From Pisolithus tinctorius (Eukaryota > Basidiomycota > Agaricomycetes > Boletales > Pisolithaceae): a DNA stretch of 64,000 bases. The stretch lies in contig JANFAH010000001.1 of the NCBI GenBank assembly GCA_024663395.1, positions 2,046,001-2,110,000 of the forward strand, read 5' to 3'. The position numbers were made by a program, and so were the translations under genes. Positions 1 through 64,000 of this stretch are shown piece after piece (the first letter of the stretch is position 1; every line of letters begins with the position of its first letter). The notes under the pieces are model-generated. The model was not told where the DNA came from and searched no databases. It was given only the letters and a program-made list of their open reading frames with translations.

Positions 1-2700
1 GACACGGTGCCACAGCAGGAGGTGGCGAACACTCACATGCAGATTGGCCAAGCTCTCCACGCACCGTCCCTTTTACACTGTTTCCACATCGTGGAGCAGG
101 AGGATCTCAGAAGCAAACTCCGATTTGCTCATGGAATTCCAGGGTGGAATCGGGCTGTCTTCTCAGCACAAACTGCTTGGCCAGCGAATGGGACATATGT
201 GTTCTTAGGTTGGATATACTCCGCCAAAACTCCGAATCCAGATAATTGCTGGATCCTAGATGTGACTTTAGAGACACAGACTGCTCGGCGCTGGATGATA
301 GCAAACAAAACTGGGCGGAGCACCTTCCACAAGATTGGGATGGTGTATGCTAGTTCGCTCACCATTTTCAAGGAAAATCCTATCTACAGGCATATCGTCT
401 TGGATTAGTTTGATAATCTCAAGTAAGCTCTCACATTTTTTACACGACGTTTGGTAAGTTGTATGAGAGTATTACAGTCTGTTCTCAGAGAGAAGTCGCG
501 GACGGGGATGAAGATGCGCTGAAGGGTGGTGCTCCCAGGAAAAGTTACTGGAGGCCTGAAGCGTCAGTGTATGGAAGAAGGGATGTGTTTGAAATGACCG
601 CATATGCTGTAAGATAGTTTGAGCGACTGAAGTACGAAGATGATATTCTTCAATTATCACAAATTGGAGATCTGCGGCAGTCCGTAGGGATGAACTTCAT
701 TTTTGTTGATATTTGGTGGCACCAGAACCGTTACCGGAAGGATCATTATTTCTGGATTTCGCAATGAAGACTTGCAATTCCACACAAATCATGGTAGTCG
801 TGGTCGGTGGCATCAGTGGCTGCCAAGTGCTGAAGACACGTGCACGTGACTCAACATGGGTCAAGTTGCGACGACGTTCTGCTAATAGGCAAAATCAGAG
901 CTCATGGGGACAGTTATCTACCACCGCCAACTCAGGTCACTTTGCACGACCCAGGAGACGCTCGAATGTGCAAAATCCATTCTCAACCTCGCATCCATAA
1001 GGACGGGTCATGGAACAGGCTTCGTAGCCAATGCAGTCGTGCTACCCGCAGTTGCTGCTTATCTGGCATCTGAGCAGTGTGTGCCACATTTCTTTTCCTT
1101 GGAACTGACTGGTTGAAGCTAGAAATTATGTAGATTGAATGCAAATGAGGTCTCCCTCCAGAGCGCAGCGACAGCTGCATGCGTCAAGCCCCGTGTCTTT
1201 GAAGATATGCTCAAAACCGTACGTACAGCTCTCCAACTGGATGAAGACAAAGACGGACAGCACGGACCTGGTGGAGATCCCACATACCAGAGTCTGGTTG
1301 CATGTCATGGACTATATCCTCCCACAGAAGCTGTTCAGTGGATGGAACAAGCTGAGGACACGCTGCCACAAGTAGAGATGATGAAGAGACGGTATGGTTT
1401 ACATGTGATGACGGGTGCCATATTCTTCTGGGTGTATAATTTGATGGGAGTCAGTCTTAGTCGTTCCCCACCGAAACATGATGGTCGCTAAAGAAACTTT
1501 GCAGAACACGCTTGCAGAAAAGATGTTCTGTGTGGACTACAATTTTAAACCGATCAAGTTTAAGAACATCTTGAAAGGTCTAGATGAGCACTGTGGAACT
1601 GTGGCAGACCTCATTCGATCTGCACTCCCTAAAATCCAGGCTTCTCAGTCCACTGTTCCACCCACTGCCTCTTCTTCTAAGTTTCCCTCGATCGCACCAT
1701 TTCAGTTGCCAAGTTTGTCGCCACAGAAATCCAAATCGCCCATCAAATCCGCTATGAAAGGCAAGGAACGGGAACGGGAGTTGATGATGTCAAGGGCCAC
1801 GTCACAGAAACGAACTGTCGTGTTTTCCCAGTCCTTGCTCGACCTAGATGAACATGTGGACGTTCCTGAAACACTGACGAAAAAGTGCAGAATCGAATCT
1901 CCCACCAAGCCCAGCCTGAGGCATGGAATGACATTATCGTCTGTCCCCCATGAAGATGCCAGCATAGCTGCATTTCAAACAGCACTCGCGGGCCCAGCGC
2001 TTGCCCGGCCACAACCCTCCAGCCCAAGAGACCCCCCTGCGTTTCCTTCGCCTCGCACTCGTAGCACCCGGACAGACGCTGCCGAACCACCATCGACGCC
2101 CCAATGATCAAACAGGCTGCAAGCATCGAATTTAGATAATGCCTCACCAACGCAGTCACCTACATCGGCAGCCATGACCTCAACCCCTTCCACTTCGACA
2201 CATCTTCCCCCTGTTCAACCCCTTACCCACCCTCGCAAGCGCTTCTACCCCATCTTCATGGACCAGCAGCAGTGGGTCGCAAAGGACCCGAAGGTGGAGA
2301 GGATTTGGGCAGATGCAGTGGCACATTGGACTCACATGATTGAGTTATACGGGCATCCATTGGAGCACTACTGACCGGTTGTCTCATAATCAGTACTCTA
2401 GATTGCATGTTTTCATCGATGGTCGTATGTGTATCCATTCACATTTTTGTTGGTGAAATCATGTCACTTACGGGGGTAGTTAAATACTCAGCAGAATATT
2501 ATAATACGTATTCTATACGAAAGTTCAATTGGAATCCACACATGGCAGAGTGTACCGATCAAGACCGAACCAAGTCAATTGTAGGAATAACGATCTCCTG
2601 CATAGAGTACCGCGGCGGCCAGCATTTTGCGAGTAGGGTCACATCTACTACGATGGATTAAAATACTTGACATTCATTTTCCAACGATTTTCAGTGGTCT
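1..2700 (+). other. Decayed ORF region, unknown function
   Basis: Several open stretches lie on the plus strand (7-408, 1135-1491, 1478-2107, 2174-2374) but I could not join them into one convincing gene. The 1478-2107 stretch has a low-complexity Ser/Pro/Thr/Lys-rich centre and ends in a Pro-rich tail. The frame at 2174-2374 ends in a Trp-rich segment that looks like a former C-terminus. A second, more broken copy of the 1730-2110 part lies at 34590-34870, upstream of the second P450, so this block belongs to a duplicated unit rather than being unique. A 472-660 segment recurs at about 25650-25790. I do not recognise the family. Most likely a dead host or transposon-derived gene. Confidence 0.4.
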
Positions 2701-3072
2701 TATGGCTGTCTTGAGCCCCTCTTTCGCTCACAGGACCATTGTGATCAGGAGCAATGGGTGGGAGGCAAACGGAGGATACTGGAGATGAGAATGTGTTTGT
2801 GCCTGTAAGTGTCTACTTCGACCTGTAATTCAACTGAGTCTATTGCTTTTGGTTGCATCGAGATCTATGGTGATGACGGATCTGGGTAGCTGGCAGGATA
2901 ATTTTAAACATTAGTCAGATATCACTTGACCTGCTCGGTCCCAGGTCACAAGAAGGATGTAAATTTCACTGTCTCAGTGCAATTGGGCGTAGAATGTGGT
3001 AACACCTGAAGTGTTTCACTCTCAGCTCTCCTCTATAGCCTTGTATTCAAACTAGCTTGAAAGCGGCAATGG
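2690..3072 (+). repeat. Duplicated P450 upstream unit, left of the KDZ element
   Basis: Sequence here matches, in reverse orientation, 47219-47500 upstream of the fourth P450 copy. The last ~100 bp (2969-3072) match 21984-22082 in direct orientation. The shared tract includes the words gcggtaacacc (gtggtaacacc on the left), ctctcctctatagcc and actagcttgaaag. The block therefore looks like the 5' flank of a P450 gene that now lies on the far side of the transposon. It holds no ORF I would call. Confidence 0.6.
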
Positions 3073-3241
3073 TACCGTGTTGATAGCATTATCTACACAT
3101 CTACCATTTCCAGGTCACGTGCTTTTCCTGCGGAGTTTGAATCTCCAGTCGGGGATTTGATATTCACCCACAAACTCATGACTCAACTGCACTTGAGTTT
3201 GCTCGTGTGGTCTTTCCACATTTAACTTTGAGCTGCCCAAG

Positions 3242-3285
3242 TACTATCACTTACCAACTTGTTAGCCTCCCCCACTTGTTGGCCA
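3242..3285 (+). repeat. Left terminal inverted repeat of the KDZ element
   Basis: The 44 bp starting tactatc match the reverse complement of 21939-21982 with four visible mismatches. The shared core is accaacttgttagcctcccc, followed by a tgttggcca end. Similarity stops abruptly on both sides of this stretch, which sets the proposed element end. Confidence 0.8.
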
Positions 3286-3423
3286 GTTTTTCAAAATGAT
3301 GAAATCTTCCCTAACAACAAATTTTCTGTATGGACACAGCAATAAAATACACATAGTGTAGTCACACTTAGTCACAACACATGGGCAGCCTGTGCGCCAA
3401 AACACCAACACTTATATAGACCC

Positions 3424-5585
3424 CGAGACGGGCCCGCCTATAATAGATTAGCCGCTACACATGGACAGGCCCGAGGGACTAAAGTGAGAGCAACATATGT
3501 ACGGGCCCGTAAGTGCATTACCACAACATATGGGAGGGCCCGTGGTGGGTAAGGATGCTGAAACATTTAGACGGGCCCGTGACCAATTAAGTATACTGAG
3601 CTGCTGTAAGACATGGACGGGCCCGTCCTGGTAGGTTACACCCCTGTCTCAACATTAAGGCGGGCCCGCCTATCATAACATGGAGAGGGTCACAGCATAA
3701 GGACGGGCCCGTCTATGATTAGAATACAAAGTTGGCAACATATGGACGGGCCCAGGAGTAATATCATTTATGGTGTCACAACATCTAGACAGGCCCGTTC
3801 ATAATAAGCCGTACCTCTGTCGCAACATAAAGACGGGCCCGTCAGTAATGTCGTTTCATAATGTCACAACATATGGACGGGCCTGTCGACAGTAAGATGT
3901 ACTGCTGTTGAAACATAAAGACGGGCCCGTCACAAGTATCTTTTAATAGAGTCACAACGTAAGGTCGGGCCTGTCAGTAGTATTATGCAACATATGGACG
4001 GGCCCGTCCACAGTAAGGTGTGCCTCTGACGAAACATAAAGACGGGCCCGTCAGTAATCTCATGTATAGCATCACAACATATGGACGGGCCCATCAGTAG
4101 TATTATTTATATCGTCACAGCTATGGGCGGGCCCGGCCCCAGTAAGATGTACCCTGTCGAAACATAAAGGCGGGCCCGTCACTAATATCATTTAATAGAG
4201 TCACAGCATATGGACGGGCCCTTCAGTAGTATTATTTATATCGTCACAACATATGGGCGGGCCCGGCCCCAGTAAGATGTACCCTGTCGAAACATAAAGG
4301 CGGGCCTGTCACTAATATCATTTAATAGAGTCACAACATATGGACGGGCCCTTCAATAGTATTATTTATATCGTCACAACATATGGACGGGCCCTTCAGT
4401 AGTATTATTTATATTGTCACAGCATATGGACGGGCCCGTCCATAGTAAGATGTACTTCGGACGAAACATAAAGACGGGCCCGTCAGTAATCTCATGTATA
4501 GCATCACAACATATGGACGGGCCCTTCAGTAGGATTATTTATATCGTCACAACATATGGGCGGGCCCGGCCCCAGTAAGATGTACCCTGTCGAAACATAA
4601 AGGCGGGCCCGTCACTAATATCATTTAATAGAGTCACAACATATGGATGGGCCCTGCAATAGTATTATTTATATCGTCACAACATGTGGACGGGCCCTTC
4701 AGTAGTATTATTTATATTGTCACAGCATATGGACGGGCCCATCCATAGTAAGATGTACTTCGGACGAAACATAAAGACGGGCCCGTCAGTAATCTCATGT
4801 ATAGCATCACAACATATGGATGGGCCCTTCAGTAGTATTATTTATATCGTCACAACATATGGGCGGGCCCGGCCCCAGTAAGATGTACCCTGTCGAAACA
4901 TAAAGATGGGCCCGTCACTAGTATCATTTAATAGAGTCACAACATATGGACGGGCCCTTCAGTAATACTAATTATATTGTCACAACATATGGACGGGCCC
5001 TTCAGTAGTATCATGTATATCGTCACAACAAATGGACGGGCCCGGCCCCAGTAAGATGTACCCTGTCGAAACATAAAGACGGGCCCTTCAGTTGTATTAT
5101 TTACATTGTCACAGCATATGGACGGGCCCATCCACAGTAAGATGTACCTCTGACGAAACATAAAGACGGGCCTTCAGTAGTATCATGTATATCATCGCAA
5201 CAAATGGACGGGCCCATCTAGCCAGATGCACCCCTGTCAAAACATAAGGACGGGTCCGTGTATGGTATTCTTAGGCAGCAGAAAGGGAGATCCAAGCTAT
5301 CTACATAAGGATGGCCCGTGTAAGGCATTCTCAGGCAGCAGAAAGGGAGATCAAAGGGATCTACATAAGGACGGGCTCATCCATGGTATTCTCAGGCAGC
5401 AGATAAGGGAAAACAAAAACCGGTGTTACAACATAAGACGGGCCGATCCGTCCATCGCAGGATTACAAACCCTTGGCACCGCATAAGGCAGGCCAATCCG
5501 TCGTATCATAGATAGCTCACCGCAAATGGACGGGCCTATCCATATTGGGTTATCCCCCTGTCACAATATAAGACGGGCCCAGGAA
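3424..5585 (+). repeat. Left subterminal GGGCCC array
   Basis: Several dozen copies of a palindromic core, ideally acgggcccgt, recur every ~50-60 bp. Two spacer types alternate: one reads like cacaacatatgg before the core with agtaatatcattt after it, the other like gtcgaaacataaag before the core with a cagtaagatgtacc spacer. Individual cores vary (gggcccttc, gggcccatc, gggcctgtc). Long runs of 2-4 repeats are themselves duplicated (for example 4100-4260 and 4230-4320), as expected of unequal exchange. The ~60-90 aa open frames inside are by-products of the repeat. The likely role is transposase binding or end pairing, by analogy with subterminal repeats of other cut-and-paste elements; that is inference. 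Confidence 0.85.
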
Positions 5586-5999
5586 GACAAGAAATGAAGA
5601 AAGGGGAACCTCTCGCACTATGAAGTATCTGAATTTCCCACTATAAATTGTGTTTCATGTTGGACGATTTGTCTATTCAGTTGGAATCTCAGGCGCTGGT
5701 CTATGTAGCCACGAGCCAGGACTCCGCCATTGGAGCAGACGGGAAACACACAAAACAAATGGCAATGCTATTCAGAACAACGCATAATATTTTTATCTGA
5801 GTCTCTGCTTCATATATGCATCCAGGATTATGGACTTGTACCAGTATTGCCGTCATGCCGTGGGAATCATTCATAGGCGGGATAAAAAGTGCGACATCCG
5901 CGTATCTCATTGTCCGTCTTTCACTTCTGACTCTTCCTCTCTCCAATCACCATCACCACTCTCACCGTCGAATTACCTCATCGTCTCATCATCAGAAAC
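5586..5999 (+). promoter_or_regulatory. Probable promoter region of the Zn2Cys6-like gene
   Basis: This is the ~410 bp between the end of the left array and the ATG at 6000. It has CT-rich and CA-rich stretches (about 5920-5990, many cttc/tcac units) just upstream of the start, as is usual before fungal genes. No specific operator is recognised. Confidence 0.35.
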
Positions 6000-7663
6000 A
6001 TGCCGTCGTTGTCGTCTCACAAGTTCTTCAAGAAATCGCCTGAGCTCGATGCTGCAGCCAACCGCATTCTTCAAATTTATTTCAAGGATATCATGGAAAG
6101 CAGCAAGCTGGGAAAGGCGGACAAGATTGCGAAGTGGAGAGGTGCCATCAAGGTGATAAACGATGAACTAGTGCGTCATAGCCTCATCACACTTTTTCAC
6201 TAACTGATGTATTCAGGACTCTGTATGCGACCTCATCGCTAGGACGGATGAGATTCCGATGACCCTCATCGGCGTCGACATGTTCTTAAAGTGGCATGAA
6301 GACCTCGGCTCGATCGACCACCCGTGGCCTGAGTGGAAGACCGCCCTAGCCCCTTCCAAAACCGACATCGCCAACCACAAGTGGCTCGACATCGTCGAGC
6401 GTCGATACGACTACCACCGGTTGGGCCTCCCTATGCCCTGTGTGGTGCCAACACCAACACCACCCGCTCAAGAGACCGAAATGCCTACGAGCGACAAAGG
6501 AAAACGGAAAGCGACCGAGGTGGAGGTGGAGCAAATGATAGCGGAGGGCTCGCACAGGATGGAGGTGGACGATGAGGGTGAAGAGGAGGTGCCAGAGAAG
6601 GAGGACGAGGAGGAAGAACCAGTACGAGGCAGGCAGAAGCGCCAAGCTGCTGCGAAAACGACGACCCGTCGATCCAGACGTCGATCCCGCGCTACGAAGG
6701 CAACAGCGGAAACCGACGAAGAAGACGACGTTTCCGCTCAAGGCCAATCGAAACGCAAGCCTTGTCCACCGTCGGACAGACTATACGGTCGCGCTGCCTT
6801 AGCTTTCAGAAGGACGCCTTCCCCTGACCCCAAATCCTGCGAGTCGTGCTGCAGACGCAAGGTCCGATGCTACAGGAACCCCAGGAAGTCCTGCTTCCCA
6901 TGCGATGGTCGCAAGATTCGATGCAACCATGCCAAAGGCGGCACTACCGCTCCAACTCGACGGAATCCATCGTGAGCCAGGGGGAAAAAGCGAGCTCGAA
7001 GTCTGTCCCCAACGATGGAGGCCCAAGAACCCCAAAGCCCAGCGGAACGTCCCCAAAAGCGACACGTTTCGATGGCTTCCAAAGCCATCGATACTGGGGT
7101 TGGGCCCTCCAACCAGGGAAAGACGATCCCCGAGGGATCTTCACTCAGTACGTTTCCAATTTCATGTATTTACCGCTGACTCAAATTTTATTCAGAGATT
7201 CGTATTCCCGCATTCAAACGCGGGGATTCCCGCCCAATCCCAGCCGCTGTACGAGCGGATTCGATCGTCGAGGTTGGCCCATCCGTTGCGCAGGAGGTAC
7301 AGGAATCTACGGTAGCAGGTACGTTTAACCACTCCACATCTACACTAAGTATCGTCGTTAACCCTTGTATTCAAAGCAGAAACCCGCCCATCGACAACGA
7401 CGGCACCCGTCCAACCCACAACCGCTGCAACTCCCAGCGCACCGTCACCCGTCTGCGCCCCAATTGCCGATCTTTCGCAAACGTCCAACACAATCGAACA
7501 GCGAATCGAAGATTTGGAACGTCGACTCCGCGATGCTGAGGCCCACTGCCAATACTACGAGGATCGAATGTACGATTTCCAAATACAACAGGACGAGACC
7601 ACGCAGACGCTGGACAGGATGGCGCGCGAGCTGGAGGCTCTGCGTATTCGGGTGTATGGATGA
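6000..7663 (+). CDS. Zn2Cys6-like cluster and coiled-coil protein of the KDZ element
   Basis: Five exons give an open 475-aa frame: 6000-6152, 6217-6971, 7038-7147, 7196-7318, 7377-7663. The N-terminal ~200 residues hold a Trp-rich globular part followed by an acidic Glu/Asp/Lys/Arg-rich stretch. Residues ~259-287 carry six cysteines spaced C-x2-C-x6-C-x7-C-x2-C-x6-C, the spacing of fungal Zn2Cys6 DNA-binding domains. The two halves resemble each other (Cys-Arg-Arg-Lys-Val-Arg-Cys and Cys-Asp-Gly-Arg-Lys-Ile-Arg-Cys). A Pro/Thr/Ala-rich linker follows, and the C-terminal ~55 residues form a clear heptad coiled coil, so it probably dimerises. The TGA at 6973 in the exon-2 frame falls inside the third intron-like gap (6972-7037, gt...ag, 66 nt), whose removal keeps frame. 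A DNA-binding accessory factor or regulator of the element is plausible but unproven. Confidence 0.7.
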
Positions 7664-8926
7664 CCATTGGGTGACGACCTCATCGATCTCTTTGGGCCTC
7701 TGGCAGATGAGACAAGGGCGGATAGGACAGCAGGGTGAATGAGGCCGTCTATAATTTTACTCCTCCGCGGTATATACAATGTTTTTTTACATTTCGCATT
7801 TTAATTGACCACTGCGGCCGCATCATATACTCAACATTTACTTAGAGTGAGAAAAAGACAATGGCTAGACAGCCAACAGAATTGCGAAGGATAATCTCAT
7901 TCTACTAAAACAACCGCTGATGTATCCCGATAGGCGGAAGCTTAGCGAATGCATGGCTTTGCGATATAGCATAGTTAACATGAAGCTTGAAAAATGAGAT
8001 AGCGGGATGGTCTCATTCTGCTAAAACCGGAGGTGATGGAGCCTGATAGACGGAACCCGAATGCGCGGGCTATGCTATTTACAGCGTTCACTTGGGATTT
8101 ACAAAACACGATAACGACTAATAATAGGATAACAATATTTACAGCGTTCACTTGGGAGTTACAAAACAAGATAACGGCTAATATTAGGATAACAATGCAA
8201 AGGAAGATGTCAGCCTGCGAAAACAGCATTCCGCGGATCCCGATAGACGGAACCCTTCCAAATGAGCGGCCTGCGCAATATGCAAGGTTGATATGGACTG
8301 TCTCGACCTGCTAACATGGAATTCGATGGATCCTGATAGACGGAGCCCTTCAAAGTGAGCGGACTGCGTGAGATGCAAGGCTGAGAGCAATTGGTCATCG
8401 GATGCAAATGCAAAGCAATATTCTCATTGCACTAACGTAGGATCCAAGGTATGCCCACAGGTTGGACATGTGCAAACGAGCAGAGTGTGAGATTCGCAAG
8501 GTTCAATTCAGGGAGAAAGTTGCATTCTGCTATTGTAGGAGCCAATGTATTTCGATAGGCGGAAGCTTGGCAAATGAGCGGATAAATATTTCTCAGCAGA
8601 CAGAAATACCACCAAGGGCATTCAGCCAGTAACTAGTGCCCAATTCACCCTCTGCATTGAGCAATAAATATTCTGTTTCCCAACAATGGTTTGTTGCCGT
8701 TCATCTCAGCCCGCGGACGCATGAGCCTTTCAAGACAGACGATATACATACGCATGTCATACCAGACATATCCACAATGGAAATAAAACATGCGAAAGGT
8801 AAATGAATGGGCTAGCTTGCCACTGGGCGTCTCCTGCGAAGTACCCGCTGACCCGCCCATCAGCTACAGGGCGGAATGCAAGGGCGGGGGACGGAAACTG
8901 CAGGTTCACATTGAGCTAACATTTAA
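7664..8926. repeat. Spacer with degenerate tandem repeats
   Basis: No gene is seen between the convergent ends of the Zn2Cys6-like gene and the transposase. From ~7890 to 8610 a degenerate unit of roughly 100-120 bp recurs, marked by ctcattctgctaa and by gat.gat/cctgatagacggaa-type words (for example 7920-7940, 8043-8060, 8237-8252, 8328-8345, 8550-8568). Within it a perfect-looking ~60 bp duplication occurs at 8079-8197, marked by tttacagcgttcacttggga. Both 3' ends of the flanking genes fall here, so it may also contain their polyadenylation signals. Confidence 0.6.
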
Positions 8927-11900
8927 CTACAAATCTTTCTCCAGGACAAACTGAATATCAGTCGCATTCATGGCCTGCCATTTGCGTTTGGCATGCTCGG
9001 CCAACCTCGAATACATCATCCTCTGCCTTGCTGCATAACACCGCACCCCAGGAGCTCCAATAGCGCTGTTTCCCATCTGTATCTTATGCCATTCTTTTGC
9101 TCGAAATCTGAAGAAACTTATAGCCCATTGAAATTCTGATATTACGAGCTCTTCCTCTTCTTCCCAACGATCTTTGACGGATTTTGCTCGCAGCCAATGA
9201 ATGCGATAAACTAATTGAAGCAAATTCATCAACCTCAAAGCACTTTTGAACAGTAAGGTCAACATACATTCAGACATCCAACTCTTTGATTCTGTGTCCC
9301 GCGGGACGTCGATCGACCAAAACCATGGAAGATGGGTTCCACGGTGTTCCTGTGCATTTTGGGAGAAGGCCGCTGTCTGCACAGCCAGGTCTTCTTTATG
9401 AAGCTCTTGATAACGTCCTAAGATATCTGCACCTGCGCCAAGTGCAACCATGGCATCTCTGCATTGATTATAAATCGTGGCCTGTTTTTTTACTGAGACA
9501 TTGATAGCGCGGATCATATCCCAGGCCCGAGTTTTCGTAGAATAGCTCTTAGCTGTGCGCACCACCCCCCGAAAGACAGCCGCCTTGTCTGCCAACGTAA
9601 GACGGAGGCCATGTAGCGCATCATTAGCTTGACCTGTGCGAAGCTTCAGCTCCATTTCTGCAAGATTTTGAAGCCCTCGAGCTCGACATGCGTCAATGCC
9701 AAGAGCGGATGGAAGCGGCAATTTGTCCTGCGGTCCTGCCAGGGTTCCATCTGAGGCGGGCAACTCATCCCCCACATCGTCCAGCCAACCATCATCCGAA
9801 GCATAATCCTGCTCGGAATTTGCGTCAAGAAACGCAGTCGACTGTACGGATTCGCTGGCGGAAGTGTTGGAGCCCGCTTCAAGGTGCAGTTTCAAGTAAA
9901 TCGCGGCATCCGCGATAAAACCCGATTGTTCAGATGAAATGTGATCAGCACGGCGTGCCATAGCCAATTTTTTCAATTCCGATGCCCGTTCCCCGACGTC
10001 CTTTCTGTCCATGTGAAGTGAGGTTATGGCCTCTTCTAAGCGTAAACCGCGTGCTAGCCAACTAGCCGCTCCATGTAGGCTTCCGCTGGGTCTTGGTTCC
10101 TCCAATAACGTTAGTTCAATGGCACGCACTGTTGGTGCTTCTCGTGATATGTAAGTATTTTGCGTTTATCCAAAAAGGCGGACGCCATACCCGCCCTTAA
10201 TTGAACTTCGAAGATGTCCATGGCAGATGGGTCGGTGACGCGATCTTGCAGTGCACGAATCTCTTGCGTTCGCCAGCTGTCTCGCTGCTCTGCAGTCAAG
10301 GCTTCATCTAGCTTTATATATGCCTGCCTCGCCAATGGCGCTGCTGCTCGAGCCACTTTGAGCTTCCGCGATAGGCTATCCGCTTAATCTTGGATGTCAG
10401 AGAGTGCGCTGCAAGTGGATGCTCAGACTAACCAGTCCGAATCATCTTCATGAAGTTGGAATCATTCATCTGGAAATCCAGCAGTTCTTGGCAATGTGGT
10501 GAGGTCATCCCGCATGCAGATGTGGATGCCACGTTAAGGACGGACCACAACGTTTCAATGATTTCTCCGTCTACCCATCTGGCCCCCTTGATGAACAGCG
10601 GGGCATACCGTGCATAACATTCCTTCTTGTGCCCATGCACATGCCATATGCCGATTCCAGGGATAATCCGAAGCGACGACGGGATATCAATCAGCTCACT
10701 TCGACCCACACGCTTCCGCAGATTCGTCATGTAGGAGCAATTAATGTCGTAGAAGCAAACCACTTGTTTGATCCCTTCCATATTGTATCCCAACGCATTT
10801 GCCAAAGAGTAGTCCATGTTCAACTGTCTGCAGCGCCATCAGCGGGTGTCAAAATCGACGATTCAACCTCATACCTTTCTCCTTTTTGGAAGTCAACAAC
10901 ACAATGCGGATAAAAGCATCCGTGCCGTGCGCATGCAGTCGCCCCAATTCCGGTCGCATGAAGCTTTCCCCGGGCTGCGTTTGCCTGACTGATAGCTCTG
11001 TGGTTGTTGCAGGTGGATTTCTGTGCCTGAGCTCAGATCATGTTTTGCACGGGTTGAATGAATTCATACCTCCGCGATATGTGGAGTGGCCATCAAATAG
11101 TCCGCATAGTTTGGATTGGTCACCATATAACCTAGTCCGTCCATCAACTGCACTTGATCTTCGGATTTCCACTCATGCATGTGTTCCGCTTTAAAGTTTC
11201 CGTCCATTACTACTGTGCGGGTGAACCGCCAGCTGGGGAAGGTCAGCATATGAGGATTGAAGTATTGGAGCAGCTTACTGGTCCAAATCCTCATTGGTAT
11301 CAACATTTATTCCAGGCTGGGGGCATGCTGCGCAAAATAATGCCAGTCCCCCTTTCTCTGCTGACCTGGTTGTCCCGCGGAATCCATTCCATTTAAGTAG
11401 CTTGAGGTATCTCCATTTCCGCGCAACCCGTAGAAGCTCACGGTATCTATCCTGATTGACCCTTCAGATATTCCAACACTTGGAACCAAAATACCAAATC
11501 TTACTGGAACTAGGTGTGGAAACACACTGGATGTGATCCGACGCAACTTGCTGTAATAGTTCATACCGGGCGTTCCACATTCCAGGTTGTCCCTCAGGAA
11601 GTCATCCAGAACCGCGAATGTGAATGCGGTGCTTGGCTTCTCGAACGTTGAAGGAAATAGTTTGGCTCTGAGTAACTGTATGTATCGGGCTTCTGCAGTC
11701 TCGCATTCACACCAATTCACTACAATGAAATGAACACCTGTGACATCCACAACGGTGAGATATCTTGACCCCGCTGGAGGACGGAGGTGCTTTGGGTTTT
11801 CTTCGATATCTTCCACATCTTCCCACTCTTGATCATCCATGGGCAGAGGTTCACCTGCTGCTTGCTGGGCTTGCGCGATCGCATGGGGACAGGGTGCTCC

Positions 11901-12578
11901 ACCATGTCCCAGGTGCAACCGAACGCCAGTCTGTGGGTCTTGATGTGAATGTAATTCTGGGCAACCAGCTGATCTCTCACCATATGGAGGGCGGATTCCT
12001 CGTAGAAGTCCCCTGTCCACTGTTGGATCCTGTGGAAAGGCAGACTCTCATGACTCTTCCGGCAACATTCTGTGCAGAATAGGGGCTGATGCAAGCAATC
12101 CGGACATCTGTACACCCTGTCGTTGCCACACCAGGTGCAGTTCCTTGGCTCTGGGGAGGCTTCCAGCTCCAGGAGTATCTTCAAGAACTCCCCCTTCCGT
12201 GGAACCCATTCGCGGATGTAATTGTTCTGCGTCTGACACACCATGTGAAGTCTGCTTTCGGGTTGGCGAACTGCTGCATACCTTTTTCCGCGGTAACATC
12301 AGCTGCTGGACCGGTGGGCTCATGCTTTCATGTCCGTCGAAGGCTGAATCCGCCCATGCATCAAAGTACTTGTGGGAGCGAGACCTTGAATGCTTGGATG
12401 GCGAGGATCGGGGAGAATGGACAGGGGTTGCTGGATCTGGCTGTTTGATCGCGACTTCTACCAATCGCGATCTATATCTACCTCCAGTTCTCCGAGTCTT
12501 GACTTCCAGCTGCTTCACCCGATGGCCCGGGGTAGGACCAATCATTCTCATGCCCTTTTGAGTACTTCCCTTGGCCAT
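8927..12578 (-). CDS. KDZ transposase with CxC2 cysteine cluster
   Basis: Ten exons read by eye give one open frame of 1068 aa: 12578-12282, 12232-11981, 11930-11505, 11451-11279, 11232-11070, 11026-10875, 10827-10433, 10382-10191, 10140-9268, 9210-8927. All introns are GT-AG, 43-57 nt, and the exon sum (3207 nt) is a multiple of three. Residues ~131-160 form the CxC2-type cluster (C131, C134, C142, C145, C152, C155, H160), with a further Cys-Pro-His at 197-199. The RNase H-like core shows Asp-Gly-Asn (D393), Phe-Tyr-Asp-Ile-Asn-Cys (D515) and an acidic Glu pair (E576/E579) before Thr-Leu-Trp, my candidate D-D-E catalytic residues. The C-terminus has the Arg-rich 'WLRA' helix usual in the family. 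It should cut and paste the surrounding element. Unlike its neighbours it shows no premature stop. Confidence 0.93.
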
Positions 12579-13178
12579 CTGGAGGTTGCTGATTTGACAG
12601 TATGAGGTCAGTTGTTAGAAACACTACCGCTAGTGCAAGTCGCTTTATCATTTAGCTCTATTGATGTCGGTACCTTAACACATGTCAGGGCATAAATACA
12701 AACGCAACTACACTGGCCTTGCGCAATGCATGGCACTGCCTTCTTATTACCGCTCAATCCCTGCCCGCACATTCCCTTCCTGCTGCAACATTACCTGGGT
12801 GCTTTGCCTGGATTATGATGGTGAATTTGGATGCTATATTAGCTGATGTAGGTGAAACGAAATGTTCGGTATCAATATAAGTATGGATATGATTGGGCCA
12901 GCCAACTGACAGCCCGGATGCAAACCGGGAGCTAATCCGCCTTTGGGCGGGATCCTGTCAAAGAGATCAGCCCGATTGGATATTTCGGTCGCTTCACGGA
13001 GCTCCCGTCAAAGATATCAGCCTGATTGGATATTTCGGTTGCTTCACGGAGGTCCGAACGAATTCCTTGGCATGACCATACTAGTACTGAAATGCATTGA
13101 GACCAAACAAGGGCACGAAAAAACTTAGCAGCCAACCATCTATTATACACCATTATACATCATACCACATCATACTCC
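12579..13178. promoter_or_regulatory. Divergent intergenic region with a two-copy tandem repeat
   Basis: The region separates the starts of the minus-strand transposase and the plus-strand gene at 13179, so it should hold both promoters. At about 12957-13055 a ~50 bp unit occurs twice in tandem, marked by gattggatatttcggt and cttcacgga. An A/T- and ca-rich stretch (13140-13178) directly precedes the plus-strand ATG. No known operator is recognised. The duplicated unit is a candidate binding site for one of the element's own proteins. Confidence 0.5.
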
Positions 13179-15714
13179 ATGGAGTCCCAGTACGAATCAG
13201 ACACCTGGGATCAGACGGAAAGAGATGATGCTGATGGTGAGCGAGATATAGAACCATCAGATGTGGGGGAAAGGGAGGAAGAAACATTTGAAGTGGAAGA
13301 GTTGGAGATCCTTGGGCGCCGACGCCAGGAATGGAGGCAAGCAGGGAAGAAGAAGAAGCCTGCAGTTCTGCTATCTATATGGGAGGAGATGCAGGGATTG
13401 GACAGGAACAAAGAGTTGAGAGGGAGCAAAGTCCAGACCAAGTGCAAGGTACGCTCTAAAAGTTCTGATTCGGATGCTCACAATTCAAAGCACCCTTGTA
13501 GCTAATACAAGATTGGTTGAAAAAGCCCCTCCGTTCAAAGAAGCCCCGAATTACCCTTAGATCCAGTTACAAATACTCTGTGCGGGCAGTGGTCCGCGAA
13601 TTGTACCAAGAGCAAATACAGGAGAAGCTTGCAAAAATGAAAGTAGAAGAAGGCGATACCCATGGAAGCAAGCAGATCCAACAGTATCAGAATGCATTGA
13701 CAGCTTTTATTCAGGACGACCTGACGGAGGAACAATTGGCTGCAGCTGAAGATATAGCGGAAAGGTGGAATGGGCGGGAAGGCCCTGCGCCAGAGACAAA
13801 AGCAAGGTGCGATTTTATGAGGTCAACTTCCCAGTCTTCAATTTATCCTGGTTCCCAGGAATGCAGCCAAGTATGGGTACAAGTATGTCCGAAACTTTGC
13901 GATGGAGATGTGGAGATATTGCGGAATGCGCATAGTGTGTATGGCTGGGTGGAAAAATGAGGAGGGAACTATACAGGCATGCACGTGAGTCCACCATATT
14001 CTCCTCTAGGCCTAGGTAAGACTCATGCAATGACAGTATGGACTTCAATAACGAAATCGCGGATGGGATCCCCTTCAATGATGTCCGCACACTGGAAGGA
14101 AGCTGGTGAGAGTACCTTGGGGAAACATTTGAGGAACCAGGAACACCGCCCGAGCATGATGGCGAGTCAAGTCCCGAACGTGCTCGGAAAAAGACAGCGG
14201 CCAAAGCAACGAGGACGGGCAAGGTTGACTCCGTGAAATTGGTGAAAAATGCCGGTGGAGAGATTTGGATAGGAGAAATCGCGGGCCTTAGCCGGGACCA
14301 ACTACAAAAAATGGTTCGCGGATTTATGACTGCTCACTACCGTGAGTGGCCAGAGTATTTAGTCTCCTCAATCTCTGACGAGTGCTATCAGGATTAGCAT
14401 GCGGAAATCCCTCGTCAGCAGTGCCGTTCAAGAATTTCGGTCATCATCAAGCGGAAATGATAGCAGCCCGCCATCTTCCTGAAGGATTTACCTTCGACCT
14501 GCGACCCAAGTCACATGTGGACGACAACAGCTACCCAGCTGCTGTCCTTTTGGCGCAAGCGACAGGAAACCCATCCAAATGATGTGTTTGGATTTCAGAA
14601 ATGGATCGATCGATCTGGCGAGCTGCAGCCACCAGTGGATAGAACTTTGGTACCCCTCCAGGTTGTGAGGCAGCGGAAATACCAAAAGACACCTGCCCCC
14701 AAATACAAAAAGAATCCTGGAAGGAAAAATGTCAAGGGCAAGGGTAAAGCGCAGGAAGAGGGAGTGGCGGATGATAGCACGGATGATAGTGCGGATGATA
14801 GCCCAGATGACAGCCTGGATGACAGTTTGGATGATCATGGCGAGGCTGAGGGGAGCAATGTTGGAACAGATGATCCCTCCGCTAAAAAGGTGCGCCATGT
14901 GTGATTTTCATGCATGACAGATCAGCACTAATGCGATTCCGGTCTTCAGGTATCTGGCTGGAGGCAAAACCGTGCCAAGACACCATTCCCTTCTCGTTCC
15001 CGCTCAAATCCCCCACCAGCTGAGCTCTCTGCACCTCCAGCCCATGCAAACACCCCGGTGCATCGTCCACGAAATAAAGCGCTAACTGACGATAATGGGA
15101 GGGAAAGCAACGGCCATGATTCCGATGATGAAGCTGATGAAGACACTTATTTGCCCACCCTATCCAATTCAAAGAAATTGGCAACATCCCTGAATAGTGA
15201 GCTTCCCGCTGTAATTTGTATTCGCAGCAAACCCTGATCTGCACTCAGGGAGCGAGTACACAACTGAACTACAGGACCACTCAGAATACGCAGATGCAGA
15301 TGGATTGGAGAGCATTCCTTTCACTGACCTCCCAACTGAGGAGGGGTCAACGAGCAGAAACAAAGGCGGAAAGCTGAAATCCGCCCTGAAGCGCACGCAC
15401 AAGGCAAGTTCGGCCATGTTGAATCAGTTGTCATAGCTAACAAGTTTGCGCTGTGTGTTAAGTAGGCTCTGTCAGAATCGAGTGAGCCAGACATGAATCG
15501 ATGTCGACCTGGGGCCAAATACTCGTCCAAGTCCAACAATAATGGATCTGTGACCTCCAATGCAGCATCCGCGAATGTGAAACAGGGCGTCCCTGGGAGC
15601 ACCTGGAAGTCACCTCGTGTCAGAAAGGCCCCTGCAAGGCCAGATGCAGATGTTCCATCTCCTGATGCAAAGAGATCACGCAAGCAAACAGGCAGCAATC
15701 AGAAGCAGAAGTAG
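13179..15714 (+). pseudogene. Unknown KDZ-element protein, frame interrupted
   Basis: Coding sequence is clear from 13179 but not fully open. Exon 1 (13179-13448) is acidic. Exon 2 starts at 13502, and later pieces run through ~13814, ~13865-13984, 14037-14340 and 14398 onward. They include a conserved-looking globular part rich in Tyr, Trp and Arg, followed by a His/Glu-rich region. The C-terminal half (after ~14690) is low complexity, Lys/Arg- and Asp/Ser-rich with an Asp-Asp-Ser repeat, ending at 15714. An in-frame TGA at 14107-14109 sits between segments that continue in the same frame, and a one-base frame change is needed near 14510. One intron (15404-15465) uses a GC-AG pair with the classic gcaagt donor. 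I do not recognise the family. Confidence 0.55.
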
Positions 15715-16190
15715 TTGTCGAATCCCTCAAACATTCAGAGCGGAAACCTTTTTTGGAACTCGTGTACGGTCTATAGAGGGCTTAGCCTAGTTTTACACAT
15801 TAGAATACAAGTGTATGGAATGTACAGTAGCTCATGACACCATGGTGGTTGTGAGAGGCGTCTTTGATATCGGAGAGAGGGATAGTTAAGCGGGATGATT
15901 GAGCGGGACAATTGAGCGGAGAGCTGAGCGGGACAGGTCTACGTATTGGCCATGTGGATGCGACTGGTAGCTATCTATGTAGGGAGATATTGCTGCTCAT
16001 CTCCCATGTATTGCTGTTACCCAAAATTTGGCTCCGTCCGCCATTGTCCAACCTTGCTGAACCAAATATGGCCGTGTCCGCCATTGTCCAACCTTGCTTC
16101 CCACGGTGTGAATGATATTCTTGCCATTGTTCCTACAAGTTTAAATCTTGATTGATCATCGAGCTATCAGCGAACCCATCGTCGTCGAAT
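15715..16190 (+). promoter_or_regulatory. Intergenic region between the two unknown plus-strand genes
   Basis: No ORF is supported. At 15890-15940 short gagcggga/tgagcggg words repeat. At 16023-16101 a direct repeat of ~50 bp is marked by gtccgccattgtccaacctt. The ATG at 16191 follows. This probably combines the terminator of the upstream gene and the promoter of the downstream one. Confidence 0.4.
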
Positions 16191-18296
16191 ATGTCCACCG
16201 AACAGTCCCGCCAAGTTCGTTTCCGTCGTCAAGGTGAGGTTGTCTTCATTGTTGGATCCAGCGACCTAAGCCATCCACAGCTAATGTAAGACCAATCGAG
16301 CCAAGGCAATCTAGCTCCCGCGTGAAGCAGTCCAAAAATCTGGAGGAGAGGCTAGTACGACTGCGTGAGTTGTGAGAGCCAACCCCACCACCAATTGTCT
16401 CAAGTGGAAGGGCGGATATGGCGGGGTCGAACATCGATATCGTGGCCGGTGAGTGAACATGATTTCTCTCCAAGCACAAAAACAAAGTTCTTTCGATATA
16501 GATTCATCTGAAAGTTTTCTGGCTCAGTTCCTGCAGGAAAGGGAGCCAACTGCTCTGGCAGAGGTCGGAATCGCAGCCGGTGAGTTGGCACGATTGCCCT
16601 TCAAGCTAACGAAAAAACTAATTTTCTAGTAATGGATCCACACGACAACTTGATGAATCGGTTCCTGAATGAACGGGAACCAACTGCTCCCCCAGCGGAT
16701 GGTATGAACGTGGATCTACTCGAGCAATTGCTGAATGCGCGGGAACCATCGGCACTGCCAGTCACGGACGAGACATTAAACAGGATGGACGGGTCTTCAA
16801 CACCTGCACAAGATGTTACTATGCAGGTTGATTTTCTGGCAGACTTGCAGAATGTGCGGGAACCGTCTCCTCTGCCCATCACCCGCGAATCATCAAATCT
16901 GAGGGACCGATCTCCTCGACCCGATTCTCCAACTAACCTGCTTGCTCAATTGCAGGATATGAGGGAACCAACACCTCCCCCGCGCATTTCAAATGTACCC
17001 GTCGAATCTTTTGACTTGGCAGCGGATGAGGACAATGGCGCAAACCGTTTGACTTTTGGCATGCCCAAACGATCAGAGATGAGGGATCTCTTCGAAGAAA
17101 TATGCAACGGTGAGTATATTTGGTTCTATTCATGTGATCAGGGATATCCATCGGTTATGTAGGTGAACTTCCATCCGAACAGCAATCTCTTCAAATGGAA
17201 CAATGGGGATTGGCACCTGTTCCGCGTTGCGATCAGGGTATGGGCATGAGCTTAATCTGAAACACCGTTGACGTTGATAATTTTAGTCCTGCGCGCCTTA
17301 CATGCCGCGGTATCTCGCTACCGCGGAAACACCGCTCCCAGCGACACGCCGTTCGATCCCACCCTCGATAGGCACCTCGTGCGTGCTGCGAATGCCATTG
17401 CGAGAGAATTGGGCACAGCTGCAAGGGACCAGTATGGTGCAGCGTCTCAGGGCCTTCGACTCGTCAATATGCTCGATTTGATGGAAGTCGTTTGTTATCC
17501 GCGTTCCGCCTTTGAAAATTGTCCGGAGCCATTCATCGCCAGCCAATCACACCCATCTCGCCAGTCTGTGGTAGAGATGGGTATCGTCTACTTGGCGTGC
17601 CGGATCGAGATGGCCTCTGTACATTTGAAGCAGACTGCCGATATCGCGGAATGGCCCGCGCATTGGTTTGCAAACCTAGCAATGGACTTGGTAGGTTTTA
17701 CATCAATTTTTCACAATGTGGGACTGATACATAATTCCTTCAGAATCAGCTTAATAGCTTGATTCTGGTGACGGTGTCGCGTGCCAGTTATACTCCTCCC
17801 CTCCCAGCGTGCTACCATGCGTACCTCAGACACCAAGATGATGAGGTTAGCTTCCGCAAGCAAATGCAGCTAATTCCCCTTAGCGCATTTTGCCTAATCG
17901 ACAATATCAGCGCCATCGTCCCGCATTGGACCCCACACACAGATGATCCCAATTCCGGCTTTGCATTCCCTTGGTGGCTATATCACTCCGAGGAATACGC
18001 AGCGGATTCCCAAAGATTGCAAGGCAAAGGATTGTTTTCCGCAGCCTGGGATTTTTTTAAGGTATGCCGCTTATTCTCGTCGCTGCAAATAGTTGATGAT
18101 GGCCCAGGGCTTATGGCCATTGCCTGAGGCGCCAATCGCAGACCGTCTCGATGGCCATATTGAGGAGCAGGCAAACTACTGCATCGAAAATATTCGGAAA
18201 TATGCCGATGTTGTCAACGGTCGGGGTCGACAAATCGACCATTTCTACGCTAGGTGGTGGGCATTGCGCGGGTTGTTGGGCATGCCGCTTCAATAG
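16191..18296 (+). pseudogene. Repeat-motif protein of the KDZ element, one nonsense codon
   Basis: The first exon is 16191-16233 and the frame resumes at 16281. The later exons (with ends near 16440, 16585, 17110, 17236, 17690, 18060) join in phase to a stop at 18296. The N-terminal half carries at least five spaced copies of an Arg-Glu-Pro-(Thr/Ser)-x-x-Pro motif, each preceded by a Leu-rich amphipathic stretch (Leu-x-Gln-Leu/Phe-Leu). The motif copies fall partly one per exon, which suggests exon duplication. The C-terminal half (from ~17290) is globular, with an Arg-rich helix and Trp-rich segments, and resembles no family I know. A TGA at 16373-16375 interrupts one motif copy exactly where the others have Arg. 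CGA to TGA would explain it. Function unknown; the conserved globular half may be a partner of the transposase or oxygenase. Confidence 0.55.
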
Positions 18297-18635
18297 TTTA
18301 CGTGTTTTTGACTGTGGAGTTGGTTGTATATACATTGCTGTAAATGTTGATCATTTATGAGATGCCGCCCATTCGCATGATGTCTGAACCCCCGCCCATC
18401 CGCGTGATGTCTCACAATCCGCCCATCTGCGTGATGGCCTGAGTAGTTTTACTTTTGTTGCAGTTTATGATGCAAACCCTTTAGCCCTGAGTACCTGCCC
18501 ATTCTATGATGTCTAAGCACCCGCCCATTTGCAAAATCTTGGCAACACCGCCCGTCCGAAGTTCGAGAGCCAGCATATCCTAATAAAATACGAGATCCGC
18601 ATGGCCTACTAAATCTTACATTAAATTTTGCAGCT
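18297..18635. repeat. Short tandem repeats between convergent gene ends
   Basis: Five to six imperfect copies of a ~30 bp unit with the word cgcccatycgcrtgatgtct lie between 18362 and 18560, in the spacer between the 3' ends of the plus-strand repeat-motif gene and the minus-strand TET/JBP gene. The first three copies are adjacent and the rest are dispersed. No gene is present. Confidence 0.6.
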
Positions 18636-19878
18636 TCAAATCAACAGTTCTCCAGTTGCAACTGGTCTAGGTAGTAGGTCGTCCATCCGCGGTGATTGAC
18701 ACATGGGAACGTGCACCGACTGATGTACGTTGGCACGCATGTAGTACGCCAGGCATGCTCTGTCACCGTCTACAGCTCCCACCCCATGCTCCAATGCTGA
18801 ACCTGAAAATGCAATGATGGTCCCTGGGTTGTAGCGCAGCCGCAGATCCAGCGTTGGAATGACAAAGTCCAAGGGCGGGTAGTCGCCCACGGTTACCAGC
18901 ATGTCATACCATGGATCCCGTCCATTGATATCCCTGTGGTAACAAGTTGCCCGATTCACCATCACGGACATGCTGCTATACGTGGAGCTCCATATCGGCA
19001 GTATGGAGCTCATATCCGAATCCGCCCGCTGTTCCGCCTGTTTGCCAAGGCGGATCAACGCTTCCCTGCCGTCTGCATACATTCACGGGTGGATGACATG
19101 CAGGATCGCAGATAACAGGGCATTGGTGTCGGACATTTGGTCGACCCATTCCCTTGTAGAAGTGTTTTCCGTCCTGGATTTGAGCAGCCGTGAGGCTTCC
19201 GGAAAGCCATTTTGGGGCTTCAAGATGGATGAGCGCTTTATTTACAAGGCGAGCAATGATCACTCACCCCACGACCCTGTTGAAACCATGCGGGTGACAG
19301 GTTGATGGCGCCTTTCAACTCGGCATTATCGCGGAAATATGACTTGTCCGTCCGCCATGCCTGTGGGGAAGCCTTTATGCTCTCCCGCAGTGGTTCCCTC
19401 AGAAGATGAAGGCGGTTCCATACGTCGGCCTGCCCATTACACTAAGTCAGTAGAATATGAGATTCTGCATTTCCTTACCCTTCTTTTTGGGCTGAGAGCG
19501 TCCGGCAAATACCATACGCAGATGGTGTTTGAATCGGTCACCAGAATGGACGGCTCAGTCACTTCCGCGTATCTCTCAGCAGCTTCTGCATTGCAGGTTT
19601 TTCCACCCCGATTTTTCCCGACGTTGACTGCGGAAAGATGAAAACTTCCATCGCACCATTATGATGGACGTACTTGGGCGACGATAGGCCTGTGAGATTA
19701 CTGACGATATGCGATCCGCTTCACATAACACTGGAAATGGAATCGATATATCTGGAAGGGCGCGAGGTCCGCTGAATACCTCCTCTTGAAATCTGGCTTT
19801 CATGTATGACGCAATGCAGTCTGTTAGTTCCATTCGCCATCCGTGGGGGATTTTAGATGTGTCTTGCGTAGTATTCAT
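18636..19878 (-). pseudogene. TET/JBP-family 2OG/Fe(II) oxygenase, one nonsense codon
   Basis: Four exons (19878-19674, 19627-19479, 19429-19268, 19217-18636; introns of 46, 49 and 50 nt) give a 365-codon frame. The C-terminal domain has the double-stranded beta-helix signature of fungal TET/JBP proteins: His-Arg-Asp (H266, D268) for iron, a second His in Leu-Glu-His-Gly-Val (H316), and a downstream Arg (R333 in Tyr-Tyr-Met-Arg) that could hold 2-oxoglutarate. Upstream are the helical segments usual for the family, ending in Gly-Arg-Glu-Ala-Leu. TET/JBP enzymes oxidise 5-methylcytosine or thymine in DNA, and fungal ones are often linked to KDZ transposases. Codon 217 is TGA (19085-19083), just before Met-Tyr-Ala-Asp-Gly-Arg and ahead of the catalytic domain; CGA to TGA would explain it. 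An ATG directly follows the stop, so a short domain-only product is imaginable. Otherwise the gene looks complete. Confidence 0.82.
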
Positions 19879-20029
19879 GCTTGGGGTGGATGAGGTCGGA
19901 ATTGTATAGCGGGCGAGCCGCTTGCAGCTTGTTGGAAAATTACGGCATTTCGGGACGCTTGCCTCAATATTTTACTGTGATCCAATCAATATGTTGTGAC
20001 GCTATATGTGCTATTGGTGTTGGACCCGT
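19879..20029. promoter_or_regulatory. Probable promoter of the TET/JBP gene
   Basis: About 150 bp separate the minus-strand ATG at 19878 from the first repeats of the right array. The TET/JBP promoter therefore abuts or includes the array. No specific motif is identified. Confidence 0.35.
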
Positions 20030-21575
20030 CTTATGTTGCGACGGGGGTGGATCTTACTAGACGGACCCGTCCTTGTTTTATGGCGATATAAAAGATATTA
20101 CTGAAGGGCCGTCCATACGTTATGACCATATAAATAATACTGCTGAAGGGCCTGTCCTTATGCTGTGACCAACGGGCCTGTCTTTATGTTGCGACAGGCA
20201 TGCATGTTGCTATTGACGAGCCCGTCCATGTGTTGTGACCTTGTAATTGATATTACTGACGGGCCCATCCTTATGTTGCGACAGGGGCGTATCTTACTAG
20301 ACGGGCCCGTCTATGTGTTTTGACATTGTAAATGATATTATTGACGGGCCCGTCTTTATGTTGCGACAGGCATACGTGTTGCTATTGACGGGCCCGTCCA
20401 TGTGTTGTGACCGCATAATTGATATTATTGACGGGCCCGTCTTTATGTTGCGACAGGCATACGTGTTGCTATTGACGGGCCCGTCCATGTGTTGTGATCG
20501 CGTAATTGATATTACTGACGGGCCCGTCTATGTGTTGTGACACTGTAAATGATATTACTGATGGGCCCGTCCTTATGTTGCGACAGGGGCATATCTTACT
20601 AGACGGGCCCGTCTATGTGTTGTGACATTGTAAATGATATTATTGACGGGCCCGTCCTTATGTTGCGACAGGCATACGTGTCGCTATTGACGGGCCTGTC
20701 CATGTGTTGTGACCGTGTAATTGATATTACTGACGGGCCCGTCCTTATGTTGCGACAGGGGCGTATCTTACTAGACGGGCCCGTCTATGTGTTGTGACGC
20801 TGTAAATGATATTGCTGACGGGCCCGTCTTTATGTTGCGACAGGCATACGTGTTGCTATTGACGGGCCCGTCCATGTGCTGTGACCGTGTAATTGACCTT
20901 GCTGAAAGGCCCGTCTTTATGTTGTGACACGGGTGCATCTTACTAGACGGGCCCGTCCATGTGTTGTGACCCTGTAAATGATATATATTGAAGGGCCCGT
21001 CTTTATGTTGCGACAGGTACATCTTACTATGGATGGGCCCGCCCATGTGTTGTGATGGTATAAATGGTATTACGGAAGGGCCCGTCCATATGTTGTGACG
21101 CTATAAATCACATTACTGACGGGCCCGTCTTTATGTTGCGGCAGTGGTGCATCTTACTAGACGGGCCCGTCTATGTGTTGTGACGCTGTCAATGATATTA
21201 CTGACGGGCCCGTCCTTACATTGCGACAGGCGTACATCTTGCTATGGACGGGCCTGTCTATATGTTGTGACAGGGGTATATTATCCCAAAGACGGGCCCT
21301 TCCATATGTTGCCAACTCTGTAATCTATCATAGAGGGGCCCCTCTTTATGTTGTGACCCTATAAAGCATATGATGGGCAGGCCCGTCCATGTCTTACAGT
21401 AGCTCAGCATACTTACTTGGTCACGGGCCCGTCTATATGTTACAGCATCCTTACCCTCCACAGGCCCTCCCATATGTTGTGGAATTGCGCTTACGGGCCC
21501 GTACACATGTTGCTCTCACTATAGGCCCTCAGGCCTGTCCATGTGTCATGGCTAATCTATTTAGACGGGCCCGTC
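20030..21575 (-). repeat. Right subterminal GGGCCC array
   Basis: This is the inverted counterpart of the left array. It has over twenty copies of gacgggcccgtc-type cores alternating with spacers such as tttatgttgcgacagg and catgtgttgtgacc, the reverse complements of the left spacers. It is more regular than the left array, with whole ~115 bp double units repeated (for example 20340-20520). The outer end (about 21380-21610) aligns with the start of the left array almost base for base, including a shared tatataagtgttgg element. Confidence 0.85.
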
Positions 21576-21938
21576 GCGGGGTCTATATAAGTGTTGGCAT
21601 TTTGGCACGCAGGCTACCTATATGTTGTGACTAAATGGACTACATGGGGTCTAAAATATGCATCCTTAGGTACTGTAAAGTTGAGTGATCTTAATCCATG
21701 AGGGCGTAACAAAGGTTCTCACATACCAGGACTAGCTTACTCATCCTGGATTTTGTTGGGATAGCAAAAACGGCATGACAAGCAGAAGGATCACGCCCGT
21801 GGTGGTCATGCCGACCCATGCCGAAGTGGAGTAGTCTAACTCTGTCGCACGGACAACTATTTTTGCACCGTGCGGGACTTCCAGCGAGATTTCAAATTTT
21901 GGGGTGTGACCATGTGTTACTTTTTGACACTTGTGTGA

Positions 21939-21982
21939 TGGCCAACAGGTAGGGGAGGCTAACAAGTTGGTGAGCGATAGTA
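21939..21982 (-). repeat. Right terminal inverted repeat of the KDZ element
   Basis: This is the reverse complement of 3242-3285, ending in gatagta. It is separated from the right array by ~360 bp of single-copy sequence (21576-21938), against ~140 bp on the left. Confidence 0.8.
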
Positions 21983-21983
21983 G

Positions 21984-22082
21984 ACTGTCTCCGTGCGCTC
22001 GTGCGTAGAATGCGGTAACACCAGTGTTTCTTATCTCTCCTCTATAGCCTCGTATTCAAACTAGCTTGAAAGTGGCAATGGT
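21984..22082 (+). repeat. Direct repeat of the left flank
   Basis: This matches 2969-3072 in the same orientation and begins right at the proposed right end of the element. It is far too long for a target-site duplication. It is also present in reverse at 47219-47330, so it is part of the duplicated P450 5' flank. Confidence 0.6.
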
Positions 22083-22786
22083 AATCAAGTGACAAGCGGA
22101 GCATGCAGCCACTGCTGTAATACTTGTACTGCGCAGCTGCAAGCCGCTGCAGAAATCTGCAACCCTTCTGCGCCTTGGTGCGGTCATCTGCAGATGCGCT
22201 AACCCCATATGTTTTTCTTTCATCTGTCCACTATAGCCCGTGCAACCAAAGTACGTTGTTTGCACGAAGTATAACTATTTCCGTCGTCCTTGCAAAGGTC
22301 CGTTCCCCCCGGATGAGCTATTTGGAGATCGCACAACTTTGTTCAGCGGATTTCACGTGTGCAAACAAAAGTATACCTAAGGAGGGAGAAAACCATCCTA
22401 TCGCGTGAGTGTTTTACTGTAGGCGGTGACAGACCTTGCCAGTTCTGAAGATAAATCCTGCGATGACCCGTTAACAGCGGGGCCGCCCGACGTCCAACAT
22501 ATAACTTGATACGGAAGGTCCTTGCACGCCATCCATCATGCATCAGGGCCCATTGGAGTTCCCCGACCCAATTATGTGGCACTAACTGAATCTTTGGTCA
22601 AAGGCATTCTATTCCTCCCCGCAACCTGTGTGCGTGACAAGGTCACTGCAAAGTTTACGGTGGTTGGATTGGAACATAATCAATCAGTTCGGCAGTTGCG
22701 TGAGGTCAAACTGCAGGTATTTAATCTGTTTGAAAGACTGCCAAAGCAACAATTTCACTCGCACCCCCTAGCTCATACAGTGCGAG
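22083..22786 (+). promoter_or_regulatory. 5' flank of P450 copy 1
   Basis: About 700 bp precede the ATG at 22787. Much of it has a counterpart, in reverse, upstream of P450 copy 4 (about 46850-47210), marked by ccagttctgaagataaat and ccttggtgcgg. Conservation between paralogues suggests that it contains the shared promoter. The KDZ element lies immediately upstream and cuts it off from 2690-3072. Confidence 0.45.
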
Positions 22787-24979
22787 ATGAACGCACCATC
22801 TACGTTCGTTGACGTGTACAATGTGTTTCAAGACATCTTTCGTTCTGCCTCCGCTATCGACGTAACTGTTGGCCTGGCCACCGTTTGGGTATTGCGTTTG
22901 GCAGTCCGGGCCACTCGAAAGAAATCTGGAACGAAACTAAGGGGGCCAGAGAACCCTAGTCTGCTTTTCGGAGTAGTCAAAGAGCTGTTCGAAAAGCCTG
23001 ATTGGGGGGCGGCGCTCGAGGGATGGTCCAAGGAGTACGGTGTGGCATATGAAATTCCTACTTTTTTCGGACAAAAGAGAGTCATTCTCTGGGACCCGAA
23101 AGCAGCGGCATATGTCCTCTCTAGAGATTCATGGGCATACGCTCGCCTCCCGGGTGTCAAAGCGAGCATTGCACGGAGGGTAAGTACGATTTCAGTGTTC
23201 TTTCGTAATTTCTTGACCCTGGGGCCTCCAGATGGGAAAGGGGCTGCTTTGGGCTCAAGGCGAATCACACCAAAGGTATAGAACTCTCCTTTGGTGCTAC
23301 ACCATGTACCACGCTGAATTACTGCACTTTCCAGGCAGCGAAGATCCATAGCACCTTCGTTTAATTCTAATGCCATTCGCAAGTTATGTCCTACCATCCA
23401 TAGAACCGTGGATAAGGTACGCAAATGCAGCTACGCTTTTCTAAACCAAGTTTTCAACATGTTCTTCCGACAGCTGAAGGCAGCTTGGGAAGCAAGCATT
23501 GAAGCGAATGGAGGTGGAAGTGTTGTCCTTGATGTTGAGAAATGGTACGTTATATAGAATGCCAACCATTAAGATGTCTTATACTCTGCCGCAGGATGAA
23601 CTTCACGTCGTATGTTCGTTCCCTATAGCATTCTGGAGACCTTATAATTCTTTTCAGTCTCGATTCCTTTGGGACTGCAGGCTTCTCCTACGACTTTGGC
23701 TCTCTCGATGGGAAACCAAACGCCATGATTTCAGTACTCGACGCTTTCGCAGCGCCCTCAGCCCAGAGCGTATTGGATAGGATCGTGTTCTTGCTCTCCA
23801 ACTTTTTCCCTATTGCTATGCGTGTGCCAACCAAGCAGAACAAGATGCTCGACAACCTCCGTGTTCGATTGTCAGAGATATGCGGCATATTGGTCGATAA
23901 CGCCACAACCGAAAAGGAAGACACGTCGAATGAACAACTTTCGACAATTGGCTTGCTACGTACGCTGCAGTGGTCTCGTACTTGCGTCCCCCCTACTGAC
24001 GTGTCGACCAGTGAAGGCAGAAGATGAAGATTCTGGCCGATGTGTCACTCGAGAGGAAGTCTTGGCGCAGGTGAGAGAATTGTGATTTATCCTCGCAGCA
24101 CCAGTTCACTCAAGTTGCTCTTCAACAGATGCGTGTATTATTTATCGCGTCGTATGAGACCACATCAAGTACGCATCGTAAATGTGATGTTAATTTGTCC
24201 CGTTATAACGAGATCGTCATTTGTAGGCAGTATGACATGGGCATTGGTCGAACTCGCACGGCATCCAGATATTCAAACTAAGCTCCGCGCAGAACTTTTG
24301 ACTTTCGGCGGAGAACCCTCATACGATCAGTTCAACACTGATCTCCCTTACCTCGATGCCGTAGTGCAGGAGATCCTCCGCCTTCGCCCAGCCCCCCAAG
24401 AATTGATACGCCGAGTACGTGGATACTTGGAAATTCACGTTTGGCACTTAACTTGATTTCTTTCCCCTATAGGCAGATGAAGACGATGTCATCCCCCTAT
24501 CAGAACCTGTGCGAACAAAGTCCGGTGAAGTAGTTGACAGCATAACTACCGAACGCGGGACGGAGATCGGCATATCTATTTCCGGCATGAACCGCTCCGA
24601 GGCGATCTGGGGTCCAGACGCTAAAGTGTTTCGACCCGAACGATGGTTAGAAGCAGACGGCGTAACGAACAAGGCTCAAGAGGTAAAGGGACACCGGCAC
24701 TTGCTCTCATTTGGTGATGGACCGAGGGCCTGCGTTGGGAAACTGTTTGCTATTGCTGAAATTAAGGTATGCGTTTATCTTGCGAGAGATGTGATGCTCA
24801 TCGAGGAAATTTCGACGTTACAGACAGTACTTTCAGTGGTGATTAAGAACTTCGTATTCGAGATGAGGGACGGGCCGGATACGAAAGTCGAGATAATCAG
24901 GGGGATTACGTTGAGGCCTAAGGTTGCGGGAGAAGATGGCACCAAGGTACCATTGAGGATTAGGCAATACAGAGGCTGA
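22787..24979 (+). CDS. Cytochrome P450, copy 1
   Basis: Eleven exons join in phase to a 547-aa protein: 22787-23179, 23232-23275, 23335-23416, 23474-23544, 23595-23609, 23658-23959, 24012-24070, 24129-24168, 24227-24414, 24473-24766, 24824-24979. The N-terminus has one hydrophobic helix (residues ~20-40) for membrane anchoring. The I-helix motif is Ala-Ser-Tyr-Glu-Thr-Thr-Ser, the K-helix ExxR is Glu-Ile-Leu-Arg, the PERF-like motif is Arg-Pro-Glu-Arg-Trp, and the heme loop is Phe-Gly-Asp-Gly-Pro-Arg-Ala-Cys-Val-Gly. It should be an ER monooxygenase needing a P450 reductase; the substrate cannot be read. Family naming would need a search. All conserved residues are present and no stop is seen. 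One micro-exon is only 15 nt. Confidence 0.93.
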
Positions 24980-26156
24980 AAATGTGACTTGACTCAACCC
25001 TAGTGTACGCGTTTGTTCAGTCCTGATAAGAAATAGAACTCACTGTTTGATGGCCGCCTTTCACAGGTCTGTCTCTGGCCCACAGTTAGGGGTTAAGATG
25101 AGTTAGAGATATTTTTGAGGTACAACGACACCTCACAATAGTGCTGTTTCTATGGATCCTCTTGGGTTCGCAGAACCAGAGGTTTGAGAAAATTGCCAGC
25201 CATTCCTTTTACCTAAATGGATCAGTAATGTCAACCATGCTTCGGCAAGGGAGTTCCTCGACCGCGAAAGCCGAGATCGGTGCAAGAGTGATTTAGACAC
25301 GTTCCACGTTGCTATTCGCTTACATTCATAGAGACGCACCGAGGGGATAAGGACCATGGCCATGACTATGCTGACAGATGATGATGAGTGAGTTCGGATT
25401 TCACACCGAAGTACAGCAATTCACTCGACGGCAATCCAATGTGATGTGGTCGCAAGGTCGGTCCTTCATTCCGTCAAACGCTCGTTAGCCCGGCATCAGT
25501 AATCATTGCCAATACGACGGCTTCTCGACCGTCCATCTGCATCGGTGCGGTTCAGATTTGCTGTTTAAAGATTGGTTACCTAAGAAGTAGAAGAAATCAA
25601 CTCTGTGATGAGAATACTCCGGAAAGGTTCGCCACTCTCGCATTTGGACGATGGAGATGCGCTGAAGGGTCTTCTTAGAAAGAAGTTGCTGGTGGGTTTA
25701 CCGGAAGAAGGGAGTGTTTGAAATGACCGCGCACGTTCTAAGATAGTTTGGAGTCTGGAATATGAAAATGTGCTTCGATTGTCAACACTCACCAGCCCCT
25801 GGTAGGAAATTTTTCGTCACCCGGTGAGCTCCTCATTACCATAAACAGCGTTTGTTGGAGCCACCATAACCTAGCCAGAGTTTGGGACCACAAACGTCCT
25901 GGAAAGCGGAGGTAACGACGTTGGTGATCACCCGGTCTTGATGGAATGTTGTAGAAGTCGCCTCTCGAAGAAACGGATATCATCGTAGTCTAGAGGAACG
26001 CCTCGACAGACAGTCACCTTGTTTACAAGGTCACTCCACCCCGAAAATGAGACGCTTTTTTCGACATCCGCGCGTTTCCCCCCAATTCCACTCCGCACGG
26101 CAAATGCCCTGCTGCAGTGCGTGAATCACGTGAGGTCTACATCTCAGGATGAACGA
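24980..26156. repeat. Duplicated 3' flank of P450 copy 1
   Basis: No gene is supported. About 25130-25640 is similar to 43330-43830 downstream of P450 copy 3, marked by gacacgttcca and agctctgtgatgcgaat-like words. About 25650-25790 is similar to 472-660. The segment shows that the tandem duplication unit reached well past the P450 3' ends. At 26009-26026 there is a small perfect hairpin (accttg-ttta-caaggt). Confidence 0.5.
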
Positions 26157-29100
26157 CTAGGCTCCAATCGTCTGTAGTCACGTGTACTCGACCAATCTGT
26201 ATCCGCTATTACTTTCCAAATGTCTGTATACCGCTGCTGAGCTCTTTGTCGATTCCCACCATTGCCTCGTGTCCTCATCCATTTTCTGCAAGCGTTCGTC
26301 CTCCTTCCGTAAGTGTTCACTGGGGTGTTGCGTGAACAGTCGCTTGTCGAAGTCTCTTAAAAGGCGGATTGTGTCCCGGCCTCGGCTACATGACAATGCC
26401 ACATATGCGTTAAATGGTGTCAGCTGCCCAGTAGGTGGTGTGCTGATGTCGACCATGCAGTGTTCTAGAGTCTGCGCTTGTGCGTGATAATCCGTAAAAG
26501 CATAGGCAGGTGTTATCAGCAACTGCAATCGGGATATTGTTGATCGGTTGCCAATTCCTGTTGTGACGGTGAACGTTCTACAGATAGGCGTCACCGGCAG
26601 TACCCCCGCACGCAATCCTGGTAGAGTCTTGGCCTTGGTACGCTTCATCTCCACGAGCACATACAAAGGTGGGTATTGCAGTTGAATCCTATTGTTCACA
26701 GCGCTATTGGCACACTCCCTTGGGTCAAGCACGATATCAACCACGCGGCCTCGCGCGCCATTTGCCATGTCGATATCGGTTGCGACGTTGAATGTGACCA
26801 TCACATCCATGCCAATGGCAATGTCCACCTCGTCTGACAGTCCTCCACGCTCAAGTCAATTGCGTCCTCGTCCACTTTTTGGTTTGGCAGTGACAGCGAA
26901 TTTCTCTGGCAAGGTGAGTGCCCAACCTCCTATGGTGTCCAGAGCAGGACAGTTGACGAGTGATATACCTTCCATGTTCGCTCGTTCCTTCGCCATCATC
27001 GAATTCCACTCCATCCACACAGCATGACGCGGTGTCACTAACACTGCATCTTTCCAAGGCAATGAACTGAAGTCAGTCGGTGGACATGCTGCACTTTCCA
27101 ACACAAGGCCCCGAAGCATGTTTATATCGTGTTCGGTGCAGCTGCCGTGGCATACGTGATGCAGCAGATCACACCACTCGGCATCGGTGACTCTAACCTG
27201 AGTCTTCAGGCGCACGACAACGTTGAACTGTTCGTAAATACGTCGACCCACAAGTTCCTCATGCATATCCTTTTCCACTTGACACGGCCAAAATAATGGC
27301 GCAGACGCTTTGGTGGCCACCGGCGGGAATTGATGAAAGTCTCCTACCAGAATAACGTTCACCCCCCCGAACGGATGGTCTGTTGACATGGCATCTGTGC
27401 CCGTTCGCGCGCGACATATGATGTTGGACACCTTGGCCAACAAAGCTCGAGAGACCATCGACATTTCGTCAATGATAAGATAGCTTTTGTCTTGCCAGTA
27501 TTCCTCTAGTCTTTTCATTGTTTGAGCTGATTGTTTACCGCCATTCAGTGGTATCATGCCTGTCACCCTGACGTCAGCCTCGGCATCCATCGCTGTGAGT
27601 AACCGTACATATGTTGTGCAATGTCTTCCCATCGATCACTGAGGCAGCGATGCCAGTGTACACCGCTTTCACAAGCATCCCTTGTATACCCCGACGAGCA
27701 AAATTCTCTGTGATGGTTTGAATTGTCCTCGATTTCCCAACACCGCCTTCCCTGGGTATGATCATACGCAATTGATCCGGACACCTTCCTGTGACAAACT
27801 GCTGTAAGTGCCAATCGATAATGTCATACGCTCGCCGTTGATCATCTAACAAATCCTCGACGTTGTTAGGCTCGAGTGACGGCTCCATGGTGGCGAGTTG
27901 CGCAAGCATATAGGCGCTTCCTACTTGGGGGGCTGTCACGCCGTCGTTATCCACCATGTTGCCATGATCCATATCCTGCTCAGCCTGCTCCAACATCTCC
28001 ATCATGCTACCAGGTACACAGTCCAACATGGCTCGCATTGCGACCATCCAATGTTCCAGTTGAGGTACGTCCTCTCCCATAGCCACTCGACAGGAATAAT
28101 TCATTGATCGCTGCATTGTGCCACTTGCAGTGAACACCCCATACTGCAGCGCTATGGCGATAGCCTGCTTAGTGTGCGCCTGCTCTCGTGCAGAAAGTTG
28201 ATCGCGTTTGAAAGTGGCAAGATCAGTCTCTGAGAGACTTGCTGTCCAGTCCTCGGTTTCCGATCTGTCCTCAAAGGAATCATTGACAATGTCTGCGAGT
28301 TGATGATCTCCTACTGGCGAGTGGTGTTGTTGTGTTTCGCCTGGTATTGATGCTGTTTTGCTGGCCGTTTTCGAGTCATAATAGTATTGCAGGCTGGCCA
28401 ACACGCGCGTCTCCCATGGTGTATTGGAGGCCTCCAAACGTTCGAAGGCCTCACTCCATCCCTCGTCGCTGCTCTTCAGACCGGCTCCTATTCGCCATGG
28501 CTTTAACAAGGCCAACATACACGCGCAGTAGAAATCGTAAGTGCTGCTGTCATCGTGGTGGGGCAGCCATGGCCCAACTATTTGGGGCAGGGTATTATGT
28601 CCTTTGGCTCGGCAAACACGGCAGTGTGACTGTGCCTTGGGGTGATCATCATGGTAAGGTGAGCGCTTGTGTGCAGGCTGTCCCTTGGTAGGAGATGTTC
28701 GCTGATTGCAGTTCACATCTGTTGCAGTGTATTGTTCCTCCCATGTATCACACACAAATGCAAGAAGCGATAGATCGTCCAATTCTGCGCCATGTTGGAG
28801 ATAGTCCTGCATTTGGGTGCATGTGTATAGCTCCCCTTGCCGACTGCACAGTAACGTGACGACATCGTTGTTGTCGTCACTGTTTGTGCGGACGTTGTCG
28901 TGACCTGTTGAGGGGTATGAGTACCTGCTTACACACGTGTGTCAGTATGCATTCCATCATGCCACGCTGGTGACAGTTTTGCTGACCTATCTGTGGACGC
29001 CATCAAGAACTCAGGATACAACTCTTTTATTGTGCTGAATAATGGCCCTGTGTACAAAGCCGCATAATTGTGCGATGTAAAGGTGTCACCGTAACCCATG

Positions 29101-32100
29101 AGGTATGACACGACCTGTGGTCCTGACAATTCGGCTTCACGGTTGATCACGTTGATACAGTGGTATATCAACAGGCGGTTGCGTTCACGCACGTCATCGT
29201 ACTTTGGGTTATTTATATGATAGGGCAGTGCTGACGCCATTAATGCAGAAAGGTTGTGACTTTTCTTCTGTTTTTTGGTGGCATATGCTGTGATATAGAA
29301 CGCGACGTCTTTGGTGTCCGCACCATTGGTGTTGATTTTGAGGTCGTTGTTGCACCGCATTGTCGTCAGCAAGGCCGGGCAGTATGCATTTATATACCCA
29401 TGCGACCGCCGTGGACCCCAGTTCCCTCGTTCGTCGACATAGTCGTCACCACTCAGTGGCCAAGGTGCTCTTCGTTTGCAAACCAGTCCATCGCGTGTGA
29501 CACGAAGACACGTCGCTCTGGAGCATGTATGAAGTTGCTGGGACCTAACCAATTGTCGCTCAATCTCATAGGAGCCCTGTCGCCACCCTGCGGTACGTGG
29601 ATCATGCGGTCGTGAATATGCAAGCTGAGGTGCTCGGGGCATTGTTTTCAGATTGTCTTCCGTCAGGTTGTCGAGATGCATGCAGATATTCGCACGAATA
29701 TAGTTACGGATGGTATCCCGGAAAGACTCTTGTTGCAACAACGCCTGCATTTCATTAGCATTCGGAGTGTTCGCGAGCCACAAGAGCATATGGACGTGAA
29801 GTGTTCCCCTCCCCTGTGCCTCCACCACCCCAAAATAACCTGCCACCCGTCCGAGCACGCCCACCTGGCTGTGGACCTTATTGCCCATGTTCCGGATTCC
29901 GAAGAGGGTCTCTAAAATGGTGTGTATGATAAAATGAAAGTATCGAGCTGCCGCATAAGGATTTGCGGCGATGTTTTCTGCACATCGGTTGCTATCAGGG
30001 CCGAGGTGGGCGTTGAAATCGTTCAAATCTATGTTTTCACCTGCAAAAACCTGTGCGATAGGGTCATGGATGTCGACAGGATTTATAGTCAACCAAAGCG
30101 AGGGCCCTCCGAGCATTAGACAGGTACCCCAGATCATGCTGCGATAGCTGGCCCGTGTGTTATCTGAGCCGATCACACGTCCATTTGCCGCCGTGACATG
30201 ACGATGCAGAGCCCGCACTCGAGCGTTACTGATCGGCTCGTGCCGTGCCTCCTCCGCTGCTGCCTGCTTTAGATCAGCCACTCTGATAGACGACAAGGCA
30301 AGCATATCGCGTTCAAAGTCCTTCTGCCTCATTTGAAGACGCGCGGATCGCATGGTCTCTCGCTTTTGCATAAGAGCGAAGACCATGAATGGAAATGAAT
30401 GGTGTGTGGCGAATCGACGGTCATGATACTGCATTGCCCATTTACAATGTTCTCTCAGACTAAGATTCACTGGACGTTCGGCCTCGATAGCTCCCCTGCC
30501 GTAGGGAAACAGCACCAGGAATGCTGCGCCGAGAGGATTGTGCATCGTGTGGGACTGCGTTGATGGGGGGAAGTCATTAATTGGGGTATTGCCGTGGCGC
30601 ACGACATATCCTCCTTCCTGGGTGTTATCGTTGAAATTGGCAAGTGCCTGGGCCATCAACATCAACTCAGATGTGGGCACCCTGGTCAGCTCGACATCCG
30701 CCACTCCGAGGACATGTAACGGGGTAACATCTCCATTATCTGTCTCATACAGATGACATCGCTGTTTGGTTCGCATGTTTCCCTGACATACCTTCGCTCG
30801 CAGGAGCACCATCGGCGTCACCATCCTCTGTACTTTGTTCGCTGTCCTCACCCGCCATTGGTACGTCATTCTCTGTGTCTATTTCAGCTGTAGAACATAT
30901 GTCATGCCCGTTTCCGATGAGGTCATTAAATGCCGATGTCTTACCATCGTCCACCATGTAGTCAGTCATCGTGTACCCCTCTCTCTCCCTAACTGCCGCC
31001 TCCTCGCTATCTTGATATCGGATCATCGCCTCAATTTCTGAAGGTATGCCATCCTCTGGCAGAGTCATGACACGGTCGTGGGATACGGTGACGTCGCTAT
31101 AGTTCTCATTGTTTGCTTGCAGCCATTTCAGCGCCTCAAATACTACATCCCGTCGGACTCGAAACGTGCAAGATAGCCAATCTGTAGGCAAGTGCTTTGT
31201 CCCCACCAATGTGATTGCCAAGACACTGCTCAACGTCTGGACGGTCTGTGGCATCAATCTCCCTTCGATCATATCCACAACAGCGGTGATGTTAACTTCA
31301 TACAGTGTCACATTCCCTGCCATGGCGCGTTGCAAATGGCGCGGGTTTTGAGAGCGATGGGCGTCTCTTGGATATAACTTGAATACATAGCACCGTGGAT
31401 AGTGATGCATGACTAACAGGGTCTCGACAAAGTTGAGCTTGCGCAGCACCAATGGTACCTTGCCAATCCACAGGTTGTTATTCAGTGCGTATTTGGGCAT
31501 CCGATCTGCACACATGGCTCGCTGACATTCATGGCATACCCAGCCTTTGCCGTCTGCCGCTATACGTGACCTGTCTACGAGAAGACCGTCCCACAACTTG
31601 CACATCGGATGTGCATCAGCTGGGGTCAGATGACGTCGAAGGTTGGGGAGGTCTTTCATGACCACCAATTCGCCTGCTAACGCTGTCAGATCTGCTTGTT
31701 TTCATCTCGACCCCTGACTTACCTTCTTTACACAGTTGCTCGCGCACACAGATAACACACACCGCGTTTGCAAGCGCCTCGTTATTGGTAGCATCGATGA
31801 AGGCTGCGATGCTGTGTTGCTGTTGTTCAGCTGTTGGCAACTGCATATATTGCGTGCACGTATCGTGATGTGAGTCGTGCACTTCGCCATCAGATTCCCT
31901 CGCTCCAACATCTTCAGTCTTTCGGTGCTGTTTGGCTCACCATCACTCCTGTCGGTTCTCCTTCGCTTTATGCTTGCGCTCAACTGCGGCTCCTTCCTTC
32001 GCGGTAGCTGCGGTTTGGATCACCTCATGCATATTCGGCAGTAACAGATCAATCGCAGGACGCAGTTGTGCCCATGTTTGCAAACGCTTCGGCAGCGTGC

Positions 32101-32400
32101 CTGCTGGAAGGCAGTCATAAAGTTCCTGTCATGTCAGGCGTCCCCAGAGGTCGCTCATCTTCCCTGTGACTCTGGTAATACCTTGCGTACTTGGTAATAT
32201 CCTTCGACGAACTCCTCTTTATTGCACGTCCATCACGTGGTCCCCTATTCCCTGGGCTTTAAATGCGAGCCGCCCTGTTAAGGGGGGGGGGATTCTAGTC
32301 TTTGCACAGAGCCTCCATCAGGTCACATTCTCGCATTGGTCTTCAAGCTACCTGCACTACCCTACATCCGCCGTCCTTCTAAAAATCATCCGTGCACTGG
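26157..32400 (-). mobile_element. Helitron (rolling-circle transposon), ends uncertain
   Basis: The body is defined by the RepHel gene on the minus strand. A candidate 3' terminus is the CTAG at 26157-26160, which on the minus strand is followed by T as Helitron insertion between A and T requires. It lies only ~18 nt past the stop codon and I see no good hairpin before it, so the call is weak. The 5' end (TC on the minus strand) was not found; 32400 is only a placeholder past the gene start. The element sits between P450 copies 1 and 2. Confidence 0.45.
26178..31882 (-). pseudogene. Helitron Rep-helicase (RepHel), single nonsense codon
   Basis: Five exons (31882-31723, 31676-30792, 30739-28933, 28879-27609, 27559-26178) join in phase to 1835 codons. 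The N-terminal part is the conserved region that precedes Rep in fungal Helitrons. The Helitron-like Rep domain follows, with an HUH-type His-Val-His (near 29795) and the two catalytic tyrosines in Tyr-Ile-Thr-Ala-Tyr-Ala-Thr-Lys (near 29280). The Pif1-like helicase has Walker A Gly-Gly-Val-Gly-Lys-Ser (near 27740), Walker B Leu-Ile-Ile-Asp-Glu-Met (near 27475) and the late helicase motifs to the stop. A TGA at 26858-26856 lies in Gly-Arg-Gly-Arg-Asn-*-Leu-Glu-Arg, where relatives, as I recall them, have Arg. The start codon is tentative; the frame may begin further upstream. Apart from that stop it looks recent and complete. Confidence 0.85.
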
Positions 32401-32464
32401 TAGGTTGCAGCGTCACTCGTCATTCACGTGTTGTGAACGCTGATGTGATCTCGTGCAGGTTATC

Positions 32465-32912
32465 ATGAGTTCGCTCGCAGAAGAGGAGGTGATTTCTACA
32501 TGATACGAAGTTTGGGGCTTCCTGTTCGGCCCGACATCAGGCCCCCACCGTTTGAATGTTCGGGTGTCCAACAACGATAACATCTGGATCTCGGGTTCCC
32601 AGTTCCTGTTCGCTGTGGATGTTGAGGTCGAGACGACCCACGTGGAAGTCCGTGGGAGACTGTATGTCGTCTTTTTCGATTTGGCCTGCCATCAGACAGA
32701 GCGTCAAAACGCGTCGTATGTCTTTGTGAGAGTGCGGCCTGCACATTTGACGCCGTTGAACATTCGCGCAGAGGATGACCTGCAGGACATCCTGCGTGTC
32801 TTATTGGTGTAAGTATTTCCTGCCTGTGCACTCTCCGACCACCCTCATGTGCCTTTTCAGGTTGGCTAATCGCTTCCCGGCCGTTAGGGGTTCAGTGGAA
32901 TCGGGAGTGTAG
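32465..32912 (+). pseudogene. Small unknown protein gene with one in-frame TGA
   Basis: Two exons (32465-32808 and 32861-32912; 52 nt intron with a gtaagt donor) give 132 codons. Codon 13 is TGA (32501-32503) and the frame is open before and after it. The protein is beta-rich (alternating Val/hydrophobic stretches such as Val-Asp-Val-Glu-Val) and ends in a Leu-rich helix. I do not recognise it. Read-through aside, translation could start only further in. It lies head-to-head with the Helitron gene and upstream of an intact F-box-like gene in the same direction, so it may be Helitron cargo or a host gene. Confidence 0.45.
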
Positions 32913-33090
32913 TCCTCTCCATGACTTACTATACAGTATTCTCAACCTTGCCAATAGAGAAATTGTCTCGCTCCGCCCTTACTATCTTTAGCACGATCGA
33001 CCTCATCTGCCCCTCACGCGCCTCAACAGACGCGGTAGGGGGACTCCTTTTACCCCTAGCGGGCTGGAGTATTTATTAAGTGACGGCATC

Positions 33091-34054
33091 ATGTCCTCTC
33101 ACCTATCTACCATGTATAGGCTCCCGCTCGAGATCAAACAACATATCCTTGGCTATTGTAACATTCAGGACATCGCCATCTTGGCACAGGCCTCTGCTGT
33201 GCTGAATGGGTTAGCTCGGGATTTTGTCCAGCACCGTCTGCGTCTCTTGACCAAGCCATTTTTCGAGAACACTGAGACCCTCCTCGGCATCTTGCGGACA
33301 TGTGATGCAGTCATGTCTGGTTCCTGTGCTCTGCACGTACTCTTGCCTGCAAACGAGACTTGTTGGATTCCATCAGACCTCGATATATATGTCTCTTGCC
33401 GTCACATGGCTTGCCTCTCTGTGTCTCTGCAACGTGAAGGTCGGTGCATCTGCGATTGAATTGTAACTATGCAGCGCTCACCTCGTTGACACAGGCTATG
33501 TCGTTGTGTGCCAACGAACAGTCGATGCAGGCCCATATGGGTTGTCTTCCATTCATTTGGTGGTGTCGTTTGCCAACGACCGCCAGTCAATCGATGTCAT
33601 CGTGTCCTCCACTGTGGCTGCCGTGTCTCCCATATTCGAATTTCACAGCACCACCATGATGAATTTCATCAGTGCCGACCACATCTTCTGTGCATATCCA
33701 GCGCTGACCCTCCATCTCATGTCGTTGGTTAATGCAGGACCTATATACTTTGAGCCATTCGGGTTCAGGACAATGTGCGCCCTCGAGAAATATGGTGCGT
33801 GTGGCTTTGTCTTGGAGGCATGCCAGGATGTCCATGGCGTATCTCGTTTGTGTCGATTGATGCCTCGGTCGATTGCTGACCATCATTGCCTGTGGGTTAA
33901 TATGAACATGCTGGGGTCTGTGTCAATGTCCCCCGCTAAGGTTTTCGACTGCTTGGGGTTCATTAACTTGATCTGGCTTTTGGGTGGGTATCTGTGTGGG
34001 GATGTGTATCCCTTTATCCGTAGCCAATGTTTCCTGATCGAGGACGATTCATGA
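33091..34054 (+). CDS. F-box-like protein with nucleotidyltransferase-like segment
   Basis: Two exons (33091-33439 and 33495-34054, GT-AG intron of 55 nt) give 302 aa. Residues ~8-45 resemble an F-box (Leu-Pro-Leu-Glu-Ile-Lys, then a Leu/Ala-rich helix). Near residue 75-100 the pattern Ser-Gly-Ser-Cys-Ala-Leu followed by Ser-Asp-Leu-Asp-Ile-Tyr recalls the G-S...D-x-D core of nucleotidyltransferase folds. The rest is hydrophobic and Cys-rich without recognised motifs. Proteins of this layout are common in agaricomycetes and of unknown function. It could be an E3 ligase substrate adaptor. A second possible start is the ATG at 33112. No disruption is seen. Confidence 0.6.
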
Positions 34055-36125
34055 GTCTCTGCTGGCTGCTCGCCGTGGACGTGTCTCTGATTTAACTTAG
34101 GCATGAGCTGTTGGGGCCTCAGTTCCTTGGCAGTCAAGAGTCTGCTTAGACACAACGGTGACCTCGCACAAGTCTGTCTCAGATGTATACTATCTGTTCC
34201 TGGGGATACATCGTCGGCGGTTGCCGAATGAGGGCTGATTGTACATTAATTTATCTTGTTTTTGTGGGTTTGAATATCACGCCACGGTGTCAGTTTCGTG
34301 TGGCGCGTGCCGCGGAGGCAGCGCTCCGGCGTGGTAAACAAGGTGCCTGCCGGCGGCGCCGGCCATGTTCTAGTATTACACGTGTGAAGGGGTATAATGA
34401 GGATGATCCTGATCGGCAACGTGGTACTACCAACCATTGACTAATCGATGACAAACACACGACTTGATTGGTTGGAGGCATTCGCTTCATGTCCGTAGTG
34501 TAGGTGGATGAACGGAACGGCAATCGACCATCATTAAGCATCACACATTGAACGCCAGGACTGGAGCAAGAATTCTCACCGGGGTTGTAGTCGCGGAAAA
34601 GAAAATCACCTATCGAATCTGCGATGAAAGACAGGGAACGGGAACGAGAGTCGGTGATGTCGGGGGCCACGTCACAGAAATGAATTATCGCGACAGACAA
34701 CGTCGTCCTGATCCCTCATGGACATACCAGCCTAGCTGCGTTTCGAGCAGCACTCACAGGTCCAACGGCCGCCCAGTCACAACCTTCTAGCCCAAGCAAC
34801 CCCCCTGCGTTCCCTTCATTGCATCCTCGTGGCACCCGGGCCCCAGGCAGGCGCCACCAAATAATCATTGACGCCCCGACTACCAGTCTCGAATTTAGAT
34901 ATCGTCTCACCAATGTGGTCATCGACATCGGCAGTCGTGACCCAACCTCTCCGAATTCGACATGTCTCCCTCCCACTTGAACCCCCACTGCCCTCGCGAG
35001 CGCTTCTGCCTCGGCAGAGGCAACGTGGGCTGATGCAGTGGCCCATCGGACTCACACGGTTAGTCATCCGGGGATCCATTGGAGCATTATCGACCTATCG
35101 TCTAGTGACTGAAACGCTCGGTTGCTTTTTCTCGTCGGTGCTGTAACTTGCCTGTGTTACCCATTCACATTCTCTTATACGAACTTATATCACTTATTGA
35201 GGTATCTTCCATTCGGCAGAAGATGCATGTATGATCCAGATACTGTATGGAAGCTTAGTTAGGGCCATCAAGCCAATCGGCGCATGACAGCGTGTGCCTA
35301 TAAAGACCGGTACAAGTCTATTGTATGGATAAAGATACCGCAGCACTCTGCGCTGCACAGGCAGCCCTTGGTGAGCACGCCACGGCGGAGAAATGCTCAT
35401 GACCTATTCCCTTAGTCCTGATGGCCCTCATACTATAATCAACTCTTTTTTTTCTCACAGGACCGTCGTGATCGGGAGGAAGGGGATCGGGCGCGGCGAA
35501 GAGCCAAAGGGAAACCAGCACTGGATCATGAGCAGGAAGGACGTTATAGATGACGAAGACGCACTGTGAGTGTCTACTCTGACACCTCACTTGGCTGAAC
35601 CTATTGCTCATGCTTGCTCGAGATGGTAAAGAATCTAAGAAGCAAGGGGAATTAATTTAACAACCCCTCGATTATTACTTGAGCCCGATGGGTCCGGCGC
35701 AGAATCCCCGCAAGCTCTGTTTTTCCAACGTGTTCTGTCGATTTCTGCCATTTGTTGGAGTCCTCTACTCTGATTGAGTTATCCAACAGACGTCTCCATC
35801 GGGGATCACTGAACTCCACATAACAGAGTTTGTACTGAAATGTAATAGTATGCGACAAGTATACCCGAGGAAGGAGATCGTCACTCCGTTCGAGTGAACG
35901 TCTTGTCATAGGTGACCATGCTGACAGATGTTGCCAACTCATTATTACACTCAGTGACCGTGCCTAATAGAGCTCATGCCCGAGGTGTGGTAGCGGTGGG
36001 GGGATAAACGGAACAGCCCATCAACCATGTTGATCCAAAGCGGGGTCATGAAGCCGCGGGTATTTAATACCTTGTGAAGACTGGAGCAAAAACTTCAACT
36101 GCGTACTTCAACCATACCAGACTTT
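34055..36125. repeat. Duplicated 5' unit of P450 copy 2 with decayed ORF
   Basis: 34590-34870 is a broken copy of the unknown ORF at about 1730-2110, marked by agggaacgggaacgagag and gccacgtcacagaaa. 35330-35960 is similar to 39980-40720 upstream of copy 3, marked by cagcactctgcgctgcac and tgaccatgctgacagatgttgccaactc-type words (first part shown in copy 3 as caca ctgacagatgttgcc). The three P450 units therefore share the order ORF remnant, promoter region, P450. 34055-34580 shows nothing I recognise. Confidence 0.5.
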
Positions 36126-38334
36126 ATGGCAGTCGACATGGACCCAATCTCTATGCTCGTTCGCAGCTGTGCTGCGTTCTATCGCCTCGTTCGCTGTGCT
36201 TCTTTAATCGACGTAGCCACCGGGCTGGCGACCATATGGGCATTTTGTACGGCAATTTGGGCCACTCAGAAGAACTCCAGAACAACAAAACTAAGGGGTC
36301 CCAAGAGGACTAATCTGTTGTTTGGAGTGAGTACGGAGCTGTTTGGATCGCCTGATTCGGGGGCGATCTTCGAGGCATGGGCCAAGGAGTACGGTGTTGC
36401 CTATGAAATCCCTATGATGTGCGGGAAACAGAGGATCGTGCTTTGCGACCCGAAAGCGCTGGCATACCTCTTCTCCAGGGATACATGGTCGTACGCGGGC
36501 ATTCCGGGCGTTAAAGCGAGCATCGCACGGAGGGTACGTACGATTTCAGTGTTTATATGCTGCCATTATTCCCTCACTCCGGGATCTCCAGGTGGGAAAG
36601 GGGCTGATTTGGGCTGAAGGCGAGTCACACAGAAGGTATAGTCCTCCCCGGTTTAACACTTCGTCACGTCCCAATGAATGACCGTACTTTCAGGCAAAGA
36701 AGATCCATAGCACCTTCGTTCAATTCTACTGCCATCCGGAAGTTAAGCCCTGCCATCCATAAAGTTGTGGATAGGGTAAGCAAATGCAGTCGCTACACTT
36801 ATCCTGATCAAGTTTTCAGCGCTTTTTTTCGACAGCTCAAAGCAGCTTTGGAAGAAAGCATCGATGCGAACGGAGGCGAGAGTGTAGTCCTCGATGTCGA
36901 GAAATGGTACGTTATATAAATTCACTGACTGTTTAAGTGTCTTAACTCTACCACAGGGTGAACTATGTCTCGTACGTTCGTTTGCTATAATGTCTGGATG
37001 CGTTGTAATTTTTTCCAGCCTCGATTCTTTCGGGATTGCAGGTTTCTCCTACGACTTCGATTCTCTTGCTGGAAAACCAAACAGCATGATTTCGGTCCTC
37101 GACGATTTCGCAGCGCCGTCACCCCATCCCCTTTTGGATAATGCCGTGTTCCTGCTTTCCATCGTTTTTCCTATTGCTATGTATGTGCCGACCTGGCGGA
37201 ACAAGATGCTTGACAAGCTCCGGGGGCGAATGTCTGAGATTTGTGACAAGTTGGTCGACAACGCCATAAAGGAGAAGGAAGGCGCATCAAATGAACAAAC
37301 TTCCACGATCGGTTTGCTGCGTACGCTACCGTGGTCATTTAGTTGTGTCCTTCTAACTAACGTGTCGATCAGTGAATGCAGAAGATGAAGATTCTGGAAA
37401 ACGCATCGTTCGAGAGGAAGTCTTGGCGCAGGTGAGATGATTATGATTTATTCTGATGGCGTCAACTCAGTTAGACTGCTCCCCCACAGATAAGTACGTT
37501 AATTTTCGCATCCTATGAAACTACAGCAAGTAAGTATCGTTGAATGTGATGTTAATTTGTCCTGTTATAACGAGATCGTCCCTTTTAGTCGCCATGACAT
37601 GGGCGTTGCTCGAACTCGCTCGGTACCCAGATATTCAAAATAAACTTCGCAAAGAACTTTTGTCTTTCGGTGGAGAGCCCTCATACGACGAGCTTACCAC
37701 TGGTCTCCCTTACCTCGACGCCATAGTGCAGGAGACCCTCCGCCTTCACCCAGCTGTCCAAGACTTGGTACGCGAGGTACGTAGATATGTACAAATTCAC
37801 GTTTGGCGCTTATCTTGATTTATTCCCTGCACAGGCAAATGAAGACGACGTCATCCCTCTATCTGAGCCAGTGCGGACAAAGTCTGGTGAAGTGGTTGAC
37901 AGTATAGCTATCGAACGCGGCACCGAGATTGGCATATCTATTTCCTGCATGAACCGCTCCGAGGCGATCTGGGGTCCAGACGCTAAAGTTTTTAGACCAG
38001 AACGATGGTTAGAAGCAGACGGCATAACAAAGAAAGCTCAAGAGGTGAAGGGATACCGGCATTTGCTCACATTTGGTGATGGTCCGAGGTCTTGTATTGG
38101 AAAAATGTTTGCTGTTGCTGAGATCAAGGTATGTGTTTATCTTGCGAGGTGCAGTACTTACCACAATCAATTTCACAGACGATGCTTACAATGGTAGTCA
38201 AGAACTTTGTGCTGGAGATGAAGGACGGGCCAGATACAAAATTCGAAATAATCAGGGGAATCGCATTGAGGCCCAAGATTGCAGGAGAAGATGGGATCAA
38301 GATGCCACTGAGGGTTAGGCCGTACAAAGGCTAA
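36126..38334 (+). CDS. Cytochrome P450, copy 2
   Basis: The gene has the same exon pattern as copy 1, with each junction at the homologous codon and phase and each intron GT-AG. Key motifs are present: I-helix Ala-Ser-Tyr-Glu-Thr-Thr-Ala, ExxR as Glu-Thr-Leu-Arg, Arg-Pro-Glu-Arg-Trp, and heme loop Phe-Gly-Asp-Gly-Pro-Arg-Ser-Cys-Ile-Gly. The start at 36126 adds four residues before an internal Met that aligns with the first Met of copy 3, so 36138 is an equally good start. No stop or frameshift is seen. It is presumably an ER monooxygenase of the same family as copies 1 and 3; substrate unknown. Confidence 0.92.
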
Positions 38335-39980
38335 AGGTGGAGCTTCACTCGACTCTAGTAGCGTACAGGCTTGGTTCAGCCCTGTTACAGAAAGTGGCGG
38401 AGCTCGCTGCTTGATGAGTGTCTCTCGCAACAGATTATTGGTATTTTTCCTAGGCTTATATGTAGGACAAAATTTGAAATGAAGTACGAAGTGTAACCTG
38501 TAAAACGAAACAAAACTTGGCTCGAGCCATACTTGATTATATTTCAAGTTGAGTGCCACGTTAAATGTCGATTTAAATCCCCAAAAACCTGTTGCGCACA
38601 GCAGATTTTGGAGGTTTAGGACAGACTTTAAAGCAGCAAGATGTCAATCCTATGCTTGGGATATAAGTTGTCATCTGGGAGGAGTTAAGATATCAAGTCG
38701 GCCGAACGTTGAACCTCTGGTGACAATTTCAAGTATGTGCAAGCATATCGTGACGGTCTGAATACGTAGTGACGGTCTAAGTACACGAACAAAAATAAAA
38801 TATCGCCTTCGCGTATGGATGCTGTCTATATTTCAAGTTTTGTTTGCATCCATGCATTCGTGCGGACCTCACCTTCCTTCTACCCATACCGCGGTCCAGA
38901 CAAGGCTTGAACATTATTCGTCGGTAATTTTAACCCTCACACAAATACTACTGTTCCCCACCACCCAACCGTGATTCACCCACAAGTCGGCGGTCACAGT
39001 TGGTCGCACCTGCTGGATTCACCTTCCGCTCGGCAGCCTACTCAAAGTACAGGAAACGCACTGAAACCTGCACCTGTTGTTGAAACTCCGCCAGAGCAGC
39101 GTGACTTGTCAACGAACCCGCCGACTTGTTGAGATATTCAGAATCTTCACAATTGTGCTCGTGGAAGTTTGCACACGCAGGTGTAGCATATAAACTAAGG
39201 TTTACCAACCAATTTATTTATTTGTTGAGTTTCGAGTCCTCCAGAACAAGTGCCGACTTGTGGGTAAATTATGGGTGGTAGAGGATAGTAGTGACGCTAG
39301 TGAGCAAGCGGTGTTGGAAAAGGTGTCGGAGTTTGAAGCCTCAGTGGACGTTCCTTCAACCCACTCGTGTAACCGGAACTGGCTCAGATTGTTGAAGTCC
39401 AGGGGATTCGTGTTGTCGATAACTTGATATGGGGTTGCTACTTACGGGTGTTCTAGGTGTCTATGTCCAAACGTAGCTTGCAAACTCAAGTACCCATCTT
39501 CGGCACCACACCCATGATGCGTTGACCGAGCACCTCGATTCATGCGATCCACGTGTCTCGCATCATCCCCCGTCGTTGAAAAATGCTCATCCAACTTGTG
39601 ATGGTCGATTTTCGGTGTGCACGACACGCCTTCGATGACAGCGTAAATACATCCATCGCTACGTATTGTACTGAAGAATATCCCATTTTACAGGAGACGT
39701 GGCATTCCCCATCATGTACCCCAACTTACATTCGAGTCCTTCAGGTCCGCTGTGTTGTACTTGTCGCCACTCCATTTACAAATTGGCATTGGTGACCTGA
39801 AAGCTTCACTAGAGCATTCCGGTCATTGTAGTTGAACAGCGTATTGGTGGTCCCAGTTTCTGGTGGATTTGAAAGTCGACGAAGTGACTGTTGAGGCTTT
39901 CGAACGTCTCGGGGTGTTCGATGCCATTGTACGCGAGATTTCGATTTCGAGAGATTTGCTAACAAAGATAATTCCAAGTT
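38335..39980. other. Intergenic, no gene recognised
   Basis: About 1.6 kb lies between P450 copy 2 and the 5' unit of copy 3. Only short ORFs occur and none resembles a known protein. Some inverted words (cccacaagtcgg at 38978 and gacttgtgggtaa at 39253) are present but do not define an element. Confidence 0.4.
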
Positions 39981-41012
39981 AATCGTGGCAATAAAGATAC
40001 TGCAGCACTCTGCGCTGCACGGGGAACGTTTGGCGAGCATGCCATGGCAAAGAAATGGACACGGCCCATTCATTCCCTTAGTTTCGGTGGTCCTAACACT
40101 GTTAACCGCGTTTTCCTTTGTCTACAGGACAGTTGGGAATGGGAGGAAGGGGATTGGGTGCGGTGAGGAACTGTAGGCACGGAGCAGGGAAATCTGTTGG
40201 AGGGCCAGATGATGAGAAAGACGGTGGTTATAGAAGACGAGGATACCCTGTGAGTTTCTACTCTGACTCCTCATTCGGCTGCTTTTGGTTGCGTGGAGGT
40301 GTCGAGTGTGACAAGGATCTAGATGGCAGGAGGAATTTTTCCAGCACTACTCGATTATGACTTGAGCCGCCCAGTCCTGTGTCGAAGCAAGAACATTGAC
40401 CCCTTCACTGACTCTGTGGGAGGAGTGCAGTAACCTATGTTCTTATTTGTCCTCCTACAACCTTGCAGGCAAAGATCGTTGTCTCTTTCTGCCATTTGTG
40501 GGAAGGATCACTACCTACCCTAACTGAGTTCTACAACGCAAGTGTCCATTTGGAGATCACTGAACTCTATACAACAGATTCCGTTAGTCAGGTGACCAGA
40601 GTAAGATTCTATGTGGAATTTCAATAGTATATCCGAGGAAAGAGAAAACTCCTCCATTCAGGTGAGCGTCTCACCGTAGGCGGTGACCACACTGACAGAT
40701 GTTGCCAACTCATTGTTCCGCTCAGTGACGGTCGATAGCGGGTACGGCTTCAATGTTACGATGACTCCCTGCGTGCTGCAGTCCGCTCAGTGGTTTCAAC
40801 TCGATTATATCTGTTTTGGCCGCAGACTTCGCTTCTTCTTCTTAATAATTTGTATGCTGTTAAGACTAATGCCTCCGGCGTGGGGGGGATAAACGGCACA
40901 GCCGTCAACCATGTTGGTCCAAAGAGGGGTCATTATACCGCAGGTATTTAACACGTTGCGATGACTAGAGCAGGGACTCCGTTCGCATCCCTCAACCTAC
41001 TCCGCGCCCGAT
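39981..41012 (+). repeat. Duplicated 5' unit of P450 copy 3
   Basis: This segment is similar to 35330-36125 upstream of copy 2. It includes cagcactctgcgctgcac (40005), the ctgacagatgttgcc word (40693) and the final taaacgg.acagcc...catgttg segment (40888-40915), which matches 36005-36032. It presumably contains the P450 promoter. No intact ORF. Confidence 0.55.
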
Positions 41013-43224
41013 ATGGATCCAATGCCTACCCTCGTTCGCAGCTATGTTACGTGTCAAGACCTCGTTCGCTCTGCCTCTTTAATCGACATAGCCACTGGGC
41101 TGGTTGCCGTATGGGCACTACGTGTGGCAATCCGGACCATTCGGAAGAAATCGAGAACGACAAAACTAAGGGGACCAAAGAGCACTAGTCTGTTGTTTGG
41201 AGTGGGTAAAGAGTTGTTCGAGTCGCCTGATTCGGGAGCCATGTTCGAGGCATGGTCCAAAGAGTATGGCGTGGTATATGAAATTCCTATGATATGCGGA
41301 CAAAAGAGGATCATACTCTGCGACCCGAAAGCAGCAGCATACCTCTTTGCTAGAGATACATGGTCGTACGTGGGCATTCCGGGGTTCAAAGCGGTAATCG
41401 CACGGAGGGTACGTACGATTTCAGTATTTATATGCTTCCGTGGTTCCCTTATCCTGGGATCTTTAGGTAGGAAAGGGACTGAATTGGGCTGAAGGCGAGT
41501 CACACAGAAGGTATAGTCCTCCCTGGTCTAGCGCTTCGCCACGTCCCAATGCTGGATTATCACTTTCAACTTTCAGGCAGAGAAGATCCATAGCGCCTTC
41601 CTTCAATTCTACTGCCATTCGAAAGTTAAGCCCCACCATACATCAAACCGTGGATAGAGTAAGCAAACGCAGTTAATATGCCTGTCTCAACCAAGTTCTC
41701 AGCATCTGCTTCTGGCAGCTTAAGGCAGCTTGGCAAGCAAGCATTGATGTGAATGGAGGCGAGAGTGTTGTCCTTGATGTTACGAAATGGTACGCTATAT
41801 AGGATACACTGACTGTTTACATGTCTTATCTTTGCCACAGGATGAACTATGTCTCGTGCGTTCGTTTGCTATAACATTCTGAAAGCCTTGTAATTCTTTT
41901 CAGCCTCGATTCTTTTGGTTCTGCAGGTTTCTCCTACGACTTCGGTTCCCTTGATGGAAAACCAAATAGCATGATTTCGGTCCTCGACGCATTTGGTGCG
42001 CTCTCACCCCGCACCCTTTTGGATAATGTCGTGTCCTTGCTTTCCTTCATTTTTCCCATGGCGATGAATGTGCCAACCTGGCGGAATAAGATGCTTGACA
42101 AGCTCCGGGAACAAATGTCAGAGATTTGTGAGATGTTGGTAGATAACGCCACAAAGGAGAGGGGAAGCACGTCAAATGAACAAGTTTCTACAATCGGTTT
42201 ACTACGTACGCCACCATGGCCATATAGTTGTGTCCCATTGACCAGCATGTCGATCAATGAAGGCAGAAGATGAAGGTTCTGGAAAACGTATCGTTCGAGA
42301 GGAAGTCTTGGCGCAAGTGAGAGAATGATCATTTTTCTGATGGCGTCAGACTTACTCAAGCTGCTGCTCAACAGCTAAGCACGTTAATTTTTGCGTCCTA
42401 CGAAACTACGGCAAGTGCGCACTGTCACAATGGTGCTAGTTTGTCCTCTATAATGAGATTATCACTTGTAGTTACCATGACATGGGCGTTGGTGGAACTC
42501 GCACGGCACCCGAATATTCAAACTAAACTTCGCGAGGAACTTTCGTCATTCGGCAGAGAACCCTTATACGATGAGCTTACCACTGGTCTCCCCTACCTCG
42601 ACGCCATAGTGCAGGAGACCCTCCGCCTTCACCCAGCCGTCCCAGAATTGATACGCCAAGTACGTAGACTTGTACAAACTCGCGTTTAGCACTTAACTTG
42701 ATTTACTTCTCGTATAGGCAGATGAAGATGATATCATCCCTCTATCAGAGCCTGTGCGAGCCAAATCCGGTGAAGTGATTGACAGCATAGCCGTCGAACG
42801 CGGGACGGTGTTTGTTATATCTACTTCCTATATGAACCGCTCCGAGGCGATCTGGGGTCCGGACGCTAAAGTGTTCAGACCTGATCGATGGATAGAAGCG
42901 GACGGTGTAACGAAGAAAGCTCAAGAGGTGAAGGGACACCGGCATTTGTTTTCGTTCGGTGATGGTCCAAGGTCCTGTATTGGAAAACTGTTTGCCGTTG
43001 CTGAAGTCAAGGTATGTGTTTATCTGGCAAGAGGTGCAATGCTCATCGAGGGAAACTTGATGTTGCAGACGGTACTTTCCGTGGTGGTCAAGAACTTCGT
43101 GCTCGAGATGAGGGACGGGCCGGACACGAAAGTCGAGATAACCAGGGGGCTTACACTAAGGCCCAAGGTTGCAGGAGAAGCTGGCATCAAGGTACCATTG
43201 AGGGTTAGGCAATACAGAGGCTGA
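41013..43224 (+). CDS. Cytochrome P450, copy 3, with an altered splice acceptor
   Basis: The exon pattern matches copies 1 and 2. The anchor helix, I-helix Ala-Ser-Tyr-Glu-Thr-Thr-Ala, ExxR (Glu-Thr-Leu-Arg), Arg-Pro-Asp-Arg-Trp and heme loop Phe-Gly-Asp-Gly-Pro-Arg-Ser-Cys-Ile-Gly are intact. At the intron before the Lys-Ala-Glu-Asp-Glu exon the acceptor that is gaccag/gatcag in copies 1 and 2 reads gatcaa (42251-42256). An upstream ag (42244-42245) can replace it in frame, leaving a 40 nt intron and adding about four residues. The exon before the next donor ends caa instead of cag. The gene is probably still functional, with weaker splicing. The substrate is not known. Confidence 0.87.
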
Positions 43225-44980
43225 AGATGTGGCTTCACTCAACCCTAGCATAGGCCCTTGGTTCTGTCTTGCTACAAGAGGCAGTTCACAGAGGTGCTCT
43301 GTGCATCCCTCTCGGTCTCGTGCAACTTGATATTTGAAATAATTACCAGCCATTCTTTTTATCTTTATCGATCAGTGGTCGTCAAAGATAACCGTGTTTC
43401 GACTAGGTCATCCCGATGGAACATAGTTCAACCTTCAACCTCTGGATTGCGGAAGCCAAGGTCAGTAGAAGAGTGGCTTTGACACGTTCCATGCCGCTAT
43501 ATTTGCCTACCTTCATGACGATGCACCAAACATTAAGGACCTGGACAACGGGCAGTGATGCTCACAGATCAGTGAGCTCGGATTTCGCATCAAGTGCAGC
43601 AACTCGACGACAATCCAACACATATGAAGTTCAACCGTGGTGCAACATTGGTATTTCATGTTTCACGTTTGTGGTCTTCGTCAAGAGTAGTCGTTGGCCC
43701 GGTATCTAGAATCATTGCCGGTACTACAGCAGCTTCTCGATTTTCTGTAGCCTATGTTAACCGGTATTGCTGTTAAAGGATATCGGTCTGGGAAGCAGAG
43801 GGAATTAGCTCTGTGATGCGAATCACTCTGGCAGGGCACTTTCGTGTTTCATATCTCCAATTTCTGTCGTGTACGCTAACAGTATACATGGGTATAGCGT
43901 TACATAGCTTTACAATGTTTATATAAAGCCATTACAATGGTGAACCCAAGCAAGGCCAATGGAAAATCAAGGAATATCAAGGTATAAGGACAGTAGTGAT
44001 GAATATCCATCATTAGGACATAGAAGAACACGTCGCCCTTCGTTTCAGCTAGCCCCACAGCAGCCGAGTTTGCGTAGATAGAGTTTGACGTCGAGCGGAA
44101 GTTCTAAGCCTCCCTCACTCTAGTACTAGACTGTAAACACCGTGGCCGTCTCTTCGCTACAATCAATTCCGTCTGTCCCAGGGGCTCTCGAAGTTTCGCG
44201 CACAATACCAATGAACACTTTCGTGCGACGTCAGTAGTGGGAGACAAAACATTTGAGCGCTAGGTGGAGCTGTAATCACAAATTACCAGAAGCTGTGGAG
44301 GCTTCTAGAGATCTTCAACTATACAAGGATCGCAACGTTGAGATATCCTTTGAATGGTACTCGTGTAGTCTATGAGGCACTTAGTCAGACAACGCTTATA
44401 CTACACGCTCGTGACTGTATCTCACTTCCCTGGTGTTGAATTTATAACCCGAGTACGCAGACGTTGTGTAGAATCGCACTTCCACTTCATTCCAAATTCT
44501 GTCACGCAAACCACCGGACGAGGAAGATGAGGGAAAGGAATCGACTCCACCTTTACCCTCGTGAATAACCTCTAGGGATGCAGGTCGCTAGTCACGGCCC
44601 AAAGATGGCTTGATAGCTAATGGTTTCTTTTTCGTACCGTAGCGCAACCCGAGACCCGCCCGAATGCTGCGAAGATGACACGGAGAGTAATGTCCATTCC
44701 ATGTTGTTGTACGCCCACCTAACCAAATGTAACTTCTCATTGCCTAACATCATATATTTGACACGAATTCGCCCTTTGAAGTAGACATACATGGAAGAAC
44801 CATTAAAGTGACAAAGTGTTTACAGAAAAGTTACATAGATGCTTGCACGAATCACTAAATCAATTTGACTCATTAGAGACCGGGACGCGTGATCCATTTA
44901 CACGACCGTCAACGACCTCCCCTAAGTAGTGAGACTGAATCAGGCTCACACCATACGGTTGAATAAAGCAACATACATCT
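43225..44980. other. Intergenic region between convergent P450 copies 3 and 4
   Basis: The first ~600 bp (to about 43830) is the duplicated 3' flank related to 25130-25640. From ~43830 to 44980 I see no gene. The 66-aa open frame at 44592-44792 (minus) has no recognisable feature. Confidence 0.45.
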
Positions 44981-46704
44981 TCAGCCTTCGTATGGCATAA
45001 TTCTCAATGGCACCTTGATACCACTTTCTCCTGCAATCTTAGGCCTCAAAGTAATTCCCCTGGTTATCTCGACTCTCGTATCCGGCCCGTCCCTCATCTC
45101 GAGCACGAAATTCTTGACTACTACCGTAAGCATCGTCTGTAAAATTGAATTGGGTGAGCACTACACCTCGCAAGATAAACACATACTTTGATCTCAGCAA
45201 CAGCAAACCATTTTCCAAGACAAGTCCTCGGACCATCACCAAACGTGAGCAAGTGCCGGAAACCCTTCACCTCCTGAGCTTTCTTCGTTACGCCACCCGC
45301 TTCCAACCACCGATCAGGTCTGAACACTTTGGCATCCGGACCCCAAATCGCCTCCGAGCGCTTCATGCAGAAAACAGATATGCCAACCTCCGTTCCGCGT
45401 TCGACAGCTATGCTGTCGACCACTTCACCGGACTTGGTTCGCACGGGTTCTGACAAAGGGATCACGTCGTCTTCATCTGCCTATACGAGAAAGAAAATCA
45501 GGCCAAGTGCAAAATGGGGGATGTATCTGCGTACCCGACGAATCCAGTCTTGGCCAGCTGGGTAAAGGCGGAGAGCCTCCTGCACTATGGCATCGAGGTA
45601 AGGGAGACCAGTGGTGAATTGGTTGTACGAGGGTTCTCCACCGAAAGACAAAAGTTCTTCGCGGAGTTTAGTTTGAATATCCGGGTGCCGTGCGAGTTCG
45701 AGTAACGCCCATGTCATGGTGACTACAAATGATGATCTCGTTATAACAGGAAAAACTAACAACACTGGGACGGTCCGTACTTGCCGTAGTTTCATAGGAC
45801 GCAAGAATCAATGTGCTGATCTGTTGGGGAGCAGCTTTGAGTAAGCCGACGCTATCATAACAAATCATAGTTCTCTTGCCTGTGCCAAGACTCCCTCCAG
45901 AGTGATACGTTTGCCAGTATCTTCGTCTTCTGCCCTAGCTGATCAACATATTAGTTATGGAGAGAGAAATACCGACTACGTCAGCGTACGCAGCAAACCG
46001 ATCGCAGAATTTTGTTCACTTGACGCGCCTTCATTATTGACCGATATATCACAAACCTCCAACATTCGCCCGCAGAGCTTGTCAAGTGTCTTGTTCCGCC
46101 AGGTTGGCACATTCATAGCGATAGGAAAAACGAAGGAAATCAGGGACACAGCATTATCCAAAACGGTGTGGAGCGAGGACGCTCCGAAAGCGTCAAGGAC
46201 TGAAATCATGGTGTTTGGTTTTCCATCGAGAGAGCCGAAGTCGTGGGAGAAACTTGCAAACCCAACAGAATCGAGACTGAAGATAATTAAATGGCTTCTA
46301 GAATGCTACAGGGCGAAGAACAGAACGTACGATAAATAATTCATCCTGTAGTGAAGTCGAGACACTTGAATGGTTTCAAATGTATTGTAGAACTTACCAT
46401 TTCTGAACATCTAGGACAACGCTTCCGCCTCCGTTCGCATCAATATTTGCCTCCCAAGCTGCTTTCACCTGTCAGAAAACCCTAAGGACTTGATTGAGAT
46501 AAGCGTAAATTGCGTCGCTTACCCTATGCACGCTCTTATAGATAAGAAGGCTTAACTTTTGAATGGCAGAGGAATTAAACGAAGGGGCTAGGGATCTTCG
46601 TTGTCTGATAACCCCGCGTTGGTACGAATGCAGCATTACAAAAACCGGGGGGTGCTATACCTTCGGTGTGACTCGCCCTCGGCCCAAAGCAGTCCCTTTC
46701 CTAC
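44981..46704 (-). pseudogene. Cytochrome P450, copy 4, lacking exon 1
   Basis: Reverse-strand copy of the same P450. The second exon (ending near 46661) through the last exon (stop at 44983-44981) can be aligned with copies 1-3, including the heme loop Phe-Gly-Asp-Gly-Pro-Arg-Thr-Cys-Leu-Gly and ExxR (Glu-Ala-Leu-Arg). The sequence upstream of the first intron acceptor (above ~46800) has no exon 1. The 5' flank (about 46860-47310) is homologous to that of copy 1 and runs almost directly into intron 1, so a deletion removed the membrane anchor and about 130 residues. The mid-gene exon near 46020-46060 is also missing about nine codons relative to copies 2 and 3. It cannot make a normal P450. 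Confidence 0.85.
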
Positions 46705-47541
46705 CTAGAGATCCCAGGGTCGGGGAATCATGGAAGAATACTGAAGTCACCGTATCAAGATATATGTATTCTTGTCGTCGGGCGCCCGAAAGTTAACACA
46801 TGTCTGTTGTTAACCACCGAGCACTGCTGGGTGTACAAATGTCGGGAAAAACGTAGGGGGGTCATCGTAGCATTTATCTTCAGAACTGGAACGGTAGGAC
46901 AGCGCGGTCACCACCTGCGATAAAGCACTCACCCGACCGGAAGGTTGTCGGGTACATCCGCGTGAAATCCGTTGAACAGAGTTCTACACCTTCCAAATAG
47001 GGACTTACGCCGTAGAGCTCATCCCGGGGGGATCAGTCTTTGGACCTTTCCACGCGGGACGCATTTTGGGGTTGCGAGAAGGCTGTAGAGGAACGGAAGA
47101 AAGGAGAGCATATGGGGATGGCCGCACCAAGGCACGGAAGGGTTCCAGATGCCTACTGCAACCGGCGGCTGCATAGCACAAGTATTACAAGTGGCCACGT
47201 GCTCTGTTCGTCATTGGTTACCATTGCCGCTTTCAAGTTAGTTTGGCAGCGAGGCTGTAGGGGAGAGATAAAGGTAAAACGTATGAGGTGTTACCGCATT
47301 TCAAGTCTAGTTGCACCGAGACAGTGGATTCATATTAATTTTGCTGTGCCCCGGAGTCAGGCAGCTCAAGTAATGATCGTGTAGTGTTAAAACAATTCCT
47401 CCTGTTCCTAGATTCCTTACCATACCCGAGATCTCGGCAACCGAAAGCAACAGATTCAACCAAGTGATGGGTTGGAATAGGGGCTCACAGTGCATAGACG
47501 CATCACCGTCCCCCAAATCCTTCGTTCACCGGTCGGCCTCA
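46705..47541 (-). repeat. Orphan 5' flank of P450 copy 4
   Basis: The reverse complement aligns in order with 22083-22450 (5' flank of copy 1) and, further out (47219-47500), with 2700-3072 left of the KDZ element. Here the two halves are contiguous. This shows the uninterrupted arrangement that existed at copy 1 before the KDZ insertion. Confidence 0.65.
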
Positions 47542-50500
47542 TCATCCAGCACCCCTCACCTGATGTTCCAACCCTTCAATCCTCACCACACCCGATCCCC
47601 TCCCTCCCGGTGACAACGGTCCTGCCGGCGACGTCGGCGTACGGATATGTGTCTCAGACGTAGGTGAAGTCAATGTAGGATTACTATTCGACGATGTCGA
47701 TCGGTTGCGCGATAAGTATGGACGTGGAGGCAGTTTTTGTGGTTGAAGTTCTTCTGCAATAGGCGAGCGTAGAGGCTCTTCAGTGACTAAAGGAGAGAGG
47801 CTGAGGTCCATTCCAAAGTCGTCAACGATACTGCGAGGCGGAGGGCGCTCCACCATTGCTTCAAGAAGCTGGAATCATAAGTCAGCATCGGAGGCAAAAA
47901 CATGCAAAGGTAACTTGCCTCTCGCCTAAGTTCATCGCCAGCATATTCACCTTCCATCTCCTCAGGTCCCAACAGAACAGCTCCTTTTCTAAATATCTCG
48001 CCTTCTTCCTCGACCCAACTCTTAGATCTTCCAAGCGCAATCAACAATGTTAATAGCCTCCTAATCATGTCATAGGACGCACCGATCCGTAGGCGACACT
48101 GCGATAGCCTCTGCGCCCTCGACACTCTCCTCATCCTCGGATTCACTGATCAAAAAACTCGGGCTGAGGACTTTCTCGTGTTCCTCGGGTTCGGGCTCTG
48201 CCCTCCCCTTCCCCTTGTCGATACGGGGCGTCGGAGGCTCATCGGGTTCATCATCCGACATCGGTGCGGGACTAGCGTGGAAGACACGTTCGCTCGCTAC
48301 TTCTGCGACATCTAGACCTTGGGTCTTGAGCCCAAGTGTTGGCCTGGGGGTAGGTAAGTTAGATACCACAACGTTTAGTCTGTCGCATAATGATAACAGA
48401 GGCTCCAGCTTGCTCGCGTCTGCCGTGGATTGAATCTGAACAGTAAGATCTTTAACAAGCTCTCGTGCTTTCCGTTCAAGCTCTTGCAGCGATACGTTGG
48501 CTGGTGATGTTGACGAAGGAGAAGGCCGATCCGGTGAGGACGGCGACAGCGGTGGAGGCAAAGTAGTAGCATCTAACCACGCTGTGGCGCCCACCTTCAT
48601 CGCCCCCACCCCCGGCCTTGCCTTCTCAATCTGGGCCAAAAATGCCTCCGCCCTCGTAGCAACACTCGCTTCGCCCTGTTTCTGCGCTGAGATTCGCATA
48701 CCATGGCGTACACTCAATATCAGAACACGACACCTTTGCGTCGTCTCGCCTTATAGAGCGAGCAAGCTCGCTTTCCTCAATGAGTCCCCAAACGCCCTTC
48801 CCGGCGTCTTTTCCGCTCGCTTGTGCAGCCGCTGCTTTTGAGGCTTTCTCAGCTTCTTCCGTGTTGCGTATACACGTATTCAAGATCTCGCGACACATGC
48901 TGGATTCAGGAAACCAAATCAATCATCAGCATGGTGCTCAACAAAATATAACGTAACATATCATACCGCGCAAACTCTTCGTCGTCTGGTGGTATATTCA
49001 AATCGAGGCATCGGATTACCCAATTCCCTTGAACACCTCGACTGAGCGCCATAACACCAGCAAGATCCAGCTTGTTGTCTGTCAAGTCGAGATGTAACAG
49101 CGACCGTGACTCAGGGAGGAATTCAGCCAATGCAATGGCACCTGATGAGGTGAGTTGTGTCGAGGAGAGGAAGAGACGTTTGAGTGCGGTATTGAGTGTG
49201 AACGCAGTGCGCAAGGATTGGATCTGGGTGGAATGGGGTACAGTGGGACAGTATAGAAATGCAGATGAACCTACACCTTCAAGTCCTGGGCCGCCGCAGG
49301 GATTTCGACTCAGGTCCAGGGTCTCCAGACATTGGTTGTATTTCTGTACAGGTTGTAAATAAACGCCAAATGATACGAATCCTGCTCACCAATGCTTCTG
49401 CGATAACCACCAAACATTGTATGTCCAGCTTATTCTCGGCAAGATTGAGCACCTTGAGCGTGCGGTTCCGCTTGAGGACTTGAGAAAGGTATGTCACTCC
49501 GTTCTGCCAAATACCGCTTAGTCGCACCGTCCAGCTAACGCCACCTCACGTCCCACAACAAGAACCAAATGTCTAACATAATTGATACCAGGACTCACCC
49601 GCAAATCATTACCACGCAAATCCAGCGTCCTCAACGCACCTAACCGAGGCAGCGCATCCAACGCACGCACCTTATCCAACAATGCTGCAGACAATCCATC
49701 GTCGAGTTTTCCAGGTGTACCACTACCGCCGGGCCCGGGTCCGCGTCCGTGTCCATGTCCATTCGCAAGCGGTTCCGTACGCGTCGTGACCCCACCCCCA
49801 GCACTGCTTGTGATCAATGGGACAGCATTCACACGGGGATCTGCAGCAGAATGTGCCTGAGCCTGCGGAGCAGCACGTTTCGAGCGGGGAATGTAAGGCG
49901 TGTATGTTGTTTGGAGGTTTGCAGACCCTGGATGACGAGGGGGAGGGAGTACAGGGCCGGACCGGGATGGTGGGGGTAATGGCGCAGTTCCGGGTAGGGG
50001 CGATGTCGGTGGTGAGAGCAGGGACGGCGCCGCGGACGGGAGGACTAAAGACGAGGTGGATGGTGATGGTGATGTAAGAGGAGAGGGTGCCGGTGCGACA
50101 TCGGGGTAGTCACGTATCATCAGTGCGAGTGCGACGGCACCTGTCGCTGAGATCCGGTTATGGCGCAGGGAGATATTGCGGAGGGATGAAGTGCGCACGA
50201 CGCGGGCTGGAATTGTATTTCAAGCCGTCGCGCGGACGTTCAAGTGTAAGCTAAAGCTGTTGTATTTGCTGGAAGGGGAAAGACGTACATAATGCCTCAA
50301 GGGCGTTTGGGCGGAGAGAGCAGTCATCGAGGCGCAAAGAAACCAGGCCTGGTTGGGGAGCTGTAGATAAGCTAGCGGTGATATATTCCACTGCTTTCTT
50401 ATCCAGGTTTGTCTGTGACAAGTCCAGGAATTGTAAGCTTTTTGCCTGTCGGAACAAATAGATGGTTAGGATGCACGACTAGTGAAATGTGGTAATTTGT

Positions 50501-51325
50501 TACCTTGGAAGCATAAGCTCCGATGACTTTGAACGCTGGTGTCTTGAGCCCTCGGTTGGACGCGACCGATAAGTAAACCAATGTTCCTGGTATAAGTAGT
50601 GCGTGCAGCACAAGTTTCAGTTTCTACATGCAAGTGCAGTCAGCCAAAGGACACGTCAAGGACCACTTTTGACCAACAGCCTCATCAAGATCGCATTCCC
50701 TCAAAGTCAACTTTCTGAGACCCCATTCTATACTGAACACATCTGAAAGGATGGCAGCGCTTGTCAGAGTCAGCTGAACACCTGATAGATCGACCGAACG
50801 AGGATTCCCCGGGGAGGCACGCTATGAGCCACGTTGGACCTGAGCAAGCAACTTGCGGAGCATGTTGATATGGAATGGACTCACCTTGAATGCAGCTGAG
50901 ACGGCTGGATCAGAGTGCTCTTCTCTGGATTCACAGCACTCCCTGTAAAAACTCTCGACCTTGTCTAAAGACCACCACTCTTCCGTGTCGTTAGGTCCTA
51001 AGGAGTTTCCTCTCAGAACACGTTTCCTGCGCTCAGCTTCGCGTTCCTCAATAGCTTTCTTCTCTTCCTTGAGTGTTGGGGTCGAGGGTGGGTTAACAGA
51101 TGAGAACGGGTAGACGATAGCGAGCTGTGGGAGGATGAAGTGAGCTCGTTTGAGTGGTTTGAGGTCGTCCGGCGTCGACGTTGACGGTTGGGTAGGCAAA
51201 AATCCTCTGATACGGTTGAGGATGCCTGTCTGGGTGGGTGGCGGTCGTTTGAGGATGGATTTGCCCGGGATTGGGATCGTCACGGCCGACGACGACGGCG
51301 AGCAAGAGGACGACGAGCTAGTCAT
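47542..51325 (-). CDS. Leucine-rich repeat protein resembling PPP1R37
   Basis: A multi-exon minus-strand gene runs from Met at 51325 to a stop at 47542. The N-terminus is Ser-rich, then basic, with a Lys-Arg-Ala-His-Phe that could be a degenerate PP1-docking motif, then Trp-Ser-Leu-Asp-Lys-Val-Glu-Ser-Phe-Tyr-Arg, like the 'DEVIGAY' region of animal PPP1R37. Ribonuclease-inhibitor-type LRRs follow (50457-50251, 50198-50160, near 49610-49680, 49527-49280, 49214-49000). The repeat Leu-Ser-Ser-Thr-Gln-Leu-Thr-Ser with Ala-Glu-Phe-Leu-Pro-Glu-Ser, then Leu-Asp-Leu, closely matches the last repeats of PPP1R37. One repeat is split by a ~120-residue Pro/Ser/Gly-rich insert (~50100-49700). The C-terminal third is low complexity with an Asp/Glu-rich stretch. 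A host regulator of PP1 phosphatase is the best guess. I did not resolve every intron. Confidence 0.7.
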
Positions 51326-51906
51326 CGTCTCTAGACTTTGGCGGGGTGGATTGGATTATTACCAGTCAAGCAGAGTTTACTTTGACTAATAGGTCGTCGT
51401 TGTCGAGGGCGACCATATGGAGTGTCAGAGTCACCCTAGGTTTTGACACTTCAAGCATCATTCTGATAGTTACTTCTACCACGCAGCATCCTCTGCCAGC
51501 TTCACAGCAGAGACAACCATAGCATGTAGATTCACACCCGGAACTGAAGTACTGAATAGTTGGGTCGAGCAACCCATAAACGCAACTACTGGTGCAGCCC
51601 CATGTGAGTACAACACCATAATGTAGAGGTCAGGATAACGGCCACTCTAGCAGCACTGAGCAGGCTTTGGTCACAAATGGCAGAGGCAATACGATTGATG
51701 TTGAAGGCTCATGGACTGTTACGAATAGCCTAGGCAATCGATGCCGAAGTGTCCGACCTGTTGACTGCAATATGGCATATCAATATGACTATCCATCTTC
51801 AGATGCGCCCTGTGGTTGCATTTGGGCATCTACATTCCCTAGAGGTCAACCACGGTGTACCCTACCATCCAGTCTGCAGCACGGGATAAACTACTACATA
51901 GGTCAA
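51326..51906. other. Intergenic, no gene recognised
   Basis: Upstream region of the LRR gene and downstream of the first F-box pseudogene. An 87-aa open frame at 51667-51930 on the plus strand has no supporting similarity. The LRR gene's promoter should lie in 51326-51600. Confidence 0.35.
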
Positions 51907-53659
51907 CTATCCACATGTAAGTGTCAGTAACATCTTCACGAGATTACCAACTACGTCGACATTGACGGCTTGCGACAGGGTAGGGGACATCTGGGCGGAA
52001 TGATCGCAATCGCTGTCGGCATCATCCAGGACAGCCAGCTCTCGAGGATCAGAGCGAAGTATGTCGGACAAAGACAACCTTCTATTCGGGGGCCAGAAAA
52101 TATCCATCCCTCATTACCCATCCTCTAACGATCATTAATCCCCGTGTTTCACCCGCAAAACAATAAAGCCACTTACTATCTATAAGGAACTGTCATTCGT
52201 GGTCAGACAAAAGTAACTTGGAAACGTAGGTGCGGGATGAGGGACACCGCCGGCATCACTGCACTGTAGCGCCCACTAAATCCAAGACACAACATTTTCA
52301 CAGCTGCTTGCAAATGGGGGAAATATTATATTGTCAAGTCGTCAGTTTGCGAACCCACAAACTGCACGTGCAATGATGGTCGACCCAACTTCTGGCGCTT
52401 TGCGAACCATTTGGCAAGAGTATGGACTCGCCAATACCTATCTTAACCACAGCTAACTAACGACAATTGTTCGAGGCTTTCCCAGCTGTCTGCTGGGGTT
52501 TGTGGCCCTAGGTTATCGGAAGGTGACGCAGCAGTGAACAAGGGGTCTATGTCACCCACATGCAAGCTTGCATGATGCACCCCAGACAAAGCCTCGCAGA
52601 GCATGTGTACTCCTGAGAGATCGTCCATAGCAAATGATACGCCATTTGCTTCCGCCTGGAGAGTAAGATAGGGGACATGACTAAATTTTGATCCAAATGG
52701 GCCAATGATAGAACCGCAGACGTGAGTGAAGTCAAAATGCTTGAGCCTGGGAGTTACAATGGCATCCATAAACTCGTAAGGACTCACGGTGACCAGCACA
52801 ACGGTCTGCAGAAGCGGGAAGAGGAAACTGTTTCGTTCCAACACCCAACCTTGATCGCAAATGAATGTGGCCATGGTTAATGATTGGGTGGGATATATTT
52901 GAAGAATGACTCATCACAGCGGATATGACTTTCCTGCACGATCAGCAGACTGAGTGTCATCAGCGTGGTACTGAGTGCCAAAATATACCTCGAATACGTA
53001 TACCACATCGACATTCAGACACCTAAGCCCAGGGGAGCGTGCCAGTGAGAGAAACTGTTGATAACCATCCATGTAAACGTCTTCAAGGCACGGAAATTCC
53101 AAACAGTTGAACTTGTCTGGGATGTTGCCCTGGACTTTCGCTTCAAGATATCCGGTGTGCAGGCTACGCCAACGGTTAGCGCTGGGAATAAGAATGTCCA
53201 ATAATGCGTCTATTTGATTGCCGTCGACGGGCAAGTTTAGAATCACGATATCAGGAGGATATCAACGGCTCTTCTTCAGCTGCATCATCAAGGAATTCGA
53301 GTCGGAATCACAAGTGAATCCGATACTTCTCCAGAGGCTGGGGTATCGAGGATTGAATCTCTCCAGAGCCTCAAAACCCCAGCTAAATTCTTCCTCACTT
53401 CCTCAGCATAGGCAAGCTGCCAAAGAATCGGTAGGGTCATCACCGGTGTCAACACGAAGCTGAATATCTTTATGGGGAGCTCGACAGGCGAGAGTTTACG
53501 AATTTTATGACCGGGTCCTAACAGCCATGCGAACGGCGAGGAGTGGTTTGATGAGGATCTGCTCGATGGACTGCAAGCACGCCAACTCAACACGGGCGTA
53601 GGCAAGTTCGTCCAGCAAGTTCGTCCATGATGCGTCCCTGCTGCAGTCACGACTAGCAT
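51907..53659 (-). pseudogene. Degenerate F-box protein gene, copy 1
   Basis: Pieces of the frame at 53659-53288, 53246-52914, 52874-52443 and 52107-51907 align in order with the copy at 54903-56756. The first piece has a degraded F-box (Leu-Ser-Pro-Val-Glu-Leu-Pro-Ile-Lys-Ile-Phe-Ser) and the Leu-Trp-Arg-Asp-Ser-Ile-Leu-Asp-Thr-Pro that usually ends the domain. It has a frame change after Asp-Thr-Pro and a TGA near 53258 where copy 2 reads through. Compared with copy 2, part of the middle and C-terminus is shorter. Such F-box proteins recruit substrates to SCF ubiquitin ligases, and large decaying families are usual in agaricomycetes. Confidence 0.7.
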
Positions 53660-54902
53660 TGGTTTCGTCGGGGATATGCATAACCGAAGGGAGTGAAGAG
53701 ATCTTACAGTTTCTGTAGTAAAAGGGCGTGTGGGCGTTAGTAATTAGATGATACAATACGTCGCGGTCGATACGACGAACTTTTTCGAATGAGCAATGCC
53801 CTGCGACGTTGGTGAGTGAGCAGTGTAAGGGCCCTGAAGAGAGGCGACGAAGGGATGGTGTTTGTGTGGAATGCCCTATTCAACCCTAATTGCACCGCTG
53901 CGGGGTGAGGGCTTTTCCTACTGGAATCAAGTCTTCCAGGCTGGTAATACTGTTAGTACATACGCCTTACATCATTAATTGCCTTTGTGCTGATCGACGT
54001 GTTCTTGTGAACCTCAAGAAACTACTCTGCACCCATCGCCATCGACGGGTTATAACGGGGTCATACGCCGATTGCAGTAAGAGAAGACAACTCACCTCGC
54101 CTAATGCCCATCATATATCCCTCTCCTTCGCATCCTCTTCATTATATGGTTGCGAGGTATCGCTTGATGCAGGATATTCATTTTTCATACCTCTCCTTTT
54201 CCTCCACGGCAGGCGTAGGGTGGGAGATGGGAACTGTAGTTATATTGAGCTGACCCAATGATCTTCGATTTCAACACATCGGTCAGCTCATCCCCCTCCC
54301 CAAGATCCATCGTATCGAGACCTTGCAGAAATGCAGCGAGTGATGGGGGCGTCTGAACCTGGGAACGTAGGCAACAGCCCTGGGGTGGACGAATTACATA
54401 AAACCAAACTCGACGATTTCAGCATGGAGTCTATCGCGCTCCGAAAGCGAGATCGGCATTCGTCGCCGGCCGCCGCAGACGGTTTCTTGGGTGCTAGTTT
54501 ACTTGTCGAAGGACGCGGCGTGGAACACTTCTGTTGGCACGTCGATGTCGGTGCCAGGCCTGGCATCTTGTGACCTGTCCATCTCTTCGACGAACCCGAG
54601 AGTCGAGATCCAGTCTCCTATCTTGCGTATGAGAGATTCCATACCCTTCGCGAACTCAAATGCTAGCTAAACTGTGTACCGAATCTCCATCAGCTTGGTC
54701 CTCTCAGCAAGGTGGTCGTACGCGCAAGTTCGTGCGATTGGACCGACTGAGGGAAGGCACTCGAAAGCACGGGTGATGTATGACCATCTTTAGGTGAACG
54801 CTGTTATTGCTCGTGAACATCTGCGTTCTATGGTTGTGAATAATGTGCCGTAGCGAATGTACACATAGGTGGTTGACGATGAATTTTGAGTCGCTAGCTC
54901 AA
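53660..54902. other. Intergenic between F-box copies
   Basis: No gene is supported. Open frames on both strands around 54288-54573 (80-92 aa) overlap each other and neither resembles a known family. The segment holds the presumed upstream region of F-box copy 1 and the 3' flank of copy 2. Confidence 0.35.
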
Positions 54903-56756
54903 CTACGGAGATGCAAGTATCAGTAACAGCTTCGTGAGATCACTGGCTATGTCTATATTGGGGGCTTGCGACGGTTCTGGGGAAGAGGATTGCATGGAAG
55001 TTGAAAGGTCTCTGGATGCATATGAGCTCGAGGTGCTCTCTGTGGACGAGCGGAGGGACATCTGGGTGGAATAATCAGAATCGCAATCGCCATCAGCATC
55101 ATCCAGGAAGGCTTGTTCTTGGGGATTGGAACACAACGCATCAGACTCCGACAAAGATAGTCGTCCATTCGGGGGCCAGGAAACATCCATATTTTCTAGC
55201 GATACCCCCCGCCAGTTGTTCAGAACGACCCTGTCCGCATGGTTACCCACCCTCTGGCAATCGTTAATCCCCATGGTTGACCCAAAAAACAAACAAGCCA
55301 CTTACTATATATAAGGAATCGCTATCTGTGGTCAACGAAAAGTAAGAATCACACGAGTGGTTGATTGTATGCCACCATCGGCGCAACCGCACGCCCAATA
55401 AATCCAAGGTGCAGCAATTTCGCAGCCGTTTGTAAATGCGGGAAAATGGTTTTATCTCCAAACTATTAGTTTGCAAACCCACCAACTGCACATGCAGTGA
55501 TGGTCGCCGCAATTTCTGGCACTTTGTGAGCCATTCGGCAAGAGTGTCGACTTTCCAATACCTATCATTACGATGGATAAGTAACGACAATTGTTCGAGG
55601 CTTTCCCAGTTGTCTACTGGGGTTTGCGATCCCAGGTCATCGTAAGGAGACATAGCGATGAACAAGGGGTCTATGTCATTCGCATGCAAGATTGCATGAC
55701 GCACTCCAGGGAAAGCCTCGCATAGCATGTGTGCTTCTGAGGGATCTTCCATGTCAGAAAAATTGTCCTTATCCGTGGCCTTGAGAGTAAGATAGGGGAC
55801 ATGGCTAAATTTTAATCCAAATGGGCCAATGACAGAGCCACGGGGGTGACAGTAGTCAAAATGCTGGAGCTTGGGCGTTACAATGGCATTCATGAAATCG
55901 TGGGGATCCACAGTATCCATCACAAGCCTTTCGAGAAGCGGGAAGTGGAGACTGTTTGGCTTGAGAACCCAACGGTCGCGGCAAGTGAATGTGAGCATAG
56001 TTAACGATTGGGTGGGGATACATTTGAAGAATGACTGATCATGAATATTTCCTTCACCCTTGATCGACAGGTGGAGCGTCGTCAGAGTGGGACTGAGTGC
56101 CGCGATATGTTTGAACACATACACCTATCTTGTATCCTGACCCCTGACAGCAGGGACGCATGCGAGTGAGACACACCGTTGATGATCTCCCACAGAAACA
56201 TCCTCGAGGCACGGAAATTCCAGACGACAGAATTTGTTCATGATAGTGTCCAGGTCGCTCGGATCAAGACATCCGACGTGCAGGCTACGCCAACGATTTG
56301 CGCTGGGGATGAGAATGTTCAATAATGCATCCAGAGTGAAATCACGTGGGTCTAGAATCGTGATATCAAGAGGATATTCACGGCTCCTCTTCAGCTGCGT
56401 CATCAATGACTTCGAGTTGGATTCATAGATCAATCATCCCTCCAGAAACTGGGAGTATCAAGGATTAAATCTCTCCAGAGTCTCGAAACCCCAGCTAAAT
56501 CATTCCTCCGCATGGGCAAGCAGTGAAAGAATATATATGGGTCTTCGCGGCCGCGTGCCAGCAGGAAGCTGAATGTCCTTGTGAGGAGCTCGACAGGAAG
56601 ACGTTTGATCTGAGAGGGTTGAGCATTGGCCAGTTCGCTGATTTTACGACTCTGGGTCTCAACAGCCACGCAGACAGCTAGGGGGTCTTTGAAAAGCATC
56701 CGCTCGGTAGATTGCAGTCGTGCTAACTCAGCACGGGCCTGAGCGAGTTCGTCCAT
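54903..56756 (-). pseudogene. Degenerate F-box protein gene, copy 2
   Basis: The N-terminal piece (56756-~56435) has a heptad-like helix and a good F-box (Ile-Lys-Arg-Leu-Pro-Val-Glu-Leu-Leu-Thr then Leu-Trp-Arg-Asp-Leu-Ile-Leu-Asp-Thr-Pro-Ser-Phe-Trp). A one-base frame change is then needed near 56430. The next part ends at a TAG (56127-56125), after which the same frame continues for ~285 residues of Leu-rich beta/alpha sequence to an intron near 55310. The acidic C-terminal exon ends at 54903. It is closer to intact than copy 1 but still interrupted twice. The pair arose by tandem duplication. Confidence 0.7.
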
Positions 56757-57490
56757 GATACGTCCGTGCTGCAGCCAAAGCTAGCAGGATTGAATTGTGT
56801 CAGCGATTTGGTGATCTGCATAACTGAAAGGAGTGAGACGACTTACAATTTTTACGATGAGAGCCTGTACGAGCAGTGTAGGTGGATAGATGAGACTCGG
56901 AAGAAACGGTACTAACAACCGACGAGCTTTCTCGAACGAGCGATGCCCAGCAGACTAAATTCTGTGTTCACTTTCAGCTTCGCCATGATCATGGTATCGT
57001 GTGCTACTCACCACAAGTTAGTACCCTGTCGGTGTAACCCGGTACTTGAAGCAGAGCTTGTGGAAAGGCTAGGGGCGCAGAGGAGTGCGAGGTGACGTTA
57101 AGGAGAGAGAAGCAAGGGCATATCTACACGGGAATTTATGGAGGCCAGTAAATGACTCTTGCGCCCCAAGACAGGTTTCCCCAAACTGCCCAATGGAGCG
57201 CCAAGGCCAACTGGAATCTCAGTGAACTCAGGGGCTCCTGATCTCAAGTTCGGCAAGGTGGCAAGCACTATCCAACTCAAAACCGTGCAATAAAGATGGA
57301 AGCACATATACTGGCATATATCTCTAGTCTAACGATGGTGGTATAAGTTGCATACAAAACAGACAGTCTAATGCAATGAACAACATGAGGAAAAAGAAAT
57401 CCAGAGATGATAGTATATCATATATCATATAGTAGCCCCATGAATCCCTTCATACAACGGACTCCATTCCCTCGGGAAACATAAAACCAT
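56757..57490. other. Intergenic, no gene recognised
   Basis: Contains the upstream region of F-box copy 2 and the 3' flank of the quinone synthetase. The 69-aa frame at 57098-57307 (minus) has no support. Confidence 0.4.
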
Positions 57491-60400
57491 TTAGATCCCA
57501 CGAGCCTCGAGGCGCGAGCGGAAGATCTTCTGGAACCCTGGCACATGGTCGAAATCCATGAGCGTATAGTGTTGTCCAGGGACGTCCGTGTACGTCGGCT
57601 CGCTACGGCTGAACCCTGCCCATGGCTTGAGCTGGTTGTTGAGCCAGTCAGCTTTGCTTCCGCGGAGAGGAATGGCATAGAAGACGTCAAGCGATTCTAT
57701 CATTCAACAATGCGTAAGCCATGATGAAGCACGAGCAAATGCAACAAGTCTGCTCACCGGTTGATCCCGAAGGGTTGTATTCCTTGCCACACTCAATCAA
57801 GGAACCGGCGATATCGACCCAGTGGTCAAGTTTCTGCGGAGTCAGTTGCAACTCAACGAGACGTTCCGGCGGTGACAACTTCCAGATCAAATCAAGCTGA
57901 TCCATGCGAGACAGCCGTCTCAATGGGTTGGTCAAGTCAATGGCATCTTGCTTGGTAATGAGGCCAAGGAAGTAGGACAGGTTGAGCATACCGCTCGTCC
58001 AGTCGATTTCGTGCATGCGGTCGGCGATGTGGGGAGGAATGTTGATCAGACCGGTGAATTTGACTTCATCGCCCATCGCTTCCAAGCGTTTCGCGACTTC
58101 GAAGGCGACAACACCACCATATGAGTATCCAGCAATAGCATACGGACCCTTGGGCTGGGTGCGCTTGACGGCTGCAGCATAGGAAGAGACCATTTCATCC
58201 ATGGACCCGAAGAATGGGTGGCCCGGCTCGAAACCACGCGCACGCAGAGCGTAGAACGGCCGCTCGTTTTGGAAGTACTTCGCAAGGTTGACAAAGATAA
58301 GAACCTCACCGACACCAGGGTGGACCATGAAGATAGGGGTCCTGTCGCCGGTAAGCTGAAGGGGTACGATCGGGTCGTACTCTTCTTGGTAACCTCCCTT
58401 GGAGGACAGAGCATCGACGTAGCTGGCAAGGCTAGAGAGAACGGGGTGCTTGAGGATCTGAATAGTTGGGATTTCGGGAAGGCCAAAAGCAGCCTCTCCT
58501 TCACGCTTGAGCCTGGCGCCCGAATTAATATCTGCCCTTGGCCCAGAGCAAGTAGTTATCATACCTGATGACATCAATCGAGGTGCCGCCCAACTCGAAG
58601 AAGTTGTCACTGGCAGAGACGTCACTGACGTTGTTGTTGAAAATATCGGCGTAGATTCGAGCCAAAGTCTTCTCTGTTTCAGTGGAAGGGGCAACAAAGC
58701 TAGCGCCGCGAGCGATGCTAAGCAACTCTTCCGCACGGGCAACATGTTGAACGAGCTGGCCCTCTTTGAACTGCTTAATAAGGCGTGCTTTCGAGAGCTT
58801 GCCAAGGGTGGTCTTCTCCATCTGGTTGACGGGGATCGGGATAATTTGTTGTGGGGGCAGCGTAATCATCTTAACGGAGACGTCACGAAGAGCACGGTGT
58901 GTTGCGTAAAGTTTAGCGGGAGCATCCTCCTCATCCAGGCTAAATGTAGGCGAGTAGAAAACAACGAAGCCTTCCGTTTCCTGACCAGGAGCACGGTATG
59001 GCGCAGCAGCGAGGAAAGAGTGTGTAACACCCTCGACTGTCTGGAGGTGGGTCTCAAGTTCAGGGATACCATACGAAACACCGTGGACGATAACAGTGTC
59101 CTTGATACGACCACTGAGACGCATCTTGCCGTTCTCGATGATGCCGACATCGCCTGTGCGGTACCAGCCACCTTCAACAAAGCTGGAGGAGGTTGCCTCC
59201 GTGTTGTTGTAATAGCGGACGAAAACCATGGGGCCACGGACTTGGAGTTCACCAGTTTCACCATCGGGGCGAAGGGTAACACCGTCTTCAGGGTTAACGA
59301 TACGCATCTCGCAACCTGGAATAGGGGTACCGAGTTCCAGGAACTCGTGAGCAGGAGGGTTTGCCAAGACGTCAATAGGATCGTAGATACAACCGGCACT
59401 GGAATGAAATTAATGATTGAAACATATAGTAATGGCATGTGCACTAACCAGGTCTCGGTCATACCAAAACCGGCCGAGATAACGCAGGACACGTTGGAGT
59501 CCTTTGCGAGGTTCTTGAGGGTAGCAGCGAAAGCCTGTGCAGTCTTGCTGACAATAGCTTCACCACCGCTGTTAATGCGCCTTAGCGACGACAAGTTGAA
59601 GGTGCCAAATAATTCATTGCGCTTCTCCAGGTCACGTGTGAGCTTGGCGAGAAGGAAGTTGGGAGCGAATGCAATTTCGATGGACTGTTCAGTGCACGTT
59701 AGTGAATGGCATGGAAAACCAGGCAGAATCGGCAAACCTTTTCTTCTATCAGGCGGAGGTAGCGAAGAGGGTCAGAGAGGATAGCAGACGGATGCACATG
59801 AACTTGGGAAGCGCCATACAACAGAGGCGCCAAGTGCATTTCAATCGAACCCGCAACGTGATCGAATCCAACCCCTAATGAGATACGTTAGGGCTGACGT
59901 TACCGAAATCACGTTAGTGTTCACGTACAGTTCAGAATCTTGCTCTCCGAAGTCAAACGATAGTTCTCGCCCTTGGCATGGCAAGCAGCCAGGATGGTGC
60001 GGTGAGTGTGGACGACAGCTTTCGAGAAACCGGTGGAGCCTGAAGTCAAGAAGAGGATAGCCTCGTCATCAACTTTGGGTTCGTGTGCTTTGAACTCAGC
60101 GGGATCCGAAGCAGAAGCGGACTCCTTCAACTGGGAGAACAAGTGGATATCGAGGTCAGGGATAGAAAGCAGCTGCTCGGCACCCGTCTCGTTGGTCAGC
60201 CAGGTAGCCGAACCGAAGAGACCCTTGATGTGTGCAACGTGTCCCTCCTTGTGAGATTGTTGCGCACTGAGGGCAGGCTGAAGGCACGGGACAAGACCTG
60301 CAAGCAAGCAAGCCCAGACGGCCGCCATATTTTCTTCGTGCTCAGTCAGATAGACGACGACGATTGAGCCGGTAGGTTTCCCCCAGGAGCGGATAACCTG

Positions 60401-60622
60401 AGCCAAAGAACGAACATATTGCGCGAATTCGGAGAATGTTTTGGTTTGAATGGAGGAATCGTGTGCGGAGGATGTGACGAAACCTAATTCATGCTCAGGA
60501 TATTGGGATGCGGCGTGGGTAAGGACGTCGAGCAAAGTCTGAGTAGAGGTGCAAGCCACAGAGGCTTTCAAGTCACGGAGAGTAGCCTCAACGGCAACAG
60601 ATGCAACAGCGACGGGAGCCAT
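57491..60622 (-). CDS. NRPS-like quinone synthetase, A-T-TE (atromentin synthetase type)
   Basis: Six exons (60622-59929, 59874-59738, 59684-59449, 59398-58565, 58512-57758, 57696-57491) give 953 aa, the usual length of this family. The adenylation domain (~residues 1-590) shows the A3 motif Leu-Thr-Ser-Gly-Ser-Thr-Gly, then Gly-Met-Thr-Glu-Thr (A5) and Tyr-Arg-Thr-Gly-Asp (A7). The carrier domain follows with the phosphopantetheine serine in Leu-Gly-Gly-Thr-Ser. The thioesterase domain has Gly-Tyr-Ser-Tyr-Gly-Gly, and the C-terminus is typical of AtrA/GreA/InvA-type enzymes. These condense two arylpyruvates (4-hydroxyphenylpyruvate in atromentin synthetase) into a quinone. Polyporic acid- or furanone-type products are possible, because specificity residues were not analysed. 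The start was chosen at 60622, matching the family N-terminus, although the frame is open further up. The aminotransferase usually paired with it is not in the window. Confidence 0.88.
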
Positions 60623-62503
60623 TGGTTGATGAAAAGAGAATTCGCTGAGGAAAGTTGTCGAATGCACAAGGGGGAGTCGTGACTTTCTATCCTTCGCCGT
60701 GAATCCCCACCTATTATACGCAGAGGACGCCACACAACTTGCCCCAGAACAATGATACCGCACCGCGAGAAGTGGCCGAATAAACAGCGATTAGTGTCAC
60801 GATATCGGTTTGATACCGGCAGTGGCGGTAGCGACTTCGCGATAGTGCATATGCCATGCCGCATTATTCGCCTGAACGGTGTGCCGAACTAGGCTTATCA
60901 GACTTGTGAGCAAGCGTGCAGAACTGCCAGGACACTGCCCGGGGGATTAAGTGACGGTCCGAGTGGCTTTTGGGAGGCGGATCCGAGTTCACGGGCAGCG
61001 GGCGTATTGGGAAAGGGCAGTAACGCGACTCAAAAGTGAGGTTAATTGGAGATAATCGTTACACCCATCTGTAATGCAATACAAAGCAGGGCCGGACGTC
61101 GGGGATAATACAAACACGAATTCTTGGCAAGACTGTGGCGACGAACGTTGGAGGTCTCTTCAACTGGCAGGTGCTGCAATCCTACGTCAAACTTCGAGCA
61201 TTTACCACGATTGGAATAGTTCTTCAGCCTCAAAAATGAGGTAATTGAAGTGCAGCTGAGGAGTTTAAGGGTTCGTGGTCAGCACCACTTACTACTCACT
61301 TCAGAAACGTGTGATTGAAGTCGGCCCTTGAGCGCTCCGCACAGGTTCCGAACGACATATTATACGCGCCCTGACTCTTGCTAAGCAGTGCAATGCGACA
61401 CGGCCAAGTGAAGAAAACACAGCAGAATTCGTTCGACCGCATGGTACAATTGACAGTGACCAGGGGAGGTTAGGTGAGGGCAGTGGTTCGCGTGATAGTA
61501 AGTTGATTGCTGAGGCGAATATGGAAACCAGCTGTGATTTAAACAGCCGTGACCAGAAGAGGCAAGTTGCAATCCGAGAGAACCTATCCCGGAATCGGTG
61601 AATACGGATGTACATAGGCTTTAATATTGTTGGCCACTCGTGCTACCAGACGAGGCATTGCTTTGGCAGTGACAACACGTATTACCAAGAAGCTGAAAGC
61701 AAGCAATTTTCCAAGTGTTTGCAACTTCCAGACAATTCTGAGCCGCGGGTAATGCCCCTATTCTTCTCCAAAGCTGGCACGGCACTTAATGGGCCGAAAT
61801 TCGTTTCGGCTTCCAACTCGTCTGCGCGTTTGATGTCAACGGCATTGTCCGTCCTCTGGTCCATGGAAGTAAGGGAGGTCCGTTTGATCTGCTTCTCACG
61901 GATCACTAGAATTTAAATAGTATTTCCCTTCGACTACTAGTCAGCTCGAAGGCACTCAGACAACCACGTAGTTGGCACAGTCCAGACCCGACGGACAGCG
62001 CAATCGCTATTGCGACGTGAACCATGGAATCCAGCTACAGACCAACTGCTTCGTCGAGTCGCAGGTGTATGTATGTATGACAGACACTATCCGCAAAACT
62101 ACCGAGGGAATACCAGCACAGCAACCTCCGTTTGGAAGTGACCTATCGTAAGACTCCTTTCGTGCTCGGTAAGACACTTATTGACCAATGGGAATGTTCG
62201 CTCAAGTACGAAAGAGTTGTTAACAGCCGCATCGCAAAGCTGCTTCCCTGATGCCTATTAGGTTTAAGCTCTGTGGTGACGTTATTCTCGCAAGTTGCGA
62301 TCAGATCTGTTACGCTTCAATGGTCAGTATCATCACCACGTTGACTTGTTTTTTGATAATCGCAGGCTATCTGCACACAAACAAAGCGCTAGATTCAAAG
62401 GAGCACTTCTAGCTTGGGAATGAAAGAAACTTCGGTATTATGTAGAATGTCCGCTAATCACGCCATAGTGACGCTGTTGCAGCAACACTGTCCGTCCTGT
62501 TGC
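60623..62503. other. Intergenic, no gene recognised
   Basis: This ~1.9 kb lies between the start of the quinone synthetase and the end of the phosphoesterase. It must hold the synthetase promoter. Two similar words, gcctcaaaaatgaggtaattgaag at 61226 and its relative ctcaaaagtgaggttaattgg at 61029, are ~200 bp apart and might be regulatory. A 74-aa frame at 61682-61906 (minus) is the longest credible ORF and is not recognised. Confidence 0.4.
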
Positions 62504-63987
62504 CTATTTGGACCGGAAGAATCCTCCGCCGCCAGCTCCAATGCAGCTGGTGTCAGGGGTAGGCCAGGGAGCCGGATAACTAGGGTTCAGCGGACCAGGA
62601 ATCGTTCCAGTGATATTTAACAGAGGAAGGTTTGTCCCGTTCGTCATACCGTTGTTCTTGTATCCAGTCACATCCGCAACGAACTGGAATACATCTGAGA
62701 TACACTTACCGTCAGCATCGACAAGGCTACAACCAAGTAATCGTTACGTACTGGCGAGGGTTGCATTGCAGTCCCCTTGTCCGAGGTTATCGAGACTCCA
62801 GTTATTCTGGACAGTGGAAAGGCTAAAGATATGGGTCACTATTACACATCTAATGCGTCACTTCACATGGAAACTCACGTCGAGTAGTGGGTGTAGAATG
62901 TATTATCGACCGTGCCCTTCAAGTTCGAAGGAACGGCACCACCGAGCAGGATGCTGTAGATCTCATTGTTGATAGCATAGTTGCCATTTCTAAGATCGCA
63001 TAAGAGTTAGGCTGTCGGTATCGATTGCGGACTTTAACCAACTCACTCATCAAATGTGAGCAAAATGAGAGTCCTTGGGGTATTGAAGTTCGTATCTTGA
63101 AGTAAAGGCACGAGCCAGTAGTTCAACCAGTCGGATGCATACGCAACCCCGGTATCGTGTCCGTCGCTGGATGCTCACTGTCAGCCTGCTGCTTCTGGAT
63201 ACGAGTAAAACTATACACACTCTTTCATGTTGGGCGTGACGAAGAACCACTGAGGCAGTGTGTTGTTTCCTACCTATAAGCATGTTCAGCAAACAGAGTG
63301 TCTCATGCGAAACTTATTAGATGCCTCACATCATACGCGAAGTCATTGAAATTCCTAAGCCGAGCCAACCTAGCCGGGTTCTGGTTCACGCTGTCGTAGC
63401 TGACCAACGGACTATGCTTGCGCATGTAATAAGTATAGCCATCTGGGTTCGTAAAGCTGTCTCCCAAGTAGCCATCCGTAGGCATGTTCTCCTCATATTC
63501 GGCCCAGGTGATGCCCTTGGCATCGAGGAGATCGGCGATGGTCGATACGTTGGCAGGAATCGTCACCTCGTCATCGGAAGCCAGACCCCAAAAGCTGCCA
63601 CCGGCAGCAGCGATGTAGTTCGGCTGGCTGGGGTGGGTCAGAGCGTAGTACCCGCTAAGGGTGATACCTTCCTGAGAGAGGGTTTGGAAAGCGGGTTGGG
63701 CGGCAGCAGCGCTATAGTCTGTGTTCTCTAACCAGATCTGGATGAAGCGGTCGAATACCAAACCCGGCACGGTTGCGGATCGGGGGAGAGAGCCATTGGA
63801 AGCACCAACGTAGAAGGTTGACGTATCAGTTGGACTGTGGATGCATAACAATGGTTAGATGGGTTCTGCGAGTGAAATTGAACTGATTGACTGACGCAGC
63901 GGCTGGTTGGGTGAAGGTAGTAGTCTTGGCCGAGGTGACTTTGGCAAGCGCACCCAACACGAAGAGGCTCGTAGTAGGGGAAATCAT
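62504..63987 (-). CDS. Secreted phosphoesterase (fungal acid phosphatase family)
   Basis: Seven exons (63987-63896, 63834-63330, 63273-63221, 63166-63047, 62989-62879, 62822-62752, 62694-62504) give 380 aa. The N-terminus (residues 1-~19) is a signal peptide ending in Thr-Ser-Ala. The body has the phosphoesterase-family pattern: Ile-Trp-Leu-Glu-Asn-Thr-Asp near residue 60, Ala-Leu-Thr-His-Pro-Ser-Gln-Pro-Asn-Tyr after it, then Gly-His-Asp-Thr and Leu-Leu-Thr-Phe-Asp-Glu-Asn. These residues form the metal and active-site framework in acid phosphatases of this family. Several Asn-x-Thr/Ser sites fit a secreted glycoprotein. It should release phosphate from organic phosphomonoesters outside the cell. 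Frame open throughout; start close to the window edge but complete. Confidence 0.88.
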
Positions 63988-64000
63988 GTTTCCTCCTGGA

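Follow-up and report, generated by a model that had tools for sequence, protein, structure and literature searches.

What is the transposon at this locus of Pisolithus tinctorius, where does it begin and end, and how might the putative DNA-oxidising enzyme encoded within it find its own element amid methylated DNA? In the window (the whole analysed stretch of 64,000 nucleotides), the sequence-only reading had placed a complete KDZ transposon of 18.7 kb at 3242-21982, bounded by 44-bp terminal inverted repeats. Such inverted ends do exist at this unit, but they are those of a small element, of which a 398-bp copy without the insert, at C9:1427498-1427895, has both 44-bp ends and no cargo; this rules them out as transposon ends and refutes the unit. 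The 7-bp duplications also lie inside that unit, and the inner ends recur many times in the genome. The first 41 bases of the left end gave 90 genome matches at up to two mismatches (72 exact) and the last 40 bases of the right end 50 (45 exact), with 0 for the control in both searches. The earlier expectation of a second copy with the same ends held once the ends were corrected, and we give the idea of a single transposon spanning 3242-21982 virtually no credence.

The transposon, with its real ends at 3350 and 21651, sits inserted in an unrelated miniature element (Table 1). Perfect 7-bp duplications were found in all 11 insertions with both ends mapped (seven of family A, to which the window copy belongs, one of family C, two of family B and one of family G), and C9 provides one element-free site. 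The window copy is an 18.3-kb jumping gene, itself decayed. Its KDZ gene is open, but TET/JBP, ORF1, ORF3 and ORF4 carry one, one, two and one in-frame stops, respectively, contrary to the earlier description as complete; because its accessory genes carry these stops, this copy could move only via proteins from other copies. The five gene regions described earlier are all present: the same five genes occur in 7/7 sequenced family A copies, and one family C element has them in the same order and on the same strands, at 31-60% protein identity to family A.

Table 1. Features of the transposon and its surroundings, in window positions.
Feature	Position	Strand	Remarks
Outer miniature element, left half	3242..3349	+	possibly starts with a TA target copy (two bases)
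TAAAATA target-site duplication, left copy	3343..3349	+	from sequence
KDZ-type transposon	3350..21651	.	18,302 bp; basis: 7-bp duplications, copies, element-free C9 site
Left end (CACATAGTGTAGTC...)	3350..3400	+	genome matches
Left array of GACGGGCCCGTC-like palindromes	3430..5600	+	45 [AG]GGCC[CT] sites; 19 CGGGCCCG
ORF1, Zn2Cys6-type cysteine spacing	6000..7663	+	cysteines at 6838-6924; exon borders approximate; one in-frame stop
KDZ transposase with CxC2	8927..12578	-	nine exons, 1089 aa, open in the window copy
ORF3	13179..15714	+	no assigned domain; matches restricted to Pisolithus; two in-frame stops in the window copy
ORF4	16112..18296	+	5' border uncertain (16112 or 16191); no assigned domain; repeated REP-x-x-P motifs; matches restricted to Pisolithus; one in-frame stop
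TET/JBP dioxygenase gene	18636..19878	-	366 aa in sister copy C2b, where it is open; one in-frame stop in the window copy
Right array, inverted relative to the left	19980..21590	-	35 [AG]GGCC[CT] sites; 19 CGGGCCCG
Right end (reverse complement GACCCCATGTAGTCC...)	21560..21651	+	imperfect inverted repeat of the left end
TAAAATA target-site duplication, right copy	21652..21658	+	from sequence
Outer miniature element, right half	21659..21982	+	its 44-bp inverted ends were misread in the sequence-only reading

Profile search against Pfam recovered all three domains that had been expected: PF18758 (KDZ; 9.6e-45, 153.4 bits against a cut-off of 26.6), CxC2 (3.4e-24, 85.5 bits against 27) and Tet_JBP (1.4e-12, 47.6 bits against 34.9, scored on a model spliced around the in-frame stop of the window TET). 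The KDZ transposase stands as to its domain and open frame, but not as to the structure first given (ten exons, 1068 aa); in the present model, all eight introns are GT-AG. The transposase domain, the CxC cysteine cluster and defined ends with target-site duplications are those of a KDZ transposon. According to Kojima 2025 (PMC12730594), duplications are 7 bp long in Kyakuja and 8 bp in Zisupton and Dileera, and the window element has the 7-bp length. The termini 5'-CA..TG-3' without TIRs are given there for two Laccaria families and not as a definition of Kyakuja; the Pisolithus element likewise begins with CA, but it ends ..GGGGTC-3' and has imperfect inverted repeats. Because its termini differ from those of the Laccaria families, which are no stated definition, we file the element, by its sequence features, as KDZ and merely Kyakuja-like.

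The predicted TET/JBP protein was also aligned to CcTET of Coprinopsis cinerea (7vpn, 7w5p, 8jkk). With the open sister copy C2b as query, the catalytic region matched at 7.7e-25, the alignment being limited to residues 157-346, and the HRD motif, second His and Arg lay in register, as the sequence-only reading had proposed. The HxD...H iron triad, the 2OG-binding Arg, and the +5 Gly and +11 Asp (counted from the His) are present in the window sequence as well; these Gly and Asp residues are needed in CcTET, according to Kojima (PMC12730594). The in-frame stop of the window TET, like those of ORF3 and ORF4, was read in register with the sister copies, and for TET a whole-genome profile search independently gave one TGA in this stretch. 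Tet_JBP matches fall inside 28 of the 36 adjacent left-right end pairs, which strengthens the sequence-only reading of a KDZ transposon that encloses a TET/JBP gene. Sister copies with an open TET exist in the genome and stop-bearing TET stretches are common across it; since they are so common, not every copy needs TET in cis.

Zn2Cys6 proteins follow the pattern C-x2-C-x6-C-x5-12-C-x2-C-x6-8-C, and ORF1 fits it. The exact form C-x2-C-x6-C-x7-C-x2-C-x6-C was found in six of seven family A copies (it is absent from copy C53), and in families C and D, against 0 of 100 shuffles, and no such pattern was found in the gene-less family B; the same spacing was seen by eye in P0124, a family G protein. 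The Pfam model Zn_clus scored 20.0, 19.2 and 17.0 bits against a cut-off of 21 (best E 0.00073) and 13.7 bits for P0124, with no match for P0112 or in the window ORF1 model. Homology to family C took precedence over the ORF1 frame offered by a comparative gene finder, which missed the cysteine cluster; a protein search of the whole genome gave one TGA in the window ORF1 stretch. The ORF1 C-terminus looks coiled-coil-like by eye.

Both arrays noticed in the sequence-only reading are present, one at each transposon end. Their palindromes, CGG-N2-CCG, recur about every 43 bp (spacing of 42-44 bp in 37/44 left and 26/34 right intervals), and each half site holds a CpG; Zn2Cys6 proteins are known to bind at CGG triplets (PMC6080790). 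The arrays share inverted arms (3442-3628 and 21375-21561, 90%), and no CGGGCCCG was found in the 14-kb interior between them. Family D arrays are CCGG-rich, with 33 and 36 CCGG in 1.9 and 1.8 kb versus 124 in 13.2 kb, an enrichment of merely about twofold; family D ends were sought in 23.9 kb and not found. The shorter, type B end pairs were considered as KDZ elements without TET and rejected, both of the two sequenced having none of the five genes. A third stretch, on C17, carries a single type B end and matches KDZ weakly; it holds 10 GGGCCY sites and lacks CGGGCCCG.

To assess selection, families A and C were compared over four genes. Identical residues numbered 156 of 353 aligned in TET (44%), 576 of 967 in KDZ, 305 of 692 in ORF3 and 72 of 210 in ORF4, and the corresponding four-fold third positions differed at 49/71, 150/236, 91/137 and 27/33. 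On this comparison, such protein conservation at near-saturated synonymous sites reflects long-term selection. Within family A, no selection signal was found for TET, whose changes are as expected in the absence of selection: 42 of 115 CpG changes (expected 0.33) and 5 of 12 non-CpG changes (expected 0.36) were synonymous. This within-family test covered TET, KDZ, ORF3 and ORF4, the last three without copy C4, and used KDZ and ORF4 from the second exon on. Among copies, more of the divergence is due to CpG decay than to any other class of change; in the interior, CpG transitions reach 0.18-0.23 per site versus 0.013-0.028 for other C/G transitions, and decay this strong points to host methylation.

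We propose, at a probability of roughly 0.45, a cut-and-paste KDZ element for which we predict that the Zn2Cys6-type protein recognises the arrays and that TET/JBP oxidises host methylation on the element. The KDZ transposase would perform excision and insertion, ORF1 would bind the CGG-N2-CCG arrays as a VANC-like targeting protein, and TET/JBP would oxidise 5mC, including that on the element itself. Acting together as a targeting protein paired with an eraser, the two would likely allow the element to escape host silencing. Targeting is supported by the absence of CGGGCCCG from the interior, the retention of the arrays in both sequenced gene-less derivatives, the cysteine spacing of ORF1 and the known affinity of such proteins for CGG; the proposal is weakened by the fast CpG decay of the arrays, the Zn_clus scores below cut-off, copy C53, the frequent TET stops and the neutral TET variation within family A. 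We consider it doubtful that the element goes as far as a complete sequence-targeted demethylation device, a fungal counterpart of VANC with its own eraser, in which ORF1 reads CGG-N2-CCG, TET/JBP is brought there, and reader and array diverge together. On this reading, CGGGCCCG arrays are common to families A, B, C and G, whereas family D combines a changed cysteine cluster with CCGG-rich arrays.

A tentative but real alternative is that the arrays are transposase or accessory-protein sites for synapsis, as subterminal repeats of the En/Spm type are, with ORF1 a transposition cofactor and TET/JBP acting untargeted, genome-wide. As expected of cis sites for transposition, the ends and arrays are kept in gene-less derivatives (arrays in 2/2 sequenced). 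A test for sparing of CpGs within the arrays was negative: at 0.253 and 0.275, figures also inflated by alignment slippage, they decay as fast as or faster than those of the interior, and resident copies are thus not locally protected. What this alternative leaves unexplained is why the CGG half sites bear CpGs and why a Zn2Cys6-spaced protein accompanies TET in families A, C, G and D.

It is improbable, in our estimate, that TET/JBP instead writes 5hmC, 5fC or oxidised 6mA as a lasting mark which the transposase or host machinery reads, with methylation not removed. According to Kojima (PMC12730594), CcTET is active on both 5mC and 6mA, and the Pisolithus protein retains its two key residues; oxidised cytosines are described as accumulating at transposons in two basidiomycetes (PMC8889193). 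Against a reader stands that Pfam search gave no match and no reader domain in ORF3 or ORF4, nor did the ORF3 structure match the PDB at E<=0.001; the predicted structures of both proteins (mean pLDDT 50.3 for ORF3 and 35.8 for ORF4) were discarded as too poor to use. A captured passenger without any role in the element would account for the TET stops in the window copy and others, and for the lack of a TET selection signal within family A. TET nevertheless holds its position across families A and C, and in G as judged by end and match positions, and retains its 44% identity across near-saturated synonymous sites, which makes the passenger explanation very improbable.

Returning to the targeted-oxidation proposal, transposon-borne TET/JBP genes are already known in fungi, and the present family suggests a testable way in which such an element may find itself amid methylated DNA: another protein encoded by the element, with Zn2Cys6 spacing, and dozens of CGG palindromes per end, of the kind that such proteins read. 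Because a single genome offers numerous copies, ends that have been mapped, TET alleles both open and broken, and gene-less derivatives sharing the ends and arrays, experiments could tell apart what is required in cis and in trans. In En/Spm (CACTA) elements with TnpA, many short subterminal motifs in both orientations serve as methylation-sensitive protein sites. The Pisolithus arrays resemble these in their many short subterminal motif copies and both orientations, but En/Spm has another transposase superfamily, another duplication length and no TET gene.

TET-carrying Kyakuja transposons of Agaricomycetes, with Boletales among the listed host orders, were described by Kojima 2025 (PMC12730594), which narrows the sequence-only claim of a new example: the kind of transposon is known, and the variant features are what is new. 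Those elements likewise combine a KDZ transposase and TET/JBP in one unit and have 7-bp duplications. The words 'subterminal', 'array', 'CpG', 'zinc' and 'Pisolithus' are absent from the main text of that paper, the part searched, and CGG-N2-CCG arrays at both ends together with a Zn2Cys6-spaced ORF1 are new relative to the published TET-carrying Kyakuja. In its working principle, and in that alone, our proposal resembles the anti-silencing system VANDAL/VANC of Arabidopsis (Hosaka 2017, PMC5735166), in which the element encodes a sequence-specific protein whose target motif is repeated in tandem within non-coding DNA. VANDALs carry a VANC protein and, according to Kojima (PMC12730594), belong to the plant MuDR elements, whereas the Pisolithus element has a KDZ transposase, a Zn2Cys6-type protein and its own putative 5mC-oxidising enzyme.

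The host, Pisolithus tinctorius, is an ectomycorrhizal mushroom, and the window corresponds to C1:2046001-2110000 of its 92.5-Mb genome. The sequence-only reading had taken window 3242-21982 as one complete KDZ transposon with 44-bp ends. Those ends belong instead to a miniature element: a small element at C9:1427498-1427895 carries both of them without the cargo, matching window 3242-3349 and 21652-21982. When the window flanks are fused without the insert, 432 of 432 bases align to this small element at 81% identity, and two more partial copies lie on contigs C3 and C57. The transposon borders are 3350 and 21651, with TAAAATA on either side. The left end matched the genome at 90 places (72 exact) and the right end at 50 (45 exact), up to two mismatches being accepted; the reversed-pattern controls for both searches gave no matches. 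Perfect 7-bp duplications were found in 11 of 11 insertions, i.e., the window, six further family A copies, one family C, one family G and two family B elements. The element-free C9 copy, the copy numbers of the ends and the 7-bp duplications therefore establish that the transposon is 18,302 bp long and sits within a miniature element. The search for sister copies that the earlier reading had called for was successful; they share the corrected ends and, with the transposon, form family A. A direct repeat of ~45 bp (window 3031 and 22040) flanks the miniature element on both sides, beyond its ends.

The transposon contains five gene regions (ORF1, KDZ, ORF3, ORF4 and TET), present in seven of seven family A copies, with 84–97% DNA identity in the reported aligned blocks; ORF3 carries inserts of 0.9 and 1.6 kb in copies C12 and C20. 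As anticipated from the sequence, Pfam recovered the KDZ, CxC2 and Tet_JBP domains, with CxC1 below cut-off. ORF1, ORF3 and ORF4 had no Pfam match at E<=0.1, and their relatives (20, 64 and 47 proteins, respectively) were all from Pisolithus in a search needing shared 5-residue words, beyond which remoter relatives may exist. The KDZ domain and open frame of the window copy stood, but the proposed ten exons and 1068 aa gave way to a gene model of nine exons with GT-AG introns and 1089 aa. The copy cannot be called complete: read in register, its TET and ORF4 each contain a single stop and its ORF3 contains two, and one TGA lies in its ORF1 stretch. Other features of the window are listed below; the synthetase is perhaps of the atromentin pigment type.

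Other features detected in the window
Feature	Position	Strand	Evidence
Helitron	26178-31701	-	Helitron_like_N 6e-36, PIF1 helicase 9.5e-14; split among several open frames
NRPS-like synthetase	57687-60790	-	consecutive AMP-binding, phosphopantetheine and thioesterase domains
Phosphoesterase family domain	63303-63854	-	4e-13

The TET of the element keeps the catalytic residues of CcTET, the Coprinopsis cinerea enzyme. It is stop-free in three of the seven copies (C2a, C2b and C20), with inserts of 1 base in C2a and 457 bases in C20; only in C2b is the frame both open and uninterrupted. A stop at codon 218 (numbered in the in-register TET model) is common to the window, C12 and C53 and missing from C2b, the nearest relative; that copies not most closely related to each other have it suggests repeated independent loss. 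Genome-wide, 150 Tet_JBP stretches were scored among 186 candidates, many of them stop-free. A match lay inside 28 of 36 adjacent left–right end pairs (<80 kb apart), with 8 lacking one, and within 6 kb inward of at least 28 of 50 right ends, at least 18 of these being stop-free in the matched stretch; both tallies are lower bounds, because 41 of the 150 matches were used.

In family C, on contig C18, all five genes recur with order and strands unchanged. ORF1 is 31–32% identical between families A and C, and codon alignments retain 44% of residues in TET, 60% in KDZ, 44% in ORF3 and 34% in ORF4, with 64–82% of four-fold third positions differing across these four genes. Since TET residues are kept though most such positions differ, long-term selection on TET is visible in the alignments between the families. 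Within family A, TET gave no selection signal (42 of 115 CpG and 5 of 12 non-CpG changes synonymous; expected 0.33 and 0.36). KDZ is the only gene with a synonymous excess at non-CpG sites (13 of 20 vs 0.33 expected, p=0.003), which was absent in ORF3 (9/24) and ORF4 (10/25). Family G (C21) has ends, arrays and an ORF1 relative, P0124, in common with family A. Family D (C50) shows identities of 37–59% in KDZ, 48% in a TET stretch and 26–31% in an ORF3 relative, and places TET on the opposite side of KDZ.

Type B elements share the left end of family A, a related right end and the arrays. None of the five genes occurs in the two sequenced ones, and Tet_JBP was found in 0 of 12 B pairs drawn from 100 of 118 listed places (41 matches computed, the remainder of the genome-wide list compared by eye). 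Each has two inverted blocks of a 161-bp repeat within its CGG arrays, at 1627-3334 and 5361-7068 in one (locus L027) and at 8775-10826 and 12853-14399 in the second (L034+L035). One of the two (C58) also has a 1072-aa open frame resembling a retrotransposon polyprotein.

Between the window and the six copies (C2a, C2b, C12, C53, C4 and C20), interior CpG transitions reached 0.18–0.23 per site, against 0.013–0.028 for transitions at other C/G sites and 0.000–0.005 for differences at A/T sites per region and copy. Of the 275 differences that separate the window from its nearest copy over 11,723 bases, 237 were CpG transitions, 28 other transitions and 10 transversions; the CpG share in the other five copies was 0.50–0.71. 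Deamination of 5-methylcytosine yields such an excess. Across window 8136-19900, CpG transitions were roughly hundredfold above A/T-site changes per site, stronger than we would expect for slow 5mC decay. Rates by context were 0.184 (ACG), 0.156 (CCG), 0.139 (GCG) and 0.116 (TCG). According to Kojima 2025 (PMC12730594), hypermutation is not detected in Agaricomycotina.

The two arrays, mutually inverted, hold 45 [AG]GGCC[CT] sites at 3430-5600 and 35 at 19980-21600, spaced by 42–44 bp in 37 of 44 left and 26 of 34 right intervals. CGGGCCCG occurs 19 times per array and is absent from the palindromes listed for family D; CGG-N2-CCG has no match within the 14-kb interior. The ORF1 spacing C-x2-C-x6-C-x7-C-x2-C-x6-C appears once per copy in six of seven family A copies and in families C and D, the family D cluster being identically spaced, and by eye in P0124. 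It is missing from C53 and from the family B element, has no second occurrence in the 64-kb window, and did not arise in any of 100 shuffled elements. Pfam Zn_clus scored near, yet below, cut-off on ORF1.

Each array motif consists of two CGG half sites in inverted orientation, and Zn2Cys6 proteins are known to recognize CGG triplets (PMC6080790); on these grounds ORF1 is proposed as the array binder. The element would move by KDZ-mediated cut-and-paste, which would create the 7-bp duplications, and the host probably methylates it. The predicted binder ORF1 would attach to the arrays, and TET, if active as predicted, might work there or over the whole element; we infer that the two may act jointly. 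CcTET acts on 5mC and 6mA, as summarized by Kojima (PMC12730594). Array CpGs are not spared (transition rates 0.253 and 0.275), an argument against resident copies being strongly protected.

Neither the arrays nor the Zn2Cys6 protein could be recognized in any of the papers surveyed by title and abstract opening. The main text of Kojima 2025 does not contain 'subterminal', 'array', 'CpG', 'purifying', 'zinc' or 'Pisolithus' (PMC12730594). The VANC proteins of Arabidopsis attach to motifs repeated in tandem and bring about a loss of methylation (PMC5735166). From Agaricomycetes, Kojima 2025 reports Kyakuja elements that carry TET and have 7-bp duplications (PMC12730594), and the present transposon shares with them both the carriage of TET and the 7-bp duplications.
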